From: Halarcobacter mediterraneus
GTDB taxonomy: Bacteria > Campylobacterota > Campylobacteria > Campylobacterales > Arcobacteraceae
Assembly: GCF_004116625.1 (NCBI RefSeq)
Contig: NZ_NXIE01000001.1
Span: forward strand, 1-64,000
DNA: 64,000 nt
Reading direction: 5' to 3'
Below are positions 1 through 64,000 of this stretch, piece after piece. The notes under the pieces are model-generated. The model was not told the DNA's origin. It was given only the letters and a program-made list of their open reading frames with translations, and made no database searches. Made by a program: the position numbers and the translations under genes. Positions within the stretch are counted from its first letter, which is position 1, and every line of letters starts with the position of its first letter.

Positions 1-799
1 CATGTACTAATGGTCCACCTTGTAATCCAGGGAAAATAGCAGAGTTAATTTTTTTAGCAATATCTTCATCATTAGTCATAATCATACCACCTCTAGGACC
101 TCTTAAAGTCTTGTGAGTTGTAGTAGTTACAACATCTGCATATGGGAATGGACTCATATGCTCACCAGCAGCAACTAAACCTGCAATATGTGCAATATCA
201 GCAAAAAGAAAAGCTCCTACTTCATCAGCTATTTCTTTAAATCTTTTAAAGTCAATTTCTCTTGCATATGCTGAAGCACCACATACAATGATTTTTGGTT
301 GAACAATCTTAGCTATATCTAATACTCTGTCATAGTTGATTCTACCATCTAACTCAACACCATAATAAAAAGCTTGATAGTTTTTACCAGAGAAACTAGG
401 TTTAGAACCATGAGTTAAGTGTCCACCATGAGATAGATCCATACCTAAGATTTTATCACCAGCTTTTAATAATGCTGCATAAACTGCACCATTAGCTTGG
501 CTTCCTGAATGAGGTTGAACATTTGCAAATTTACAATCAAAGATTTCACAAGCTCTGTCAATAGCTAATTGCTCAGCTTTGTCAGCAAATTCACATCCAC
601 CATAATATCTTTTATATGGATACCCTTCTGCATACTTGTTTGTAAATACAGACCCCATAGCTTCCATTACAGCAGGAGATGTAAAGTTTTCACTTGCAAT
701 CATCTCTAAGTGTGTTGTTTGTCTCTCTAACTCTGCTTCTACTATATCAAATATCTCTTTATCTGCTTCTTTTAATCTTGCTTCTGTTATATAGCTCAT
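1..799 (-). CDS. glyA: Serine hydroxymethyltransferase, N-terminal 266 residues (runs off window)
   Basis: PLP enzyme that interconverts serine and glycine while loading one-carbon units onto tetrahydrofolate, in the cytoplasm. The minus-strand translation starts [13 protein letters not shown] at 797-799 and stays open to base 1, so the C-terminal part lies outside the window. It shows the family landmarks: MIASENF and GGCEFAD in the N-terminal third, SGSQAN, and [14 protein letters not shown], whose Lys is the PLP Schiff-base residue. The start lies 14 bases after the lysS stop, so lysS and glyA are almost certainly cotranscribed, as I recall for Campylobacter. Identification is secure; only the missing 3' end is unknown. 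Confidence 0.97.
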
Positions 800-813
800 T
801 GTTTTACCCTTTA

Positions 814-2331
814 TTAATTTTCTTCTTCTGCATGTAAATCAATTTCATGCTTAATTGGTTTCATTGCTGGAAATAATAATACATCTCTTATTGAGTGTTC
901 ATTTGTTAACATCATAACAAGTCTATCTATTCCTATACCTTGTCCTGCTGTTGGTGCCATTCCATATGATAAAGCATTTACAAAATCTTCATCCATTTCA
1001 TGGGCTTCATCATCACCTGCATCTTTAGCTGCAATTTGACCTTCAAACCTTTGAAGTTGATCAAGTGGGTCATTAAGTTCTGAGAATGCATTTGCTATTT
1101 CTTTACCAGCAATAAATAATTCAAATCTATCAGTTAAGTGAGGTTTTTCATCACTTCTTCTTGCAAGAGGAGATATTTCAACTGGATATTCAGTGATAAA
1201 TGTTGGATTTATAAGTTTATCTTCTACATATTCATCAAATAATTCACCTTGTAGTTGTCCTAAATTTAAGTTAGTATTTACTTCAAGATTTTTTTCTTTC
1301 ATATAAGCAATAATTTTATCCTTATCTTCAGTAATATCAGCAGGAACACCACCAATAGTTGTAAGTGACTCAATTAAAGGAACTTCACTAAATTTAGAAA
1401 AATCAATTTCAAGGTCACCGTATGGAAGTATAGTTGGTAAATCTAAATGTTCAAAAAGATATTCAAAGTATTCTTTTGTAAGTTCAATCAGATCTTTATA
1501 TGTTTTATATGCCCAATAAAATTCAATAGATGTAAATTCTGGATTATGAGTTGCATCCATTCCTTCATTTCTAAAGTTTCTATTGATTTCAAATACTGCT
1601 TCAAAACCACCTACAATTAATCTTTTTAAATATAATTCAGGAGCAATTCTTAAGAATCTATCAACACCTAAAGAATTATGATGTGTTACAAAAGGTTTTG
1701 CATTTGCTCCACCAGGAATTGGGTGCATCATTGGCGTTTCAACTTCTAAGAAACCTTTATCTTCAAAAAATCTTCTCGTAAGACTAATCACTTTTGATCT
1801 GATATGAAAAGTTTTTCTAACTTCAGAGTTCATAATGAGGTCTAAATATCTTTGTCTATATCTTAATTCTTTATCTTGTATACCATGATATTTTTCTGGT
1901 AGAGGTGAAATTGATTTAGTTAAAATTGTTAATTCATGAACATGAAGAGATAATTCTCCTTTATTAGTAACAAATGGGTATCCTGATACTTCAATAATAT
2001 CTCCAACCTCTACATTTTTCTTAAATATATCATTATAAAAACCTTCAGGTAAGTTGTCTCTTGCTACATAAATTTGTAGAATGCCTGATTCATCTTCAAT
2101 TTTAAGAAAAGAAGCTTTTCCCATAAGTCTAAAAAACTTTATTCTTCCTGCAACAGTATATTTTCTATTTTCATCTCTTTTATCTTCTTTTTGGAAAATA
2201 TCAGTGTTTACATTTAAATATTTACTTATCGTTGTATTTCTTGAACTATCATTTGCATAAGGGTTTACCCCTAACTCTCTTAAAACATTAGCTTTTTCAA
2301 TTCTTTGTTGTATATATTTATTTTCAAACAA
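814..2331 (-). CDS. lysS: Lysyl-tRNA synthetase, class II
   Basis: Charges tRNA-Lys with lysine using ATP; cytoplasmic and essential. The 505 residues match the usual length. The N-terminal third is an OB-fold anticodon-binding domain ([21 protein letters not shown]). The catalytic core has class II motif 2 around [20 protein letters not shown] and motif 3 as [11 protein letters not shown] near the C-terminus. It starts two bases after the stop of the CvpA-like gene and is followed by glyA, so all three probably form one transcript. A class I LysRS is excluded by the class II motifs. Confidence 0.97.
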
Positions 2332-2333
2332 TC

Positions 2334-3053
2334 TTAATTTCCTTCTTCTTTTTTTGATTCTTCTGAAATTGAATTTACAATATTCTCACCAGCTTCTTTT
2401 GTGGCTTTTTCAATTTCTTGATTTACTGCTTCTTTTGTAGAGTCTATGGCTTCATTTGTTTTTGTCTTTAGATCTTCAAAAGTTTTTTTAGCTTCTTCAG
2501 TTATATTTTGAGTATTAAGGTTTTCATCATCATTAGAAAGCTTTTCTTCTATAGGTTTAGTAAAATCTGCTGGATCAAGTTTAACTATAAAACTTCCTGT
2601 ATCCACTAATAAAGGGAAAGTCATAGAGTTTGATACTTTTTCATTCATTAAATTTTGGAAAGACTCAATTTGATAAATTGCATAAGTTATAACTGAAAAA
2701 ATAAAAAACACTTTTGCACTACCAAAAACAAAACCTAAAATTCTATCAAAAATACCAAGTCCACTAGCAGAAAATATATTACTTATTATTATTCCTATTA
2801 TATATAAAATAATCCAAAAACCAATTAGTCCAACAATAAAACCAATTAAATGAATTGTTGCATTGTTTTCTAAAGCTAAAATAGGTGCAATTAAATTACC
2901 AATATCTTCAGACATTCTAGAAGCAATAAAAATACCACCAATAATTCCTATTAAGCCAAAAACCTCTTTTATAAAGCCTTTCATTAAACCTTTAAGCCCC
3001 AATAATAGAGTAATACTTAATATCACTATATCAAATGCAGTGAACTCTTGCAT
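2334..3053 (-). CDS. CvpA-family inner-membrane protein
   Basis: CvpA family, named for colicin V production; the molecular role is poorly understood and has been linked to envelope integrity. I chose the ATG at 3051-3053 ([16 protein letters not shown]) because AAGGA lies a few bases upstream; a start at 3083 would add ten residues with no ribosome site. Residues about 5-145 hold four hydrophobic helices with the family's short Gly/Lys-rich loop ([15 protein letters not shown]). The C-terminal ~80 residues are charged and likely coiled coil ([17 protein letters not shown]). It directly precedes lysS; in Campylobacter jejuni I recall fur lying between these genes, and it is absent here. Confidence 0.85.
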
Positions 3054-3134
3054 ATAAATCCTTATATTTATAATCTGGCGCAATTATAACTTAGTTTTTC
3101 TAAAATAAAAGTTTAAGAGAAATTAATCTTTTTT

Positions 3135-3143
3135 TGCTAGAAT
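3135..3143 (+). promoter_or_regulatory. Extended -10 promoter immediately before ispG
   Basis: TGCTAGAAT reads as an extended -10 element (TG-N-TAGAAT) preceded by a T-rich tract, as is usual in this phylum. The ispG ATG begins only ten bases after it, so the predicted transcript would start at or within a few bases of the start codon. No Shine-Dalgarno sequence is visible. Inference from motif only. Confidence 0.45.
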
Positions 3144-3152
3144 TCTTTCACT

Positions 3153-4226
3153 ATGAATAATGTAAAACGATATCCAACAAAAAAAATATATGTAGGAGAT
3201 GTAGCTATTGGAGGAGATGCTCCAATATCTGTACAATCAATGACATATAGTAAGACTTCTGATATAGAAGCAACAGTAGAACAAATAAGAGCCTTGCATT
3301 TTGCGGGAGCAGATATTGTAAGATTGGCAGTTCCGGACTTAAAAGCAGCACATGCTTTAAAAAGTATAAAAGAACAAACTTCTCTACCAATTGTTGCAGA
3401 TATACATTTTAACTATAAGTTAGCTTTAATTGCAGCAGAAGTAGTAGATTGTATTAGGCTTAATCCAGGGAATATTGGAGATAAGAAAAGAGTAACAGAA
3501 GTAGTAAAAGCTTGTCAACAAAGAAATTTACCTATAAGAATTGGAGTAAATTGTGGTTCTTTGGAATCTCAATTTGAAGATAAATATGGACAAACAGCAC
3601 GAGGTATGGTAGAAAGTGCAGATTATAATATTAAGTATTTAGAAGATTTAGGTTTTGATGATATTAAGGTATCTTTAAAAGCTAGTGATGTTCAAAGGAC
3701 AGTTGAAGCATATAGAATGTTAAGACCTATGAATAATTATCCTTTTCATTTAGGTGTTACAGAAGCAGGAACACAGTTTCACTCAACTATTAAATCTTCA
3801 ATTGCACTTGGAAGTTTACTTCTTGATGGTATTGGTGATACTTTAAGAGTCTCTATGACAGGTGAACTTGAAAAAGAGATTGAAGTAGGACGAGCAATTT
3901 TAAAAGATGCAGGTTTAGTTCAAGAGGGGCTTAATATTATTTCTTGTCCAACTTGTGGAAGAATTGAAGCAGATTTAGTTTCAGCTGTTGCAGAAGTTGA
4001 AAAAAAGACAAAACACATTAAAACACCTTTAAATGTTTCAGTTATGGGATGTGTTGTAAATGCTTTAGGTGAGGCAAAAGCTGCTGATGTTGCAATAGCT
4101 TATGGTAAAAATGTAGGCTTGATTATTAAAAAAGGTGAAACAATAGCAAAATTACCTACTGAAGATCTTTTAGATAGATTTTTACAAGAAGTTGAAGTTG
4201 AAGCAAAAAAAGCAAGTGAAGAGTAA
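3153..4226 (+). CDS. ispG: 4-hydroxy-3-methylbut-2-en-1-yl diphosphate synthase (IspG/GcpE)
   Basis: Penultimate step of the MEP isoprenoid pathway: reductive ring opening of MEcPP to HMBPP by a 4Fe-4S enzyme. The 357 residues fit the bacterial TIM-barrel plus Fe-S form. The N-terminus reads [24 protein letters not shown], the standard opening. The C-terminal cluster domain has CPTCGR and, about 30 residues on, [15 protein letters not shown], giving the three cluster Cys and the active-site Glu. It is followed two bases later by dnaB. There is no obvious ribosome-binding site, and an extended -10 lies just upstream, so the mRNA may be leaderless. Confidence 0.96.
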
Positions 4227-4228
4227 GC

Positions 4229-5668
4229 GTGGATAGTGTATATAGTATAAATATTGAAAGAGCAGTTTTAAGTTCTATTCTCTTTAATCCAGATGAACTT
4301 GAAGATATATTAGGTGTTTTAAAACCAAAAGATTTTTATCTTCCTGCACATCAGAAAATATTTGAAGTAATGGTAAAACTTCATGATGATTCAATGCCAA
4401 TTGATGAAGAATTTATTAAAAAAAGAGTTGATTCTAAAGATGTTGATGATTCGATTTTATTAGAGATTCTTTCTGCAAACCCTATTACTAACACTTTCGC
4501 TTATGTAAAAGAGATTAAAGATAGTTCTGTAAAAAGAGAACTTACTACTTTGGCAACAACTATAAAAAAAGTTTCTTTAGAGGAAGAAATTACTGCAAAT
4601 GATGCCTTAGATGTAGTTCAAAGTGAATTATATAAAATTTCTACAGATAGTTCAACAAGTGAATTAAAAGATATGGAAGAAATTACAGGAGATACTCTTT
4701 CATATATTGAGAGGATGAAAAAACTTGGTGGTAAACATTTAATTGGGGAAACAACAGGTTTTTATGATTTAGATAAAAGAACAACAGGTTTTAATGAAGG
4801 GGATCTGGTAATTATTGCGGCAAGACCAGCAATGGGTAAAACAGCACTTGTTTTAAATATGGCTTTAAAAAATGTTGAAGCAGGAAAAGGAGTAATTTTT
4901 TTCTCTTTAGAAATGCCTGCTGAACAACTAATGCTTAGAATGCTTGCTGCAAAAACTTCAATACCTTTGCAAAATCTTAGAAAAGGTGATATGGATGATA
5001 ATCAATGGTCTAACTTAACATCTGCTTTTGAAGATTTAAATACAAAAAAACTATTTGTAGATGATGGGGGAAGTGTAAATATTAATCAATTAAGAGCAAG
5101 AGTTAGAAAATTAGCCCAAAATGAAGATAACAATATTTCTTTAGTTGTGATTGACTACTTACAGCTTATGCAAGGAACTGGAAATAAAGATAGACATCAA
5201 GAGGTCTCAGATATTTCAAGGGGATTAAAAATGCTTGCAAGGGAGATGAAGATTCCAATTATTGCTCTTTCTCAGTTAAATAGGGGACTTGAAAATAGAC
5301 CAGATAAAAGACCAATGCTTTCAGATCTTAGAGAATCAGGAGCAATAGAACAAGATGCAGATATTATAATGTTTGTATATAGAGATGATGTTTATAAAGA
5401 AAGAGATGAAGCAAGAAAAGAAAAAGAAGCAAAAGATAAAGGAGAAGAGTATAAGTCTACTTTTGTTAATAAACCAGTAGAAGAAGCTGAGATTATTATT
5501 GGTAAACAAAGAAATGGTCCTATAGGTACTGTTAAATTAGACTTTCAAAAACAATATACTAGATTTGTGGATAAAGAAAACTCAAATGATGCTCCAATAG
5601 AAGTTGTATTTGAGTCTGTATCTGATACAAATAAAGAAACAAATATAGAAGTTCCTGATATATTATAA
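4229..5668 (+). CDS. dnaB: Replicative DNA helicase DnaB
   Basis: Hexameric 5'-3' helicase that unwinds DNA at the replication fork. The 479 residues comprise an N-terminal helical domain (about 1-105) and a RecA-like core. Walker A is ARPAMGKTALVLNMA, Walker B is LVVIDYLQLMQ, and SQLNRGLENRPDKRP plus DLRESGAIEQDADIIMF are DnaB signatures. It starts with GTG two bases after ispG and is probably translationally coupled to it. No intein is present. Residues after about 440 are a variable acidic tail. Confidence 0.97.
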   Translation: MDSVYSINIERAVLSSILFNPDELEDILGVLKPKDFYLPAHQKIFEVMVKLHDDSMPIDEEFIKKRVDSKDVDDSILLEILSANPITNTFAYVKEIKDSSVKRELTTLATTIKKVSLEEEITANDALDVVQSELYKISTDSSTSELKDMEEITGDTLSYIERMKKLGGKHLIGETTGFYDLDKRTTGFNEGDLVIIAARPAMGKTALVLNMALKNVEAGKGVIFFSLEMPAEQLMLRMLAAKTSIPLQNLRKGDMDDNQWSNLTSAFEDLNTKKLFVDDGGSVNINQLRARVRKLAQNEDNNISLVVIDYLQLMQGTGNKDRHQEVSDISRGLKMLAREMKIPIIALSQLNRGLENRPDKRPMLSDLRESGAIEQDADIIMFVYRDDVYKERDEARKEKEAKDKGEEYKSTFVNKPVEEAEIIIGKQRNGPIGTVKLDFQKQYTRFVDKENSNDAPIEVVFESVSDTNKETNIEVPDIL

Positions 5669-5735
5669 TAATATTTATTATTTATTAAGAAAGCTATTGA
5701 CATAATTATAAAGTTTATTTTAAAAGGATTTTATA

Positions 5736-6125
5736 ATGAAAAAAGCTTTCTCTTTATTAGAACTTATTTTTGCAATTGTTGTAATAGGAATAATTGCTTC
5801 TTATGCTGTACCTAAATATTTAAATACAAAAGATAATGCTCTAGCAACAACAATAAAAAGAGATGTTGTTACGATTATAACCTCTGTTCAAAGTTATTAT
5901 TTGATTAATGGTACAATAAATAATATTTCAGATGTGATTACTTTAAGTAAGTTAAACTGGGAAGTTTCTGATAATAAAATCACTTTTGCACCAAATGATA
6001 TTGAATGTATTGTTATGGAATTAGATAATAATGAATTAACTTTAGACATTGATTCTGATTCAAGTAATGTTTGTACAATATTAGAAGAAATGGGTGTTGA
6101 GAATGAGACTTTTAATTTAATGTAA
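5736..6125 (+). CDS. Type II/IV pseudopilin-like protein with prepilin cleavage motif
   Basis: A 129-residue protein that begins MKKAFSLLELIFAIVVIGIIA. This is a class III (prepilin) signal: two Lys, cleavage expected before Phe or Ser, Glu at +5 of the mature hydrophobic helix. The rest is a short globular domain with Cys at about residues 90 and 113 that could form a disulfide. It is preceded by AAAAGGA. No other secretion or pilus gene is adjacent; the next gene is gmhB. It could serve a type II secretion system, a type IV pilus or DNA uptake; the sequence does not decide which. Confidence 0.75.
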   Translation: MKKAFSLLELIFAIVVIGIIASYAVPKYLNTKDNALATTIKRDVVTIITSVQSYYLINGTINNISDVITLSKLNWEVSDNKITFAPNDIECIVMELDNNELTLDIDSDSSNVCTILEEMGVENETFNLM

Positions 6126-6142
6126 ATTTAGTAGGGAGAAAG

Positions 6143-6667
6143 ATGGAAAAAGCTTTGTTTTTAGATAGAGATGGCGTTGTAAATATTGAAAAAGAGTACT
6201 TATATAAAATTGAAGATTTTGAGTTTTTTGAAGGAATCTTTGAAAGTTTAAAAAAAATACAAAACTTAGGCTATAAAATTTTTATAATAACAAATCAATC
6301 AGGTATAGCAAGAGGTTATTATACTATTGAAGATTTTAATATTCTTACTTCTTGGATGATAAAGGAATTTGCTAAAAATGCAATAGAAATATCACAAGTT
6401 GAGTTTTGTCCCCACGGTCCAAATGATAATTGTTTATGTAGAAAACCAAAAACAGGAATGATTGATAATATTTTAAAAAACTATGATATTGATTTAAAAA
6501 ACTCTTGGCTTGTTGGAGATAAAAATTCAGATATTCTTTGTGCTAAAAATGCAGGTATCAAAAATACAATTCAAGTAAAAAGTGGACATTTCTTCTTAGA
6601 AAATGAGTCAGAAGCAGACTATATATGTGAAAGTATCAAAGAAATTAATAAAATTATACAAGAATAA
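6143..6667 (+). CDS. gmhB: D-glycero-beta-D-manno-heptose 1,7-bisphosphate 7-phosphatase
   Basis: Removes the 7-phosphate in ADP-heptose synthesis for the lipo(oligo)saccharide core. The 174-residue HAD phosphatase has motif I FLDRDGVVNIE near the N-terminus, motif II ITNQSGIARGYY, and the zinc-binding loop CPHGPNDNCLCRKPKTGM that distinguishes GmhB from other HAD proteins, then WLVGDKNSDILCA as motif IV. It starts 17 bases after the pseudopilin gene. A heptose-7-phosphate kinase lies about 4 kb downstream. Confidence 0.93.
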   Translation: MEKALFLDRDGVVNIEKEYLYKIEDFEFFEGIFESLKKIQNLGYKIFIITNQSGIARGYYTIEDFNILTSWMIKEFAKNAIEISQVEFCPHGPNDNCLCRKPKTGMIDNILKNYDIDLKNSWLVGDKNSDILCAKNAGIKNTIQVKSGHFFLENESEADYICESIKEINKIIQE

Positions 6668-6721
6668 TATTTCTTTCGATAAAATAATGTTACATTTGTA
6701 AAAAAAGTAGTAGGATATTAA

Positions 6722-7264
6722 ATGCAATTAAGTTTAGCAGAAAAAAAAATACTTAGCGATTCCATACGTGATATTAAAGACTTTCCTCAAGAAGGTGTAG
6801 TTTTTAAAGATATTACCACTTTATTAAATAATAAAGAAGCTTATCAAGTTTTAATGAATCATCTTGAAAATAGATATAGAAGTTATAATTTAGATTATAT
6901 TGCAGGTATTGACTCAAGAGGTTTTATTTTTGGAGCAGCGTTGGCTGATAGACTTAAAATAGGCTTTGTTCCTGTACGAAAAAAAGGAAAACTTCCTAGT
7001 ACAACTGTTTGTGAAAAATATGAATTAGAATATGGTTATGATGAAGTAGAGATTCATCTTGATGCTTTTCCTAAGAAAGATGCAAGAGTTCTTCTTATTG
7101 ATGATTTACTTGCTACAGGGGGAACAGCAAATGCAGCTTCAAAGCTTATTAAGAATGTTAATGCTAATTTAATTGAAGTTTGTTTTTTATTAAACTTAAC
7201 ATTTTTATCTGGTGCAACAAAAATTGAAAAACATGCACCAGTTTATTCAATATTAGAAATTTAA
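6722..7264 (+). CDS. apt: Adenine phosphoribosyltransferase
   Basis: Purine salvage: adenine plus PRPP gives AMP. The 180-residue length is normal. [21 protein letters not shown] is the classic Apt opening, [15 protein letters not shown] the substrate loop, and [16 protein letters not shown] the PRPP-binding loop. The start follows a GTAGGA ribosome site. It heads an apt-trpB-dedA-pepA series with short gaps; in Campylobacter I recall apt, a DedA gene, pepA and ychF being neighbours, with trpB the addition here. Confidence 0.96.
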
Positions 7265-7274
7265 AGAAAGAATT

Positions 7275-8486
7275 ATGAAAGAAATTTATATACCAAAAAT
7301 AAGTAAATATGACCCTGACGAAAATGGACACTTTGGTGAATTTGGTGGAAGATATGTTCCTGAAACTCTTATGCCTGTGTTAAAAGAATTAGAAGCAGAA
7401 TATAAAAAATATAGGTTTAATAAAGAATTTTGGCAAGAAGTAAATGCTTTATTAAAAGATTATGTTGGAAGAGAAACACCTTTATATTTAGCAGAAAATA
7501 TTTCAGAAGAAATAGGTGCTAAAGTTTATTTAAAAAGAGAAGATTTAAATCATACTGGTGCACACAAAGTTAATAATGTTATTGCACAAGGACTTTTAGC
7601 TAAAAAATTAGGGAAAACAAAAGTTATAGCTGAAACTGGAGCAGGTCAACACGGTGTTGCAACTGCTACAATTGCAGCATTATTAGGTCTTGACTGTACT
7701 GTTTTTATGGGTGCAAAAGATGTTGCAAGACAAGAATTAAATGTATTTAGAATGAAACTTTTAGGAGCAAAAGTAATTGCAGTTGAAAGTGGAAGTAAAA
7801 CTTTAAAAGATGCAATGAATGATGCTATTAGGTATTGGGTAACTAATGCTAGAGATACTTTCTATATTATTGGTACTGTAGCTGGTCCCCATCCATATCC
7901 TCTTATGGTTAGAGACTTTCAAGCAATAATTGGCTTTGAATCAAGAAAACAGATATTAGAAAAAGAAGGAAAACTTCCTGATTATGTATTAGCCTGTATC
8001 GGTGGTGGATCAAATGCTATTGGAATGTTTTCACATTTTTTAGAAGATGAAAGTGTTCAATGTATTGGAATTGAAGCAGGTGGTTTAGGACTTGATACAG
8101 ATAAACATGGCTGCTCTTTAGAAAAAGGAAGTCCAGGGGTTTTACATGGTCAGTGCTCTTACCTTTTACAAGATGAAAATGGACAAGTATTAGAAGCACA
8201 TTCAATAAGTGCAGGTCTTGATTATCCAGGAATTGGACCAGAACATTCATTTCATAAGGATAATAAAAGTGTACAATATGATTCTATAACAGATGAAGAA
8301 GCTATGAAAGCTTTTGTATGGTTAAGTCAAAAAGAAGGAATAATACCTGCTTTTGAATCAGCTCATGCAATTGCATATTTAAAAAAAGCAAAAGAGAAAT
8401 TCAAAGAAAAAACAATAATTATAAATTTATCTGGCCGGGGTGATAAAGATATGGTGCAAGCTAAAGAAATCTTGCATTTTGATTAG
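7275..8486 (+). CDS. trpB: Tryptophan synthase beta chain (no trpA nearby)
   Basis: PLP enzyme that joins indole and serine to make tryptophan. The 403 residues fit TrpB1, with [19 protein letters not shown] at the start, HTGAHKVNN holding the PLP Lys, [12 protein letters not shown], and the Gly-rich phosphate loop [12 protein letters not shown]. No trpA or other trp gene is present on either side; it sits between apt and a dedA gene with a 10-base gap. The partner alpha chain must be elsewhere, or this copy acts as an indole salvage enzyme. The TrpB2 type is less likely from the N-terminal motif. Confidence 0.94.
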
Positions 8487-8494
8487 GAAGATAG

Positions 8495-9169
8495 ATGAAA
8501 GACTTTATCCAAAATAATTCAGGCAAATTATTATTTTTATTAGTTGCTTTATTCCTAATCTTTTTAGGTTATAACTTATATTTAGCACCTGTTGAAGGTT
8601 TTGAAAATAAATTTATTTACCTTTTAAAAACATACGGTTATATAATTCTTTTTGCTTGGAGTATTTTAGAAGGAGAAATGGGTCTTATTATGGCTGGTCT
8701 TTTATCTCATAGTGGACACATGAATTTATATATGGCTATTTTTGTTGCAGGCTTGGGTGGATTTGCAGGGGACCAAATATATTTTTATACAGGAAGATTT
8801 AATAAGTCTTATGTGCATAAAAAGTTTAAAGGTCAAAGAAGAAAGTTTGCATTAGCACATATTTTATTACAAAAATATGGTTGGCCAATTATTTTTGCTC
8901 AAAGATATATGTATGGTATGAGAACAATTATTCCAATTTCTATTGGATTAACAAGATATAGCGCCAAGACATTTGCTTTTATAAATTTAATTAGTGCTTG
9001 GTGTTGGGCAGCTATTACTATTGTTCCAGTTTGGTATTTTGGTGAAGAGATTTTAATTGTGTTAAAATGGGCAAAAGAACACTGGTATTATGCTTTACCA
9101 TTTGCGATGGTATTCGGTGGAAGCATAGTTTACTATTTCCATGTAATGACAAAGAAAAAGGAGAAATAA
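8495..9169 (+). CDS. DedA-family membrane protein
   Basis: DedA/VTT-domain proteins act in membrane homeostasis and undecaprenyl-phosphate or phospholipid recycling. The 224 residues hold an N-terminal transmembrane helix (about 12-30), then the DedA core with GEMGLIMAGLLSHSGH, GGFAGDQIYFYTGR and FAQRYMYGMRTIIPISIGLTR, the conserved Arg-rich re-entrant region. Two or three further helices finish it. The start has AGGAAGAT upstream. It abuts pepA with no gap between stop and start. Confidence 0.9.
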   Translation: MKDFIQNNSGKLLFLLVALFLIFLGYNLYLAPVEGFENKFIYLLKTYGYIILFAWSILEGEMGLIMAGLLSHSGHMNLYMAIFVAGLGGFAGDQIYFYTGRFNKSYVHKKFKGQRRKFALAHILLQKYGWPIIFAQRYMYGMRTIIPISIGLTRYSAKTFAFINLISAWCWAAITIVPVWYFGEEILIVLKWAKEHWYYALPFAMVFGGSIVYYFHVMTKKKEK

Positions 9170-10576
9170 ATGAAATTAAATTTAATTGAAAAAAATATAA
9201 AAAAAGTAAATACTGATTTAGAAATTATAATTGTAGATTCTATTAAAAATTTAAAAGAGAAAGAGATTTTAGAAAACTTAAGCTTCGAAGCAAAAGATGA
9301 GGTGTCAGTTTTACTTCCAGAATCAAAAAAGATTTTTGTTGGATGTGAAGCTAATGATTATGATTCTTTAGCAATAGCAATAGCAACAGCTGTTAAAAAA
9401 TTTAGCTCAACTAAATTTACAAGTGCAAAAGTTAAAGTTGAAAAAGACAGTGTAAAAGCTTTAGTTGAAGGTGCTGCTCTTGGTGCTTACAAATTTGATA
9501 AATATAAATCTGAAAAGAAAAAAGAAAAAGAAAAAGAATTAAACTTTTGTATAGAAAAAGTTTCAAAAGCTATTAAGAATAGTTTTGAAGAGTCTTTAGA
9601 AATTGCAAAAGCTGTAAATAAAACTAGGGATATGGTAAATACTACTCCAGAGGATTTTTATCCAGATGTTATGGCAAAAGAAGCAAAAGATATTGCAAAA
9701 GAAGCAAAATTAGAGTGTGTAATACATGGTGAAAAATATTTAGAAAAAAATGCAATGTTTGCAATGCTAAGTGTTGGTAGAGCATCTAGACATGAGTCTA
9801 AACTTATTCATTTATCATATAAACCATCAAATGCTAAGAAAAAAATAGTATTAGTTGGTAAGGGATTAACTTATGATTCAGGTGGATTATCTTTAAAACC
9901 AGCAGACTTTATGACAACTATGAAATCAGATAAAAGTGGTGGTTGTGCAGTTCTTGGAATTATGAGTGTTATTTCAAAATTACAGCTTCCTTTTGAAGTT
10001 CATGGTATTGTTGGTGCAGTTGAAAATATGATTGGTGGAGATGCTTATAAGCCTGATGATGTATTAAAAGCTAAAAATGGAACTACTATTGAAGTTAAAA
10101 ATACTGATGCAGAAGGAAGACTTGTATTAGCTGATTGCTTATGTTATGCACAAGATGAAATTAAAGATATTGATTATCTTTTTGACTATGCAACATTAAC
10201 TGGAGCTTGTGTAGTTGGAGTAGGTGAATATACTTCTGGTATCATGGGTAATAATAATGATTTAGCACAAGAAGTTGTAAATAATGCAAATAAAGCAGGT
10301 GAATATGCTACTGTTCTACACTTTAATAGATTTTTAAAGAAAACTATAAAATCTGAAGTTGCAGATATAAATAACATTGCAAGTACTAGATACGGGGGTT
10401 CTATTACAGCTGGAATTTTCTTAGAGAAATTTATTGCAAAAGAGAATAAAGACAAATGGATACACCATGATATCGCAGGACCTGCTTATGTAGAAAAAGC
10501 TTGGGGATATAATCCCTTTGGTGGAAGTGGTGCAGGAGTTAGAATGACTCTTGAGTTTTTAAAGAATATGAAATAA
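9170..10576 (+). CDS. pepA: Leucyl aminopeptidase (M17)
   Basis: Manganese/zinc aminopeptidase that trims N-terminal residues from peptides in the cytoplasm; in some bacteria PepA also binds DNA. The 468 residues contain the M17 catalytic half with VGKGLTYDSGGLSLKP, MKSDKSGGCAVLG and NTDAEGRLVLADCLCYA, which carry the metal ligands and active-site Lys/Arg. The N-terminal ~150 residues are the divergent regulatory domain. It begins at the base after the dedA stop with GGAGAAATA upstream, so the two are one operon. Confidence 0.95.
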   Translation: MKLNLIEKNIKKVNTDLEIIIVDSIKNLKEKEILENLSFEAKDEVSVLLPESKKIFVGCEANDYDSLAIAIATAVKKFSSTKFTSAKVKVEKDSVKALVEGAALGAYKFDKYKSEKKKEKEKELNFCIEKVSKAIKNSFEESLEIAKAVNKTRDMVNTTPEDFYPDVMAKEAKDIAKEAKLECVIHGEKYLEKNAMFAMLSVGRASRHESKLIHLSYKPSNAKKKIVLVGKGLTYDSGGLSLKPADFMTTMKSDKSGGCAVLGIMSVISKLQLPFEVHGIVGAVENMIGGDAYKPDDVLKAKNGTTIEVKNTDAEGRLVLADCLCYAQDEIKDIDYLFDYATLTGACVVGVGEYTSGIMGNNNDLAQEVVNNANKAGEYATVLHFNRFLKKTIKSEVADINNIASTRYGGSITAGIFLEKFIAKENKDKWIHHDIAGPAYVEKAWGYNPFGGSGAGVRMTLEFLKNMK

Positions 10577-10606
10577 TAATATTGTATACTTTCATTAGGA
10601 GAAAAA

Positions 10607-11599
10607 ATGATTAATATAGAGAAGAAACCTAAAATTTTAGTTATTGGTGATCTTATGATAGATTCTTATTTAATAGGTTCTTGTGACAGAATAGCTATAG
10701 ATGCACCTGTTCCTGTTGTAGATGTAAAAAAAGAAAAATCTGTTTTAGGTGGAGCTGGAAATGTAATTAGAAATTTAGCTTCTCTTGGTGCAGATGTTAG
10801 TGTTATGTCAGTTGTAGGTGATGATGATAATGCAAAATTAGTAAAACATCTTTTAGATGAAGTAGGCACAAAATCTTTTTTACTTGAACAAAAGGGACGA
10901 AAAACTTCTAAAAAAACAAGAATTCTTGCTGGAACATCACAAATTTTTAGATTTGACCATGAAAGTAAAAATAATATTTCTTTTGAGAATGTGAAAAACC
11001 TATATTCTAAATTAGTAGAAAAAATAAATGCTTTTGATGCAATTTTATTAGCAGATTATGGGAAAGGTGTTTTAACAAAAGATTTTACACAAAAAATTAT
11101 TTCTTATGCTAATAAAAATAATGTAAAAGTTATTGTTGACCCTCATGGAAGTAACTATAGTAAATATGAGGGAGCAACACTAGTTCTTGCTAATATAGAG
11201 GAAGCCCAAAAAATTAGTAATATTGAAATTTCGAATGATGATAAGATTTTAGAAGCTCTAAAACTTATAAAAAGTGAATTAAAAACAGAATATGCGATTA
11301 TAACATTAGCAGAAGAAGGAATTGCAATATTAAATAATGATAAATTATCAGTATTGCCAACAGTTCCTTTAGAGGTTTTTGATATTACAGGTTCTGGGGA
11401 TACTGTATTAGCTTCATTAGGTTTTGCGTTGGCTTTAAATAATAATATTTATGATTCTGTAGAATTTGCAAACTTAGCTACAGGTGTTGTATTAAGAAAA
11501 GCAGGAACTGCAACAGTTTCAATTGAAGAAATACAATCAGATCAAGTATATCTTGATAAAAAACTAATAGAAAAAAATTTAGCTTGTAAAGTAAAATAA
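10607..11599 (+). CDS. rfaE1: D-glycero-beta-D-manno-heptose-7-phosphate kinase (single-domain RfaE/HldE kinase)
   Basis: PfkB-type kinase that phosphorylates heptose 7-phosphate at C1 for ADP-heptose synthesis. The 330 residues cover only the kinase half of the usual ~460-470-residue bifunctional HldE: LVIGDLMIDSYLIGS with DRIAIDAPVPVVDV, LGGAGNVIRNLASLGADV, then VDPHGSNYSKYEGATLVLAN and the catalytic DITGSGDTVLASLGFALAL. It ends shortly after that with no cytidylyltransferase domain. The partner (RfaE2-type) is not in this window. It lies 31 bases after pepA and 17 before a response regulator. Confidence 0.9.
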   Translation: MINIEKKPKILVIGDLMIDSYLIGSCDRIAIDAPVPVVDVKKEKSVLGGAGNVIRNLASLGADVSVMSVVGDDDNAKLVKHLLDEVGTKSFLLEQKGRKTSKKTRILAGTSQIFRFDHESKNNISFENVKNLYSKLVEKINAFDAILLADYGKGVLTKDFTQKIISYANKNNVKVIVDPHGSNYSKYEGATLVLANIEEAQKISNIEISNDDKILEALKLIKSELKTEYAIITLAEEGIAILNNDKLSVLPTVPLEVFDITGSGDTVLASLGFALALNNNIYDSVEFANLATGVVLRKAGTATVSIEEIQSDQVYLDKKLIEKNLACKVK

Positions 11600-11615
11600 A
11601 AATATAGGAAGTGAT

Positions 11616-12296
11616 ATGAAAAGTAATTATTCGGTTTTATATGCAGAAGACGATGAAAATGTAAGAAAGAACTATGTTCTTTATCTTGAAAATTTTTTTG
11701 ATAAAATTTATGAAGCAGATAATGGTTTAGATGCCTTAAACTTATATAAAGATAAAAAACCAGATATATTGCTTTTAGATATTACTATGCCTAAATTAAA
11801 TGGTTTAGAAGTAATCAGAAAAATTAGAGAATTAGATAATACAACACCTATTATTGTATTAAGTGCACATTCTCATAAAGAATATCTTTTTGAAGCAATT
11901 AAATTAAATTTAGTAGATTATTTAATTAAACCAATTAATAGAAATGAGTTTAAAGAAGTAATTGAAAATTCGATAAAAAGATTAGAAGATGAATCTTTAA
12001 ATGAAGATACAAAAGTTGTAATTAATAATAAATGTTATTGGGATTCTAGATCAAGAATTTTATTTTTTAAAGAAAAAATTGTTGATTTAACTAAGAATGA
12101 GAGAATACTTTTTGAGTTAATGTTAAATAAAAAGAATCAAATAGTTAAACCTACTGAAATTTCATCATATGTTTGGAATACAAAAAATGATGTAAATGAT
12201 GCAAGTATTAGAAATTTAGTTAAAAGATTACGAAAAAAACTTCCAGTTGATATCATAGATAGTATTTATGGTAGTGGTTATATTTTAAGTTATTAA
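11616..12296 (+). CDS. OmpR/PhoB-type response regulator, orphan
   Basis: A 226-residue two-component regulator. The receiver domain (about 1-120) has the acidic pocket AEDDENVRKNY, the phospho-acceptor Asp in KPDILLLDITMPKLNG and the conserved Lys in YLIKPINRNEF. The C-terminal winged helix (about 135-226) has LTKNERILFELMLN, NDVNDASIRNLVKRLRKKL and IDSIYGSGYIL. It probably binds tandem DNA repeats as a dimer. No histidine kinase is adjacent; two orphan kinases lie 6 and 12 kb away, but pairing is only a guess. Confidence 0.9.
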   Translation: MKSNYSVLYAEDDENVRKNYVLYLENFFDKIYEADNGLDALNLYKDKKPDILLLDITMPKLNGLEVIRKIRELDNTTPIIVLSAHSHKEYLFEAIKLNLVDYLIKPINRNEFKEVIENSIKRLEDESLNEDTKVVINNKCYWDSRSRILFFKEKIVDLTKNERILFELMLNKKNQIVKPTEISSYVWNTKNDVNDASIRNLVKRLRKKLPVDIIDSIYGSGYILSY

Positions 12297-12357
12297 ATTT
12301 GAGATTAATTTAAAAGAGAGTAATATTCGCTCTCAAATAAAGAAATAAAGGTTATTA

Positions 12358-13461
12358 ATGGGATTAGGAGTAGGAATAGTAGGGCTTCCAAATGTAGGTA
12401 AATCAACAACTTTTAATGCTTTAACAAAAGCACAAAATGCAGAGGCTCAAAATTATCCTTTTTGTACAATTGAACCAAATAAAGCAGTTGTACCAGTACC
12501 AGATAAAAGGTTAGATGAATTAGCAAAAATAGTTGAACCAAATAAAATTCAACATTCTATAATTGATTTTGTGGATATTGCAGGTTTAGTAAGAGGCGCA
12601 AGTAAAGGTGAAGGTTTAGGAAATCAATTTTTATCTAATATTAGAGAAGTAGAAGTTATTTTACATATGGTTAGATGCTTTGATGATGGTAATATTACTC
12701 ACGTAGAAGGTGATGTTAATCCTATCAGAGATATTGAGATTATTGAGACTGAACTTATTTATGCTGATATTACTCAGTGTGAAAAGAAAATTGAAAAACT
12801 GAAAAAACAATCAAAAGGTTCTAAAGAAGCAGCAGCTATGTTAGTAGTAGCAGAAGCTTTATTAAAACACTTAGAAGATCTTCAACCTGTTAAAACTTTT
12901 GAAGATATTGAAAATGATTTATTTCTTCAAATGGATAAAGAATTAAGATTCCTATCAAATAAAGATGTAATCTATGGTGCAAATATGGATGAAGACTCTT
13001 TAATGGAAGGTACAAATGAGTATGTAGATGCTTTAAGAGCACATGCTCAAGAAGTAAATGCAGATGTAATTACTCTTTGTGCTAAGATTGAAGAAGAACT
13101 TGTTGGAATGGATGATGAAGAGGCAAAAGAACTTTTAACTGATTTAGGTGTTGAAGAATCAGGATTAGAACAAATTATTCATAAAGCCTTTGATAAATTA
13201 GGATTACAATCATACTTCACTGCTGGAAAAGTAGAAGTTAGAGCTTGGACTATAAGAAAAGGAACGAAAGCTCCTCAAGCAGCAGCTGTTATTCATAATG
13301 ATTTTGAAAAAGGATTTATTAAAGCAGAAGTTATATCTTATGAAGATTTTGTTGCAAATGGTGGTGAATCTAAATGTAAAGAATTAGGTAAATTAAGACT
13401 TGAAGGGAAAGATTATATTGTACAAGATGGTGATATAATGCATTTTAGATTTAACACATAA
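12358..13461 (+). CDS. ychF: Redox-regulated ATPase / ribosome-binding YchF (OLA1 family)
   Basis: Obg-family P-loop NTPase that prefers ATP and associates with ribosomes. The 367 residues contain G1 GLPNVGKSTTFNAL, the switch region PFCTIEPNKAVV, G3 DFVDIAGLVRGASKGEGLGNQFL, a helical coiled-coil insert (about 130-200), and a TGS domain at the C-terminus (KGTKAPQAAAVIHNDFEKGFIKAEV). The start has AAAGGTTATTA upstream. It is one of the apt/dedA/pepA/ychF neighbours I recall being conserved in Campylobacter. Confidence 0.96.
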   Translation: MGLGVGIVGLPNVGKSTTFNALTKAQNAEAQNYPFCTIEPNKAVVPVPDKRLDELAKIVEPNKIQHSIIDFVDIAGLVRGASKGEGLGNQFLSNIREVEVILHMVRCFDDGNITHVEGDVNPIRDIEIIETELIYADITQCEKKIEKLKKQSKGSKEAAAMLVVAEALLKHLEDLQPVKTFEDIENDLFLQMDKELRFLSNKDVIYGANMDEDSLMEGTNEYVDALRAHAQEVNADVITLCAKIEEELVGMDDEEAKELLTDLGVEESGLEQIIHKAFDKLGLQSYFTAGKVEVRAWTIRKGTKAPQAAAVIHNDFEKGFIKAEVISYEDFVANGGESKCKELGKLRLEGKDYIVQDGDIMHFRFNT

Positions 13462-13505
13462 TTAGCTATAATAAATATAACTTAATTCATAGGAGAGTAA
13501 GTAGT

Positions 13506-14324
13506 ATGAATAATTGTTTAATTGAAAAAATAGAAGCCCTTCCTCCTCTTCCTAAGACAATCTTAGATATTGAAGCGTTTCGACAAAAAAATGAAAAAGA
13601 AGCTTTTGAATTATTACAAATTATTGAAAAAGATGCTTTAATAGTTTCAACTCTATTAAAAGTATCTAACTCTGCTATGTTTGGCTTTAGAAGTAAAGTT
13701 GAGACTGCAAGTAAGGCTATTAATCTTTTAGGTATAAACTTTACTATTTCAATAGCAATTGGTGGTACTGTTCAAAATCTTTTAAAAACTAATCTTTCTA
13801 TATATGGTATAGATAATGATGATTTTATGAGAGCTTCAAATTTAGCTACAACTTTGGCTTCACTTTGGCTTACAAAAGTTTCTTTTGATTTAAAAGAGGA
13901 GTTACTCTTACCTTCATTATTACAAGAAACAGGTAAGTTTGTTCTTGCTGATGTTATTGAAAGTGAGAAAAAAGCAGAGGACTTTAAACAAGAATTAGCT
14001 TCAAATAAAACTATTCCAGAAGTGGAGAAAGAGTTTACTGGAACAACAACTTCTAAAATAACAGCTCAAATTTTCAGACATTGGAAATTAAGTGATAATT
14101 TAACAAATGTAATTGAAAATGTTGATTCTTTAGAAAACTGTAATGATGAATATCGTAAAAAATCAGAAATATTAGATGTAATTAAAACAATCTGTGATGT
14201 TACAGATCCTATGAGTATAGAAAGTATTGAAAAAGGTATATCTAAAGCAAGAAAATATAACTTAGATATAAAAAGTCTTGAATCTGCTATTGAAAAGTTG
14301 GAAGATAGACTTTTAGATGAATAA
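13506..14324 (+). CDS. HDOD-domain signalling protein
   Basis: A 272-residue protein consisting essentially of one HDOD domain, an HD-like fold lacking the catalytic metal ligands and used in signal transduction. Landmarks are IEALPPLPKTILDIEAF at the start, LLQIIEKDALIVSTLLKVSNSAMFGF, VETASKAINLLGI and, later, IFRHWKLSDNLTNVIE in place of the histidine-containing helices. There is no attached GGDEF, EAL or receiver domain. It is preceded by AGGAGAGTAAGTAGT. The ligand and partner are unknown. Confidence 0.88.
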   Translation: MNNCLIEKIEALPPLPKTILDIEAFRQKNEKEAFELLQIIEKDALIVSTLLKVSNSAMFGFRSKVETASKAINLLGINFTISIAIGGTVQNLLKTNLSIYGIDNDDFMRASNLATTLASLWLTKVSFDLKEELLLPSLLQETGKFVLADVIESEKKAEDFKQELASNKTIPEVEKEFTGTTTSKITAQIFRHWKLSDNLTNVIENVDSLENCNDEYRKKSEILDVIKTICDVTDPMSIESIEKGISKARKYNLDIKSLESAIEKLEDRLLDE

Positions 14325-14360
14325 ATTATTTATTCATCAATATCTAATATTTAAAAGTCT
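14307..14360. terminator. Nested inverted repeat between convergent genes
   Basis: An 11-base-arm palindrome (GATGAATAAAT/ATTTATTCATC, 14316-14338) spans the HDOD stop codon. It is enclosed by a second pair, AGACTTTTA at 14307 and TAAAAGTCT at 14352-14360. Sitting between two convergent genes it is best read as a bidirectional transcription stop, though the T-tracts are weak. Confidence 0.4.
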
Positions 14361-16731
14361 ATATATCTTTTTTTGCAACTGCTAAATGAATACTTTCAAT
14401 GGAATTTTCTAGAATATCTTCTTTTTTTCCATGTGTAGCTGTTATAATTAAATCGGGACTTATTTCATCATTTTCAAATTTAATTTTAAGGTTTTCAATA
14501 TACCCAATTACCTCTTCATATTTTTCATTTTCTTTTAATAATATAGTTATTATAGGACCATTTTCTCTATAAGAATTATATTTTGAGTTTATTTTATGAG
14601 CTAGTTTTCTAAAGAATTTATTTGTTTTTATATATCCATACTCTTTATTTAATTTAATTAATGATTTAATATAAAGTTGAATTATTGTTAAATCTTTATC
14701 TCCCATTTCTTCAATATCTTTTTTTAGTTTTTCAATATTTTTTAAATTTGTAACTTTATCATTGTAAATAGGAGCACTTTTTAAATAAATAATAATAAGA
14801 TTAACAAGGTTTTGTTTTATATATTTTTCATTTTCTTTATAAATAGTTTCAAAGATATCTTTATAAACACTTGAATATGTTATTTTTAAGCTATAGTTAT
14901 CTATTAAATCAATAGTTATTTGTTCATATCCTATATCCCGAGGAATATAATCTTCTTTACAAAGACCTATAATATCAATAAAAGTTAAACCATAAAAAAT
15001 ATCATTTGAAATAAAATTTCTAATATATAAATTTAATTCTTCTGCTTGTAAGTTTTCATTTGTAAAAATGTTAGTTATGATATTTGATAATTTTTCATTT
15101 ATTTTATTTCTTGAATTTAGCTTTTCTTGTTTATAGAATTTTTCTAATACTCTTTTTCCTAATTGAATATATTTTTCTATATCTATTTCAATTGATAACT
15201 TAAGACTATCTATCAAGTTTTTTGCATAGTTCTCTAATATTTGATTATTTATACTAAAAAACTCTTTTTCTAAAAAAATATCACTATTTATTGCAGAATA
15301 TTTATAATGTAAAAGTTTTGACTTTTCTATATCTTCATCATTTTCAAAATATGAATAATATAATGAGAGTGTTAAGTATATTTTAGAGTAAGATGTAATT
15401 AAATGAGAAGAAATCATATTTTTCTCAATATATTTAATAAGACTTTCAATTAGTTCTTTAGGTAAGTTAAAATTATTTTTATTAATAAATTTATTTATGA
15501 TTACATCACAAATTTTGATTTTGTAGAATTCATAATAATCATTTTTAAACTTTTCTAAATCTATTAATTTTTGAACTAAATTTAAAAGTACTTTATCCTC
15601 TAAATCATTTGAAAATAAAACAAATGAATGAATAATTTCTAAGTCTAAGTTAGTAAAATTATCTTTTGTAATAAAAGTCTCAATAATTTTATTAGTTTTG
15701 TAATCTTGTTTATTTGTTTTATTATAAATATAGACAAAATTGCTTTCCAATATTATTTTAAAATCATAAATAGATTCAATTTCTCCAATTGTTTCATGTT
15801 CTATTATTTTCTTATATAAACTAAAACTGTTTTCTAGTAATTCTTTTTTTTCTAATTTATCAGGAAATTCTTTTTCTATTTTATAAATTAAAATAGATAA
15901 TAAGTTACTTGCTGAATTTAAAAAAGACAAGTATAATTTATGGTCTTTTTCTTCAAAACTTTTTTTATGTATTAAATAACCATTATATAACTTTTCAAGG
16001 TCAAAGTTAAATTGTTCAATAAGATAAGTTATATCTTTATCTTTTGTATCAATGTATTTTATGTGTGAGAAGTTAAAGAGTAAATCTCCTAGTAAAATAT
16101 TTAAAAGATTGATTTGAGTATCTTTTAATTTTATCGTATATTTTATATTATTAATTGATTCTTGAATAACCTCAGTTATATTTTCAATTATATTTTTTCT
16201 ATGAACATCTATAGAAAGCATAACACATAGCTTTATAATCGTTTTTATAAAGCAAATATATAAATTGAATGTTGTTAAAAATAAGTTTTCATTTTCTTTT
16301 AACTCATTTAGATTGTTTTCAAAGTCTTTAAACCTTTCTTCAAGTTTAGTTAGGTTGTAATTATTATAGCTTATAAAAATCTCATAATTTTTACCAAAAG
16401 ATAAGAGGTTTACAATATTTACAATTTCTTTATAAATAATTGTATTGTTGTCCGATAATAAATGATTAATTTTTTCTTCACTTATTTCTAAAATATAGTT
16501 TCTTAAGTTTATATTCCCCATTAATTCTATTTTGATATCACTAGGAATATCTTGCTCTTTTGTATATAAGTTAATAATATGATTTATTAATGCTCTATAG
16601 TCATCTGTTACATCATAGATATATCCAGCGTCTACTTCAATATCATATTTTTTTATTAGATCTGAAACTTTAGAGTCTTTATTTTCTGCTTCAAAGAAGT
16701 CTGAGTCAATATATTCTTTTATATTAAACAT
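14359..16731 (-). CDS. Large uncharacterised protein with a possible degenerate GGDEF-like C-terminus
   Basis: A 790-residue protein that I do not recognise as a whole. It is rich in Asn, Ile, Lys and Leu, has no signal peptide or membrane helix, and looks largely helical. The last ~110 residues resemble the diguanylate-cyclase fold: YIKSLIKLNKEYGYIKTNKF aligns with the D-x-FK-x-N-x-YGH motif, FFRKLAHKIN with the following helix, and IIITATHGKK-type text with the late beta strand, followed by an AKK end. The GGDEF active-site loop itself is replaced by ENGPIITILL, so it cannot be catalytic. The gene precedes recO's 3' end in the same direction, with recO upstream by 48 bases. Confidence 0.6.
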   Translation of the reverse strand: MFNIKEYIDSDFFEAENKDSKVSDLIKKYDIEVDAGYIYDVTDDYRALINHIINLYTKEQDIPSDIKIELMGNINLRNYILEISEEKINHLLSDNNTIIYKEIVNIVNLLSFGKNYEIFISYNNYNLTKLEERFKDFENNLNELKENENLFLTTFNLYICFIKTIIKLCVMLSIDVHRKNIIENITEVIQESINNIKYTIKLKDTQINLLNILLGDLLFNFSHIKYIDTKDKDITYLIEQFNFDLEKLYNGYLIHKKSFEEKDHKLYLSFLNSASNLLSILIYKIEKEFPDKLEKKELLENSFSLYKKIIEHETIGEIESIYDFKIILESNFVYIYNKTNKQDYKTNKIIETFITKDNFTNLDLEIIHSFVLFSNDLEDKVLLNLVQKLIDLEKFKNDYYEFYKIKICDVIINKFINKNNFNLPKELIESLIKYIEKNMISSHLITSYSKIYLTLSLYYSYFENDEDIEKSKLLHYKYSAINSDIFLEKEFFSINNQILENYAKNLIDSLKLSIEIDIEKYIQLGKRVLEKFYKQEKLNSRNKINEKLSNIITNIFTNENLQAEELNLYIRNFISNDIFYGLTFIDIIGLCKEDYIPRDIGYEQITIDLIDNYSLKITYSSVYKDIFETIYKENEKYIKQNLVNLIIIYLKSAPIYNDKVTNLKNIEKLKKDIEEMGDKDLTIIQLYIKSLIKLNKEYGYIKTNKFFRKLAHKINSKYNSYRENGPIITILLKENEKYEEVIGYIENLKIKFENDEISPDLIITATHGKKEDILENSIESIHLAVAKKDI

Positions 16732-16779
16732 AAAGTAATACCTTTAATTAATTAATAAAATATTATATAGTTTATAAAC

Positions 16780-17397
16780 TTATAAACCTTGCAATAAAAT
16801 ATTCCATAAGTATTCAATTTCTTTATCTTCAAAAAGAATAAGGTTTTTATTTAATAGTAATTCTTTTATTTTTTTTTCTTCAAAGGTTTTACTGTAACTG
16901 CAATAACTATGAGTTGGCATAAAACTTCTAACTAAAGAGTAATGGGAAGTAATAGGTTTTTCACATAGAAAACATTCAAAATCTTGATGTAATCTACCTT
17001 CAAAATCAAGTAATTCTAAATAATTTTTACAAATTGCTCTTTTAGGATTTTGTTTTATCATTTCATGACTTACTTTATCTAAAAGATCAAAATAGAAGTT
17101 ATCTATTGTTTCCACATCTTTTAAATGTGGGTAGAAGAGTTTTATAAATCTTTGCCAACAATATAATTTTTCTGTTTCAAATATCCATTGAAATCCTAAT
17201 TGAATAACATCTTTTAATCTAGGAATAGTACTTTTTAGATTTGATTCTAGTTCAAAATCTATTTTATATCCTACATTTATATTCGAATGTCTAGCCCCAT
17301 AAAACCTATATGCTGTATAAACATGATTAGAACTTAAAATAGTTACTATTAAATCATCATCTTTTACATTTTTTGTATCTAATATATAGCCTTGCAT
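16780..17397 (-). CDS. recO: DNA repair protein RecO, short epsilon-type
   Basis: RecO helps load RecA on SSB-coated DNA in the RecFOR pathway. The 205-residue protein opens MQGYILDTKNVKDDDLIVTILS, the OB-fold start typical of RecO, followed by YRFYGARHS. The later helical part holds a Cys pair, ECFLCEKPI, and a second Cys near YCSYSKTF that may bind zinc as in other RecO proteins. It is shorter than the ~240-residue gammaproteobacterial form but matches what I know from Campylobacterota. The start has AGAGAAAATG context. Confidence 0.8.
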   Translation of the reverse strand: MQGYILDTKNVKDDDLIVTILSSNHVYTAYRFYGARHSNINVGYKIDFELESNLKSTIPRLKDVIQLGFQWIFETEKLYCWQRFIKLFYPHLKDVETIDNFYFDLLDKVSHEMIKQNPKRAICKNYLELLDFEGRLHQDFECFLCEKPITSHYSLVRSFMPTHSYCSYSKTFEEKKIKELLLNKNLILFEDKEIEYLWNILLQGL

Positions 17398-17510
17398 TTT
17401 CTCTTTTTTCTATAAAATATAGAAAAAATTATAGCAAATATTAAATAGATATTTGCTTCAAATATTTATTATGATAAAATAAATAAATTTAAAAAAATAA
17501 AGGGATATTG

Positions 17511-17825
17511 ATGGATTTTAATAACGTTAGTATTGCTAAAGAAGCAAATATTTTATTTGATGGGAATATTACAAGTAGAAGTATTACCTTTGAAGATGGA
17601 AGCAAGAAAACTTTAGGAATTATGTTGCCAGGAGAATATGAATTAAACACAGTAAATAAAGCAATTATTGATATTAACTCAGGTGTTTTAGAGGTTATGT
17701 TACCTGCGGAAGATTGGGTTAAGTATGTAGCTCCTGCTACAATAGAAATTTCTCAAAATTCTAAATATAAATTAAGAGTAACTTCTTTAGTAGATTATTG
17801 TTGTTCTTTTGAAAGAGTATCGTAA
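17511..17825 (+). CDS. ppnP: Pyrimidine/purine nucleoside phosphorylase (PpnP/YaiE, cupin)
   Basis: Small cupin enzyme (formerly DUF1255) that cleaves nucleosides with phosphate. The 104 residues show GNITSRSITFEDGSKKTLGIMLPGEYEL, then LEVMLPAEDWVKY and FKLRVTSLVDYCCSF-like ending (here YKLRVTSLVDYCCSF), which are the family landmarks. I prefer the ATG at 17511 over the TTG three bases earlier because AAAGGG is better spaced from it. It is a lone gene between the divergent recO and a convergent zinc-ribbon gene. Confidence 0.9.
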   Translation: MDFNNVSIAKEANILFDGNITSRSITFEDGSKKTLGIMLPGEYELNTVNKAIIDINSGVLEVMLPAEDWVKYVAPATIEISQNSKYKLRVTSLVDYCCSFERVS

Positions 17826-17837
17826 CAGATACTCTTT
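17812..17837 (+). terminator. Hairpin terminator after ppnP
   Basis: AAAGAGTATC (17812-17821) pairs perfectly with GATACTCTTT (17828-17837) around a six-base loop that contains the ppnP stop codon. It is followed by TAAG only, so the T-tract lies inside the stem. Placed between convergent genes, it could work in both directions. Confidence 0.55.
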
Positions 17838-18190
17838 TAAGATACTTCTTCTTCCCATAAAATAGATACACCATATTCTTCATGGGGTATTATATATTTA
17901 AAATATTCACTTGATCCTTTTTTTCCATGAAGTCTTATTGTTGTTTGTCCTTCTTGTAAAAGTTTTTTCATTTCATATTCTGAAAAGCTTCGTTTATTCC
18001 ATCTTAAAAAAGCATTTGAGTAAACTCTAAATCTACAAGTAGAATCTGCTGTAAAAACATACTGTTCACTTTCATCATACTCTTTTTTTGCATTTTCACA
18101 AGTATATAATTTAATATTTTTCCCTTTTACATTTATTTTTTGGGAAATTACATTACTATTACAGTAAGGGCATTTACCTAAAATTGACAT
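17837..18190 (-). CDS. Stand-alone zinc-ribbon protein resembling the topoisomerase C-terminal repeat
   Basis: A 117-residue protein. It opens with MSILGKCPYCNSNVISQK, a CxxC zinc ribbon, with a second Cys in LYTCENA and a third in STCRFRVYSNAFLRWNKRSFSEYEMKKLL. The pattern CPxC-...-C-N...-C-x-F-...-E-...-LL-G-T...-L.GKKGS..F is what is seen in the C-terminal zinc repeats of bacterial topoisomerases III and in related toprim-linked domains. Here it stands alone with no topoisomerase core. Its role is unknown; nucleic-acid binding is the natural guess. It precedes a histidine kinase gene in the same direction. Confidence 0.6.
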   Translation of the reverse strand: MSILGKCPYCNSNVISQKINVKGKNIKLYTCENAKKEYDESEQYVFTADSTCRFRVYSNAFLRWNKRSFSEYEMKKLLQEGQTTIRLHGKKGSSEYFKYIIPHEEYGVSILWEEEVS

Positions 18191-18259
18191 AAAAAACCTT
18201 TTTTTATTTATTATATACGATAAATAAAAAATTCATTTAAAATATTTCAAAATGCAATA

Positions 18260-21200
18260 TTATAGAGGAAGGGTTATAATAAACTCTGCTCCTTTATAGT
18301 AATTGCCTTCATATTCAAATTTAGTGTTTTTTGCACTAATGGCACCATTCATTCCTTTTGTAATTAAATTATAAGTCATATTTAAACCCAAGCCTGTGCC
18401 TTGAGATTGGTGCTTTGTCGTAAAATAAGGGTCAAATACTTTAGGAAGAATGTCTTCTTTTATTCCTCCTGCATTGTCTATAAATTTTATAATAATACTC
18501 TTTTCTTTTTTATATACTTTTATAAATAAATATTTTTCATCAATTTTATTTTCTTTTAGAGCATCTTTTGCATTATTAAAAATATTCATAAAACATTGTA
18601 TTAGTTCATTTGGATATCCTTTTATTTCTAATCCTTTTGGGATATCTAATATTAGTTTTATGTCATGTCTTTTAAAAGATGGGTGTACAAGGTTATAAAA
18701 ATTATCAAAAGTTTCTTCTATATTAAAATTAATACACTCACGTTCGTTTTTTATAAAGTCTCTAAAATCATCAATTGTTTTTGATAAGTATTGAGTGTTT
18801 TTATTTATGATATTACAAGTTTTTTCTACTTCTTCATCATCTAGTTTTTGAAACTGTTTTTGTACTACTAATCCTGTAGCTGCTGAAGAAATTATTGATA
18901 AAGGTTGTCTCCATTGATGGGCAATATTTCCTATCATCTCTCCCATAGAAGCCATTTTTTCATTTTGAATAAGTTGTTGTTCCATTTTTTTTATTTTACT
19001 TATGTCAATAAAAGAAACAATATAGTTTTCCTCATCTATTTTATTATTTTCAATATCTAATTCTATATAAAAAATATGAGTTTCTGAGTCTTTATTTTTC
19101 ATAAGAACTAAATTGTCTTTATTTAGATTTTTACATATATACTCAAACCAATTTAAATTACCCATTTTTTCTTGGATATAGCCTTTTTCTTTTTCAAAAA
19201 ACTCACATACACATTTATGCTCTTTTTTAAACTTTTTAAGACTTTTATAGCCAAAAAAATCCAATAAAGATTTATTTGAAGCTTTTATATTAATTCCATC
19301 AGTAATAATTATAAAAGATTTTTGTGAATCTAAAATAAGCTGATTTTTGTGTAATTCATTATTTAGTTTTATTCTAGATAAAATCTCTCTATAAATAAAA
19401 ATCATTATAAATATAAGAACAGATAAAAGAGTAAATATAAGTTCTTTAAATTCATCTTTCCTATTTTTTATAAAAGTAGCTACTTTAGATATATGAATAC
19501 TTCCTACAACTTTATTAGTGAATTTATTAAGCAAAGGAATAACTGTCGTTGTCTCATTTATTTCTTCAAAGTAAATTATAAATGGATTCCCTTGTAAAAT
19601 CTTTTCAGATAAGATAATAAGTTCTTCTTGATTTTTTTTATTAGGAATTATAGGTTTCTTAATTTTATTTAATTTTTCAACAATAATTTTATCAAAATAA
19701 AAATTCTCAACGGGACTTTGTATATAATTAGATTTTTCTGAGGTAAAGACTTTTTCATCAACAATAGCTTTATTTACTAAAAAGTTAACTCTATTTACAT
19801 TAAATGTTTTTAAATAGTTATCAATAAATGAGTAAATATCAAAACTAATTTCTACACTTCCAAGATATTCTTTTTCATTAAAAATAGGGAATACATATCT
19901 AAACCCATTATAAATTTTACCTTCTTCAAAGCCTATATAGGGTTTTTTTACTCTGTTTACATACTCTACACTGTTTCTAATACCTAAAAGACTATCTCCA
20001 TAAAGATTAGGTCTATGCATTCTTAAAAAACTTGTTGAATCAGGGAGATGGAAATGAACTTGCCTAATATTGTATTTCTTTTTTAAATCTTCATAGCTTT
20101 TTTTCAAGTGATTATATAGTTTTTTTCTTTCTCTATTTTTTATTAAAGATTTTATATAATTATTATTTATTTCATTTGAAAATATTAATTCAGATAATGA
20201 TTTGTTGTGATTTAAAATAGATTTGTATTCTAATAAAGTTTGTTCAAGTATATTTTTCTTATATGCTTTTATATCATTATTATATTTTTTATTAATTTGA
20301 ATATACATAAATATAGAAATAAGTGTAAATATTAAGACTACTATTATTAATAATTTTTTATTAAAACTTTTATGTGAATAACTTTTTATTTTTATATTAA
20401 AATAGATTATAGATAAAATAATTAAAATAGATAAGATAATTAATATATTATAAGAGTATCTTATTTCATTAAGTTGATATGTATCAATTTTATCTAAAGG
20501 ATGAAACATAAGGAAGTGACCCATTGTTTTATTATCTTCATCTTTTAAGTTATAATAACTAATTAGATAATTTACTTCTTCATTCACTAGATATTTTTTT
20601 TCTGATATTTGAGAAATGAAATTGTCAATATTTAGTGAATCTAAATATTTTATTAATTTTACATCTGCATCTAGATTTGCAATATAATAGTCTTTTATAA
20701 ATTTTTTACTAAAAGGTTTAGTAAGCTGCTTTTTATAAGTTTTATCTGCAAGAATTATTGGACTAATATTTTTTTCTTGTAATTTTTTTGAAATAGAATT
20801 GAAGTGTGTAATTACTTCTATAAGACCTAAAAATTTTTCTGAGTCATCATAAATTGGAGTTAAAGATTTAAAAGACATATCAAATCTACCAACACTAATA
20901 CTATTTGTTTGTTTGGGTTTTTCTAAAAATTTTTTTAAGTCATTTCTTATTTTAGATACATTATCACCTTTGTAACTTGTCCAACTTCTTTGTATGGAAA
21001 AACCATCTTTATTGATAAGTTGAAACCATACATTTTTAAATTCAGTAGAGTTTCTAAGATTAATAGAATATTGCTTTAAATCAATACTTTCTTGGGCTAG
21101 TAGATTATTTAAAATCTCTTTGTTATTAGCTATTCCTAAAGCAATAGTTGCAGTAGTATTTTGTTTTTCTTTAATTAGTGTTTTTACAGTAAGCTCTGTT

Positions 21201-21331
21201 TTTTCTACTAAGTTTTCATAATTTGTAATTTTAAAAAGATCAATTTTTTGATTTTTTAAATAATTTATAGTGCATGGAATAACAATAAGAGCTATTATGC
21301 AGAAAATTAACAATAATTTTTGTTTATACAT
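18260..21331 (-). CDS. Membrane sensor histidine kinase with two periplasmic sensor regions and a PAS domain
   Basis: A 1023-residue kinase. It begins with a membrane helix (about 5-23), then a ~265-residue extracytoplasmic region, a helix pair (about 290-345), and a second extracytoplasmic sensor region with QVHFHLPDSTSFLRMHRPN and SVEISFDIYSFID, which resembles double-Cache/CHASE-type sensors. A further helix (near 640) leads to a PAS domain (SFIIITDGINIKASNKSLLDFFGY). The DHp helix is MGEMIGNIAHQWRQPLS with the phospho-His; the ATPase has DNAGGIKEDILPKVFDPYF and HQSQGTGLGLNM. No response regulator is adjacent. Its catalytic end closely resembles that of the kinase at 24460-26373. Confidence 0.92.
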   Translation of the reverse strand: MYKQKLLLIFCIIALIVIPCTINYLKNQKIDLFKITNYENLVEKTELTVKTLIKEKQNTTATIALGIANNKEILNNLLAQESIDLKQYSINLRNSTEFKNVWFQLINKDGFSIQRSWTSYKGDNVSKIRNDLKKFLEKPKQTNSISVGRFDMSFKSLTPIYDDSEKFLGLIEVITHFNSISKKLQEKNISPIILADKTYKKQLTKPFSKKFIKDYYIANLDADVKLIKYLDSLNIDNFISQISEKKYLVNEEVNYLISYYNLKDEDNKTMGHFLMFHPLDKIDTYQLNEIRYSYNILIILSILIILSIIYFNIKIKSYSHKSFNKKLLIIVVLIFTLISIFMYIQINKKYNNDIKAYKKNILEQTLLEYKSILNHNKSLSELIFSNEINNNYIKSLIKNRERKKLYNHLKKSYEDLKKKYNIRQVHFHLPDSTSFLRMHRPNLYGDSLLGIRNSVEYVNRVKKPYIGFEEGKIYNGFRYVFPIFNEKEYLGSVEISFDIYSFIDNYLKTFNVNRVNFLVNKAIVDEKVFTSEKSNYIQSPVENFYFDKIIVEKLNKIKKPIIPNKKNQEELIILSEKILQGNPFIIYFEEINETTTVIPLLNKFTNKVVGSIHISKVATFIKNRKDEFKELIFTLLSVLIFIMIFIYREILSRIKLNNELHKNQLILDSQKSFIIITDGINIKASNKSLLDFFGYKSLKKFKKEHKCVCEFFEKEKGYIQEKMGNLNWFEYICKNLNKDNLVLMKNKDSETHIFYIELDIENNKIDEENYIVSFIDISKIKKMEQQLIQNEKMASMGEMIGNIAHQWRQPLSIISSAATGLVVQKQFQKLDDEEVEKTCNIINKNTQYLSKTIDDFRDFIKNERECINFNIEETFDNFYNLVHPSFKRHDIKLILDIPKGLEIKGYPNELIQCFMNIFNNAKDALKENKIDEKYLFIKVYKKEKSIIIKFIDNAGGIKEDILPKVFDPYFTTKHQSQGTGLGLNMTYNLITKGMNGAISAKNTKFEYEGNYYKGAEFIITLPL

Positions 21332-21355
21332 AATGAAATTGTATCATAAATGTAG

Positions 21356-23077
21356 TTAATTTTTAAATACGTCTAGTATAAGTTCCTTTAACTCTTTTTT
21401 CATACTATCAGTTATATTTTTTTTATTTACATATAAATAAAAAGGGACAGTATTTCTCATTGATTGTTTTAATCTTTTTCTTAAAGTTGAAATTTCATCA
21501 ATACTAACAAGATTTTCGCAATCATAAAGTAAAAAATCTTTTTCAATACCTATATTAAAAGAGACAGTTTGATAAGTTAAGAAAGTATTCTCTTCTTTCT
21601 CCCATTTATTAACAAAAGTATCTAAAAGTTTTTGTAGTTTTATTAGTTTTTTTGAGCTTATATATCCGAAACTTTCTCTAAATTGATATCTTTCAATTGT
21701 TGAAAAATCTAGTATTTTGTAAAATTCATTTAAATTTTTCCAAGATGAGTTAAAAAACCTTTTACCAAAAAGTACTTCTTCAAAACAGTATTTAAACTTT
21801 TCTTCTGTATGTGTTAAAGATTTCTTATTTTTTAAATAAAAATATTCATTTTTAAATAAAGAGATTAACCAATTTTCATCCAATAAGGAAATAATATCTA
21901 GTTTTTTTGAAGGATTAGTTTCTTTTTGAAACTTCCATAACATTGAAATATGATTAAATATTTTATCTTCTACTTCTTCTTTTTCAAAATATTTTGAAGA
22001 TAAAAATTGAACTACATTTTCTAAGAGAGCATCAGTTTTTGCAATTCCATGATTATATATTACTTTTTTATATAGATTAAATCTCATTTCTAGCATATGC
22101 TCTATATCAATTAGTGACATATCAAAAAAACTTAAATAAAAGAATTTATCTTTCTCAACCAAAACAGCTTGTTTTGTAATTCTTATATGGTCATTTGCTC
22201 CAGTTATATAACCACTTGCTAACATATCTCTATTTATATAATCTAATCTATCAGCATCAACTGTTGAATCAATAATTCTATGTAGAATTGAAAAGTCAAA
22301 ACCTTTATATATCTTATTTTCAAGAATATAAAGACTCAAAGTTTTTAATAATTTAATAAGCTCTTTTTCTTCATAATCATTAATAAAATCAATTAATTCA
22401 AAATCAAAAAGAAGTTGAAGTAATTCTTTCCCTATGGCTTCATGTAAGACTAAAGACGAGTTTTTAGTAATCTTTTCATAAAGTAAAATAAACTCTTCTT
22501 CTTTTTTATTTAAAGTATCATTTTTAATAAGAAGTTTATTATAAACATTTTTTAAAGCATATTCTATTTGATGTGAAAAAGGAAGATGTCCTACATCATG
22601 CATAAGACCAACAATTCGAACAGCTTGTAAAATTATTATATAAACAGCTCTATCTTTTTTATTTTTTGTAGGAATTGTAAAGTCATATAAAGCTTTATTG
22701 TCAAAATATTTTAAATCATCAAGATTAATATTTAGTTTTTCTTCTTTTACAATAAATTTTAATACTTTTTTTAACTCTTTTAGAAAATGGTTTTTAGTCT
22801 CTTTATTTGCATTTAGTAATGAGTTTTTAAAAATATAAGAACTTAAGTGCATTGTTCCTAAGGAGTGAATAAATCTTTTTGTAGTAATAGAAGGATAAGA
22901 AAAATAAGCTAAAGCATTTTGTGTAATAAACTGTAACCTATTTAAAATTTTTGTTTGTAAAATTTTATCTTCTAATTTTGTGTATGGAATATGATTATAA
23001 ATTGTATCGTTTATTAATCTATTTTGTATTGTATTTCCTTTCAAATATTCTTTCTGTAAATTCTGCAAATTTACCAC
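21356..23077 (-). CDS. HD-superfamily phosphohydrolase (SAMHD1/dGTPase-like)
   Basis: A protein of up to 573 residues with the HD phosphohydrolase core: RFIHSLGTMHLSSYIF, the metal-binding MHDVGHLPFSHQIEYAL, and DSTVDADRLDYINRDMLASG, as in the YpgQ/SAMHD1-like group. The substrate may be a nucleotide, but this is not shown. Frame opens with GTG at 23077, which overlaps the upstream PhoH gene by 59 bases and has no ribosome site; a TTG at 23044 with AGAAAG upstream is an alternative. The first in-frame ATG would cut into the SLGTMH motif, so it is not the start. It is translationally linked to the PhoH gene. Confidence 0.85.
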   Translation of the reverse strand: MVNLQNLQKEYLKGNTIQNRLINDTIYNHIPYTKLEDKILQTKILNRLQFITQNALAYFSYPSITTKRFIHSLGTMHLSSYIFKNSLLNANKETKNHFLKELKKVLKFIVKEEKLNINLDDLKYFDNKALYDFTIPTKNKKDRAVYIIILQAVRIVGLMHDVGHLPFSHQIEYALKNVYNKLLIKNDTLNKKEEEFILLYEKITKNSSLVLHEAIGKELLQLLFDFELIDFINDYEEKELIKLLKTLSLYILENKIYKGFDFSILHRIIDSTVDADRLDYINRDMLASGYITGANDHIRITKQAVLVEKDKFFYLSFFDMSLIDIEHMLEMRFNLYKKVIYNHGIAKTDALLENVVQFLSSKYFEKEEVEDKIFNHISMLWKFQKETNPSKKLDIISLLDENWLISLFKNEYFYLKNKKSLTHTEEKFKYCFEEVLFGKRFFNSSWKNLNEFYKILDFSTIERYQFRESFGYISSKKLIKLQKLLDTFVNKWEKEENTFLTYQTVSFNIGIEKDFLLYDCENLVSIDEISTLRKRLKQSMRNTVPFYLYVNKKNITDSMKKELKELILDVFKN

Positions 23078-24401
23078 GAACAGCTTTATCTAGCTCTATT
23101 GCAAACATATTTATCTCACTATGGGTTTCTCTTGTTTGTTTTAAAAGAGTTGTTAAACCGTTATTATATTTATTTAAATATAAATTATCGATTTGTCTAT
23201 TTGAACCAATTACAATAGCCATACAAGATTCATCAAGCCTACTAAGTATTAATTGTGTGGTTTTTTCTGAAGAATTTTGCCATTCATCCATAATAACAAT
23301 TGCACTTGATAGTGTTCTTCCTCTTGCTTCTCCTGGCCATAAAGTTTCAATACAATATTTTGATGTAAGTTCTGCAATTTTTGATTCAATAGACTCTTTA
23401 TTTTCTCTACTATCACTTTTTTTAAGATGTTTTTTTGCTATAAACTCTAAAGTATCTTGTAAAGCCATATTATAAATTCTAAACTTTTCATCATTTCCAG
23501 CTAAATAACCTATATCAGCACCTTTATCTAGTGATTCAATAGAATTTCTTACATAAACAATTTTATCATAACATCCTAAGTCAATCAATCTCATTGCACT
23601 TACAATAGACATTAAAGTTTTTCCAGATCCTGCTTTTGCATCAATTACAAGTAAATCAAACATATTTGTTAAAATAGCTTTCATAAAAAGTTTTTGTTTT
23701 AAGTTTACAGGTTTTACTTGTAAAGTTTTAAAATCTGTTTCATCTAAAATATTTATTTTATTATTTATAATAATTGCATGGCAAGAGTTTCCATCTTCAC
23801 TTTCAAAAATATAACAAAAGTTTTCATAAGTATATTCTTTGTCATATTCTGTAATATCTCTTCCTTCTAAAGAGTTAAATAAAGAAGAATCAATTTTTAA
23901 ATATTTTATAAACTCAAAAGTTGGAACTGTAGATTTATCATCATGTAGTGTTTCAGCTTTTAATCCTTTGAATAGTGCAAAAGTTCTTGCATAAACATCA
24001 AGTGATAGAAAAATTGCTTGGTAACCTTTATAATAGTCTTGAGCAATTGCTGCAACTTCTATTATTCTTTTATCATTACTTTCACTTAAATGGGTTTGTT
24101 CGATTTCTGACTCATAATGATCTTTTGAGATTATATGAAGAGTAAGTTCCTCATTATAAAGTTTTACAACTTTAAAGCCTAGTTTATAATCAACCTCTTT
24201 TATTTTCATCTTTGCTAATAGTCTTGCAAATTCTCTAGAATAAAAACCTAATTCATTTGGTAATTTTTTTTTGTCTTCAAGTTCTAATAAAACAGTTTCA
24301 GGAATAACTATTGTATTTGTACTATTATCAGAAATTCTATTTAAGTTTTGCACATTTTGCAAGATGATATTAGTGTCTAGTACATAAATTTTATCTTTCA
24401 T
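23019..24401 (-). CDS. PIN-domain PhoH-family ATPase (PhoH2/YlaK type)
   Basis: The 460 residues fuse an N-terminal PIN nuclease domain to a PhoH ATPase. The PIN part (about 1-145) has VLDTNIILQNV, PETVLLELE and SESNDKRIIEVA with the acidic metal ligands. The PhoH half has Walker A VIDAKAGSGKTLMSIVSA and Walker B AIVIMDEWQNSS, then RLDESCMAIVIGSNRQID. Such proteins are RNA-directed, with helicase and RNase activity reported for mycobacterial PhoH2. Starts with ATG at 24401. The downstream HD-domain gene overlaps its 3' end. Confidence 0.92.
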   Translation of the reverse strand: MKDKIYVLDTNIILQNVQNLNRISDNSTNTIVIPETVLLELEDKKKLPNELGFYSREFARLLAKMKIKEVDYKLGFKVVKLYNEELTLHIISKDHYESEIEQTHLSESNDKRIIEVAAIAQDYYKGYQAIFLSLDVYARTFALFKGLKAETLHDDKSTVPTFEFIKYLKIDSSLFNSLEGRDITEYDKEYTYENFCYIFESEDGNSCHAIIINNKINILDETDFKTLQVKPVNLKQKLFMKAILTNMFDLLVIDAKAGSGKTLMSIVSAMRLIDLGCYDKIVYVRNSIESLDKGADIGYLAGNDEKFRIYNMALQDTLEFIAKKHLKKSDSRENKESIESKIAELTSKYCIETLWPGEARGRTLSSAIVIMDEWQNSSEKTTQLILSRLDESCMAIVIGSNRQIDNLYLNKYNNGLTTLLKQTRETHSEINMFAIELDKAVRGKFAEFTERIFERKYNTK

Positions 24402-24459
24402 AAAAAAATTATATCATTACTTGGTTGCATTTTAATGACATCTTTTGTCTATTTTTTAA

Positions 24460-26373
24460 TTAATTATAAGGTAATTTTATTGTAAATACTGCACCTTTAT
24501 AGTTTTCATTATTATATGAGTATTTAGTATTTGAAACAGAAATTTCTCCATTCATATTTTTAACAATAATTTCTTCACTCATATATAATCCTATTCCTGT
24601 ACCTTGTGATTGGTGTTTTGTCGTAAAGTATGGTTCAAAGATTCTACTTATTATTTTTTCTGGAATTCCTCCTGCATTATCTTTTATATAGATATATAGA
24701 CCATCTGTTTTTTTATGAACATTAATAAAGATATATTTTTTATACTCAAGGTCTTTTTTTATTAATTCATCTCTTGCATTATTTAATATATTTATAACTA
24801 CTTGAATAAACTCATTTTCAAGGTTTATAATTTGTTCATCATAATTGTTTTTTATTATTTCAATATCTTTATTGTGAAATTGAACATAAACTAGAGATAT
24901 TGCTTTATCCAAAGCTTTTTGGATGGAAAACTCTGTTTCTTTTTTATCTGTTTTAAAGAAATTTCTAAAATCATCAATAGTTTTAGAAAGATATTGAGCT
25001 GACTTATTAATACCATCTAAACTCTCTATTAAAAAGGAATCTTTTAAAAGATCCATCTCTTTTTGTAATTTTAACCCTGTTGCTGTAGTTGTTATTGCTG
25101 ACAAGGGTTGTCTCCATTGATGGGCAATGTTTCCAATCATCTCTCCCATTGCAGCCATCTTTGATTGTTGTGCTAAAATATTTTGTTGACGCGTGTTTTC
25201 TATAAGGTGCTGTTTTATTTCAAGTTTGTAGTTTCTAAACTTTTTTTGTAATATTTTTGAAAAATATATTGAACTTATAAGTAAGGTAATTGATAATATA
25301 AAAGATATCTCTAAGGTTTTATAAAAAGCTTTGGTAAACTCTTCATCTAGTTTTTCTTTCTTATTTTCTATGGCTTTTTTCAAATCATCTTCATAAAAAC
25401 CAGTTCCTATTATCCAAGACCAATCATTTAAACCTTTAACAAAGCTAATCTTTTTAATTGCTTCTTGTCCATCAGGTTTTATATTTTGAATATATTCATA
25501 AAACCCTTCACCATATTTTGAGATTTCTATTAAATCTTTTATTACTTTTGTTATTTCTACTGTATCATTGTTTGTTTTTGCATCTTTACCTATAAACTCT
25601 TCTCTAATATGACTTAAATAAACAGAATCATAAGTTATAATAAAAATATAGCCACTATTATCAAATCTTAATTTTCTTATTTGCTTTAATATATTCTCTT
25701 GAACTTTTTTTTCAAAATCTTCAATATATTCTCCTGTTCCAATAAACCAATCAAAGGCTTCAAAACTTTTTATAAAACCAAGTTTTTTCTTCATTTTATA
25801 TGGATTTTTTGGATTATACCAGTACCAAGAGTAATATGTTTCATCATACTTTGATAAGATTTTTTTCATATCTTGAAGTATATAAGTTCCCTTTGAGTCT
25901 TGATGATTTATAAAATTTTGACCTTCAAGTTCTTCATTAAATGGTAATAAAAGGTTTTTCCCTGTTTTTTCATAAACAAAGAAGTATCCTCTTCCATCAT
26001 TAAACCTAATACTTCTAAGAGCATCAATAATAATATTTTTTATAAGTTCAGGGTCTTTATCTTTATTGTTTTCATAAATAGTTTTTGCTATTGAGTGAGC
26101 ATTATTAACAGCAGCTTTCAAAGAATTTCTTAATTGCTTTTTAGAGTTTTGTTTCTCTTTTAAAATATAATCATAAGTATTGTGAACTCTTTGTTTTATT
26201 AGGTTCTTATTTTTTTGAATATATTCTTGTGTAATTCTATTTTTTTCTCTTTCAAAAGTAGAGTTTTTATCAATAAATTGTAAAATTATTATTATTATTG
26301 ATATAATGATTACAAAAATTGAGGGAGAATATTTTATGATTTTTAATAGTTGTTTTTCATTTTGGAATTTCAT
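24460..26373 (-). CDS. Membrane sensor histidine kinase with two Cache-type sensor modules
   Basis: A 637-residue kinase. An N-terminal membrane helix (about 13-32) is followed by two successive periplasmic Cache modules: GRGYFFVYEKTGKNLLLPF with WYWYNPKNPYKMKKKLGF and DWFIGTGEYIEDFEKK, then GYIFIITYDSVYLSHIREEF with SFVKGLNDWSWIIGTGFYED. A second helix lies near residue 350. The DHp segment is MGEMIGNIAHQWRQPLSAITT, and the ATPase has DNAGGIPEKIISRIFEPYF and HQSQGTGIGLYMS. sCache_2-type sensors often bind small carboxylates; that is family knowledge, not seen here. It has no adjacent response regulator and is divergent from a methyltransferase gene. Confidence 0.92.
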   Translation of the reverse strand: MKFQNEKQLLKIIKYSPSIFVIIISIIIIILQFIDKNSTFEREKNRITQEYIQKNKNLIKQRVHNTYDYILKEKQNSKKQLRNSLKAAVNNAHSIAKTIYENNKDKDPELIKNIIIDALRSIRFNDGRGYFFVYEKTGKNLLLPFNEELEGQNFINHQDSKGTYILQDMKKILSKYDETYYSWYWYNPKNPYKMKKKLGFIKSFEAFDWFIGTGEYIEDFEKKVQENILKQIRKLRFDNSGYIFIITYDSVYLSHIREEFIGKDAKTNNDTVEITKVIKDLIEISKYGEGFYEYIQNIKPDGQEAIKKISFVKGLNDWSWIIGTGFYEDDLKKAIENKKEKLDEEFTKAFYKTLEISFILSITLLISSIYFSKILQKKFRNYKLEIKQHLIENTRQQNILAQQSKMAAMGEMIGNIAHQWRQPLSAITTTATGLKLQKEMDLLKDSFLIESLDGINKSAQYLSKTIDDFRNFFKTDKKETEFSIQKALDKAISLVYVQFHNKDIEIIKNNYDEQIINLENEFIQVVINILNNARDELIKKDLEYKKYIFINVHKKTDGLYIYIKDNAGGIPEKIISRIFEPYFTTKHQSQGTGIGLYMSEEIIVKNMNGEISVSNTKYSYNNENYKGAVFTIKLPYN

Positions 26374-26467
26374 ATTTTGTCTTAGTCTTTAATTAGTATA
26401 AAAAAGTAATAAAAATTATCATAATATAACTTAACTTTGTTATAATTTGATAAAAAGATTAAATACA

Positions 26468-27391
26468 ATGAATTGTGATGTTACTGAAATTTCCATGTAT
26501 GATATATATAAAGTTTTCCAGAAAAATAAAGATTGTAAAGAAATAATATTTAAAGTTGTTAATCCAGATTTATTTGACGATAAATACTCAGGAGAGAGTG
26601 TTTTGATAAATAATAAAAATTGTTTTTATAGACCTTATAAAGCTTGGATTGATTTAGCTGAAAAATTTTTTTATAAATTGATGACTCCCAAATTTTTAGA
26701 TGAAAAAACAGTTCAACTAACTTTTAAAAAGCTTGAGAATAACAGTTTTCATAAGATAGATAATATTGAAGAAAAATATGGGAAAGATTCTTTATTTTCT
26801 CGAATAAATAAAAATGAAGAACCTGAAATATTGATCACTTATTTAAAAGCTTTACAGAATGTAACTTTGTCTAAAAGAAAAAGAGTTCTTAATTTAGGAG
26901 TTAATAAAGCAGAAGAGTTTGAGTTAATAAAAAAAGCTTTTGAAAAAGAGTTTTTTGAGGGTGAATTTATAGGGATTGATTATTGTAAAACAGCAATAAA
27001 TGAAGCTAAAAATAGGTTTTTAGAATATAAAAATATTAAGTTTTTTTCTCATGATATAAATAATTTAGATGAATTAAACTTAGGAAAATTTGATTTAATA
27101 ATTTCAATAGGAACTTTACAAAGTTCAAATTTAAGTTTAAATAAAACTTTTATGAATATAGTTCAAAATTATCTAGAAAAAGATGGTGCACTTATTTTGG
27201 GCTTTCCAAACTCAAGATGGATAAATGGGGAGGTTATTTATGGAGCAAAAGTTCCAAATTATAATTTTAGTGAAATGTCTTTACTTTATAAAGATGTTGT
27301 ATTTTGTAAAAAATATTTACAACAAAAGAAATTTAGAGTTACTTTAACAGGAAAATATTATACTTTCTTAACAGCAACTTCAATAAGGTAA
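26468..27391 (+). CDS. SAM-dependent class I methyltransferase
   Basis: A 307-residue protein with a C-terminal Rossmann methyltransferase domain: RVLNLGVNKAEEFELIKKAF in the motif I position, GEFIGIDYCKTAINEAKNRF as motif II, NIKFFSHDINNL and KFDLIISIGTLQSSN as motif IV. The first ~140 residues form a separate region without an assignable fold. I use the ATG at 26468; a TTG at 26447 is in frame but has no ribosome site. The substrate is not evident. It is divergent from the kinase gene with a 94-base gap, and dsbB follows 54 bases later. Confidence 0.75.
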   Translation: MNCDVTEISMYDIYKVFQKNKDCKEIIFKVVNPDLFDDKYSGESVLINNKNCFYRPYKAWIDLAEKFFYKLMTPKFLDEKTVQLTFKKLENNSFHKIDNIEEKYGKDSLFSRINKNEEPEILITYLKALQNVTLSKRKRVLNLGVNKAEEFELIKKAFEKEFFEGEFIGIDYCKTAINEAKNRFLEYKNIKFFSHDINNLDELNLGKFDLIISIGTLQSSNLSLNKTFMNIVQNYLEKDGALILGFPNSRWINGEVIYGAKVPNYNFSEMSLLYKDVVFCKKYLQQKKFRVTLTGKYYTFLTATSIR

Positions 27392-27445
27392 ATACACACT
27401 TTATACACAAAAATAAAATAAAATTACACAAAAAATAGGAAATTT

Positions 27446-27883
27446 ATGGAAAAACAAAAATCAATAAATTCATTAATAGTATTAATAATGTTTTTAATAG
27501 CAAGTTTTGCAAGTTTAGGTTCTTTGTTCTTTAGTGAAATAATGGAGTTTGTTCCTTGTAGTATGTGTTGGTATCAACGAATTTTTATGTATCCTTTGGT
27601 ATTTATTTTTTTAATATCTTTATTATATCCAGATGATAAGTTGTTTAAATATTCTTTTATTTTGGTTTTTATAGGATTACTTTTTTCAATTTATCATAAC
27701 TTATTAATGTGGAAAATTATTCCAGAAAGTGTAGTACCTTGTAAACAAGGAGTACCTTGTTCTACTGAATATATACAATTTTTAGGTTTTATAAATATAC
27801 CTTTTTTATCATTAGTTTCATATCTTTCGATTCTTATTCTTTTGATAATAGGTCAAAAAAAATTAAATAATAAAGGAAAATAG
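27446..27883 (+). CDS. dsbB: DsbB/BdbC-type disulfide bond oxidoreductase
   Basis: Inner-membrane quinone-linked thiol oxidase of 145 residues with four membrane helices. The first redox pair is CSMCWYQRIFMYP in the loop after helix 1; the second is CKQGVPC in the later periplasmic loop. WYQR and the spacing are family hallmarks. It would reoxidise a DsbA-like partner, none of which is visible here. It lies directly upstream of a TlpA-like thioredoxin lipoprotein with no gap, which suggests joint work on envelope thiols. Confidence 0.88.
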   Translation: MEKQKSINSLIVLIMFLIASFASLGSLFFSEIMEFVPCSMCWYQRIFMYPLVFIFLISLLYPDDKLFKYSFILVFIGLLFSIYHNLLMWKIIPESVVPCKQGVPCSTEYIQFLGFINIPFLSLVSYLSILILLIIGQKKLNNKGK

Positions 27884-28441
27884 ATGAAAAAACTTTCAAT
27901 ACTTTTTTTTGCTTTTTTAGCAACATTTTTATTTACAGCTTGTAATTCAAATGATGAAGCAGTAAGTGTAAAAGAAGATAGTAGTAGTTTTGAGGAATTA
28001 AAGAAAATTAGCAATAAGACATATACTTTAAAAACAGTAGATGATAAAACAATTACTTTAAAAGTTGAAAATGAACAATTAACTTCAAAGCAATTAGAAG
28101 GAAAATTTGTTTTAATAAATTTTTGGGCAACTTGGTGTCCTCCTTGTATAAAAGAGATGCCAACACTTAATAAGATTTATGAAAAGTATAATGATAAATT
28201 TGAAATAATTGGAGTTTTATTTGAAAAAAATAAAGATGAAAAACAGTTAAAAGAGTTTATTTCAAAGCATAATATTAAATTTCCTATTGTAGTAGGAGAT
28301 GAAAATTTTAGAATGGCAAAAGCATTTGATGATATCAAAAAAATTCCAGAGTCTTTTTTATATTCTAAAGATGGAAAATTTATTAAAAGATTTATAGGTG
28401 AAATTGGGGAAAAAGAGTTAGAAAAATATCTTAGTAAATAG
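27884..28441 (+). CDS. TlpA/ResA-like thioredoxin lipoprotein
   Basis: A 185-residue protein with a lipoprotein signal, LFTACNSND, placing Cys at about residue 20 for lipidation. The thioredoxin fold follows with FVLINFWATWCPPCIKEMPTLNKIY as the CxxC active site, then a cis-Pro region KKIPESFLYSKDGKF. Such proteins keep periplasmic cysteines reduced, for example for cytochrome c maturation. It begins at the base after dsbB's stop, so the two are translationally coupled. Confidence 0.9.
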   Translation: MKKLSILFFAFLATFLFTACNSNDEAVSVKEDSSSFEELKKISNKTYTLKTVDDKTITLKVENEQLTSKQLEGKFVLINFWATWCPPCIKEMPTLNKIYEKYNDKFEIIGVLFEKNKDEKQLKEFISKHNIKFPIVVGDENFRMAKAFDDIKKIPESFLYSKDGKFIKRFIGEIGEKELEKYLSK

Positions 28442-28492
28442 AGTATGAAGTTTTTTTTAGTATACTATTAATTATTTTTTAGGGATTTATGT

Positions 28493-29704
28493 ATGGATAA
28501 TTTTTTTAAAATAGTTAAAGAATCAAACTTCAATTTAACTACAATATTTCAAGAAGCACCAAATGAAAGTTTATTAATATTATTTATTTTTGCTTTGATA
28601 TTAATTTCATTAGTCTTTTTTGTACGGCATAGTATAATTAAGGCTAAGGTAATAAAAGACATTTTGTCTATCAATGAGCTTAAAACATTTGATGAATATA
28701 TAGAAAAAATAGATTTTATTATTGAACAAACTCCAAAAAGAGGTGTTAAAGCTGTTGAAACTTTAAGTAAGAATAGAGACAAAGTTTTATCAAAAGCAAT
28801 AACTCTTTTAAATGATCTTCAAATAAAAGAAAAAATAAATAATTATCAGTATTTAAGTGATAATTTTTTAATGTTATCAACAAATATTAAAAATAAATAC
28901 AAAAATGAAACTCTTTCAAACTTTTTAAAAGATAAGTCTTTAGAACTATTAAATGTTAACCTTTATTCTCAAATAGAAATTTATTATAAGAATACTCACT
29001 TTAATGAAAAAGAATTTAATAATATAAATGCTATTGTAAGTTATGCTAATAAGCAGGATAACCCTTGGTTAATTTTAGATGGATTAATTGATACCTTTAA
29101 AAAGCTTTCTTTCTCTTATAATCTAGAGCTTTTTAAATTTATAGAAAAATTAGAAAAAGAAAAATCAAAACAAATTTATGAGTTTTGTAAAGATAAAATT
29201 GACAATTTATTTACTTCAAGAAAAGATGAAATATCAGTAAATATTTTAGATTATTTATATGAAAAAGAAGAAAAAGAAAAAGTTTATGATTATATAAAAA
29301 CTTTAGAACTTCAATCTTATTTGCAACAATTGTATTATTTGTATTTTGATAAGAAACAAGATTTGGATTTAGATTTATCTTTTATTGCAAATCCTATTGA
29401 AATACAAAATGATTATAAAAACTATATTGACAATTCTTTAACTTCAAATTGGAGAGATGAAAAGCATATTGAATATGTTTCTCGGGCAAAAGGAGTACTT
29501 GAAGTTTTAGGACATGAAGAGTTTAGAAGTCTAATAGAAAGAGTTGATAGAATTAAAACAGATATTGAAAATAATAAAAAAATTGAAGAAGCATTAAAAA
29601 TTGCTAAAAGAGCAGAATCTATTGCAATAGAAGCAAAATCTTTTAATCAAAACTCTTCTAAGAAAAATAAAACTGAACTTGTAGTTCAGCCAAAAGCAGA
29701 TTAG
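28493..29704 (+). CDS. Unknown membrane-anchored protein with helical cytoplasmic region
   Basis: A 403-residue protein that I do not recognise. It has one membrane helix at about residues 27-45 (ESLLILFIFALILISLVFFV), followed by a long, charged, predominantly helical region. The last ~50 residues (IEEALKIAKRAESIAIEAKSF) look like coiled coil. No enzymatic motif is visible. It is followed after nine bases by a small membrane protein of similar composition, so the two probably work together. Confidence 0.7.
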   Translation: MDNFFKIVKESNFNLTTIFQEAPNESLLILFIFALILISLVFFVRHSIIKAKVIKDILSINELKTFDEYIEKIDFIIEQTPKRGVKAVETLSKNRDKVLSKAITLLNDLQIKEKINNYQYLSDNFLMLSTNIKNKYKNETLSNFLKDKSLELLNVNLYSQIEIYYKNTHFNEKEFNNINAIVSYANKQDNPWLILDGLIDTFKKLSFSYNLELFKFIEKLEKEKSKQIYEFCKDKIDNLFTSRKDEISVNILDYLYEKEEKEKVYDYIKTLELQSYLQQLYYLYFDKKQDLDLDLSFIANPIEIQNDYKNYIDNSLTSNWRDEKHIEYVSRAKGVLEVLGHEEFRSLIERVDRIKTDIENNKKIEEALKIAKRAESIAIEAKSFNQNSSKKNKTELVVQPKAD

Positions 29705-29712
29705 GAAATGAT

Positions 29713-30003
29713 TTGGAATTAGTAATTATTTTAATATTTTTAGCAGCAATTTTCTTTTTAGTTTTATATTTTAGTTCTTCAGATAAAAAAGAACATAAAT
29801 CTCAAGCTATAAAAAAAGAAGAACTTATTTTAAAATATGAAAAAGAGATGAAAGAACTTGTAGATAAGTACAAAAATAATAATGAAGAATTATCAAAACA
29901 AAAAATACAATATTTAAAAAAAGCTAGTAATGAACTTCATAATAATATCTTTTTTGATGAGTCTGAGGCAAAAGCTTTAATCAAAAAACTTGCTTCTTTT
30001 TAA
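29713..30003 (+). CDS. Small unknown membrane protein
   Basis: A 96-residue protein that starts with TTG at 29713; AGGA lies six bases upstream, and the ATG at 29708 runs at once into a stop, so TTG is the credible start. Residues about 2-22 form a membrane helix (LVIILIFLAAIFFLVLYF), followed by a charged helix (KYEKEMKELVDKYKNNNEELSK). No family is recognised. It follows the larger unknown membrane protein by nine bases and its stop touches the stop of the convergent ferritin-like gene. Confidence 0.65.
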   Translation: MELVIILIFLAAIFFLVLYFSSSDKKEHKSQAIKKEELILKYEKEMKELVDKYKNNNEELSKQKIQYLKKASNELHNNIFFDESEAKALIKKLASF

Positions 30004-30471
30004 TTAGAATTCTGCACTAGCTATCCAATTATCAGGCTCTTCTAAAAATACAACAATTTCTTCTAAAATTTTTCTATGTTTTGTTTCTTCATTTGCAATT
30101 TGGATAAAGATTTCTCTTTCTTCTTTATTATCAATCTCTTTAGATTTTTCAATATAAAAGTTATGGGAATTTTCTTCTCTAGCAATAGCATCCTTATAAA
30201 ATCTTATTTGTTCTTTGTTAAAGTTTATATTGTGTTTCTCTTGTTTTAAAGTTTCAAAAATAGTTTTTGTATCAGTAAGTAAATTTAATTCATTTAAATT
30301 TAATTTCTCTTTTTTCATCATATCTTTGAAAATATTATAATGTTTAACTTCTTCATCTGCAAGCATAGAAAAAATTCTTTTTAATCCTGGGTTTGGTGAC
30401 ATGGAAGCTAATTCTCTGTAATAAGCCTCACCTTCTTTTTCTACTTTCATTGCATATTGATAAACATTCAT
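30004..30471 (-). CDS. Ferritin-like di-iron protein (rubrerythrin-type domain)
   Basis: The 155 residues form a four-helix bundle with two ExxH-type signatures: KEGEAYYRELA with MLADEEVKHYNIF in the first half and AIAREENSHNFYIEK with IANEETKHRKIL in the second. These supply the carboxylate and His ligands of a di-iron site. There is no C-terminal rubredoxin domain, so it resembles the short erythrin-like proteins of peroxide or iron metabolism. AAAGGAAATAAA precedes the start. It is convergent with the small membrane protein, with no bases between. Confidence 0.83.
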   Translation of the reverse strand: MNVYQYAMKVEKEGEAYYRELASMSPNPGLKRIFSMLADEEVKHYNIFKDMMKKEKLNLNELNLLTDTKTIFETLKQEKHNINFNKEQIRFYKDAIAREENSHNFYIEKSKEIDNKEEREIFIQIANEETKHRKILEEIVVFLEEPDNWIASAEF

Positions 30472-30539
30472 TTTATTTCCTTTATAAAAAATAATTATAA
30501 TTACTTAATAATATCAAACTATATTACATAAAGTCAATT

Positions 30540-31289
30540 TTATTCATAAGCTTCACAAGTAGGAGGAAAGTTTTCAAAAGATTTTTTTATTGAATTATTA
30601 ATAGAGTTTTTATATTTACTTGTTTGAGAAATTGAAGCAAATTGTATAAAGTCTTCTGCCCATTGTAAAGTTTTTTCTTTTTTATAAATAAAAGCAACAT
30701 TTTTATTGAGTTCAAATTTGCATCTTCTAAAGATAGTTTGAGCATAATTATTTATATAAATAAACTCTTTAGGATTGATTTTCTCTCCCCAAGCGAAAAA
30801 TACAAACTTTCCTTTAGGGATTATATTTTTACAATCTAAATACATAATATCTCTATCAAATTCAGTATTTTGCTGAGAATAATAAATTTCTAAATCTGAA
30901 TCAAATTTCATTAATAATGATGATGCATCTATATTTTTTTCAACTAAATTAAATAAGTTTATGACTTCAACTATTTTACCTTCAAATTTATTTTTCATAG
31001 CCTGCTTAAAGATTGTTAAATAGTTTTCAATTTTTAATTCTACTAACTCATCATATTTATCAAAGTCTTGATTTAGTAAAAATGTATTGGAATCACAATC
31101 AATAGGTGTAACTATTGGACTATATAATATAATTGTTCCAATAATATTCTTTTTTTTATCTTTGTTTGTTTTAATTAATTGTTTAAATTGTTTAGTATCA
31201 ATTTCTTCATCTTCTTTATTAAGATAAAGATAACTAGAAGTCAAAAAAACTTCTTCATATTTTGTTTCTAATACTCCAAAATACTGCAT
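30540..31289 (-). CDS. Unknown protein, weak resemblance to DUF1643
   Basis: A 249-residue soluble protein that I cannot assign with confidence. KIVEVINLFNLVE and KGKFVFFAWGEKI recall the conserved NLF and AWG blocks of DUF1643 proteins, but the N-terminal signature of that family is not clear. It has no signal peptide or membrane segment and three scattered Cys. It stands alone, 68 bases before the ferritin-like gene in the same direction and divergent from the candidate RNA at 31327. Confidence 0.6.
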   Translation of the reverse strand: MQYFGVLETKYEEVFLTSSYLYLNKEDEEIDTKQFKQLIKTNKDKKKNIIGTIILYSPIVTPIDCDSNTFLLNQDFDKYDELVELKIENYLTIFKQAMKNKFEGKIVEVINLFNLVEKNIDASSLLMKFDSDLEIYYSQQNTEFDRDIMYLDCKNIIPKGKFVFFAWGEKINPKEFIYINNYAQTIFRRCKFELNKNVAFIYKKEKTLQWAEDFIQFASISQTSKYKNSINNSIKKSFENFPPTCEAYE

Positions 31290-31326
31290 ATATTTCCCTT
31301 GTTTTCAATTGTGTTATAATATCCTA

Positions 31327-31533
31327 AGCTTGCTCATAATTATGTTAAAGAAGTCAAAAGCTTAAATAAGACTAAAATACTCCTATTTGTTTTATAGACT
31401 AGTTTTTTGTTAAGAATCTTCTGTTAAAATTTCTCTACATTAAAAAATTTTGATGTAAACTACACAGCCAAAACGCAAATTGAGAGTAACTTAAGTATTT
31501 ATTCTTCTCCTTCGCTAAAGTTACTCTCTTTTT
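31327..31533 (+). ncRNA. Candidate small RNA with own promoter and terminator
   Basis: This 250-base gap lies between two minus-strand genes but carries plus-strand signals. A perfect extended -10 (TGTTATAAT, 31312-31320) would start RNA near 31327. A second one (TGTTAAAAT, 31422-31430) would start near 31437. A strong intrinsic terminator follows at 31482-31533. No plus-strand gene lies between. The short form would be about 97 bases with a 5' hairpin (ACAT...ATGT at 31436-31456). I see no match to tmRNA, 6S or SRP RNA. Antisense overlap with neighbouring genes is minimal. Confidence 0.45.
31482..31533 (+). terminator. Intrinsic terminator with no annotated plus-strand gene before it
   Basis: GAGAGTAACTT (31482-31492) pairs perfectly with AAGTTACTCTC (31518-31528), followed by TTTTTGTTT. 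Read on the minus strand there is no T-tract, so it does not end the downstream minus-strand gene. It defines the 3' end of the candidate RNA. Confidence 0.75.
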
Positions 31534-31538
31534 GTTTA

Positions 31539-32180
31539 TTAACTAAATTCAAGTATTTTTTCTAATTGTTCTAATTTCTTAATATGATAAGTTGCTTTAG
31601 AAAAATCATGACTTTTAGTAAATTCATTATGAACTATAATACAATCAATTCCTGCATTATAGGCAGAACTTAGTCCTCTTTGGGAATCTTCAACCACAAT
31701 TGTTTCTTCTTTTTTTGCATTAAATCTTTTTAATCCTGCTAAATAAGGATCAGGGTAGGGTTTTGCTCTTTTGTATTCTTCAACACAAAGAGTAAAATCC
31801 ATAAAATCTACAATGCCTCTATTTTTATGAATTAAATCAAAATCAACTCTTCTTGAGGTTGTAATAATTGCCATTTTATAATTTTTTGCTAGGTCATTTA
31901 ATATCTTTTGAACATTTGGGATTTCTATATTTTTTGTTAATAAAAAATCTTGATAAATTAAATCTCGTTTTTCTCTTTGTTTATCAACAATATTTTGAGC
32001 TATATTTTGTTCAAAGGCTAATTCCCAAGCTGTTCCACCTCTAGCCATAATTTCTAAGTATCTATCTAGTTCAAGAGTTATTCCTACTTCTTTTAAAGCT
32101 AAAACATTAGCTTCATAGTACCAGTTTTCAGTTTCTACTAAAACTCCATCATTATCAAAAAGTATAAACTTTTTCTTCAA
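31539..32180 (-). CDS. HAD-superfamily hydrolase, beta-phosphoglucomutase-like
   Basis: A 213-residue HAD protein. Motif I is FILFDNDGVLVETENWYY, with a helical cap after it. Motif II is MAIITTSRR, Lys of motif III lies in YKRAKPYPDPYL, and motif IV is IVVEDSQRGLSSAYNAG. These place it with the phosphatase/phosphomutase subgroup that includes beta-phosphoglucomutase and Gph. The substrate cannot be read from the sequence. It lies three bases after the stop of the tandem-repeat protein gene and likely shares its transcript. Confidence 0.87.
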   Translation of the reverse strand: MKKKFILFDNDGVLVETENWYYEANVLALKEVGITLELDRYLEIMARGGTAWELAFEQNIAQNIVDKQREKRDLIYQDFLLTKNIEIPNVQKILNDLAKNYKMAIITTSRRVDFDLIHKNRGIVDFMDFTLCVEEYKRAKPYPDPYLAGLKRFNAKKEETIVVEDSQRGLSSAYNAGIDCIIVHNEFTKSHDFSKATYHIKKLEQLEKILEFS

Positions 32181-32183
32181 ATT

Positions 32184-32591
32184 TTACCTATCATCATATT
32201 TTTCAAACTCTTCATCATAGAAACAACCAAGTTGGCAGTGTGTTACTTTTATATCTGAATTATTTATTGTTGATCCAACTTTTCTTAGGCTTGCACCTTT
32301 ATCTCTTGCAGTATACCAAGCTATTTCACATTCAACTTTTTTTTCTTGAGCAAAGTTTTTAGATAATTTATCATATATGTTATCATCAAGTTGTGAAAAT
32401 TTAATTTTACCAAAAACACCCAATTCACAGTTTGTAATTTTAATATTCATTGATTTTGTTACTTCTGCCATATCTTTTGGTTTCATACCAATAAGTCTAG
32501 CTACTTTAAATGCTTTTAGACATGAAAGTTTACCATCTTCATCTAAGTTTGTCAGCAACAAGTCTTTTTGAACATTGTCAAGTTTTTTCAT
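32184..32591 (-). CDS. Small unknown protein built of two related halves
   Basis: A 135-residue protein that I do not recognise. It is an internal duplication: the first half has KLSCLKAFKVARLIGMKP followed by IKITNCELGVFGK, and the second has KVECEIAWYTARDKGASL followed by IKVTHCQLGCFYDE. Each half pairs an early Cys with a C-x-LG-x-F motif, suggesting a shared metal- or ligand-binding unit with a helix-turn-helix-like start. No membrane segment. It lies just upstream of the HAD gene. Confidence 0.65.
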   Translation of the reverse strand: MKKLDNVQKDLLLTNLDEDGKLSCLKAFKVARLIGMKPKDMAEVTKSMNIKITNCELGVFGKIKFSQLDDNIYDKLSKNFAQEKKVECEIAWYTARDKGASLRKVGSTINNSDIKVTHCQLGCFYDEEFEKYDDR

Positions 32592-32708
32592 CTTCGTTTT
32601 AGTACCTTAAAAGTTTTTTTGGATTATACAATTATAACATAACATTTGTGTAGCAATTGTCATAAATGTATAACTTTTATACTTAAAATATAAAATAAAT
32701 GAATTAAG

Positions 32709-32738
32709 AAAACAGAGCAAGGAGAGACGCTCTGTTTT
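32709..32738. terminator. Strong hairpin between 32591 and 32849, probable minus-strand terminator
   Basis: AAAACAGAGC (32709-32718) pairs perfectly with GCTCTGTTTT (32729-32738) around the loop AAGGAGAGAC. On the minus strand the arm is followed by TTTTCTTAATTC, fitting a terminator for the LOG-family gene about 110 bases upstream. On the plus strand it is followed by AAAGGAGAC. The rest of this 257-base gap holds no convincing gene. Confidence 0.5.
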
Positions 32739-32848
32739 AAAGGAGACAATTCACAAAATATTAAAAAAAGTAGTTAAGTTTACTTATTTAATATTTAAAT
32801 TATATAGGCTGAATATTAACAAGGAAGAAACAAAAAGTTAATAAGAAA

Positions 32849-33424
32849 TTAATGATTTTCTAATAGTTCCCATTTACTTTTTGGTGCAGTATAATTTTCA
32901 AAATTCTCATAAATATCTTCTATTTTATCACTAACAATAATTGAGTTATAATGCTCTTTTAACATAAAACCTTCCTTTACTGCATTTTTTAAAAAAAGAA
33001 GTAAGTTATCATAATAGTTGTTTATATTATAAAAAGCACAAGGTTTAGATGAATATCCTACTTGAATAGAAGTAAGTATTTCAGATATTTCTTCTAAAGT
33101 TCCACAACCTCCAGGATAAGCTATAAAAGCATCAGCTAAGCTTTCCATCTTTTCTTTTCTTTCTCTCATTGTATTTACTTTATATATATTTAAAAGTTTT
33201 TCATTTTCTAATTCTTTTTTGGCTAAATCATGAGGAATTACTCCATATACATTAATTCCTTTTTCTAAAGCTGTATTTGATATTATGCCCATTAATCCAG
33301 CTTTACTTCCTCCATACACAATGGAACAATCTTTTTTACTTAAGAACTTTACCATTTGTATAGCCTCTTGTTCATATATTTTGTTTTTACCAAAATTTGA
33401 ACCACAATAAATTGCAATATTCAC
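32849..33424 (-). CDS. LOG-family protein (cytokinin riboside monophosphate phosphoribohydrolase type)
   Basis: The 191 residues match the Lysine-decarboxylase-like/LOG family (TIGR00730): N-terminal MNIAIYCGSNFGKN, VYGGSKAGLMGIISN, and the active-site PGGCGTLEEISEIL with the catalytic Glu and Arg nearby (MRERKEKM). These enzymes hydrolyse nucleoside 5'-monophosphates to free base and ribose phosphate. Its start codon overlaps the stop of the RND transporter gene by one base, so it is the last gene of the mla/RND transcript. Confidence 0.88.
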   Translation of the reverse strand: MNIAIYCGSNFGKNKIYEQEAIQMVKFLSKKDCSIVYGGSKAGLMGIISNTALEKGINVYGVIPHDLAKKELENEKLLNIYKVNTMRERKEKMESLADAFIAYPGGCGTLEEISEILTSIQVGYSSKPCAFYNINNYYDNLLLFLKNAVKEGFMLKEHYNSIIVSDKIEDIYENFENYTAPKSKWELLENH

Positions 33425-35916
33425 TAAATAATTCCTTTCTTTTTATTTTCATAAGGTTTAAATAGAATTAATAATCTTGGAAGTAAAAGGATATCTGAAC
33501 TTAAAACTGTAACCATTACAACAACAGTTAATAAGCCAAAATATATAGTAGGAATTAAATTTGATAATACAAGAATAGAAAAACCTATAATTATTACAAG
33601 TGAGGTATAAGTCATTGCATAACCAATACTTTCATGGGATCTTTTCATTGCTTCAATATAATTATGGTCTTTTTTATACTCTTCATGAAATCTATGTATA
33701 TAGTGAATTGTATCATCAACTCCTATACCTATAGAAATTGCTGCAATTGTAATAGTCATAATATCTAAAGGAATTTCAAGCCAGCCCATTATCCCAAAGA
33801 TAATAGAAATAGGAATTATATTTGCTAAAAGAGCAATAATAGCAATTTTAAAAGACCTAAATAAAATTAAGAACATAATAAAAAGTATACTTATAACAAA
33901 GCCTAAAGTTTTTATTTGAGAATCAAATAATGATTGAAGCATATTATTATATAAAATCATTAAATTTGATAATCTAAATTCCACATTGGAACTATTTATT
34001 ACTTCAGGAAGTTCTGTATTGATTTTTTTTATAAGTTCATCTCTTCTTAACTTTGGATTTGAATCAATAATTCTGGTATTTATTCTTGCTTGATTATGTT
34101 CAATATTTATATAAGGACTTAATATCATTTTTTTATATTCTTCTGGTAATTCTTTATATAGTAGTGCTAAACTAATACCATCTAATTCTTTATTATTATT
34201 TAAAGTTTTTCCAACTTTTAAAAGAGTAGCCAGAGATTGTACTTTACCTATTTCTTCAATGTTTTCAAGATAATTATGAACTCTTAGTATAGTGTCCATT
34301 TTATCTTTTGTAAACCAGTATTGTTCTTCATCTTTAGTTTGCGCAAATTCATCTTCAAATGAGGAAAATTCATCGTCAACTACAGGTTCATCAATTTTTT
34401 CTTCTTTCTTATCTTTAAAAGTTATTATTATATCTAAAGGGGTTGTCCCTCCTAATTTTTCATCAATAACTTTCATTCCTTTATAAATTTGTGTTGATTC
34501 TTTAAAATAGTTAATGAAACTATTTTCTACAAGAAGTTTTGATGCCCCTGTTAGAGAAAAAAACATAAGGATTGCTGCTATTAATATAATCATAGAACCT
34601 TTTTTCTCAACGGCTTTTTTACAATAAGAAATTAAATTTAATTTGAGTTTAGGTGTTTTATTGATATCTAGTTTCTTTAATAAAATTAAAATAGTTGGGA
34701 ATACAATAAATGAAATAAATAAAGATATTAAAATACCTGTACTCATCATCCATCCTAAATTTTTAACTGGTTGGATACCTGATAAAACTAAAGAACCAAA
34801 ACCAGCAACAGTGGTAATAATTGCAAAAAATGAAGGACTTAATTTTGATAATAAAGTAGTAATTACTAGTTTGTATTGACTTGCATGTTTATATTTTCTA
34901 TTTAACTCATTGTATCTTACAATTAAGTGAAGAACTATAGAAATTGTAATTATTAGTTGTAATGCAATAAAATTTGAAGATATTACAGTAACTTCCCAAG
35001 AAAAATATCCTAATGCACCTGTTGTAGAAATAACTGATAAAGTACAAATAAATAATGGAAGTAAAATCCAAATAACTTGTCTAAAAATAATCCATAAAAC
35101 TATCATAAGGATAACAATTAAAGATGAACCATATATTATTAGGTCATTTTTTACAAAGCTGATTATATCATCAGCAATCATATTTACTCCACCTAAAAAT
35201 AGTTTCCCTTCATTTTCATATTTTTCTATTATTTTTCTAATATCTTGAATATCTTTGTTATTTTGTTGCCTTTGTTCATCTCTAAATTTCTTAAATTCTA
35301 TTTCTATCTTTTCTAATTCATTTAATTCTTTTTTTGTAATAGAATTTGCTTTCTTTTTTTCTAAAAGAGTGTTTCTTTTTTCAATAAAATCAAAAAATTC
35401 TTCATTTATTTTTAAATTTAATACTATAGCTGTTGTCTTAAAGTCTTTACTAACTAAAGAATCTCTATATATCTCTGAATTTAAAAACTCTTTTTTTACT
35501 AATTCTTTATTGACATCTTGATTGTTTTCAAGAGTTTTAATATTTCCAATCAATTTAGATATTTCTTGAACAGGTGATTGAAGTAGGGGAACATTTAATA
35601 TTGAAGTTATTGAGGCAATATTTTCAATTTGTAAAAAATCATCTGAAATGTTTTTTATTATTTTAAGTGTTTTTTCTGATAATAAGTCATCTTTAGGTGT
35701 AAAGGATACAATTAAAAAATCTGGATTGTGATATAGTTTTGATACTTCCCTTGAAAATTGTAAATCCTTATCATTTTCAAGAAGTAAAGTTTCAGCAGAA
35801 GCATCAATTTCTAACTTAGTAGAATAATAAGCTAAAAAAGCAATCCCTATTAGTAAAAAAACTAAAGATTTAACAGGGTGCTTAATTACGGAAGAATCAA
35901 ATACTTTTTTTATCAT
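33424..35916 (-). CDS. RND-superfamily (MMPL/HpnN-like) lipid transporter
   Basis: An 830-residue inner-membrane protein with the two-fold RND layout: one N-terminal helix (about 17-34), a large periplasmic loop, five helices (about 255-420), another N-terminal-type helix (about 440), a second periplasmic loop and five final helices. ISIGIGVDDTIHYIHRFHEEY is the characteristic TM4-type signature, with DDT-H. The order mlaA-mlaC-RND suggests it moves phospholipids or related lipids between inner membrane and MlaC/MlaA in place of an Mla ABC transporter. Its start overlaps mlaC by 20 bases. I recall a similar set in Campylobacter jejuni. Confidence 0.85.
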   Translation of the reverse strand: MIKKVFDSSVIKHPVKSLVFLLIGIAFLAYYSTKLEIDASAETLLLENDKDLQFSREVSKLYHNPDFLIVSFTPKDDLLSEKTLKIIKNISDDFLQIENIASITSILNVPLLQSPVQEISKLIGNIKTLENNQDVNKELVKKEFLNSEIYRDSLVSKDFKTTAIVLNLKINEEFFDFIEKRNTLLEKKKANSITKKELNELEKIEIEFKKFRDEQRQQNNKDIQDIRKIIEKYENEGKLFLGGVNMIADDIISFVKNDLIIYGSSLIVILMIVLWIIFRQVIWILLPLFICTLSVISTTGALGYFSWEVTVISSNFIALQLIITISIVLHLIVRYNELNRKYKHASQYKLVITTLLSKLSPSFFAIITTVAGFGSLVLSGIQPVKNLGWMMSTGILISLFISFIVFPTILILLKKLDINKTPKLKLNLISYCKKAVEKKGSMIILIAAILMFFSLTGASKLLVENSFINYFKESTQIYKGMKVIDEKLGGTTPLDIIITFKDKKEEKIDEPVVDDEFSSFEDEFAQTKDEEQYWFTKDKMDTILRVHNYLENIEEIGKVQSLATLLKVGKTLNNNKELDGISLALLYKELPEEYKKMILSPYINIEHNQARINTRIIDSNPKLRRDELIKKINTELPEVINSSNVEFRLSNLMILYNNMLQSLFDSQIKTLGFVISILFIMFLILFRSFKIAIIALLANIIPISIIFGIMGWLEIPLDIMTITIAAISIGIGVDDTIHYIHRFHEEYKKDHNYIEAMKRSHESIGYAMTYTSLVIIIGFSILVLSNLIPTIYFGLLTVVVMVTVLSSDILLLPRLLILFKPYENKKKGII

Positions 35917-36487
35917 TAATTTTATTTTTTAGGTTGTTTACAAGCTCATCAAAAGTTTTATCTTTTAGAAATCCTGCAAATTGTTGTCTATATGTTTGGA
36001 TAATACTAACACCTGCTAAAGACACATCGTAAATTTTCCAATCTTCTTTAGTCTTTTGATAAAATTTATAGTCAATCTGATAATTATCACTTTTACCTAC
36101 AATCTCTGTATTTAAAATAGCTCTATTTTTTTTAGGCTCTTGTAAGCCTATGATTTTTACTTTTTCATTAGTATATAGATTTAACTTATCAATATATGAG
36201 TCTTTTAAGACTTTTTCAAAAAGTTTTATAAAGTTATTTTGTTTGTTAGAATCTAATTCTTTCCACTTTTTACCTAAAGATAATCTTGACATTAATTCAT
36301 AATCAAAGTTTTCATTCATTATTAAAATAATTTCTTTAGCTTTTTCTTCATGAGTAAGTTTATTCTGTTTTAAAATATTTAAAACTGCTTCAATATTTTT
36401 ACTCATAGTAGATTTTATTTCATCTTTTGTTATTGAAAAAAGAAGTGTTGTTGATATAATAAAAGATATAATATATTTTTTAAGCAT
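35897..36487 (-). CDS. mlaC: MlaC-type periplasmic phospholipid-binding protein (Ttg2D)
   Basis: A 196-residue protein with an N-terminal signal peptide (KKYIISFIISTTLLFSIT). The mature part has FDYELMSRLSLGKKWKEL and FIKLFEKVLKDSYIDKL, then NYQIDYKFYQKTKEDWKIYDVSLAGVSIIQTYRQQF, all standard for the MlaC/Ttg2 fold that carries phospholipid across the periplasm. It lies three bases after mlaA and overlaps the RND gene. Together these form an envelope-lipid module. Confidence 0.9.
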   Translation of the reverse strand: MLKKYIISFIISTTLLFSITKDEIKSTMSKNIEAVLNILKQNKLTHEEKAKEIILIMNENFDYELMSRLSLGKKWKELDSNKQNNFIKLFEKVLKDSYIDKLNLYTNEKVKIIGLQEPKKNRAILNTEIVGKSDNYQIDYKFYQKTKEDWKIYDVSLAGVSIIQTYRQQFAGFLKDKTFDELVNNLKNKINDKKSI

Positions 36488-36490
36488 TAG

Positions 36491-37234
36491 TTATTCCTTT
36501 ATTTCTTTTTCTCTTTTTTGATTATATGTATCTCTTAAAAATGGATATAAATCAATAGCATCTTTTGTTAAAGTTTCATATCTATTTGGATTTAAAGAGG
36601 TATCATTAATTACATTTGTAATTGATAAAATATATTTTTCTCTATCTTTAACTTTGAAAACCTTATCGTCATAAACATTTGATGTAGTTAAAGGATTAAC
36701 ATATCCATCAGCAAGTAAACCTATTGTATCTCTTAAATTAGAAGGTCCAAAAAATGGTAATACTAGATGAAAGCCTTCTCCTATACCGTAGTGTCCTAAT
36801 GTTTGTCCAAAGTCTTCTTTTTTTGCATAAAGTTGTAGCTCTTCTGAAGCAGGGTCCATAAAACCAGCTAATCCAAAAGTTGTATTAACTGCAAATCTTC
36901 CTAACTCTTGTAAGGCTGAATCAAATTTTAGTTGCAAAATATTGTTTACAAATCTAATAGGAAATGTTAAGTTATTAAAAAAATTTGAAATTCCAACTCT
37001 TGCTGTTTCAGGAACAACAATTGCATATCCTTTTGCAGTAGGTTCTAAAATATTTAAATAAAAAAAGTCATTAAAAGATGTCATTGCTCGATTATAACCA
37101 GATAAAGGGTCAAACTGTTTTTTTTCTTCAATGATAAATTCATTAGAAAAGTCATCATTAAAATTGTTTTCTTCTATCTCTTGAGCGAAACTGATATTTA
37201 GTATTATAAAAAAAAGAACAAATATTTTTTTCAT
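36491..37234 (-). CDS. mlaA: MlaA/VacJ-family outer-membrane lipid protein without lipobox
   Basis: MlaA removes phospholipid from the outer leaflet of the outer membrane and hands it to MlaC. The 247 residues have DPLSGYNRAMTSFNDFFYLN, the VacJ opening, then NFFNNLTFPIRFVNNILQ, FGLAGFMDPASE and DFGQTLGHYGIGEGFHLVLPFFGPSNLRD, which are strongly diagnostic. The N-terminus is a plain signal peptide (FVLFFIILNISFAQE) with no Cys at the cleavage site, unlike the lipoprotein MlaA of Escherichia coli. It heads the mlaA-mlaC-RND-LOG transcript. Confidence 0.92.
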   Translation of the reverse strand: MKKIFVLFFIILNISFAQEIEENNFNDDFSNEFIIEEKKQFDPLSGYNRAMTSFNDFFYLNILEPTAKGYAIVVPETARVGISNFFNNLTFPIRFVNNILQLKFDSALQELGRFAVNTTFGLAGFMDPASEELQLYAKKEDFGQTLGHYGIGEGFHLVLPFFGPSNLRDTIGLLADGYVNPLTTSNVYDDKVFKVKDREKYILSITNVINDTSLNPNRYETLTKDAIDLYPFLRDTYNQKREKEIKE

Positions 37235-37292
37235 TTTTAATTTTCCTTATTAATAAAAGCTATGATTATAGCTAAAAATTATATTCAAAAGC

Positions 37293-38141
37293 TTAATTAA
37301 AAAGATTATTATTCATTATTTCAATAAATTGTAAAGGATCTACAAGAATAGAATGAACTCTTATTGAAAAGTGAAGATGTGGTCCTGTGCTTCTTCCTGT
37401 ATTACCACTTAGTGCAATAACTTCACCTTGCTTTACAAAATCTCCAACTTTAAAGTTCATTTTACTTAAATGATAATAACAAGAGTAAATCCCTTGCCCA
37501 TGGTCAATGATTATAGAATTACCTGCATAAAATCTATTTTTTGCCAAAACAATTTTTCCATCATTTGTTGCTTTTATAGGTGTCCCTACAGAGGCCCTAA
37601 AGTCAGTACCACTATGATAGGATTTTAGTTTTCCATTATAAACTCTTTTTCTCCCAAAATCACTAGTGATTTTACTATTTAAAGGGTATATGAATTTTTT
37701 ATTTATATATGATAAATTTGTTTTTTTATTATATATATTCATCGCTTCTTGATATTCAATATTAGTTCTTTTTTTGTTTTTTTCATTTAATGTGACTTTT
37801 GAACTATCAACATTTATAACTTCACTTTTATATTTACCATCAATAACAGTAATAGGAATCCCTTTAAAAATCTTTTTGTTTTCTTTTATATAGGATATTA
37901 TTATTTTATAGTTTTTAAGTTTTTTATAGTAAGAGATAGGTACTATTGCATAATAAGTATCATCTTTTAATTTATTAAAATCTATATTGTGTTTATCTAA
38001 TGTTAATTTAGGCTCTGAAATATTTTTTTCTTTTAGTTTTATGAGTATAGTATTTGCATTTTCTACAGTCTTATTAAAAGTTAAAATAGTAGCCCCTAAA
38101 TAGAGGTTAATAAAAATTAATATTAAGCTTATCTTTTTCAT
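37293..38141 (-). CDS. M23-family zinc metallopeptidase (peptidoglycan endopeptidase)
   Basis: A 282-residue secreted protein with a signal peptide (KKISLILIFINLYLGATI). The N-terminal half is a beta-rich region. The C-terminal LytM domain has YHSGTDFRASVGTPIKA, giving the His and Asp zinc ligands, SCYYHLSKMNFKVGDFVKQG, and GRSTGPHLHFSIRVH, giving the HxH ligands. It likely cuts peptide cross-links in the wall, as the Csd/Pgp-type enzymes that shape related bacteria do. It is divergent from yebC. Confidence 0.9.
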   Translation of the reverse strand: MKKISLILIFINLYLGATILTFNKTVENANTILIKLKEKNISEPKLTLDKHNIDFNKLKDDTYYAIVPISYYKKLKNYKIIISYIKENKKIFKGIPITVIDGKYKSEVINVDSSKVTLNEKNKKRTNIEYQEAMNIYNKKTNLSYINKKFIYPLNSKITSDFGRKRVYNGKLKSYHSGTDFRASVGTPIKATNDGKIVLAKNRFYAGNSIIIDHGQGIYSCYYHLSKMNFKVGDFVKQGEVIALSGNTGRSTGPHLHFSIRVHSILVDPLQFIEIMNNNLFN

Positions 38142-38184
38142 AAAACTAATAATATCAAAAAAATATTATTATTCTCTTAGAGAA

Positions 38185-38208
38185 TTGTTATAACAAAAAG
38201 GATATAAT
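38185..38208 (+). promoter_or_regulatory. yebC promoter with 12-bp palindrome
   Basis: TTGTTATAACAA (38185-38196) is a perfect 12-base palindrome ending six bases before a consensus -10 TATAAT (38203-38208). A protein bound here would block the promoter. No binding protein is suggested by the sequence. Confidence 0.4.
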
Positions 38209-38248
38209 ACGCGAAAAATAAAGAATAATATTAAAAATGGAGTAATTT

Positions 38249-38956
38249 ATGGGTAGAGCCTTTGAATATCGAAAAGCAGCAAAAATGAAAAGATGGGGAA
38301 ATATGTCAAGGGTTTTCCCAAAACTAGCAAAAGCAATCGAAATTGCAGCAAAAGCTGGTGGTGGTGATCCAGAAATGAACCCAGCATTAAGAACAGCTAT
38401 TTTAAATGCAAAAGCACAAAATTTACCAAAAACAAATATTGAAGCAGCTATAAAAAGAGCAACAGGAAAAGATGCAAAAAATTATACGGATGTAAACTTT
38501 GAAGGAAAAGGTCCTCACGGAGTACTTGTATTTGTAGAATGTGCAACAGATAATAATACAAGAACTGTTGCAAATGTTAAAATGCATTTCAATAAAAATG
38601 GTGGACAAGTTGTTCCAACAGGTTCTTTAGAATTTATGTTTGATAGAAGAGCTATTTTTGAATTTGATAAGCCTGATATAGATTTGGAAGAATTAGAATT
38701 GGAATTAATTGATTCTGGGCTTGAAGAACTTGAAGAAGAAGATGGATTATGTATAGCACTTGCTGATTATACAGATTTTGGAAATATGAATACAAAGTTT
38801 GAAGAACTTGGAATTGAACTAAAAAAAGCAGAATTAAAAAGAATCTCTAACAATCCTCAAGTATTTACAGAAGAACAACAAGAAGAAATAGGTAAACTAC
38901 TTGAAAAACTTGAAGATGATGATGATGTTCAAGCAGTATTTACAAATATGGAATAA
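38249..38956 (+). CDS. yebC: YebC/PmpR family protein
   Basis: The 235 residues match the YebC family throughout: [34 protein letters not shown], then [32 protein letters not shown] and [27 protein letters not shown]. The family was named as transcriptional regulators, but recent work describes roles in translation of difficult (polyproline) stretches, like mitochondrial TACO1. The start has AATGGAGTAATTT upstream. A diguanylate cyclase gene follows after 17 bases. Confidence 0.95.
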
Positions 38957-38973
38957 GTAAAAGATATTGGCAT

Positions 38974-40194
38974 TTGAAAAAGAAAACTATATCATATAAC
39001 AAGTTTATTACAAATACTATATTAATTTCAATAAGTGTAGTTGTTGTTTTATTTGTTATATATGGTACTTATATTCAATCAAGTAGTATTGAAAAAAGTA
39101 TTAGAAATGATGCAAAAGTTGTATCTAGTTTAGTTTTCCAAAATTTATACACTGTAATGAAAAATGGTGGTGACAAAGAAAATATTAATCAAATGATATT
39201 AGAGTTAGAAGAATCTATCCCTGATATTGAAATTAAGATTTTAAATCCAGATTCTTTACCAAAAGATTTTAAAGTAAATAGAGAGAATCTAAAAGTATCT
39301 ACTCATGTTAAAGATGGACAATATGTTGAATTAAAATCTTCGATATATTATAAGGAAGAGTGCTTATCTTGTCATCAAAAAGTTAAAATAGGTGATTTAG
39401 CAGCTGTGACTCAAATAGATTATCCTATTTTAAATTTAAAAATATCTCTTAAAGAAATAGTTTTATTAACTACTTTTTTATTTTTGATAACAATAACTGT
39501 ATTTTTTTCAATATGGTATATGTTATTAAAGAAATATTTCGTTCAACCTATAAATAGTTTAATTGAACAAATAAAAAAGATTACAAGCCATGAAGATTTA
39601 GAAAATAAAGTTTATATTGATACTTCTTTAAAAGAAGTAAAAGAATTAGAAAAAACTTTTAATGAACAAAATAAAAAGATTGTAGAATCATATAAAGATT
39701 TGGAATATATTAGTAATACAGATTCTTTAACTAAAGTTTTAAATAGAAAACGTTTTGATGAATATTCAGAAATGCTTTCTAAAACTTGTAAAAGATACAA
39801 TAAAATCTTTTCTTTAATGTTAGTAGACCTTAATGGCTTTAAACTTATAAATGATACTTATGGTCATCATATTGGAGATGAAATTTTAGTTTTATTTTCT
39901 ACTCTTGTTAAAAGTACAATAAGAGAAACTGACCAGTTTTTTCGTACAGGGGGAGACGAGTTTATAATTTTATTTCCTAACACAGAAATAGAAAATATTC
40001 AAATTATTATAGATAAAATCAATGATAAATTTGAAGAAACACCTTATAGTAAAAAAGATTTAAAAATAATAATTAGTGCTTCTTTTGGTGTTTCTCAATT
40101 TGGTATAGATGGAGTTGATATTGACCAATTAAAGGCAGTAGCTGATGAAAGAATGTATAAAGATAAACAAAAAAACAAACAAAAAAGAAGTTAA
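38974..40194 (+). CDS. Membrane diguanylate cyclase with periplasmic c-type haem motif
   Basis: A 406-residue protein. A membrane helix (about 12-30) is followed by a periplasmic domain containing YYKEECLSCHQKVKIGDLAAV, a CxxCH haem-attachment motif in a Cache/PAS-like context, then a second helix (about 165-187) and a HAMP-like linker. The GGDEF domain has LMLVDLNGFKLINDTYGHHIGDE and an intact FRTGGDEFIIL. RETD lies five residues before GGDEF, the position of the product-inhibition I-site. It would make c-di-GMP in response to redox or gas signals. It starts with TTG; its stop overlaps the convergent thioesterase. Confidence 0.88.
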   Translation: MKKKTISYNKFITNTILISISVVVVLFVIYGTYIQSSSIEKSIRNDAKVVSSLVFQNLYTVMKNGGDKENINQMILELEESIPDIEIKILNPDSLPKDFKVNRENLKVSTHVKDGQYVELKSSIYYKEECLSCHQKVKIGDLAAVTQIDYPILNLKISLKEIVLLTTFLFLITITVFFSIWYMLLKKYFVQPINSLIEQIKKITSHEDLENKVYIDTSLKEVKELEKTFNEQNKKIVESYKDLEYISNTDSLTKVLNRKRFDEYSEMLSKTCKRYNKIFSLMLVDLNGFKLINDTYGHHIGDEILVLFSTLVKSTIRETDQFFRTGGDEFIILFPNTEIENIQIIIDKINDKFEETPYSKKDLKIIISASFGVSQFGIDGVDIDQLKAVADERMYKDKQKNKQKRS

Positions 40195-40634
40195 ATTTTT
40201 ATAACATAAATTCCTTCAAAGTCTACACATACGGTTTCCTTCTCAATAATTTGAGATTTAATTCTAATAGAGGCACTTTTTTTTAGTTCTAGTTTTTCTT
40301 TTAATTTATAAATTTCTTTTTCATCTGGTAAAGTTGTTATACAAGTAAAATCTTTTGTTACAGGTGCTCTATAAGATATATTACTTTTTATAATTGCTAT
40401 CATGCTATTTTCTAGACCTACTATCTCTTTAACTTTAAGATAACATACGCTCCAAGCTGATATTGTAACAATAGTACTTAAACTTCCTGCAAAACCAGTT
40501 AGCTTATCATTTATGTTTGGTTTTAATGGTGCACTTGTAATCAAATGTTTTTTTGTAATTTTATTAATTTTAAGTTGCATAAATTTTGTTAGTGGTATTT
40601 CATCATGTAATTTATTTTCAAGTTCAACAAGCAT
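40191..40634 (-). CDS. YiiD-C-terminal-type hot-dog thioesterase
   Basis: A 147-residue hot-dog-fold protein of the YiiD_C (bacteroid thioesterase-like) type, with LHDEIPLTKFMQLKINKI, then LKPNINDKLTGFAGSLSTIVTISAW, where Asn, Gly and Ser occupy the usual catalytic region. The substrate is probably an acyl-CoA or acyl-ACP. I chose the ATG at 40632-40634 (MLVELENK) since AAAGGA lies just upstream; an upstream ATG at 40676 lacks this. It is divergent from acnB, and their shared region carries four TGTACA sites. Confidence 0.8.
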   Translation of the reverse strand: MLVELENKLHDEIPLTKFMQLKINKITKKHLITSAPLKPNINDKLTGFAGSLSTIVTISAWSVCYLKVKEIVGLENSMIAIIKSNISYRAPVTKDFTCITTLPDEKEIYKLKEKLELKKSASIRIKSQIIEKETVCVDFEGIYVIKI

Positions 40635-40669
40635 AAAAAATCCTTTATTTTTTTTATATAAAAAAATTA

Positions 40670-40705
40670 TGTACAAAGTTTAAATTTATGTACAATTATT
40701 GTACA
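40670..40705. promoter_or_regulatory. Three TGTACA palindromes upstream of the thioesterase
   Basis: TGTACA occurs at 40670-40675, 40689-40694 and 40700-40705, each flanked by A/T of the form (A/T)TTGTACAA. With the fourth copy at 40869 they lie in the region shared by divergent thioesterase and acnB. They begin 36 bases upstream of the thioesterase start, so they probably overlap its promoter. Confidence 0.5.
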
Positions 40706-40865
40706 AAGACAAAACTTTATGATGAGGGTCTTTTTCTATTTTTTATATATACATTATTATAGCAAAACTATAAAAAACTTAACTTTTTTAGGAAAAAACA
40801 AGAGATATTTATTACTTTTAGTAACTTTTAATCTTAGAATAAAAAATTGTCTAATGATTTACAAA

Positions 40866-40907
40866 AATTGTACAATTAACTAAATAAACATTGTGGTATA
40901 CTATAAT
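40866..40907 (+). promoter_or_regulatory. acnB promoter with AATTGTACAATT operator
   Basis: AATTGTACAATT (40866-40877) is a perfect 12-base palindrome around the fourth TGTACA. It lies about 35-48 bases upstream of the start predicted from the -10 TATAAT at 40902-40907, so a bound protein would cover the -35 region. Ribosome site AGGAG follows at 40920-40924. Confidence 0.55.
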
Positions 40908-40930
40908 AACAAATTTAATAGGAGATGTAG

Positions 40931-43510
40931 ATGAGTTTATTAGCTACTTATAAAGCACATACAGAGGAAAGATTAAACGAAGGTGGATTACCACCATTAG
41001 CATTAACTGCTGAAGAAACTGCTGAGCTTGTAGAATTACTAAAAGCTAACCCAGTTGAGGAAGCGGAATATTGCTTAGAATTATTTAAGAATAAAATTAA
41101 CCCAGGTGTTGATGATGCAGCATATGTAAAAGCAGCATTTTTAAATGACATCGTACAAGGTAAAGTTGCATGTTCAGTTATCTCTAAAATAGAAGCAATT
41201 GAAATTTTAGGAACAATGATGGGTGGATTTAATGTTTCTCCATTAATCGAAGCATTAAAAGTTGAAGAAGTTGCAGAGGCAGCTGCTACACAATTAAAAA
41301 ATACAATCTTAGTATATGATGCATTTAATGATGTAAAAGACTTAATGGATGCTGGAAATGCAAAAGCTAAAGAAGTTATTGAATCTTGGGCAAATGCAGA
41401 GTGGTTTACAAATAAACCAGCATTAGAAGAAGAAATTAAATTAACTGTTTACAAAATTCCAGGTGAAACAAATACAGATGATTTATCTCCTGCAACTGTT
41501 GCATTTACAAGACCTGATATCCCATTACACGCAACTGCAATGTTGCAATCAAGAATGGAAAAACCATTAGAAAAAATGGAAGAATTAAGACAAAAAGGTA
41601 ATCCTTTAGCATATGTTGGTGATGTTGTTGGTACTGGTTCTTCAAGAAAATCAGGTATTAACTCTGTTCAATGGCATATGGGTAGAGATATTCCAGGTGT
41701 TCCAAATAAAAGAACTGGTGGTGTTGTAATTGGTTCTATTATTGCTCCAATTTTCTTCAATACTGCAGAAGATTCAGGATGTTTACCAATTGAAGCTCCA
41801 GTTGATGAGTTAGAAACTGGTGATGAAATTATTGTTAAGCCTTACGCTGGGCAAATTACTAAAAATGGTGAAGTAGTTTCTGAATTTAAATTAGCTCCAA
41901 ATACTATGACTGATGAAATGAGAGCAGGTGGTAGAATTCCTTTAATTATTGGTAAAGGTCTTACTGCAAAAGCAAGAGAAGTATTAGGATTAGGAGCTTC
42001 AGATATGTTCTTAGCTCCTGAGCAACCAGCTGATTCTGGAAAAGGTTTTTCTCAAGCACAAAAAATGGTTGGTAGAGCTTGTGGTATTGAAGGTGTTAGA
42101 CCAGGTATGTATGTTGAACCAATCGCAACTACTGTTGGATCACAAGATACAACTGGACCAATGACAAGAGATGAGATTAAAGAACTTGCGGCATTATCAT
42201 TTGGTGCTGATATGGTTATGCAATCATTTTGTCATACAGCAGCTTATCCAAAACCAGCAGATATCAAATTAAGACATACTTTACCTGATTTCATTAATTC
42301 AAGAGGTGGTGTTACACTTAAGCCAGGTGATGGTGTTATTCACTCTTGGTTAAATAGATTATGCTTACCAGATACAGTTGGTACTGGTGGAGATTCACAT
42401 ACAAGATTCCCAATTGGTATTTCATTCCCAGCTGGTTCTGGTCTTATTGCATTTGCAGGTGTTACTGGTATGATGCCATTAACTATGCCAGAATCTGTAT
42501 TAGTTAAATTCAAAGGTGAAATGCAACCAGGAATTACTTTAAGAGATTTAGTTAATGCTATTCCTTATCAAGCAATTCAAGATGGATTATTAACTGTTCC
42601 TAAGAAAAATAAAAAGAATGTATTTGCGGGTACAATTATTGAAATTCAAGGTTTACCACAACTTAAAGTTGAGCAAGCATTTGAATTATCAGATGCAGCA
42701 GCAGAGAGATCAGCAGCAGCTTGCTCTGTTCAATTAGATAAAGAACCAATTATTGAATACTTATCTTCAAATATTGCATTAATTGAAAAAATGATTGAAG
42801 AAGGTTATGAAGATTCTAGAACTCTTCAAAGAAGAGCAGATAAAATGAAAGAATGGTTAGCTAACCCAGAATTAATTCAACCAGATGCTGATGCAGAATA
42901 TAAAGCAGTAATTGAAATTGATTTAAATGAGATTAAAGAGCCAATTTTAGCTTGTCCAAATGATCCAGATGATGTTGATACTTTATCTAACATTTTAGCA
43001 GATTCAAATAGACCAACTGAAAAAATTGATGAAGTATTTGTTGGTTCTTGTATGACTAATATTGGACTATTTAGAGCACTTGGTGAAGTTCTTAAAGGTG
43101 AGGGTGAAGTTCCAGCTAAATTATGGGTTGCTCCTCCAACAAAAATGGATGAAGCTCAATTAACAGAAGAAGGATATTATGCAATTTTTGCAGGAGCTGG
43201 TGCAAGATTAGAAATGCCAGGTTGTTCTTTATGTATGGGTAACCAAGCACAAGTATCTGAAGGTTCTGTTGTATTCTCAACAAGTACAAGAAACTTTGAT
43301 AATAGACTTGGTAAAAACTCAAAAGTTTATTTAGGTTCTGCAGAAATGGCAGCAGTATCTGCACTTCTTGGAAGACTTCCAACTGTAGAAGAGTATATGA
43401 AAATCGTACCTAATAAAATTACTGAGAAAAACAAAGATGGAGTTTATAAATACTTAAACTTCCACCAAGTAACTCCTGAACAATTAACTGGATTAATGAC
43501 ATCTAGATAA
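40931..43510 (+). CDS. acnB: Aconitate hydratase B / 2-methylisocitrate dehydratase
   Basis: 4Fe-4S enzyme of the TCA cycle that isomerises citrate to isocitrate; also the main aconitase of this phylum. The 859 residues show the AcnB layout: an N-terminal HEAT-like domain ([25 protein letters not shown]), the swivel domain ([17 protein letters not shown]), then the Fe-S domains with [34 protein letters not shown] and [12 protein letters not shown] carrying cluster Cys. GGAGATGTAG precedes the ATG. The promoter carries TGTACA palindromes. Confidence 0.97.
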
Positions 43511-43521
43511 TAATTAAAATA

Positions 43522-43557
43522 AAAGAATAAAGAGTTTTCTCTTTATTCTTTATTTAT
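43522..43557 (+). terminator. acnB terminator
   Basis: AAAGAATAAAGAG (43522-43534) pairs perfectly with CTCTTTATTCTTT (43539-43551) around TTTT, followed by ATTTATT. A clear factor-independent terminator. Confidence 0.75.
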
Positions 43558-43573
43558 TAAACTCTCTTCTCTT

Positions 43574-43585
43574 ATGAATATTCAT
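43574..43585. promoter_or_regulatory. Palindromic operator ATGAATATTCAT at the tetR promoter
   Basis: A perfect 12-base palindrome lies just upstream of two overlapping TATAAT -10 elements (43600-43605 and 43608-43613), so it covers their -35 region. The same element recurs before both downstream hydrogenase operons, making this TetR-family regulator its probable ligand and suggesting autoregulation. Confidence 0.65.
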
Positions 43586-43642
43586 TTACTATTAACAAAT
43601 ATAATAATATAATAAAAACTACCATTTTAATTAAGGAAAGAC

Positions 43643-44233
43643 GTGTCGTCAAAAGAAGAAAAGAAAAATTCAATTATTGAAAATGCATTAAAACTTTTTT
43701 CTAAAAAAGGTTTTTATAATACAACAATACCTGATATTGCAAAAGCTATGAGTATGAGTGTTGGAAATATGTATAATTATTTTAAATCAAAAGAAGAACT
43801 TGCAAAATTTGCTATTAAGTATTCAACTAATATTTTGGCAACTGATTTGAAAAAAATAAATGAAATGGATGCATCTTCAAAAGAAAAAATATTTTTATTT
43901 ACTAAAAAATATTTAGAGAATGTTCAAAAATCTCCTGAAATTATTGAATATTTTTTAAGAGTATATTTATCAAATAGAGAAGTTTTTCAAGAAGGATGTG
44001 AAGGTTTTTTATGTGTAAGTGAATTTGTAACAGAAGTTATGATTTTACTTGATGAGGGAGCTGCTAAAAAAGAGTTTAGACAACAAGATTTCTTTCCTGC
44101 TTTTGCAATGATTATGGGAGCATTAGGTGGTTTTGCTTTTCTTTCTGGAGAGCAAGTTCTTGATAAAGATATAATAAGCTATTCAGATGATGTGGCAGAA
44201 AATATCTATAGAGCATTAAAGTATGAAAAATAA
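43643..44233 (+). CDS. TetR/AcrR-family transcriptional regulator of the hydrogenase island
   Basis: A 196-residue repressor-type regulator. The N-terminal helix-turn-helix reads SIIENALKLFSKKGFYNTTIPDIAKA, then MSMSVGNMYNYFKSKEELAKFA, typical of the family. The C-terminal half is the helical ligand/dimer domain and contains CEGFLC at about residues 111-116, which might sense redox or metals. The GTG start has AAGGAAAG upstream. Its last 11 bases overlap the start of the hydrogenase small-subunit gene, so the regulator and the sensory hydrogenase are made together. Matching palindromes lie before its own gene and both hydrogenase operons. Regulation of those operons is inferred. Confidence 0.88.
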   Translation: MSSKEEKKNSIIENALKLFSKKGFYNTTIPDIAKAMSMSVGNMYNYFKSKEELAKFAIKYSTNILATDLKKINEMDASSKEKIFLFTKKYLENVQKSPEIIEYFLRVYLSNREVFQEGCEGFLCVSEFVTEVMILLDEGAAKKEFRQQDFFPAFAMIMGALGGFAFLSGEQVLDKDIISYSDDVAENIYRALKYEK

Positions 44234-45125
44234 TGAAAGGAATAAACCAAAAATAGTTTGGCTTCAAGCTATAACTTGTAATGGAAATACTCACTCATTT
44301 TTAAGTGCAAATGTAAATAGATTAAAACTATTTTTAAATAGTTTTGATTTGATCTATCACCCTTCTTTAACTACTGATATTTTACTAGATGATTTACTAA
44401 AAAAAGATGAAGAAATTGATTTTTTACTTGTAGAGGGTGCAATAAGTTCAAATAAAGAGTTTTTTCAACTATCAAATCAAACTACAAATGAAATTTTAAA
44501 AAAGCTTGTTTTAAAGTCAAAATATTTAATAGCTGTTGGTTCTTGTGCTTCTTATGGTGGAGTACATAAAAAGTTTGAGCAAAACAATAATATTTTGGGT
44601 TTACAAGAAGCTTTATTTGAACATGATACTTCAACTTTAAAACATCCAATCGTTAATCTTACTGGTTGTCCTGTTCATCCAGAGTGGATATTTCAAACAC
44701 TATTTTCTCTTAAAGAATATAAGCAAATAGCTTTAGATGAAAAAGGAAGACCAAAAGAGATTTATTCTTATTTAGCCCATCACGGTTGTACAAGAAATGA
44801 GTATTTTGAGTGGAAAGTAGAAGCTAATTCTTTCGGATTAAAAGAAGGCTGTCTTTTTTACGAACAAGGTTGTCGTGGTCCAATGACTCACTCAAACTGT
44901 AATAAAATTCTTTGGAATGATGTAAATAGTAAAACAAGAGCAGGAATGCCCTGTATTGGCTGTACAGAGTTTGATTTTCCTAGAAATAATATGCTTGAAA
45001 CAAAAAAGAATATTGGTATTCCAGATGAAGTTCCTTTAGGTGTTAGTAAAAGAGCTTATTTATCTATTGCTGGAGTAGCTAAAACTTTTAAAATAGATAG
45101 ATTAAATGAAAAGATTATTAAATGA
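44223..45125 (+). CDS. hupU: Cytoplasmic (sensory-type) NiFe hydrogenase small subunit
   Basis: The 300 residues carry the Fe-S electron relay of a NiFe hydrogenase but lack a Tat signal and a membrane tail, so the protein stays in the cytoplasm. The proximal site reads AITCNGNTHSF (Cys19, Asn22), the C-x-x-N form I know from group 2 (HupS/HupU) enzymes, with GSCASYGG and TGCPVHPEW as the other ligands. Distal and medial ligands are AHHGCTRN, EGCLFYEQGCRGP, SNC and CIGC. It overlaps tetR by 11 bases and the large-subunit gene by four (ATGA). By context and the large-subunit features, it is best called HupU-like; a group 2 catalytic enzyme is the alternative. Confidence 0.85.
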   Translation: MKNNERNKPKIVWLQAITCNGNTHSFLSANVNRLKLFLNSFDLIYHPSLTTDILLDDLLKKDEEIDFLLVEGAISSNKEFFQLSNQTTNEILKKLVLKSKYLIAVGSCASYGGVHKKFEQNNNILGLQEALFEHDTSTLKHPIVNLTGCPVHPEWIFQTLFSLKEYKQIALDEKGRPKEIYSYLAHHGCTRNEYFEWKVEANSFGLKEGCLFYEQGCRGPMTHSNCNKILWNDVNSKTRAGMPCIGCTEFDFPRNNMLETKKNIGIPDEVPLGVSKRAYLSIAGVAKTFKIDRLNEKIIK

Positions 45126-46477
45126 AAACTGTAGATATAGTAGAAAGAATAGAAGGTGAAGCAAAACTTGTTTGCCAATGGAATAAAGAAAAAATATCTG
45201 ATGTAAAAATACAGTTTTTAAATTTTAGAGGCTTTGAGTTTATATTAAAAGATAAGCCTGCTCTAGATGCTTTAGTTTATACTCCAAGAATTTGTGGAAT
45301 TTGTGGACAAGCTCATTTGAAAGCTACAGTTGAAGCTTTAGAAAATATTTACAAAAATCATAATGAAGAACTAATTTTAACTAAAAAAGCAAAATTACTT
45401 AGAGAAATAGGTTTAAATATTGAGATTATAGATTCACATATAAAATGGTTTTATATGTTTATAATGCCTGATATAGTTAAATTTTCTCAAAATAATTTAG
45501 CAGAATATACACCTTTAAAAGGGAAAAAATGGTTAGAAGCCTCAATGATTGCTAGTGAAACTATTAAATCTTTAGCACTTATTGGAGGACAATGGCCTCA
45601 CACTTCTTATATGATACCTGGAGGAGTTATGAGTGATCCTACTTTATTAGATTTAATTTCTATGCAAAATTATATGGATCAAGCTATTATTTTTTTTGAA
45701 AATAGTTTAGTTGGTATTAAACTAGACAACTACCTTGATTTCAAAAAAAGTGAAGATTTATATAAAGTAAAAGGTGATTTAAAAGATTTTATAACAATCT
45801 CTTTTGAGAATGAATTTGAAAAAATTGGTAAATCCTATAATAGACATTTAGTTTTAGGTGATTCTTTATCTTTTGAAAAAGGAAAAATAAATAGAAAATT
45901 AACTAAAAATATTAGTTATGAAAATATTGAAGAACTAACATTAAATAGTTTTGATATTGATAAATCAAAAATATCAAAAGAAGCATATACTTGGTCAAAA
46001 ACTGCACTATATTCAAATAACTTTTATGAAACTGGTCCACTTTCTCGTGCAATAGTACAAAATAGAGATTTTGTAAATGATATTCATAGAAAATATAAAG
46101 ATTCAATGTTTACAAGAATTTTAGCACGAATGGATGAATTAGGTTTTTTACTTTTTAAAACAAAAGAGTTAATTAAACAAATAGATATAAATGAGGATTC
46201 TTTTATTAAACCAAAAGTTTCTCTTAGTGATTTTAAATATGGATTTGGACAAAGTGCAGTAGAAGCTTGTAGAGGTTCTTTATATCATGATATTGAAATT
46301 GAAAATGGAATTATTTCAAAATATGATGTGATTACACCCACTGTATGGAATCTAGGCCCAGGGATAGAAGATAAACTTTCAACTTCACAAAAAGCAATAA
46401 TAGGAACAGACTCTTTAGCAAAAGCAAAACTGATTTTACGAAGCTTTGATGTATGTTCTGTTTGTACAACTCACTAA
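45122..46477 (+). CDS. hupV: Cytoplasmic (sensory-type) NiFe hydrogenase large subunit
   Basis: The 451 residues hold the NiFe site: RICGICGQAH (Cys58, Cys61) and, at the very end, FDVCSVCTTH. The protein stops at that last His, so there is no C-terminal peptide to be cut by a maturation protease, as in HupV/HoxC sensors. Ile60 and Phe113 occupy the two gas-channel positions that are Val and Leu in ordinary enzymes (and in both large subunits downstream); this Ile/Phe pair is the known mark of O2-insensitive regulatory hydrogenases. It overlaps hupU by four bases. No kinase or NtrC-type regulator is nearby; tetR is the first gene of the operon. Confidence 0.87.
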   Translation: MKTVDIVERIEGEAKLVCQWNKEKISDVKIQFLNFRGFEFILKDKPALDALVYTPRICGICGQAHLKATVEALENIYKNHNEELILTKKAKLLREIGLNIEIIDSHIKWFYMFIMPDIVKFSQNNLAEYTPLKGKKWLEASMIASETIKSLALIGGQWPHTSYMIPGGVMSDPTLLDLISMQNYMDQAIIFFENSLVGIKLDNYLDFKKSEDLYKVKGDLKDFITISFENEFEKIGKSYNRHLVLGDSLSFEKGKINRKLTKNISYENIEELTLNSFDIDKSKISKEAYTWSKTALYSNNFYETGPLSRAIVQNRDFVNDIHRKYKDSMFTRILARMDELGFLLFKTKELIKQIDINEDSFIKPKVSLSDFKYGFGQSAVEACRGSLYHDIEIENGIISKYDVITPTVWNLGPGIEDKLSTSQKAIIGTDSLAKAKLILRSFDVCSVCTTH

Positions 46478-46480
46478 TTC

Positions 46481-46503
46481 TGTTTCACTTTGAAACATTT
46501 TAA
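46481..46503 (+). terminator. Probable terminator of the tetR-hupUV operon
   Basis: TGTTTCA (46481-46487) pairs with TGAAACA (46491-46497) around CTT and is followed by TTTTAAT. Short stem but well placed, five bases after the hupV stop. Confidence 0.45.
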
Positions 46504-46580
46504 TAAAATATAAAAAAAGCTTTAATCTTTAATGGTCTTATGCATTTTTAGAACCAAATTTTCTCTATAGGCCCATATAA

Positions 46581-46592
46581 ATGAATATTCAT
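46581..46592. promoter_or_regulatory. Upstream operator ATGAATATTCAT of the first hydrogenase operon
   Basis: Identical to the palindrome at the tetR promoter. It lies 145 bases before hydA1, upstream of the best promoter candidate (TTGACA at 46649-46654 with TAATTT at 46671-46676). Confidence 0.65.
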
Positions 46593-46690
46593 TTTTTAGA
46601 TGCTATCTTAATGCTATCAATTTAATTGAGATTGTTATTTTTAATAATTTGACATTAAGTAATAAAAAGTTAATTTTCTTAAAGAAATAA

Positions 46691-46702
46691 ATGAGTATTC
46701 AT
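46691..46702. promoter_or_regulatory. Proximal operator ATGAGTATTCAT of the first hydrogenase operon
   Basis: One-base variant of the palindrome, 110 bases after the upstream copy and 23 bases before the hydA1 ATG. It would lie just downstream of the transcription start predicted from TTGACA/TAATTT, a repressing position. Confidence 0.6.
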
Positions 46703-46725
46703 TTAATAAATAAAAAGGAGAAAGG

Positions 46726-47964
46726 ATGGTTGATTCTCAAGAAATGGTTAAAAAAGTTTTTACCACAAATTCTGCAAGAATTAATACTAATAAAGGTGAT
46801 GCTTATTATAATTCGCTTTTTGAAAAAGCAAAAAGTAGATTAGCTGCATTAAGAAAGCAACCTGCACTTAAAGATATCGATTTAATGGAGGTTGTAGAAA
46901 GTGAAGGTGTAAATAGAAGAGACTTTATGAAGTGGGCAAGTGCAACAACTGCAACACTTATGTTACCTCCTATGTTTACTCCTTTAGTTGCCCAAGCAAC
47001 AGAACTTATGAATAGAGTTCCTGTTGTTTGGATTGAGTTACAAGACTGTGCTGGTAACTCAGAAGCTATTTTAAGGTCAGCTACTCCAACTGTAGATGAT
47101 TTACTTTTTGATGTACTATCTTTAGAGTATCATCATACATTACAAGCTGCTTCAGGTCATCAAGCTGAACATCAGTTAGAAGATGCAATTCATACTTTTA
47201 AAGGGAAATATTTACTATTTGTTGAAGGTGCAATTCCAAAAGCAATGAATGGACAATATGGAACAATTGGTCCTGGTGGTGAAACATTTGAAGATAATCT
47301 TAAAAGATTATCAAAAGATGCTGCTGCTGTAGTTGCCGTTGGTACATGTGCTACATTTGGAGGTATTCCAGCTGCTGCTCCAAATCCAACAGGTGCCGTT
47401 GGTGTTATGGATATTGTAAAAGGTAAGCCAATTATTAATATCCCTGCCTGTCCAGCAAATCCAGCTAATATGGTTGGTGTAGTTTTACATTATGTATTAA
47501 CAGGTCAAATTCCTGAGTTAGACTCATTATTAAGACCTAAATTTGCATTTGGGTATAGAATTCATGATAACTGTGAAAGAAGAGCACACTTTGATGCAGG
47601 TGAGTATGTAGAAGAGTGGGGTGATGATGGAGCTAAAAATAACTGGTGTCTATACAAAATGGGTTGTAAAGGACCAATGACATTTAACAATTGTTCTATT
47701 ATTAGATATAACGAAGGTGCAAACTGGCCTATTGGTGTTGGTCGTGGTTGTATTGGTTGTTCTGAACCAGATTTCTGGGATAAATATGCATATGAAAGAC
47801 CAATGGCAGATGCAAATATTAAAGCTCCTACTGGTGGAGTAGAAAAAACTGTAGATGAGTTCGGTCTAGGGCTATTAACAGCTACATCAATTGGTATTGG
47901 TGTACATGCCGTAGCAAGTGCAGTTGCAGGAAAAAGAACAGTTCATAGTGAAGATGAGGAATAA
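46726..47964 (+). CDS. hydA: Membrane-bound NiFe hydrogenase 1, small subunit (Asn at one proximal-cluster position)
   Basis: Periplasmic electron-transfer subunit, exported by Tat (NRRDFMKWASATTATL, Arg64-Arg65) and anchored by a C-terminal helix (FGLGLLTATSIGIGVHAVA). The 63 residues before the twin Arg are longer than usual, but the ATG has AAGGAG ahead. The proximal site reads DCAGNSEAILRS: Cys108 is present but the usual second Cys is Asn111; GTCATFGG and IPACPANP supply the other two. The sister gene at 52790 has the normal CTGCSE. Distal and medial ligands (HDNCERRAHFD, CLYKMGCKGP, NNC, GCIGC) are intact. First gene of hydABC. Confidence 0.93.
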   Translation: MVDSQEMVKKVFTTNSARINTNKGDAYYNSLFEKAKSRLAALRKQPALKDIDLMEVVESEGVNRRDFMKWASATTATLMLPPMFTPLVAQATELMNRVPVVWIELQDCAGNSEAILRSATPTVDDLLFDVLSLEYHHTLQAASGHQAEHQLEDAIHTFKGKYLLFVEGAIPKAMNGQYGTIGPGGETFEDNLKRLSKDAAAVVAVGTCATFGGIPAAAPNPTGAVGVMDIVKGKPIINIPACPANPANMVGVVLHYVLTGQIPELDSLLRPKFAFGYRIHDNCERRAHFDAGEYVEEWGDDGAKNNWCLYKMGCKGPMTFNNCSIIRYNEGANWPIGVGRGCIGCSEPDFWDKYAYERPMADANIKAPTGGVEKTVDEFGLGLLTATSIGIGVHAVASAVAGKRTVHSEDEE

Positions 47965-47967
47965 CAA

Positions 47968-49704
47968 ATGAGTAAACACGTAGTAATAGATCCAATAACA
48001 AGAATTGAAGGCCATCTTAGAATTGAAGCTGTAATTGATGATAATAATGTTATTCAAGAAGCTTATAGTTCTTCAACGATGTTCAGAGGTATTGAAGAAA
48101 TTTTAAAAGGTAGAGACCCAAGAGACTGTGGTCTTTTAGCTATGAGAATTTGTGGTGTATGCACAGGAACTCATTATCAAAGAAGTATTGAAGCAGTTGA
48201 ACATGCATTTAACGTAACTATTCCAAAAAATGCAAGACTTGTAAGAAACCTTATGCAAGGTGGATTATATATTCATGATCATATTGTTCACTTCTATCAT
48301 TTACATGCTCTTGACTGGGTAGATATTACAAAAGCTTTAGAAGCAGACCCAAAGAAAACTGTAGAAGAAGCACAAAAATGGGCTAAACTTTCAGGTCAAA
48401 GACCATGGAATGCAAGTGAAGATAATTATGCTGCAGTTCAAGAAAGAGTTACAAAGTATGTAAAACAAGGTAGACTTGGAATTTTTGGAAATGCATATTG
48501 GGGAAGTAAAGCATATAAATTAACTCCAGAGCAAAACCTAATTGGTCTTTCTCACTATTTAGATGCTTTAGAATTACAAAGAGAAGTAGCAAAAGCACAG
48601 GCTATTTTTGGTGGTAAAAACCCACACCCTCAATCAATTGTAGTTGGTGGAGTAACTTGTGTTCAAGATATCAAAAATCCAGTTAGAGTTGCAGAGTTTA
48701 AAGACATAATTCAAAAGGCTCTTAAATTTACAAAACAAGCATATTTACCTGATGTTTATATGGCTGGAACAATGTATGCTGATGAAGCACTTGAGGGTGT
48801 TGGTGGAGGACTAGGTAATTTTATGTCTTATGGTGATTTTAATTTAGATGATTTACCTTTTTATAATTCTGCTAAACTATTTCCATCAGGTATTGTTATG
48901 AATAAAGATTTATCAAAAGTTTATGAGTTGGACCAAACAAAAATCACAGAAGATGTAACTCATGCTTGGTATGAAGGAACAACAAACAAACACCCATATG
49001 ATGGTGTTACAGATCCTAAGTATACTGGATTTAGGGAGAAGAAAGATGGTATTGCCTATTTAGATACTGAAAATAAATATTCATGGATTAAATCTCCATT
49101 ATATGATGATGAAAGAATGGAAGTTGGTCCCTTAGCAAGAATGGTTGTTGCTGTAGCAAAAGGTGATGAGAGAATTTCCAAGTATGTAACTAAATTCTTA
49201 AAAAATGGAAACCTTCCAACAAAAGTTCTTTTCTCAACAGTAGGAAGAACAGCAGCAAGAGCTATAGAAACAGAATTGATGTGTGATGTCCTTATTGAGT
49301 GGTGTGATGAGTTAGCAGCTAATGTAGCAAGTGGTGATTTATCTACTTGGACTGAGTTTGATTTTGATAAAGTAGCAAAAGATGCTCAAGGGTTTGGTAT
49401 GGCAGAGGCTCCAAGGGGTAGTTTAGGTCACTGGGTTAAAATAAAAGATGGAAAAGTTATAAATTATCAAGCAGTTGTACCTTCAACTTGGAATGCAGCA
49501 CCAAAAGATTACAAAGGAAGATTAGGAGCTTATGAAGCTTCACTAGTTGGAACAAAAGTTGTTAATCCTGATGAGCCTTTAGAGATTATTAGAACAGTAC
49601 ATAGTTTTGACCCTTGTATTGCTTGTGCAGTTCATATAGTAGATACTAAAGGTAAAGAATTGGCAGTTTATAAAGTAGATCCTGTAGGAGGATGCCGTGC
49701 CTAA
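47968..49704 (+). CDS. hydB: Membrane-bound NiFe hydrogenase 1, large subunit
   Basis: Catalytic subunit of a periplasmic H2-uptake hydrogenase, carried out with HydA on its Tat signal. The 578 residues have DPITRIEGHLRIE, the N-terminal NiFe ligands RICGVCTGTHYQ, the gas-channel HFYHLHALDWVD (Leu), and the C-terminal ligands FDPCIACAVH. About 22 residues follow that His, so it has a C-terminal peptide for HydD to remove. It starts three bases after hydA and is followed by hydC with an eight-base overlap. Donates electrons to the quinone pool via HydC. Confidence 0.97.
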   Translation: MSKHVVIDPITRIEGHLRIEAVIDDNNVIQEAYSSSTMFRGIEEILKGRDPRDCGLLAMRICGVCTGTHYQRSIEAVEHAFNVTIPKNARLVRNLMQGGLYIHDHIVHFYHLHALDWVDITKALEADPKKTVEEAQKWAKLSGQRPWNASEDNYAAVQERVTKYVKQGRLGIFGNAYWGSKAYKLTPEQNLIGLSHYLDALELQREVAKAQAIFGGKNPHPQSIVVGGVTCVQDIKNPVRVAEFKDIIQKALKFTKQAYLPDVYMAGTMYADEALEGVGGGLGNFMSYGDFNLDDLPFYNSAKLFPSGIVMNKDLSKVYELDQTKITEDVTHAWYEGTTNKHPYDGVTDPKYTGFREKKDGIAYLDTENKYSWIKSPLYDDERMEVGPLARMVVAVAKGDERISKYVTKFLKNGNLPTKVLFSTVGRTAARAIETELMCDVLIEWCDELAANVASGDLSTWTEFDFDKVAKDAQGFGMAEAPRGSLGHWVKIKDGKVINYQAVVPSTWNAAPKDYKGRLGAYEASLVGTKVVNPDEPLEIIRTVHSFDPCIACAVHIVDTKGKELAVYKVDPVGGCRA

Positions 49705-50428
49705 AATGAAGCGGGTTGAAAGAATGACCCCAATCATGCGAATCATTCACTGGACGAATGCTATTTGTATGATTGTTGCGGTTGCAACCGGGCTATATAT
49801 CGGATATCCATATTATCAAACATTAATTGCTGACCCAGCAGTTGATAAATATGTGATGGCATGGAATAGATGGGGGCACTTCATTGCTGCAATTATCTTT
49901 GATGTTACAGCAATCTTAATTGGTTATTTATATCTTTTTTCTAGGTTTGAAAAACCTTATAAAAAGATTTTACCAACAAAGAAAAACTTTATAGAGTTTT
50001 GTGAAGTATTCTTTAATTTAATGACATTTAATAGAAGAAAAAGATTTGATTCAACACATAGTGATTCTTATAACATTATGTTCTTTACACTTTTTCATAT
50101 TCTATTAGTATTTATGTTATTAACAGGACTTCAGTTGTATGTTCATGGTTTAGCATCTGGAACTAGTTCAATTGGAGCTTGGTGGCCTTGGATGTTACAC
50201 TTTGCAACTGATTGGACTTTATATGTATTTGGTGGAAATATGGGAGTTAGAATTGCTCACCATACAGCTATGTATTTATTAATAATGTGGGTTATGTGTC
50301 ATATTTATTATCAGGTATGGAGAACAATCTTCTGGAGAGAAGGTGATATCAATATTGTATTTGGGGGAACAAAGTTTGTTAATAAAAATATTGTTAACTC
50401 AAAAGGTGAAATTGAAAAAAATGATTGA
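49697..50428 (+). CDS. hydC: Hydrogenase 1 cytochrome b subunit
   Basis: Di-haem membrane anchor that passes electrons from the Fe-S subunit to menaquinone. The 243 residues have four main helices with haem-ligand-type His: MRIIHWTNAICMIVAVATG, AWNRWGHFIAAIIF, FTLFHILLVFMLLTGLQLYVH and IAHHTAMYLLIMWVMCHIYYQ. I keep the GTG at 49697 because AGGAGG is five bases upstream, within the hydB coding end; an ATG nine bases on is possible. Two hairpins separate it from hydD. Confidence 0.92.
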   Translation: MPKMKRVERMTPIMRIIHWTNAICMIVAVATGLYIGYPYYQTLIADPAVDKYVMAWNRWGHFIAAIIFDVTAILIGYLYLFSRFEKPYKKILPTKKNFIEFCEVFFNLMTFNRRKRFDSTHSDSYNIMFFTLFHILLVFMLLTGLQLYVHGLASGTSSIGAWWPWMLHFATDWTLYVFGGNMGVRIAHHTAMYLLIMWVMCHIYYQVWRTIFWREGDINIVFGGTKFVNKNIVNSKGEIEKND

Positions 50429-50430
50429 TA

Positions 50431-50503
50431 TATCAAGGGTTATTTTAACCCTTGATAGTAAAAAACTTATTAAAACTATAAAATTAGCTTTAATAAGTTT
50501 TTT
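50431..50503 (+). promoter_or_regulatory. Two consecutive hairpins between hydC and hydD
   Basis: TATCAAGGGTT (50431-50441) pairs with AACCCTTGATA (50447-50457) around ATTTT. Right after it, AAAAAACTTATTAA (50460-50473) pairs with TTAATAAGTTTTTT (50490-50503). The first has no T-tract and looks like an mRNA 3'-end stabiliser; the second has terminator features. They would lower expression of hydD and hydE relative to hydABC. Confidence 0.6.
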
Positions 50504-50521
50504 AAATTAGTAGGAATATAT

Positions 50522-51097
50522 ATGAAGAATATTGTAGTTGGGGTTGGAAATGTTTTGTTTAAAGATGAGGGGGTAGGGATTTATGCTTCTAAATTTTTAC
50601 AACAAAACTATGAATTTAATGATGATTTAGAGATAATAGATGGTGGAACTTTAGGTTTTAAACTAATGACATATTTTCAAGAATATGACAATGTTATTAT
50701 TTTAGATACTGTTTCTGTTGAAGATGAAGCAGGATCTATTTATAGACTTCCGTCAGAGGTTTTACTTGGAATGGGACAATATAGAAAAACAGCCCATGAA
50801 GTTGAAATTGTAGAGATGTTAGAGATTTGTTCTGTTTTGGATAAACATGCTACAGTTACTATTTTAGGTATTATTCCTGAAGATATTGAAGCAGTTGAAA
50901 TAGGATTAACTTCTACTTTGGAAGATAAGTTTGATGATTTTATTTCTCAAGCTTTAGAAGAGATTGAGAATATTGGTGTAAAAGTAAAGAAAGTTGATAA
51001 TAAAGACTTAAAGATTATTGCACAAGAACTAATTGGAAGTTATAATGGTGAACATTTAACTAGAATTCCAAATGAGGAAGATACAACATGGAATTAA
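50522..51097 (+). CDS. hydD: Hydrogenase maturation endopeptidase (HyaD/HupD family)
   Basis: Cuts the C-terminal peptide from the large subunit once nickel is in place. The 191 residues show the nickel-sensing Glu in VGNVLFKDEGVGIYA, the Asp in VIILDTVSVEDEAG, and the His in KTAHEVEIVEML, the three family ligands. TAGGAATATAT precedes the start. It overlaps hydE by ten bases. A second, separate protease at 56341 serves the other hydrogenase, in line with the substrate specificity of such enzymes. Confidence 0.93.
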   Translation: MKNIVVGVGNVLFKDEGVGIYASKFLQQNYEFNDDLEIIDGGTLGFKLMTYFQEYDNVIILDTVSVEDEAGSIYRLPSEVLLGMGQYRKTAHEVEIVEMLEICSVLDKHATVTILGIIPEDIEAVEIGLTSTLEDKFDDFISQALEEIENIGVKVKKVDNKDLKIIAQELIGSYNGEHLTRIPNEEDTTWN

Positions 51098-52623
51098 TTT
51101 ATAAAATAGATTTTAATACAACAAACTTTTATTTTAAGCATATCATTGATGATTTAATAGAAGATACAAAAATTAAAGCTACATGTAAAATGTATAGGGG
51201 TTTTATTCTTTTAGTTTGTTCTGATGAAGTAGAGGAAATAGAAAACTTTTTTAAGGTACTTGAAGAAAAACTTCCTTTATCAATATTTATTTCAAATGCA
51301 GAAGTTTTAGAACACTTTGATTATGATTCATTTTTTGAACTAGAAGAACAGGATGTAAAGTTAAATCTTTCACTTCTTACAAATGATGAAATTACGAAAA
51401 CTATAAATGAAAATAATATTGACTTTACAAATGATATTGATAAGATAAAAAAAGGTGGGGTATCAAGATTTGAAACTCACAATGGCTTAAAAGATTTATT
51501 TTTGCCATCTGTAAAATTAAGAGAAGAGTTTGAATCAAAAGGTTATGAAGTAAAACTTTTAATTACAAATATAAATAATATCTCAAAACTAGTAGATATT
51601 ACACAAAAAGATTTACAACTTTTATGCTCAATAGAAAGGCCTCTTATAAAATTAAAATTTAAACTTTTACAAAATGCAAAAGGAGAGTTTTCAAATACTA
51701 GATTTATTTATGCCAAAATTGCAGATGATAAAGAAACTTTACTTTTTTCAAAAGCTTTAAAAGACAAAGGTTTTGATTATATACTATATGTCAATGATGA
51801 GGTTTACCAAGATGGCTTAAAAGTTACATATAATAAAGAACAAAATATTATAATTTGTGGAGAAAAGGGATTATTCCCTAAATATGATTTTGATTTAAAA
51901 AGAAGAGTTAATTCAAGTAAAGACTATTTTGAGGAGTATGGATCTGTTTATAAAGCATGTATTGCACAATTTAATAAAAGGTTAGTTTCTACTATTGGAG
52001 TATATTTTTCATATAAAAGTGATGAATCAGCTATTAAAATAAATAATGCAAAATTAGGAGAGAGAAATATAGTTTTTATTCCAAATGTTTTAAATAATAT
52101 AGAAAAGTGCATTGATGATATTAGAAGTATAGATGAAAATACCAATAGATTAATTGACAATTATAAAAAAAGCTTTCCAAAATATTTTGAAAAAAAGTTT
52201 ATAGATAAAGATGCAGATGGTTTTGAAGCTATTTTAAATATGCTTGCATACTGTTTAGGAATGAAAGATTATAAACAGTTTGAAGATACAGCTTTAATGT
52301 TTGGTGGTAAAAGTGGACTTCAAATTGATATGAAAGTTATGCAAATAGATGGAAAGAACTATTTAGATTATAGAAAAATTATCCAAAGTACTTTAAGTTA
52401 TAAGATTGCGGGAGTAGAGGATACATTATTAGCATACTCTTTTTATGAATCATTGTGTGATTTTATTTCAGATAATGTTACAGAAATTCAAAGTGATTTT
52501 AATGCAAAAGATATTATTCTTTGTGGTGATATGTTTGCTAACTCAATTTTACTTTCTAAACTAAAGAAAAAGCTAAATACTATTAATATACTTATTCCAA
52601 AAGAATACCCTATAGATTACTAA
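51088..52623 (+). CDS. hydE: HydE hydrogenase accessory protein (HypF C-terminal-like)
   Basis: The 511-residue product matches the position and size of HydE in the hydABCDE operons of Wolinella and Helicobacter, where it is needed for hydrogenase activity in Helicobacter pylori. Its C-terminal ~150 residues resemble the Kae1-like end of HypF: IILCGDMFANSILLSKLKKKL here aligns with LVLSGGVFQNKTLIDLVCKKL in the hypF of this window. The catalytic zinc-finger and acylphosphatase parts are absent. The exact biochemical role is not known. No copy accompanies the second hydrogenase. Confidence 0.8.
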   Translation: MELIYKIDFNTTNFYFKHIIDDLIEDTKIKATCKMYRGFILLVCSDEVEEIENFFKVLEEKLPLSIFISNAEVLEHFDYDSFFELEEQDVKLNLSLLTNDEITKTINENNIDFTNDIDKIKKGGVSRFETHNGLKDLFLPSVKLREEFESKGYEVKLLITNINNISKLVDITQKDLQLLCSIERPLIKLKFKLLQNAKGEFSNTRFIYAKIADDKETLLFSKALKDKGFDYILYVNDEVYQDGLKVTYNKEQNIIICGEKGLFPKYDFDLKRRVNSSKDYFEEYGSVYKACIAQFNKRLVSTIGVYFSYKSDESAIKINNAKLGERNIVFIPNVLNNIEKCIDDIRSIDENTNRLIDNYKKSFPKYFEKKFIDKDADGFEAILNMLAYCLGMKDYKQFEDTALMFGGKSGLQIDMKVMQIDGKNYLDYRKIIQSTLSYKIAGVEDTLLAYSFYESLCDFISDNVTEIQSDFNAKDIILCGDMFANSILLSKLKKKLNTINILIPKEYPIDY

Positions 52624-52632
52624 AAAATTTAC

Positions 52633-52671
52633 AATAAATTGGCTTAAAGTTACAAAATGAGTCAATTTATT
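52633..52671 (+). terminator. Weak hairpin after hydE
   Basis: AATAAATTG (52633-52641) pairs with CAATTTATT (52663-52671) across a 21-base loop, ten bases after the hydE stop. There is no T-tract after it (CTAAAAAA), so termination is uncertain. Confidence 0.3.
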
Positions 52672-52679
52672 CTAAAAAA

Positions 52680-52695
52680 ATGAATAATCATTCAT
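52680..52695. promoter_or_regulatory. Upstream operator ATGAATAATCATTCAT of the second hydrogenase operon
   Basis: The same ATGAAT/ATTCAT half-sites as before, now separated by AATC. Lies about 50-66 bases upstream of the start predicted from TATAAA at 52734-52739. Confidence 0.62.
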
Positions 52696-52756
52696 ATTTT
52701 TGATTATGGTCAAGAAACTTTAACTTTTAATAGTATAAAATTTCATTAAATATAAA

Positions 52757-52772
52757 ATGAATAATCATTCAT
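52757..52772. promoter_or_regulatory. Proximal operator ATGAATAATCATTCAT of the second hydrogenase operon
   Basis: Exact second copy of the 16-base element, 77 bases after the first and 17 bases before the TTG start of hydA2, overlapping the expected 5' leader. Both hydrogenase operons thus have one site upstream and one directly before the ribosome site. Confidence 0.62.
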
Positions 52773-52789
52773 TTAAAGAAGGATGAATT

Positions 52790-53950
52790 TTGCAAGAGCA
52801 AATACTATATGAAAAATTAAATAAAAGATTAAATGATTTAGAAAAACTTCCTAGACTTAAAGAAAATAAATCTATAGAGAGTCACTTAGATGAAAAGGGT
52901 GTTTCAAGAAGAGATTTTATGAAGTGGGCTACAGCAATTACTGTAATGCTTGCACTTCCAGGTTCTTTTACACCATTAGTTGCAAAGGCTGCAAAATTAA
53001 GTGATAGACTTCCTATTATCTGGTTACACATGGCTGAGTGTACTGGATGTAGTGAATCACTTTTGAGAACTGATGCTCCTACAATTGACTCCTTAATTTT
53101 TGATTATATTTCTTTAGAGTATCACGAAACCTTAATGGCAGCAGCAGGATGGCAAGCTGAGCATAATTTAGAACATGCAATTGAGGCTTATAAAGGGCAA
53201 TATATTTTAATGGTTGAAGGTGGAATTCCATCAGGAAATAGTGCACATTATTTAACTATTGGAGGTCATGGGCATACTGGTGAACATTCTGCACAACTTG
53301 CATCAAAAAATGCAGCAGCAATATTTGCTATTGGCACATGTTCTTCTTTTGGAGGGGTTCAAGCAGCAATTCCAAATCCTACAGGAGCAGTTGCTTTATC
53401 AAAAGTTACAAATAAACCAGTTATAAATGTACCAGGTTGTCCTCCAAGTGAAAAAAATATTGTAGGAACTTTATTACACTATATTCTTTATGGAACACTT
53501 CCTGCCCTTGATGCCTACAATAGACCAAAATGGGCTTATGGAAGAAGAGTACATGATTTATGTGAAAGAAGAGGTCACTTTGATGCTGGAGAATTTGTAG
53601 AAGAGTTTGGAGATGAAGGTGCTAAAAAAGGTTATTGTTTATACAAAGTAGGGTGTAAAGGACCTTATACTTTTAATAACTGTTCAAAAAATAAATTTAA
53701 CTCACATATGTCTTGGCCTATTCAAGCAGGTCATGGGTGTATTGGGTGTTCTGAACCAGATTTTTGGGATACGATGGGACCATTTGAAGAACCGGTTGCA
53801 AATAGATTGTATAGCACAGTATTTAAAGGTCTTGGAGCTGATGCAACAGCAGATAAAATTGGTGTTGGATTATTAACAGCTACAGGTATTGGTATTGCAG
53901 CACATGCAGCTATTTCTAAATTTAAAAATCCAAAAGATGGTGAGGAGTAA
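52790..53950 (+). CDS. hydA: Membrane-bound NiFe hydrogenase 2, small subunit
   Basis: Tat-exported electron-transfer subunit (SRRDFMKWATAITVML, Arg40-Arg41) of 386 residues with a C-terminal anchor helix (KIGVGLLTATGIGIAAHAA). The proximal site is the standard HMAECTGCSESLLRT, with GTCSSFGG and VPGCPPSE. The distal and medial ligands are VHDLCERRGHFD, YCLYKVGCKGP, NNC and GCIGC. TTG start, supported by AAGGA six bases upstream; the ATG inside that site runs into a stop. It resembles the small subunit at 46726 closely except for the proximal cluster. First gene of hydABCD-hypF. Confidence 0.95.
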   Translation: MQEQILYEKLNKRLNDLEKLPRLKENKSIESHLDEKGVSRRDFMKWATAITVMLALPGSFTPLVAKAAKLSDRLPIIWLHMAECTGCSESLLRTDAPTIDSLIFDYISLEYHETLMAAAGWQAEHNLEHAIEAYKGQYILMVEGGIPSGNSAHYLTIGGHGHTGEHSAQLASKNAAAIFAIGTCSSFGGVQAAIPNPTGAVALSKVTNKPVINVPGCPPSEKNIVGTLLHYILYGTLPALDAYNRPKWAYGRRVHDLCERRGHFDAGEFVEEFGDEGAKKGYCLYKVGCKGPYTFNNCSKNKFNSHMSWPIQAGHGCIGCSEPDFWDTMGPFEEPVANRLYSTVFKGLGADATADKIGVGLLTATGIGIAAHAAISKFKNPKDGEE

Positions 53951-53953
53951 AAT

Positions 53954-55684
53954 ATGGCAAATAAAAGAGTAGTAGTAGACCCAATTACAAGGATTGAAGG
54001 ACACTTAAGAATTGAGGTTGAAGTTGATGAAAACAATGTTATTCAAAATGCTTACTCTACATCAACACTTTGGAGAGGTTTAGAAACTATTGTTAAAAAT
54101 AGAGACCCAAGAGATGCAGGTTTCTTAATGCAAAGAATTTGTGGTGTTTGTACTTTTTCTCACTATAGAGCAGGGATTGAAGCTGTTGAAGATGCACTTG
54201 GTATTGTTCCTCCTTTAAATGCAAAATTAACTAGGTCTTTAATGAATATGGCTTTATTTATGCATGACCATGTTGTTCACTTTTATCATTTGCATGGTCT
54301 TGATTGGGTTGATGTTGTTTCAGCACTTGATGCAGACCCTGCAAAAGCTTCTAAAGAGGCATTTAAATATGCAGAATTACCAATTGCTACTGGTGAAAAT
54401 GACTTAAAAAAAGTTAAAAAAAGAGTAAAAGAGTTTGTTGATAAAGGACAATTAGGGCCTTTTGCAAATGCTTATTGGGGACATAAAACTTATAGATTAA
54501 CTCCTGAGCAAAACTTAATTTTATTGTCTCACTATTTAAAAGCTTTAGAAGTACAAAGAGATTTAGCAAAACTTATGGCTATGTTTGGTGGTAAACAACC
54601 ACACCCTCAAAGTTTAACTGTTGGTGGTGTAACTTGTGTAATGGACTTAATGGACCCAAGTAGAATGGGTGAGTACTTAACTTTATTTAAAGTTGGTTCA
54701 GAATTTATTGAAAATGCCTACCAAGCTGATGTTATTATGGCAGCAAAAATGTATAAAGATGAAGCATCTGTAACAGAACAAGCTGGTGTTATGAACTTTA
54801 TGTCTCATCAAGAGATGCAATTAAATAAAACAGAGTTTTTATTTGATACTGGTATTATTGAAAATGGAGATTTATCAAAGGTATTTGATATTAATGAAGA
54901 TTTAATCACTGAAGAAGCAACTCACTCTTGGTATGCTGATAATGAAGCTTTGCATCCATATAATGGTAAAACAAACCCTAATTATACTGGATTTAAAGAT
55001 ATGGATACAGTAGGTCCTGATGGAAAAATGATTCACTCTAAAGTAATCGATGAAAATGGTAAATACTCTTGGATTAAATCACCAAGATATGATGGTAAAC
55101 CAATGGAAGTTGGTCCACTAGCTTGTATTTTAATTTCTTATGCAAAAGGAAATGAAAAAATTGTTCCTCTTGTAGATGATTTCTTAGCTAAAACAGGACT
55201 TCCAAAAGCAGCGTTATTTACAACTTTAGGAAGAACAGCAGCTAGAATGATTCAAGTAAGAGCAATTGCTAAACATGGATTAGAGGCATTTAATACATTA
55301 ATTGAGAACTTAAAAGTTGACCAAGACACCTTTACTTCATATAAAATTGACAAAGATAAAGAGTATAGAGGAAGATTTATTGGGGATGTTCCAAGGGGTA
55401 TGCTTTCTCACTGGATTAGAATTAAAAATGCAGTTGTAGAAAACTATCAAGCAGTTGTTCCGTCAACTTGGAATGCAGGGCCAATTGATTCATTAGGACA
55501 AATAGGACCTTATGAAGCAAATTTAGTGGGACTAAAAGTTCAAGACTTAACTCAACCTTTAGAGATTATTAGAGTTATTCACTCTTTTGACCCTTGTATT
55601 GCTTGTGCAGTTCATGTAATGGATAAAAAAGGTAATGATTTAGGTACATACAAGGTAGATCCATTTTATGGACTATCTTGTTAA
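53954..55684 (+). CDS. hydB: Membrane-bound NiFe hydrogenase 2, large subunit
   Basis: Catalytic subunit of the second periplasmic hydrogenase; 576 residues. VDPITRIEGHLRIEVE, the N-terminal NiFe ligands RICGVCTFSHYRAG, gas-channel HFYHLHGLDWVD (Leu), and the C-terminal FDPCIACAVH followed by a removable tail are all present. It starts three bases after hydA2 and is followed after nine bases by the cytochrome gene. It is clearly paralogous with hydB1, though the middle of the chain (about 270-350) differs and carries an insert (VGPDGKMIHSKVI). Confidence 0.97.
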   Translation: MANKRVVVDPITRIEGHLRIEVEVDENNVIQNAYSTSTLWRGLETIVKNRDPRDAGFLMQRICGVCTFSHYRAGIEAVEDALGIVPPLNAKLTRSLMNMALFMHDHVVHFYHLHGLDWVDVVSALDADPAKASKEAFKYAELPIATGENDLKKVKKRVKEFVDKGQLGPFANAYWGHKTYRLTPEQNLILLSHYLKALEVQRDLAKLMAMFGGKQPHPQSLTVGGVTCVMDLMDPSRMGEYLTLFKVGSEFIENAYQADVIMAAKMYKDEASVTEQAGVMNFMSHQEMQLNKTEFLFDTGIIENGDLSKVFDINEDLITEEATHSWYADNEALHPYNGKTNPNYTGFKDMDTVGPDGKMIHSKVIDENGKYSWIKSPRYDGKPMEVGPLACILISYAKGNEKIVPLVDDFLAKTGLPKAALFTTLGRTAARMIQVRAIAKHGLEAFNTLIENLKVDQDTFTSYKIDKDKEYRGRFIGDVPRGMLSHWIRIKNAVVENYQAVVPSTWNAGPIDSLGQIGPYEANLVGLKVQDLTQPLEIIRVIHSFDPCIACAVHVMDKKGNDLGTYKVDPFYGLSC

Positions 55685-55693
55685 GGAGCAGTC

Positions 55694-56359
55694 ATGATTA
55701 AAAAACATTATGAGTTTTCATTTTGGGTTAGAATCACTCACTGGGTAAGAGCTATAGCTATTGTAGTTCTTACTTTTACTGGGTTTTATCTTGCAGTTCC
55801 TTTTATAGCTCCTGCACTTAATCAAGGAGAACCAAATAACTATTTATATGCTTTAATGAGATCATGGCATATTATTTTTGGATTTCTTTTAATTGCAGTT
55901 ACAATTGGAAAGTTTTATTTATTTATTTTTGATAAACAAAGTAAGATAGAAAGAGTCTCTTTTTTGGATTTTATTAATCCAAAAGTATGGGTAAAACAAA
56001 TTAAATATTATCTATTAATTGGAAAACATGCAAGACTAAAAGGAGTATATAATCCTTTACAGTTTGTTGCATATTTAGGTGTTTATATCACACTTATCGT
56101 AATATGTATTACAGGTTTAGTTTTACATATGCATGTTTATCATGAAGGGTTAGGGGGATTTTTATATGAGTTTTTAAGACCTTTAGAAGTTATGATGGGT
56201 TCTCTTGCAATGGTTAGAGAAATTCATCATATAGCTATGTGGTTTTTTATTGTATTTTTACCAATTCATATTTATCTTGCTATATTTAACTCTGTTTATG
56301 GAAAAAGTGGAGCAATGGATTCTATTGTTTCTGGATATAAATGGGAAGAAGAACATTAA
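55694..56359 (+). CDS. hydC: Hydrogenase 2 cytochrome b subunit
   Basis: A 221-residue membrane anchor with four helices and His at haem positions: RITHWVRAIAIVVLTFTG, RSWHIIFGFLLIAV, ICITGLVLHMHVYHEG and IHHIAMWFFIVFLPIHIYL. It should transfer electrons to menaquinone. GGAGCAGTC precedes the ATG. Its 3' end overlaps the following protease gene by 19 bases, a tighter arrangement than in the first operon, where hairpins separate the two. Confidence 0.92.
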   Translation: MIKKHYEFSFWVRITHWVRAIAIVVLTFTGFYLAVPFIAPALNQGEPNNYLYALMRSWHIIFGFLLIAVTIGKFYLFIFDKQSKIERVSFLDFINPKVWVKQIKYYLLIGKHARLKGVYNPLQFVAYLGVYITLIVICITGLVLHMHVYHEGLGGFLYEFLRPLEVMMGSLAMVREIHHIAMWFFIVFLPIHIYLAIFNSVYGKSGAMDSIVSGYKWEEEH

Positions 56360-56919
56360 TGAATGTATTAATATTAGGAATAGGGAACATATTGTTTCAA
56401 GATGAAGGAATAGGGGCTCATTTTATTCATTATTTAGATGAAAAATATGAATTTGAGGCTAAAGATTCTACTGTTAGCATTGTAGATGGTGGAACATTAG
56501 CTCAAAGACTTATTCCTCTTATAGTAAAGTATGATGAGCTTATTGTAGTTGACTGTATTGATGCAGATGATTCAATGCCTGGTGATGTTTATTTTTTTGA
56601 TTATCACAAAGCCCCTTCAAATATCAATTGGCAAGGAAGTGCCCATGAAGTAGAGATGCTTCAAACACTAAATATGATTGATATGAATAAAGATTTACCT
56701 CAAACGAATGTATTAGGAGTTATTCCCAAAAGAGTAGCTGATGATACTACCTTTGAATTAAGTAAAGAGATAATTAGTGCTGTCAAGCTAATGGAGGAAG
56801 TGGTAGTTAAATATCTTAATAAATTAGATATTCAAACTAAAATAAAAAATGAAACAACAATAGAACATATTGCTCAAGTTTCTTTTAAAAGAGATATTAT
56901 AAATGGTCCTAAAATTTAA
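56341..56919 (+). CDS. hydD: Hydrogenase maturation endopeptidase 2
   Basis: A 192-residue HyaD/HupD-type protease with LGIGNILFQDEGIGAHF (Glu ligand), LIVVDCIDADDSMPGD (Asp) and GSAHEVEMLQTL (His). It begins inside hydC2 (ATG at 56341, MGRRTLMNVLIL); the ATG at 56359 is the more usual start, as family members open directly with the VLILGIGN strand, but I cannot exclude the earlier one. It probably matures only the adjacent large subunit. Confidence 0.9.
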   Translation: MGRRTLMNVLILGIGNILFQDEGIGAHFIHYLDEKYEFEAKDSTVSIVDGGTLAQRLIPLIVKYDELIVVDCIDADDSMPGDVYFFDYHKAPSNINWQGSAHEVEMLQTLNMIDMNKDLPQTNVLGVIPKRVADDTTFELSKEIISAVKLMEEVVVKYLNKLDIQTKIKNETTIEHIAQVSFKRDIINGPKI

Positions 56920-56961
56920 ATTATGATATATTTTCTTTGAAATAAATATAAAGAGTTTGAA

Positions 56962-59190
56962 ATGCTAACATATAAAATTAGAGTAAAAGGTATTGTTCAA
57001 GGAGTTGGATTTAGACCTTTTATTTTTAATTTAGCCTTAAAATACTCTATAAATGGTTGGGTAAATAATGATGAAAAAGGAGTAAATATTCTTATTTTTT
57101 CATCAAAAGAAAATACAGAAAATTTCATAAGAGAATTAGAAGAAAAACCACCACCCTTATCAAAAATAGACTCTATTGAAATAGAGGAATTAAACTCAAC
57201 AAAAATTTATACAAAATTTGAAATTAAAAAAAGTAAAATAAATAATAATAAATCAACAATTATAAGTCCAGATATAGCAGTTTGCCAAGATTGTATTGAT
57301 GATATAAATGATGAATCAAATTTTAGAGAAAATTATGCTTTAACAAACTGCACTAACTGTGGACCAAGATACTCTATAATTAAAACAGTTCCTTATGATA
57401 GATGTAATACTTCAATGGCAGAATTTACTCTTTGTGAAGCTTGTGAAAAAGAGTATAAAGAGCCTACTAATAGAAGATATCATGCTCAACCTATTGCATG
57501 TGAAAAATGTGGCCCAGAAGTTAGCCTTTATGATGGGAATAATAAAAAAATCTTTTCCTCTTTAGAAGCTATAAAAGAAGTAGCAAAATTAATTAATTCT
57601 GGAAAAATAATAGCTATCAAAGGACTTGGAGGTTTTCATTTAGTTTGTGATGGAACAAATGAGGAGTCTGTTAAAAACTTAAGACAAAGAAAAAATAGAC
57701 CTGAAAAACCTTTTGCCGTTATGTTTAAAAGTATTGAAGAAATAAAAGAACATACCTTTTTGTCAGAAAAAGAGGAAGAACTTTTAAACTCAAAAGAGAA
57801 ACCTATAGTTCTAGTTAGAAAGAAAAATAAAAGTGGACTTTCAAATAGTGTAGCACCAAATATTGATAGATTAGGGTGCTTTATTGCTTATACTCCTTTG
57901 CATTATATACTTTTTAGATATTTAAATAATCCAATAGTTGCAACAAGTGCAAATCTAAAAGATGAGCCAATCATAAGATTTAAAGATGAAATATTAAAAA
58001 AACTTGCAGATGTAGTAGATTTTGTATTGGATTTTAATAGAGATATAGTAAATGCTTGTGATGACTCTGTTGTTCAAGTTGTAAATGATGATATTAGTAA
58101 ACTTAGAAATGCAAGGGGTTATGCCCCAACTTCTTTAAAATTAGAAAAAAAAGTTTCTAAAAAAATATTAGCCCTTGGAGCAAATCAAAAGTCAACTATT
58201 GCTTTAGCTTTTGAAGATAATCTTATTTTATCACCTCATATTGGGGATTTAAACTCAATTGAGTCAATGGAATATTTTAAACGAACTATTGAAACTTTTA
58301 AAAACTTTTATGACTTTGAACCTGATGTAATAGTTTGTGATAAACATCCAAATTATGAAAATACTAAATGGGCAAAAACTTTAAATAAAGAGCTTGTTTT
58401 TGTACAACACCATTATGCTCATATTTTATCAACAATGGCAGAATATAAACTAAAAGAAAAAGTACTTGGTTTTGCTTTTGATGGAACTGGATATGGAGAT
58501 GATGGAAACATTTGGGGTGGGGAAGTTTTTATTTGTAATAATAAAAGCTATGAAAGAGCTTATCATCTAAAATATTTTAAACTTTTAGGTGGTGAGAAAG
58601 CAGTAAAAGAACCTAAAAGGGTTGCTTTATCTTTATTATTTGAAGAGTTTACATTAGAGGAAGTTTTATCTTTAGAAAGTTCTGTTGTTAAACAGTTTAG
58701 TAAGAAAGAAATCAAGATGCTTCATATGGCTTGGGTAAAAGGTTTAAATTCTCCACTTACAAGCTCTATGGGAAGATTATTTGATGCAATTGCTTCTTTA
58801 TCTAATCTTGTTCATATTCAAAGTTATGAAGGACAAACGGGACTTGCAATCGAGCAAAATTATGATAAAACTATTGTTGAGAATTTTGATTTTGAAGTTA
58901 TTAATAATCAAATTGATTTATCTCCTATGATAAATCAAATATTAAAAGAGAAAGAGATAAAAGTTATTTGCTCGAAATTCATAAATACTTTAGTAGAAAT
59001 AATTCTTTATATAAGTAAAGACTACGAAAAATTACCATTAGTTCTTAGTGGGGGAGTTTTTCAGAATAAAACTTTAATAGACCTAGTTTGTAAAAAATTA
59101 AAGGAAATGAAACGAAAATATTTTTATTCTAAACAAATACCTTTGAATGATGGAGGAATTTCAATTGGTCAAATCTATTATATAAGTTAA
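56962..59190 (+). CDS. hypF: Carbamoyltransferase HypF
   Basis: Makes the thiocarbamoyl precursor of the active-site cyanide ligands for all NiFe hydrogenases. The 742 residues run acylphosphatase domain (GIVQGVGFRPFIFNLA, about 1-90), HypF zinc fingers (CQDCIDD, CTNCGPRYS, CEACEKEY, CEKCGPE), a YrdC-like domain (IIAIKGLGGFHLVCDG), and a Kae1-like domain (FVQHHYAHILSTMAE, FAFDGTGYGDDGNIWGGE, LSGGVFQNK). It lies 42 bases after the second protease gene. Other hyp genes are not in the window. Serves both hydrogenases and, presumably, the sensory one. Confidence 0.96.
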   Translation: MLTYKIRVKGIVQGVGFRPFIFNLALKYSINGWVNNDEKGVNILIFSSKENTENFIRELEEKPPPLSKIDSIEIEELNSTKIYTKFEIKKSKINNNKSTIISPDIAVCQDCIDDINDESNFRENYALTNCTNCGPRYSIIKTVPYDRCNTSMAEFTLCEACEKEYKEPTNRRYHAQPIACEKCGPEVSLYDGNNKKIFSSLEAIKEVAKLINSGKIIAIKGLGGFHLVCDGTNEESVKNLRQRKNRPEKPFAVMFKSIEEIKEHTFLSEKEEELLNSKEKPIVLVRKKNKSGLSNSVAPNIDRLGCFIAYTPLHYILFRYLNNPIVATSANLKDEPIIRFKDEILKKLADVVDFVLDFNRDIVNACDDSVVQVVNDDISKLRNARGYAPTSLKLEKKVSKKILALGANQKSTIALAFEDNLILSPHIGDLNSIESMEYFKRTIETFKNFYDFEPDVIVCDKHPNYENTKWAKTLNKELVFVQHHYAHILSTMAEYKLKEKVLGFAFDGTGYGDDGNIWGGEVFICNNKSYERAYHLKYFKLLGGEKAVKEPKRVALSLLFEEFTLEEVLSLESSVVKQFSKKEIKMLHMAWVKGLNSPLTSSMGRLFDAIASLSNLVHIQSYEGQTGLAIEQNYDKTIVENFDFEVINNQIDLSPMINQILKEKEIKVICSKFINTLVEIILYISKDYEKLPLVLSGGVFQNKTLIDLVCKKLKEMKRKYFYSKQIPLNDGGISIGQIYYIS

Positions 59191-59202
59191 AATTTCAAAA
59201 AA

Positions 59203-59219
59203 TTACATAAAAGTCACAT
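59203..59219. repeat. Pair of 11-bp-spaced direct repeats before the NSS transporter
   Basis: TTACAT (59203) and TCACAT (59214) lie exactly 11 bases apart, one helical turn, 53 bases upstream of the TTG start. A related triple repeat lies before the DASS gene at 63497. Such spacing is typical of OmpR-type response regulators. Confidence 0.4.
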
Positions 59220-59271
59220 CTTTATTTAAAATAAATTTAGATAAAATAAATTCTTTAATTAAGGAGCTTTT

Positions 59272-60618
59272 TTGATTAGTTCAAGATTTAGTAAAATAGG
59301 ATTTATTTTAGCTGCTGTTGGTTCAGCAGTTGGGTTAGGAAATATTTGGAAATTTCCATATGTAACTGGAGAATATGGGGGTGGTGCTTTTGTATTAGTA
59401 TATTTGATTACCGCTTTATTTATTGGAGTTTTTATTCTTATCTCAGAGTTACTTATAGGTAAACTTGGAAGAAATGATGCTGTATCAATGTTTGAAAACC
59501 TAGCAACAAAGCATAAAAAACTTTGGAAGTATGCTGGTTTTATGGCTTTTGTACCCTTAATAATTCTTACATATTATTCTGTTGTGATTGGTTGGATTTT
59601 TCATTATATATCAATTTCTCTTCAAGGTTTACCTCATACCGTAGAACAATCAACTGAAGTTTTTATGACTTTATTAACTACTGATATTCAAACTCAATTG
59701 TTTTATCATACTGTTGTATTTGTATTAGTTACTGCAATTATTTTAAGGGGAATAAAAGGTGGTATTGAAAAAATAAATAAAATCTTAATGCCTTTATTAG
59801 GAATTTTATTAGGAATTTTATTAATTTATTCAATTAGTATAGATAGTTTTTCTAATGCTTTTTCTTTCATGTTTAATCCTGATTTTTCTAAATTATCTTC
59901 AGAAGCAGTGATTGTAGCAATTGGACAAGCTTTTTATACTTTGTCTTTAGGAATGGGGATTATTATTACTTATGCTGCTTCTTTACCTAAAGATAGTAAT
60001 ATTGTAAAATCATCTATTCTAATTTCAATTATAGATACAACAGTTGCAATTGTTGCAGGTCTTATTATTTTTACTTTATTATTTGATAAAGGTGCAGAAT
60101 CAACAAAAGGTGCAGGTTTAGTATTTATTTCATTACCTTCAGTATTTTATGAGTTTGGTTCAGTGGGTTCTTTTTTAGCTTTATTATTTTTTATTGCAAT
60201 TGCTTTTGCTGGAATTACTTCTGCTGTTTCAATGATAGAACCAGCCGTAGAATATTTTGAAAATAGATTTAATTTTTCAAGAATAAAAGCAACTATGATT
60301 TGTGGTATTTTATTTTATCTAGTAGGAGTTGCAGTTTTATTATCTAATATAGAAGCTTATTCTGAAGTTTTTAAAATAGGTGAAAAAAGTTTATTTGATT
60401 GGTTGGATTTTGTTTGTTCAACTATTTTAGTTCCAATTGGAGGGATTTTAGTAGTTGTCTTTATTGGGCATTATATGGATAAAAAAGAAATAGAAAATGA
60501 ACTTATTCCTGTAATGGGAGAGTTTTTAACTAAATTTTGGTTCTTTATGGTTAGATTTATAATTCCAATTGCATTAGTTATTGTTATTTTAAATGAAACA
60601 GGACTTTTTAAATTCTAA
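59272..60618 (+). CDS. Sodium-dependent transporter, NSS (SNF) family
   Basis: A 448-residue Na+ symporter of the neurotransmitter:sodium symporter family, LeuT-like, with about 11 helices. The N-terminus reads RFSKIGFILAAVGSAVGLGNIWKFPYVTGEYGGGAFVLVY, the TM1 signature with the unwound Na+/substrate region. It lacks a twelfth helix, as many bacterial members do. The substrate is likely an amino acid but cannot be read here. TTG start with AAGGAG five bases upstream. A strong terminator follows. Confidence 0.93.
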   Translation: MISSRFSKIGFILAAVGSAVGLGNIWKFPYVTGEYGGGAFVLVYLITALFIGVFILISELLIGKLGRNDAVSMFENLATKHKKLWKYAGFMAFVPLIILTYYSVVIGWIFHYISISLQGLPHTVEQSTEVFMTLLTTDIQTQLFYHTVVFVLVTAIILRGIKGGIEKINKILMPLLGILLGILLIYSISIDSFSNAFSFMFNPDFSKLSSEAVIVAIGQAFYTLSLGMGIIITYAASLPKDSNIVKSSILISIIDTTVAIVAGLIIFTLLFDKGAESTKGAGLVFISLPSVFYEFGSVGSFLALLFFIAIAFAGITSAVSMIEPAVEYFENRFNFSRIKATMICGILFYLVGVAVLLSNIEAYSEVFKIGEKSLFDWLDFVCSTILVPIGGILVVVFIGHYMDKKEIENELIPVMGEFLTKFWFFMVRFIIPIALVIVILNETGLFKF

Positions 60619-60645
60619 TCTAAAAAAATGTACAATAACAAAAAT

Positions 60646-60677
60646 AAAAAGCAGAGGCTAAGGCTTCTGCTTTTTTT
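60646..60677 (+). terminator. Terminator after the NSS transporter
   Basis: AAAAAGCAGAGGC (60646-60658) pairs with GCTTCTGCTTTTT (60663-60675, one G-U pair) around TAAG, continuing into TTTTTTT. A strong factor-independent terminator. Confidence 0.85.
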
Positions 60678-60698
60678 ATAAGTAAAGTAGGAATTAAA

Positions 60699-61115
60699 AT
60701 GATAAAAACAACAAATGAAATCTCAAAAGAAGATGGATATTCAAGATATAATTTTTTTGAAATTCATCCCGATTTGGAAGCTATTATTCATAAAGATTAT
60801 CAAAAATATGGAACTGATGAGTTTGATAGAAAAGAGTATTGTGAAAATATGTATAAAGAAAATTTTTATGATAAGTATGATGAAACAGTTTATAAAGAGG
60901 TTTATGACAAGTATATAAACAATGAGAAGTTTAAAGAAAAAGCAATGTTTATATATGCAATCATTGATTTTGATAAATATAAACAGTTTGTTGAGTTAAA
61001 TGAGACAATAGAAAATCCTTCTGAACTAATTATTTCATATAGTATTTTAGATAATACAGGAGTAAAAGTAAATATTTATAATATTTCAATTACAGATATC
61101 TCTTTTGTATTTTAA
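60699..61115 (+). CDS. Unknown small acidic protein
   Basis: A 138-residue protein that I do not recognise. It is rich in Tyr, Lys, Asp and Glu (for example DKYDETVYKEVYDKYIN) with a hydrophobic C-terminal strand set (ELIISYSILDNTGVKVNIYN). It has no signal peptide, membrane helix or cysteine motif. GTAGGAATTAAA precedes the ATG, so it is probably translated. It has its own transcription unit between two terminators. Confidence 0.65.
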   Translation: MIKTTNEISKEDGYSRYNFFEIHPDLEAIIHKDYQKYGTDEFDRKEYCENMYKENFYDKYDETVYKEVYDKYINNEKFKEKAMFIYAIIDFDKYKQFVELNETIENPSELIISYSILDNTGVKVNIYNISITDISFVF

Positions 61116-61153
61116 TATAAATAGTTAGAATTTCTAACTATTTATATCTTTTT
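61115..61153. terminator. Palindromic terminator between convergent genes
   Basis: ATATAAATAGTTAGA (61115-61129) pairs perfectly with TCTAACTATTTATAT (61133-61147) around ATT and is followed on the plus strand by CTTTTTC. Its right arm includes the last codons of the chemotaxis receptor gene on the minus strand. It ends the small acidic gene and may also act in reverse. Confidence 0.65.
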
Positions 61154-63326
61154 CTATATCTTCTTTTCCTTCAAATTCTTTTTCATTTGCATTTTTAACT
61201 ACAGTGCTTGCAATCTTAGAAGTGTTTAAAGCTACTTCTTCTGTTTTATTGGCAATTGAGGCATTTTTTTGTGTCTGCTCATCTAAAGAGTTAATTGCTT
61301 CATTTATTTGAACAATACCTGTTTGTTGTTCTTTTGAAGCATTAGAAATATCTTCTATAAGTTCTATTGTTTGAGTAATATTATTTTTTAGGTTTATATA
61401 ACCATTTTGCATTTCATTTGAAATATCTTTACCTTCATTTGCTTTTAATGTTGCAGTTTCAACTAATTCTTTAATTTGTTTTGCTGCTTCAGCAGATCTA
61501 GTTGCTAAGTTTCTTACTTCTTGGGCAACTACTGCAAAACCTTTTCCTGCTTCACCAGCAGTTGCAGCTTCAACTGCAGCATTTAGTGAAAGAATATTTG
61601 TTTGGAATGCAATTTGATCAATCACTGTAATTGCTTCATTAATAGAGTTTACTTGTTCATCAATTTCACTCATAGCCTCATTTGTTTTAAGAGCTAATTT
61701 CTCACCTTCATTTGCAGAGGCAGTAACATCTGTTGTTAACTCACTCATTTGAGTTATTTTATTTGTTGTAAGTGTTATATTACTAGTAATCTCTTCTAAA
61801 GCAGCAGCTGTTTCTTCTAAAGATGCAGCAGCTTCATTTGAGTTAATATTTAAGATATTAACATTTTCTAAAAGAGAGTTAGAGCTATGATTTAAAATAA
61901 GTCCATTTTTTTTGTTTTCAATTAACATTTTAGTAATAGAAATACCTAGATTATTTACACCATTAGCAAGTTTTTCAAGGTGTTCTTTTATTCCATTAGT
62001 ATCTATTTTATTTAAATAATTATACTTTGAGAACTCTTCTAATACATCTAAAATATTTTCAATGTTTTTCTCAAAATTATTACCCATTTTATTTAATACA
62101 TCTTTTAATTTATTTAAAGATGGATTTGAAACATTAGTAGTAATTCTTTGACATAAATCTCCTTGTTCAAACTCACTTAATACTTCTACTGTTTCTTGAA
62201 TAATAGCTCTATCTTCATCAATAGATTTTTTTGTTTTTGTAATATTTTCATTTACAACTTTTGACATAATCCCTATTTCTGATTTTGTGTTATTTTTTAT
62301 AGGTTCTGTATTTTCAATTTCTCTGTTAATATATTTAAAGAAGCTCATTAAACCTTTTTGAAATTCATTTATTTCTTCACTGATAGATTTTGGTATAAAT
62401 ACTGATAATAAAATAATTAAAATAAGAATAACTAGTGAAATAAGTATAGTTATAGTTTTTAGGATATTATTATTTTCAGCAACTTCTGGTCCTATTGTGT
62501 CTTGTTCTTTCTTTATAGAAATTTTAATTTTTTCTGCAATCTCTGCAATCTCTGGTCCAATAGCATTAACTATATTTATATTTAAATCTCTTTTTGAAAT
62601 GGCTTCACTCATCATTTTTAGATTATTCATATATAAGTTAAGAAATTTTGTAGCTTTTTCGACTTCTATTTTTTCTTTATTATTTTTAATAATTATTCTA
62701 ATTGAGTTTAAGCTCTTTTTTAAATTATCAAACTCTGCATAAGCTTTTTTTATATCATCTTTATTGCTATTGACATAGTATTTTGTAGTACTAAGTCTTA
62801 TAAGTAATAATGTTCTAAGAGCTTTTGCAGTTTGTAGTGAAGTATAGTTTTCTTTATTTTTATATCTATCATTCATAATTGATGTAAGCGAATCTTCAAT
62901 ATTATTACCGTGTGTTGCAAGTTTTGAAAAATAATCATTTTCTGATTTCATGTAAATAATTATTTCTTTAAACTTTTTATTATAATCAATGAGTTTTTTA
63001 TCTAATTCTTGAATAAACTTTACTCTAGTAGGTTTTTGAATATTCTTTTTAGCTTCTTTTAATAGCTGCAATGTTTTTTGATAATAGTGTGAATATTCTT
63101 CTATGTCTTTTTTTGATGAACTATTCAAATAATCTTTAACATTCATTCTTATCATTAACATATTTGATTGAATTTGACTTGCAAGAATATTGTCTCTTGC
63201 CATTTCTCTGTAGTGAGTAAATCCTTTTGATGATTTATTAATTCCTAATATACTATATACAGATACGATAGACAATAATATAATTATTGTTCCAAATGAA
63301 ATTAAAAGTTTATTTTTAATTGTCAT
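61134..63326 (-). CDS. Methyl-accepting chemotaxis protein
   Basis: A ~730-residue chemoreceptor. I chose the ATG at 63326 ([12 protein letters not shown]), with AAAGGA upstream; a start seven codons earlier is possible. A first helix (about 8-27) is followed by a periplasmic four-helix sensor of ~270 residues, a second helix (about 295-315), and a cytoplasmic signalling domain with the conserved hairpin [25 protein letters not shown] and flanking [12 protein letters not shown]. Its ligand is unknown. It is divergent from a DASS transporter gene, which might import the same attractant. Confidence 0.92.
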
Positions 63327-63394
63327 TTTAAATCCTTTTTCTATCAATGTAACATTGATAAATAATATTAATATTATAATAGTATTCCAACAAA

Positions 63395-63418
63395 ATTTTA
63401 TTTAAGCTTAAATAAAAA
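63395..63418. repeat. 24-bp perfect palindrome upstream of the chemoreceptor gene
   Basis: ATTTTATTTAAG followed by its exact reverse complement CTTAAATAAAAT, with no spacer. It lies 69-92 bases upstream of the receptor start and 142 before the DASS gene. Very AT-rich, so chance is possible, but it could be an operator shared by the divergent pair. Confidence 0.4.
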
Positions 63419-63496
63419 TATATAATATTATTTATTTATAAGAAAGAAAGATTTGTCTCAAAATTTATTAATACTTTAGTAAGAAGAAGAAAAATG

Positions 63497-63524
63497 TCAT
63501 ACTAATGTCACATAAAAATCATAT
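63497..63524. repeat. Triple 11-bp-spaced direct repeat before the DASS transporter
   Basis: TCATAC (63497), TCACAT (63508) and TCATAT (63519) recur at exact 11-base intervals, ending 36 bases before the ATG. The pattern matches the pair before the NSS gene at 59203. Confidence 0.45.
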
Positions 63525-63559
63525 TATTACTTTATTACAATATTTATGAAGGAGACGTT

Positions 63560-64000
63560 ATGTTAAGTAACAAAATGAAAATGTTACTACCTATTCTTGT
63601 AGCTATAGTTATTGCTCTTCTACCAACCCCAGAAGGTTTAAGTACAAATGCACACTATTTTTTTGCAGTATTTTTAGGTGTAATTGTAGGTTTGATTTTA
63701 GAACCAATTCCTGCTGCTTTAATAGGTTTAACAGGTGTAGCTTTTTGTGCAACTTTTGGTTTAGTAGGTGAGAGTGCAAAAGCTAGTAGAGATTGGGCAT
63801 TAAGTGGTTTTTCAAATGGAGTTATCTGGTTGATTTTTGCGGCATTTATGTTTGCCTTAGGTTATAAAAAATCAGGTTTAGGTAAACGTATCGCTTTATT
63901 ACTTGTAAAATATTTAGGAAAAACTTCATTAGGATTAGGTTATGCTGTGGCTTTTTCTGATGGTATTTTATCTCCTTTTATGCCTTCAAATACGGCAAGA
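63560..64000 (+). CDS. DASS-family (SLC13) anion/carboxylate transporter, N-terminal 147 residues (runs off window)
   Basis: Divalent anion:Na+ symporter family, which imports di- and tricarboxylates or sulfate. The translated part opens MLSNKMKMLLPILVAIVI and shows at least three helices. LSGFSNGVIWLIFAAFMFALGYKKSGLGKRIA is typical, and the window ends in SPFMPSNTAR, the SNT Na+/substrate-binding motif. It most resembles the 2-oxoglutarate/malate translocator-like group. GAAGGAGACGTT precedes the ATG. The C-terminal two thirds are outside the window. Three direct repeats upstream suggest two-component control. Confidence 0.9.
   Translation, partial: MLSNKMKMLLPILVAIVIALLPTPEGLSTNAHYFFAVFLGVIVGLILEPIPAALIGLTGVAFCATFGLVGESAKASRDWALSGFSNGVIWLIFAAFMFALGYKKSGLGKRIALLLVKYLGKTSLGLGYAVAFSDGILSPFMPSNTAR

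Follow-up and report, generated by a model that had tools for sequence, protein, structure and literature searches.

A TetR-family gene coupled to cytosolic NiFe-hydrogenase genes is the candidate core of an H2-responsive one-component switch in Campylobacterota

Introduction

In the closest described H2-sensing systems, a cytosolic regulatory NiFe hydrogenase (HupUV or HoxBC, group 2b) signals to the PAS histidine kinase HoxJ and the NtrC-type activator HoxA, which exerts positive control. The cytosolic hydrogenase of Campylobacterota has been assigned in print to the Aquifex-like group 2d (PMC5401914). A review describes what the cytosolic group 2 enzyme of this phylum does as speculative, the proposals ranging from sensing to reverse electron transport and ferredoxin cycling (PMC4584964), and a later genome paper still calls for study of its role (PMC7952632). 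The nearest published arrangement is that of Sulfurospirillum multivorans, where a TetR-like repressor gene lies directly upstream of hupSL (SMUL_1421-1422) with hydB (SMUL_1424) close behind (Kruse 2017, PMC5357620). Its authors read the TetR-like protein as a possible repressor of hupSL itself. In their data, the roughly twofold response of hydB to H2 was not statistically significant (p 0.224) and hupL transcripts were nearly absent. They inferred constitutive expression and suggested that the constant hydB level might reflect the lack of an H2 sensor. A TetR neighbour of this hydrogenase is already partly in print and not wholly new; in the passages of that account on these genes, however, hydB is taken as unregulated and no operator is described.

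Here we analysed a stretch of 64,000 nucleotides from Halarcobacter mediterraneus (GCF_004116625.1, contig NZ_NXIE01000001.1, positions 1 to 64,000, forward strand), referred to below as the window. We read its tetR-hupU-hupV trio as an H2-responsive one-component switch in which TetR would repress the hydrogenase regulon and HupUV would relieve the repression in the presence of H2, and give this reading a probability of roughly 0.65. In many H2-consuming relatives of Campylobacter, the trio probably reports the presence of H2 and turns on the H2-oxidizing enzymes.

The tetR-hupU-hupV locus

The trio consists of three genes on the same strand:

43643..44233, + strand: tetR, TetR-family repressor, 196 aa, GTG start, with C119 and C124
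44223..45125, + strand: hupU, cytosolic NiFe-hydrogenase small subunit, 300 aa, no Tat signal found
45122..46477, + strand: hupV, NiFe-hydrogenase large subunit, 451 aa, four Ni-binding Cys retained, terminus CSVCTTH

An earlier note on this DNA had described overlaps of 11 bases between tetR and hupU and of 4 bases between hupU and hupV, both of which we reproduced, and a CEGFLC motif in TetR, which lies at residues 119-124. Pfam matches above cut-off were TetR_N for tetR, Oxidored_q6 and NiFe_hyd_SSU_C for hupU and NiFeSe_Hases for hupV.

The same note had seen neither a kinase gene nor an NtrC-type gene nearby, and indeed the ORF lists for 36000-64000 contain none. It had counted a HoxJ/HoxA-type pair at another place in the genome, fully accounting for regulation, among possible refutations; we searched the whole genome for both proteins. 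HoxA gave 38 matches, none reaching beyond query residue 159 of 482, so that they cover the N-terminal receiver part only and no AAA+ domain. HoxJ gave 52 matches (best 58 bits), mostly to the C-terminal kinase part and none a clear HoxJ; one longer match (55 bits, 26% identity, residues 39-435 of 447) falls in an 845-aa frame on another contig. With no activator and no clear HoxJ found in these searches, we rejected such a pair as the explanation of the regulation.

Conservation of the trio

The earlier note had called for a survey of this gene order in Campylobacterota, and the order does recur across the phylum. In the window's family, 65 of 104 genomes carry a close hupU (E below 1e-50) and every one of them has tetR (65/65), whereas tetR without hupU was seen in 2/104; one further genome, with a fragment of residues 226-299 (E 1.3e-39) and no tetR match, stands outside the 65. 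Among 397 genomes of the phylum, TetR and HupU each match 115, with 113 genomes having both, and tetR accompanies 112 of the 113 strong hupU matches (E below 1e-70). The sole exception has a match that starts at model position 40, perhaps at a contig edge; two genomes have weaker hupU matches, probably to another hydrogenase, and are outside the 113, and two others have tetR alone. This co-occurrence supports the claim that TetR and HupUV form one unit, although genome counts of this kind share descent and are not independent.

Outside the family, tetR, hupU and hupV follow each other in order at 77/82 fetched loci, which represent 78 genomes, out of about 85 tetR loci, together with two loci of paralogues. 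Going by the predicted start codons, tetR and hupU overlap at 51/65 family loci and 50/77 others. Since the order recurs across the phylum and the overlap is common, the arrangement is not due to chance. Among the best 80 of 582 hupV matches in named genomes, whose titles give Campylobacterota or no taxon, 72 have an adjacent tetR, 2 have one that did not count as adjacent, 4 have it past a contig edge and 2 lack it. The cassette also occurs on plasmids of Sulfurimonas and Sulfurovum; two of the plasmid loci, each on a contig of 49,811 bases, are apparently one plasmid, and both are included in the counts.

The putative operator palindrome and its candidate targets

The palindrome TAAATGAAYATTCATTTA precedes tetR and hypBCD and, in two copies each, both membrane-hydrogenase operons; hypBCD lies with its copy 2.8 kb beyond the window. 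It is even-centred and would suit a TetR dimer. The sites and putative target genes within the window are:

43573..43586, no strand: operator before tetR, TATGAATATTCATT, probable autoregulation
46580..46593, no strand: distal operator of the first hyd operon, AATGAATATTCATT, a perfect palindrome
46690..46703, no strand: proximal operator of the first hyd operon, AATGAGTATTCATT, begins 36 bases before hydS1
46726..52623, + strand: first membrane-hydrogenase operon (hydS1, hydL1, hydC1, maturation protease, HypF-C-like protein)
52679..52692, no strand: distal operator of the second hyd operon, AATGAATAATCATT
52756..52769, no strand: proximal operator of the second hyd operon, AATGAATAATCATT, begins 34 bases before hydS2
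52790..56919, + strand: second membrane-hydrogenase operon (hydS2, hydL2, hydC2, protease)
56962-59190: hypF-like gene after the second operon

The names of hydC2, the second-operon protease and hypF were given by eye from the sequence. The palindromes at 43573, 46580, 46690, 52679 and 52756, the probable output of the circuit, were missing from the earlier note.

The exact sequence AATGARTAWTCATT occurs just four times in the 2.83 Mb genome, in each case at one of the two hyd promoters. For comparisons between genomes, a site was counted at a threshold of at least 12 of 14 positions. Within the family, the operator precedes 54/56 hydS1 and 26/28 hydS2 genes in genomes with tetR. Outside the family it precedes 64/72 hydS genes in tetR genomes (0.6 in shuffled sequence), one empty upstream stretch being scored as a miss, and in named genomes from the best 80 of 582 hupV matches it precedes 63/75. 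By contrast, it was found before none of the hydS genes of tetR-less genomes (0/11 in the family and 0/30 elsewhere, together 0/41); the 11 include a genome that is 54% complete, and the 30 were scanned out of 59, one of them with only 145 bases upstream. Left outside the 56 and the 11 were two tetR genomes split over contigs, both having a site that reaches the threshold, and one genome with a different hydrogenase and no site. At 11 of 14 positions, sites turn up in the tetR-less controls too, at the level of background (3/11; 6/30 versus 6.2 shuffled). A further site, 16 bases before hypB, played no part in defining the motif, and hypB sites were found in 7/20 tetR genomes versus 0/10 without tetR. 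Before tetR itself, the operator is present in 18/67 family loci (shuffled 1.6) and 5/82 others.

The median distance from operator to start codon is 22 bases for family hydS1 and 29 bases for the others, and the nearest operator lies more than 40 bases away in 9/26 family hydS2 and 18/64 others. Usually, then, no more than 40 bases separate the operator from the start codon, a position that fits a repressor site. Allowing at most one mismatch, the pattern has 42 matches in its own genome versus 29 for a reversed control pattern, and weak sites therefore prove little; the surroundings of seven one-mismatch sites were inspected.

Properties of the TetR, HupU and HupV proteins

The TetR_N domain of TetR scores 53.7 bits in Pfam. 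Its predicted structure (pLDDT 90.4) has nine helices, and TetR-family folds head the list when this model is compared with known folds. Among the closest is FadR of Bacillus subtilis (TM 0.80, about 21% identity over the structural alignment), although TetR scores 45.5 bits against the FadR model NCBIfam NF053878, below its cut-off of 200. The operator of B. subtilis FadR, which we take to be TGAATGANTANTCATTCA, has the same core as the window palindrome; a literature search for such an operator comparison found nothing. Of 151 TetRs examined, including paralogues, all 144 that adjoin hupUV carry both C119 and C124, whereas 4 of the 7 that do not adjoin it are without both.

HupU, which starts shortly before its Fe-S domain, lacks a TAT_signal match, while its paralogue hydS1 has one just below cut-off. 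HupUV resembles HoxBC in being a cytosolic NiFe pair that keeps the active-site cysteines, and in having its genes beside hydrogenase genes and a regulator. HupV ends in CSVCTTH without a C-terminal extension, as HoxC ends in CMVCTVH, unlike hydL1 of the window, which has an extension. Identities are 27% between HupV and HoxC and 33% between HupU and HoxB; the compared records name products only, and the Hox gene names are our assumption. Two bulky gas-channel residues of HoxC, I62 and F110, have a role in the regulatory hydrogenase. I60 and F113 of HupV match them, but the F position differs in three aligned sequences from other families, and we rejected these residues as a sensor hallmark. 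The CxGN proximal motif was likewise rejected, as hydS1 also has CAGN and one other locus CNGC. The nearest solved small and large subunits are 7utd and 7uur (listed as Hydrogenase-2), presumably Huc, the respiratory group 2a hydrogenase of Mycobacterium; the proximal motifs compare as CSGN against CNGN.

Alternative explanations

An alternative that we hold possible, though unlikely, is that TetR controls the hydrogenase regulon in response to a small molecule or the general redox state, which it senses on its own, with HupUV a catalytic group 2d enzyme that, for example, feeds ferredoxin and simply belongs to the regulon. The FadR structure was solved with stearoyl-CoA, and in two genomes a tetR with both cysteines persists, as does the operator of a hydrogenase operon, although hupUV is not adjacent, so that TetR can work without HupUV or uses another input. 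Ferredoxin or reverse-electron roles have been proposed (PMC5401914, PMC2628731, PMC4584964), the operator of tetR-hupUV here would also suit a plain regulon member, and the S. multivorans result fits this alternative as well. On the other hand, all close hupU genes of the family are accompanied by tetR, and HupV shares with HoxC the lack of an extension. Han and Perner (2014, as cited in PMC4584964) found no soluble uptake activity in Sulfurimonas denitrificans, although transcript of the large subunit was present. The role proposed in print for group 2d is to supply reductant for the reductive TCA cycle, but a strong match to its marker ATP citrate lyase (PF16114) is present in just 9/65 hupU family genomes and missing from 56/65, H. 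mediterraneus among them, and we rejected this role as the reason for HupUV.

It is quite improbable that the palindrome is the site of another regulator with the same distribution and the gene order inherited synteny without function. Shared descent of the genomes would favour such a view, but the regulator gene next to these promoters is tetR, its absence coincides with that of the site within one family, the cassette has also reached plasmids, and the symmetry of the palindrome suits a TetR dimer. That TetR represses only its own downstream hupUV, as the S. multivorans reading would have it, fits the gene overlap and the operator before tetR but is very improbable, given that the operator is far commoner before hydS than before tetR and also precedes hypB.

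Proposed circuit

For the H2-responsive switch, we strongly infer from the distribution of sites that TetR acts at TAAATGAAYATTCATTTA. TetR dimers would bind it at both hyd operons, hypBCD and tetR-hupUV, and, judging by the position of the sites, bound TetR would block transcription, in contrast to the positive control exerted by HoxA. H2 is likely the signal and HupUV the sensor: with its active site kept, HupUV would bind H2 and signal to TetR, which would leave the DNA. Signalling from HupUV to TetR is suggested by the invariant pairing, the nature of the target genes and the lack of another obvious partner. The most likely route, a guess consistent with conservation, would be direct contact and a change at the C119/C124 region, via reduction or conformational coupling; the invariant cysteine pair somewhat favours a redox or contact route over a metabolite. 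More specifically, electrons from H2 might pass through the HupU Fe-S chain directly to a C119-C124 disulfide of TetR, a version that we regard as doubtful; H2 would then, just as doubtfully, switch a one-component repressor without kinase, second messenger or sigma-54. The hydB data of S. multivorans are a published data set that speaks against the circuit (PMC5357620). Also counting against it are the two genomes that have tetR and the operator with hupUV not adjacent, the failure to detect an operator before most tetR genes, and the operators farther than 40 bases from a start codon.

The earlier proposal that TetR takes the place of kinase and activator stands in part: the genome searches and the shared operator, which connects TetR with the promoters of the uptake-hydrogenase and hyp genes, favour a one-component TetR as output partner, while its response to HupUV is a likelihood. 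The conserved TetR partner and a defined predicted operator make it possible to settle by experiment what the cytosolic group 2 hydrogenase does. If true, the circuit would be a one-component route to H2 sensing fit for organisms without RpoN and NtrC, such as Arcobacter butzleri, whose genome description reports no RpoN and no NtrC/NtrB (PMC2147049), and it could provide a simple H2-responsive promoter part. Upstream of the operator, a second inverted repeat is present in 14/56 cases, versus 3.4 in shuffled sequence.

The trio and the adjoining hydrogenase operons

The earlier note had described a TetR-family gene translationally coupled to the two subunit genes of a sensory NiFe hydrogenase, and its coordinates and overlaps (11 bases between tetR and hupU, four between hupU and hupV) were reproduced. 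The trio and the operons following it are:

43643-44233, +, tetR, product of family TetR_N
44223-45125, +, hupU (small subunit), product of families Oxidored_q6 with NiFe_hyd_SSU_C
45122-46477, +, hupV (large subunit), product of family NiFeSe_Hases
46726-52623, first membrane-hydrogenase (hyd) operon, downstream of the trio
52790-56919, second membrane-hydrogenase operon, after the first; a hypF-like gene is next

The four Ni-binding cysteines of HupV are retained in all 60 aligned sequences from the family Arcobacteraceae. HupV of the window ends in CSVCTTH without an extension, as does HoxC (CMVCTVH), the large subunit of the known HupUV/HoxBC systems, whereas the window's own HydL1, from the first hyd operon, has a C-terminal extension. 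Sequence comparison further revealed that HupU is without the long N-terminus found on the small subunit HydS1, where a Tat-like signal scores slightly below the Pfam cut-off.

A predicted palindromic operator upstream of the hydrogenase genes

The membrane-hydrogenase and hyp genes are very probably under TetR control by way of a 14-base palindrome (probability about 0.93). The sequence AATGAATATTCATT and close variants lie upstream of tetR (43573), the first hyd operon (46580 and 46690) and the second (52679 and 52756), and the exact form AATGARTAWTCATT has only four matches in the 2.83-Mb genome, which are the four hyd sites. With one mismatch allowed, the genome holds 42 matches versus 29 for a reversed control pattern, so the weaker matches are mostly background. 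Among the one-mismatch sites is one at contig position 66818, 16 bases upstream of hypB, which hypC and hypD follow.

In counts that are not independent, since the genomes share descent, a site matching at 12 or more of the 14 positions was found in family genomes with tetR upstream of 54/56 hydS1 (shuffled expectation 1.35) and 26/28 hydS2, the small-subunit gene of the second operon (0.85), and in tetR genomes outside the family upstream of 64/72 hyd genes (0.6). It also preceded hyd genes in 63 of 75 named loci drawn from the best 80 of 582 HupV matches. At this threshold no site was found upstream of hydS in tetR-less genomes (0/11 in the family, 0/30 from other families), and the within-family contrast is the stronger part of the operator evidence. 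At 11/14 the tetR-less controls show sites in 3/11 (family) and 6/30 (others; shuffled 6.2), and this cut-off alone therefore cannot separate them from tetR genomes. Sites upstream of hypB occurred in 7/20 tetR genomes versus 0/10 tetR-less genomes at 12/14 or better, and in 13/20 versus 0/10 at 11/14. The tetR gene itself is preceded by a site of at least 12/14 in 18/67 family cases and 5/82 elsewhere. Alignment of 99 selected sites yields a longer palindrome, TAAATGAAYATTCATTTA.

The position of the predicted sites argues for repression, which we consider the likely mode of TetR action. A median of 22 bases separates the start codon from the 3′ end of its nearest site for family hydS1 (53/54 within 40), of 24 for family hydS2 (17/26) and of 29 for hyd genes elsewhere (46/64). 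With sites this close no promoter fits in between, and a bound protein should therefore cover or follow the transcription start, the position expected of a repressor. The remaining genes have their site at a distance of 43 to 117 bases, and their control may differ.

A second inverted repeat, TAAG..CTTA, absent from the window, lies 70-88 bases upstream of hydS1 in 12 loci (L047, L048, L051, L052, L054-L057, L060, L063, L077, L088); at any distance it occurs in 14/56 loci versus 3.4 in shuffled sequence. It is perhaps the site of another regulator.

Conserved residues of TetR

The AlphaFold model of TetR (mean pLDDT 90.4) has TetR regulators as its best fold matches, including B. subtilis FadR (TM 0.80). 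In the recognition-helix region S39, G41, Y44, N45 and Y46 are identical in all 151 aligned TetRs. The loop preceding helix 123-141 contains C119 (block mean pLDDT 69), and C124 is among the first residues of the helix (block mean 86). Since both cysteines are present in all 144 TetRs adjoining hupUV, and four of the seven others (L112, L238, L239 and one L223 paralogue) are without C119, C124, T130, M133 and M158 together, these five residues mark the hydrogenase-linked regulator; the same four proteins keep 33 to 36 of 44 otherwise invariant positions. Redox sensing, HupUV contact or ligand binding are candidate roles for the marker residues, and that signalling to TetR uses the cysteine pair seems rather doubtful. 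The other three non-adjoining TetRs keep the cysteines; in two of these loci (L176, L229) a hydrogenase operon has tetR and the operator but no hupUV alongside, a natural case for learning what TetR does alone.

In 25 of 66 family loci (L054, L059-L061, L064-L082, L086, L089) tetR is without ATG, GTG or TTG near its start, and all 25 have an in-frame ATT or ATA there; an alternative count of 26 includes L094, where a TTG is present with an in-frame stop. Such a rare start may keep the repressor scarce.

HupUV as the probable H2 sensor

HupUV is probably the H2 sensor of TetR. In its proposed working the trio resembles the HupUV/HoxBC circuits, yet it does not belong to them: a search for the activator half of their defining partner pair (HoxA, of NtrC type) showed it to be absent, and the kinase half (HoxJ, a PAS histidine kinase) had no clear counterpart. 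The queries were Cupriavidus necator proteins (L159), which we take to be HoxA and HoxJ. In the window's genome HoxA matched N-terminal receiver parts only. Most HoxJ matches fell in kinase domains; a longer one, at 26% identity, is on another contig. The earlier note had named a HoxJ/HoxA-type pair elsewhere in the genome that fully accounts for regulation as evidence against its proposal; the genome-wide search revealed no HoxA-type activator and no clear HoxJ. The genome paper of Arcobacter butzleri reports no RpoN and no NtrC/NtrB (PMC2147049), so a HoxA-type circuit would fail there.

In S. multivorans, Kruse 2017 (PMC5357620) noted that hupSL is immediately preceded by a TetR-like gene and considered this a possible hupSL repressor. 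The study also reports that hydB was not significantly altered by H2 and that hupL transcript was nearly absent, a missing H2 sensor being offered as a possible reason; these data are the chief published argument against a part of the trio in H2 control, at least in S. multivorans. Other papers assign the enzyme in different ways: Arcobacter papers class hupSL as uptake hydrogenase (PMC4584990, PMC2147049), and the Nautilia genome paper places the enzyme among the H2-sensing ones on phylogenetic grounds and goes on to propose ferredoxin roles (PMC2628731). A 2015 Sulfurimonas review calls the role of the cytosolic group 2 hydrogenase (HupUV) of Campylobacterota speculative and reports for S. 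denitrificans that the transcript was detected but soluble uptake activity was not (PMC4584964). Supply of the reductive TCA cycle, proposed in print for the group 2D enzyme of Campylobacterota (PMC5401914), would as a reason for HupUV leave unexplained the 56/65 family hupU genomes missing a strong ATP citrate lyase match (present in 9/65). A literature search, mostly of listings and passages and with subscription papers largely outside it, found no TetR-HupUV circuit or such operator.

Distribution and variation of the cassette

Among 104 family genomes from 20 genera, 65 carry close HupU relatives (E below 1e-50) and 67 close TetR relatives, and all 65 HupU genomes have both. The two with TetR alone are G049, where the contig ends within a partial hupU, and G073, where the TetR gene adjoins hypF; G095, not among the 65, has a weaker hupU fragment and no TetR match. 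A phylum draw of 397 genomes gave 115 matches for each protein, 113 common to both, and TetR was present in 112 of 113 genomes with a strong hupU match. The survey of Campylobacterota that the earlier note had proposed found tetR, hupU and hupV in this order on one strand in 77 of the 82 loci fetched from outside the family. These 82 comprised 80 stretches, among them two picked as paralogue loci, and two plasmid records; 69 of the 77 have hydS downstream within the stretch. For the best 80 of 582 named-genome HupV matches, tetR adjoins in 72, occurs in two more without counting as adjacent, lies beyond the contig edge in four and is absent from two, where other genes precede hupV and hupU was not found. 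By predicted starts tetR and hupU overlap in 51/65 family and 50/77 other loci, and three family loci have gaps of 57 to 68 bases; overlap is thus usual, not universal.

The tetR-hupU-hupV-hyd block is plasmid-borne in Sulfurimonas paralvinellae (L157), where an integrase gene adjoins it, and in Sulfurovum mangrovi (L158). Genus g19 has two cassette versions (L109, L110, L111 versus L077, L081, L086, L089), with about 50% HupU identity to the window in one and 71-74% in the other; TetR follows (52-54% and 79-81%, respectively), and the cassette looks to have been exchanged as one block. Between hupU and hupV, L050, L051, L052, L055, L056 and L062 have an open frame of 216-250 codons in antisense orientation; it contains a GDCEDFV motif and is transglutaminase-like by eye. 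In L052 (G059) an in-frame TAG interrupts hupU, with tetR, hupV and the operator all retained, a possible natural sensor knock-out. The cassette also occurs in L292, a metagenome record whose title, Helicobacter pylori PMSS1, is probably wrong.
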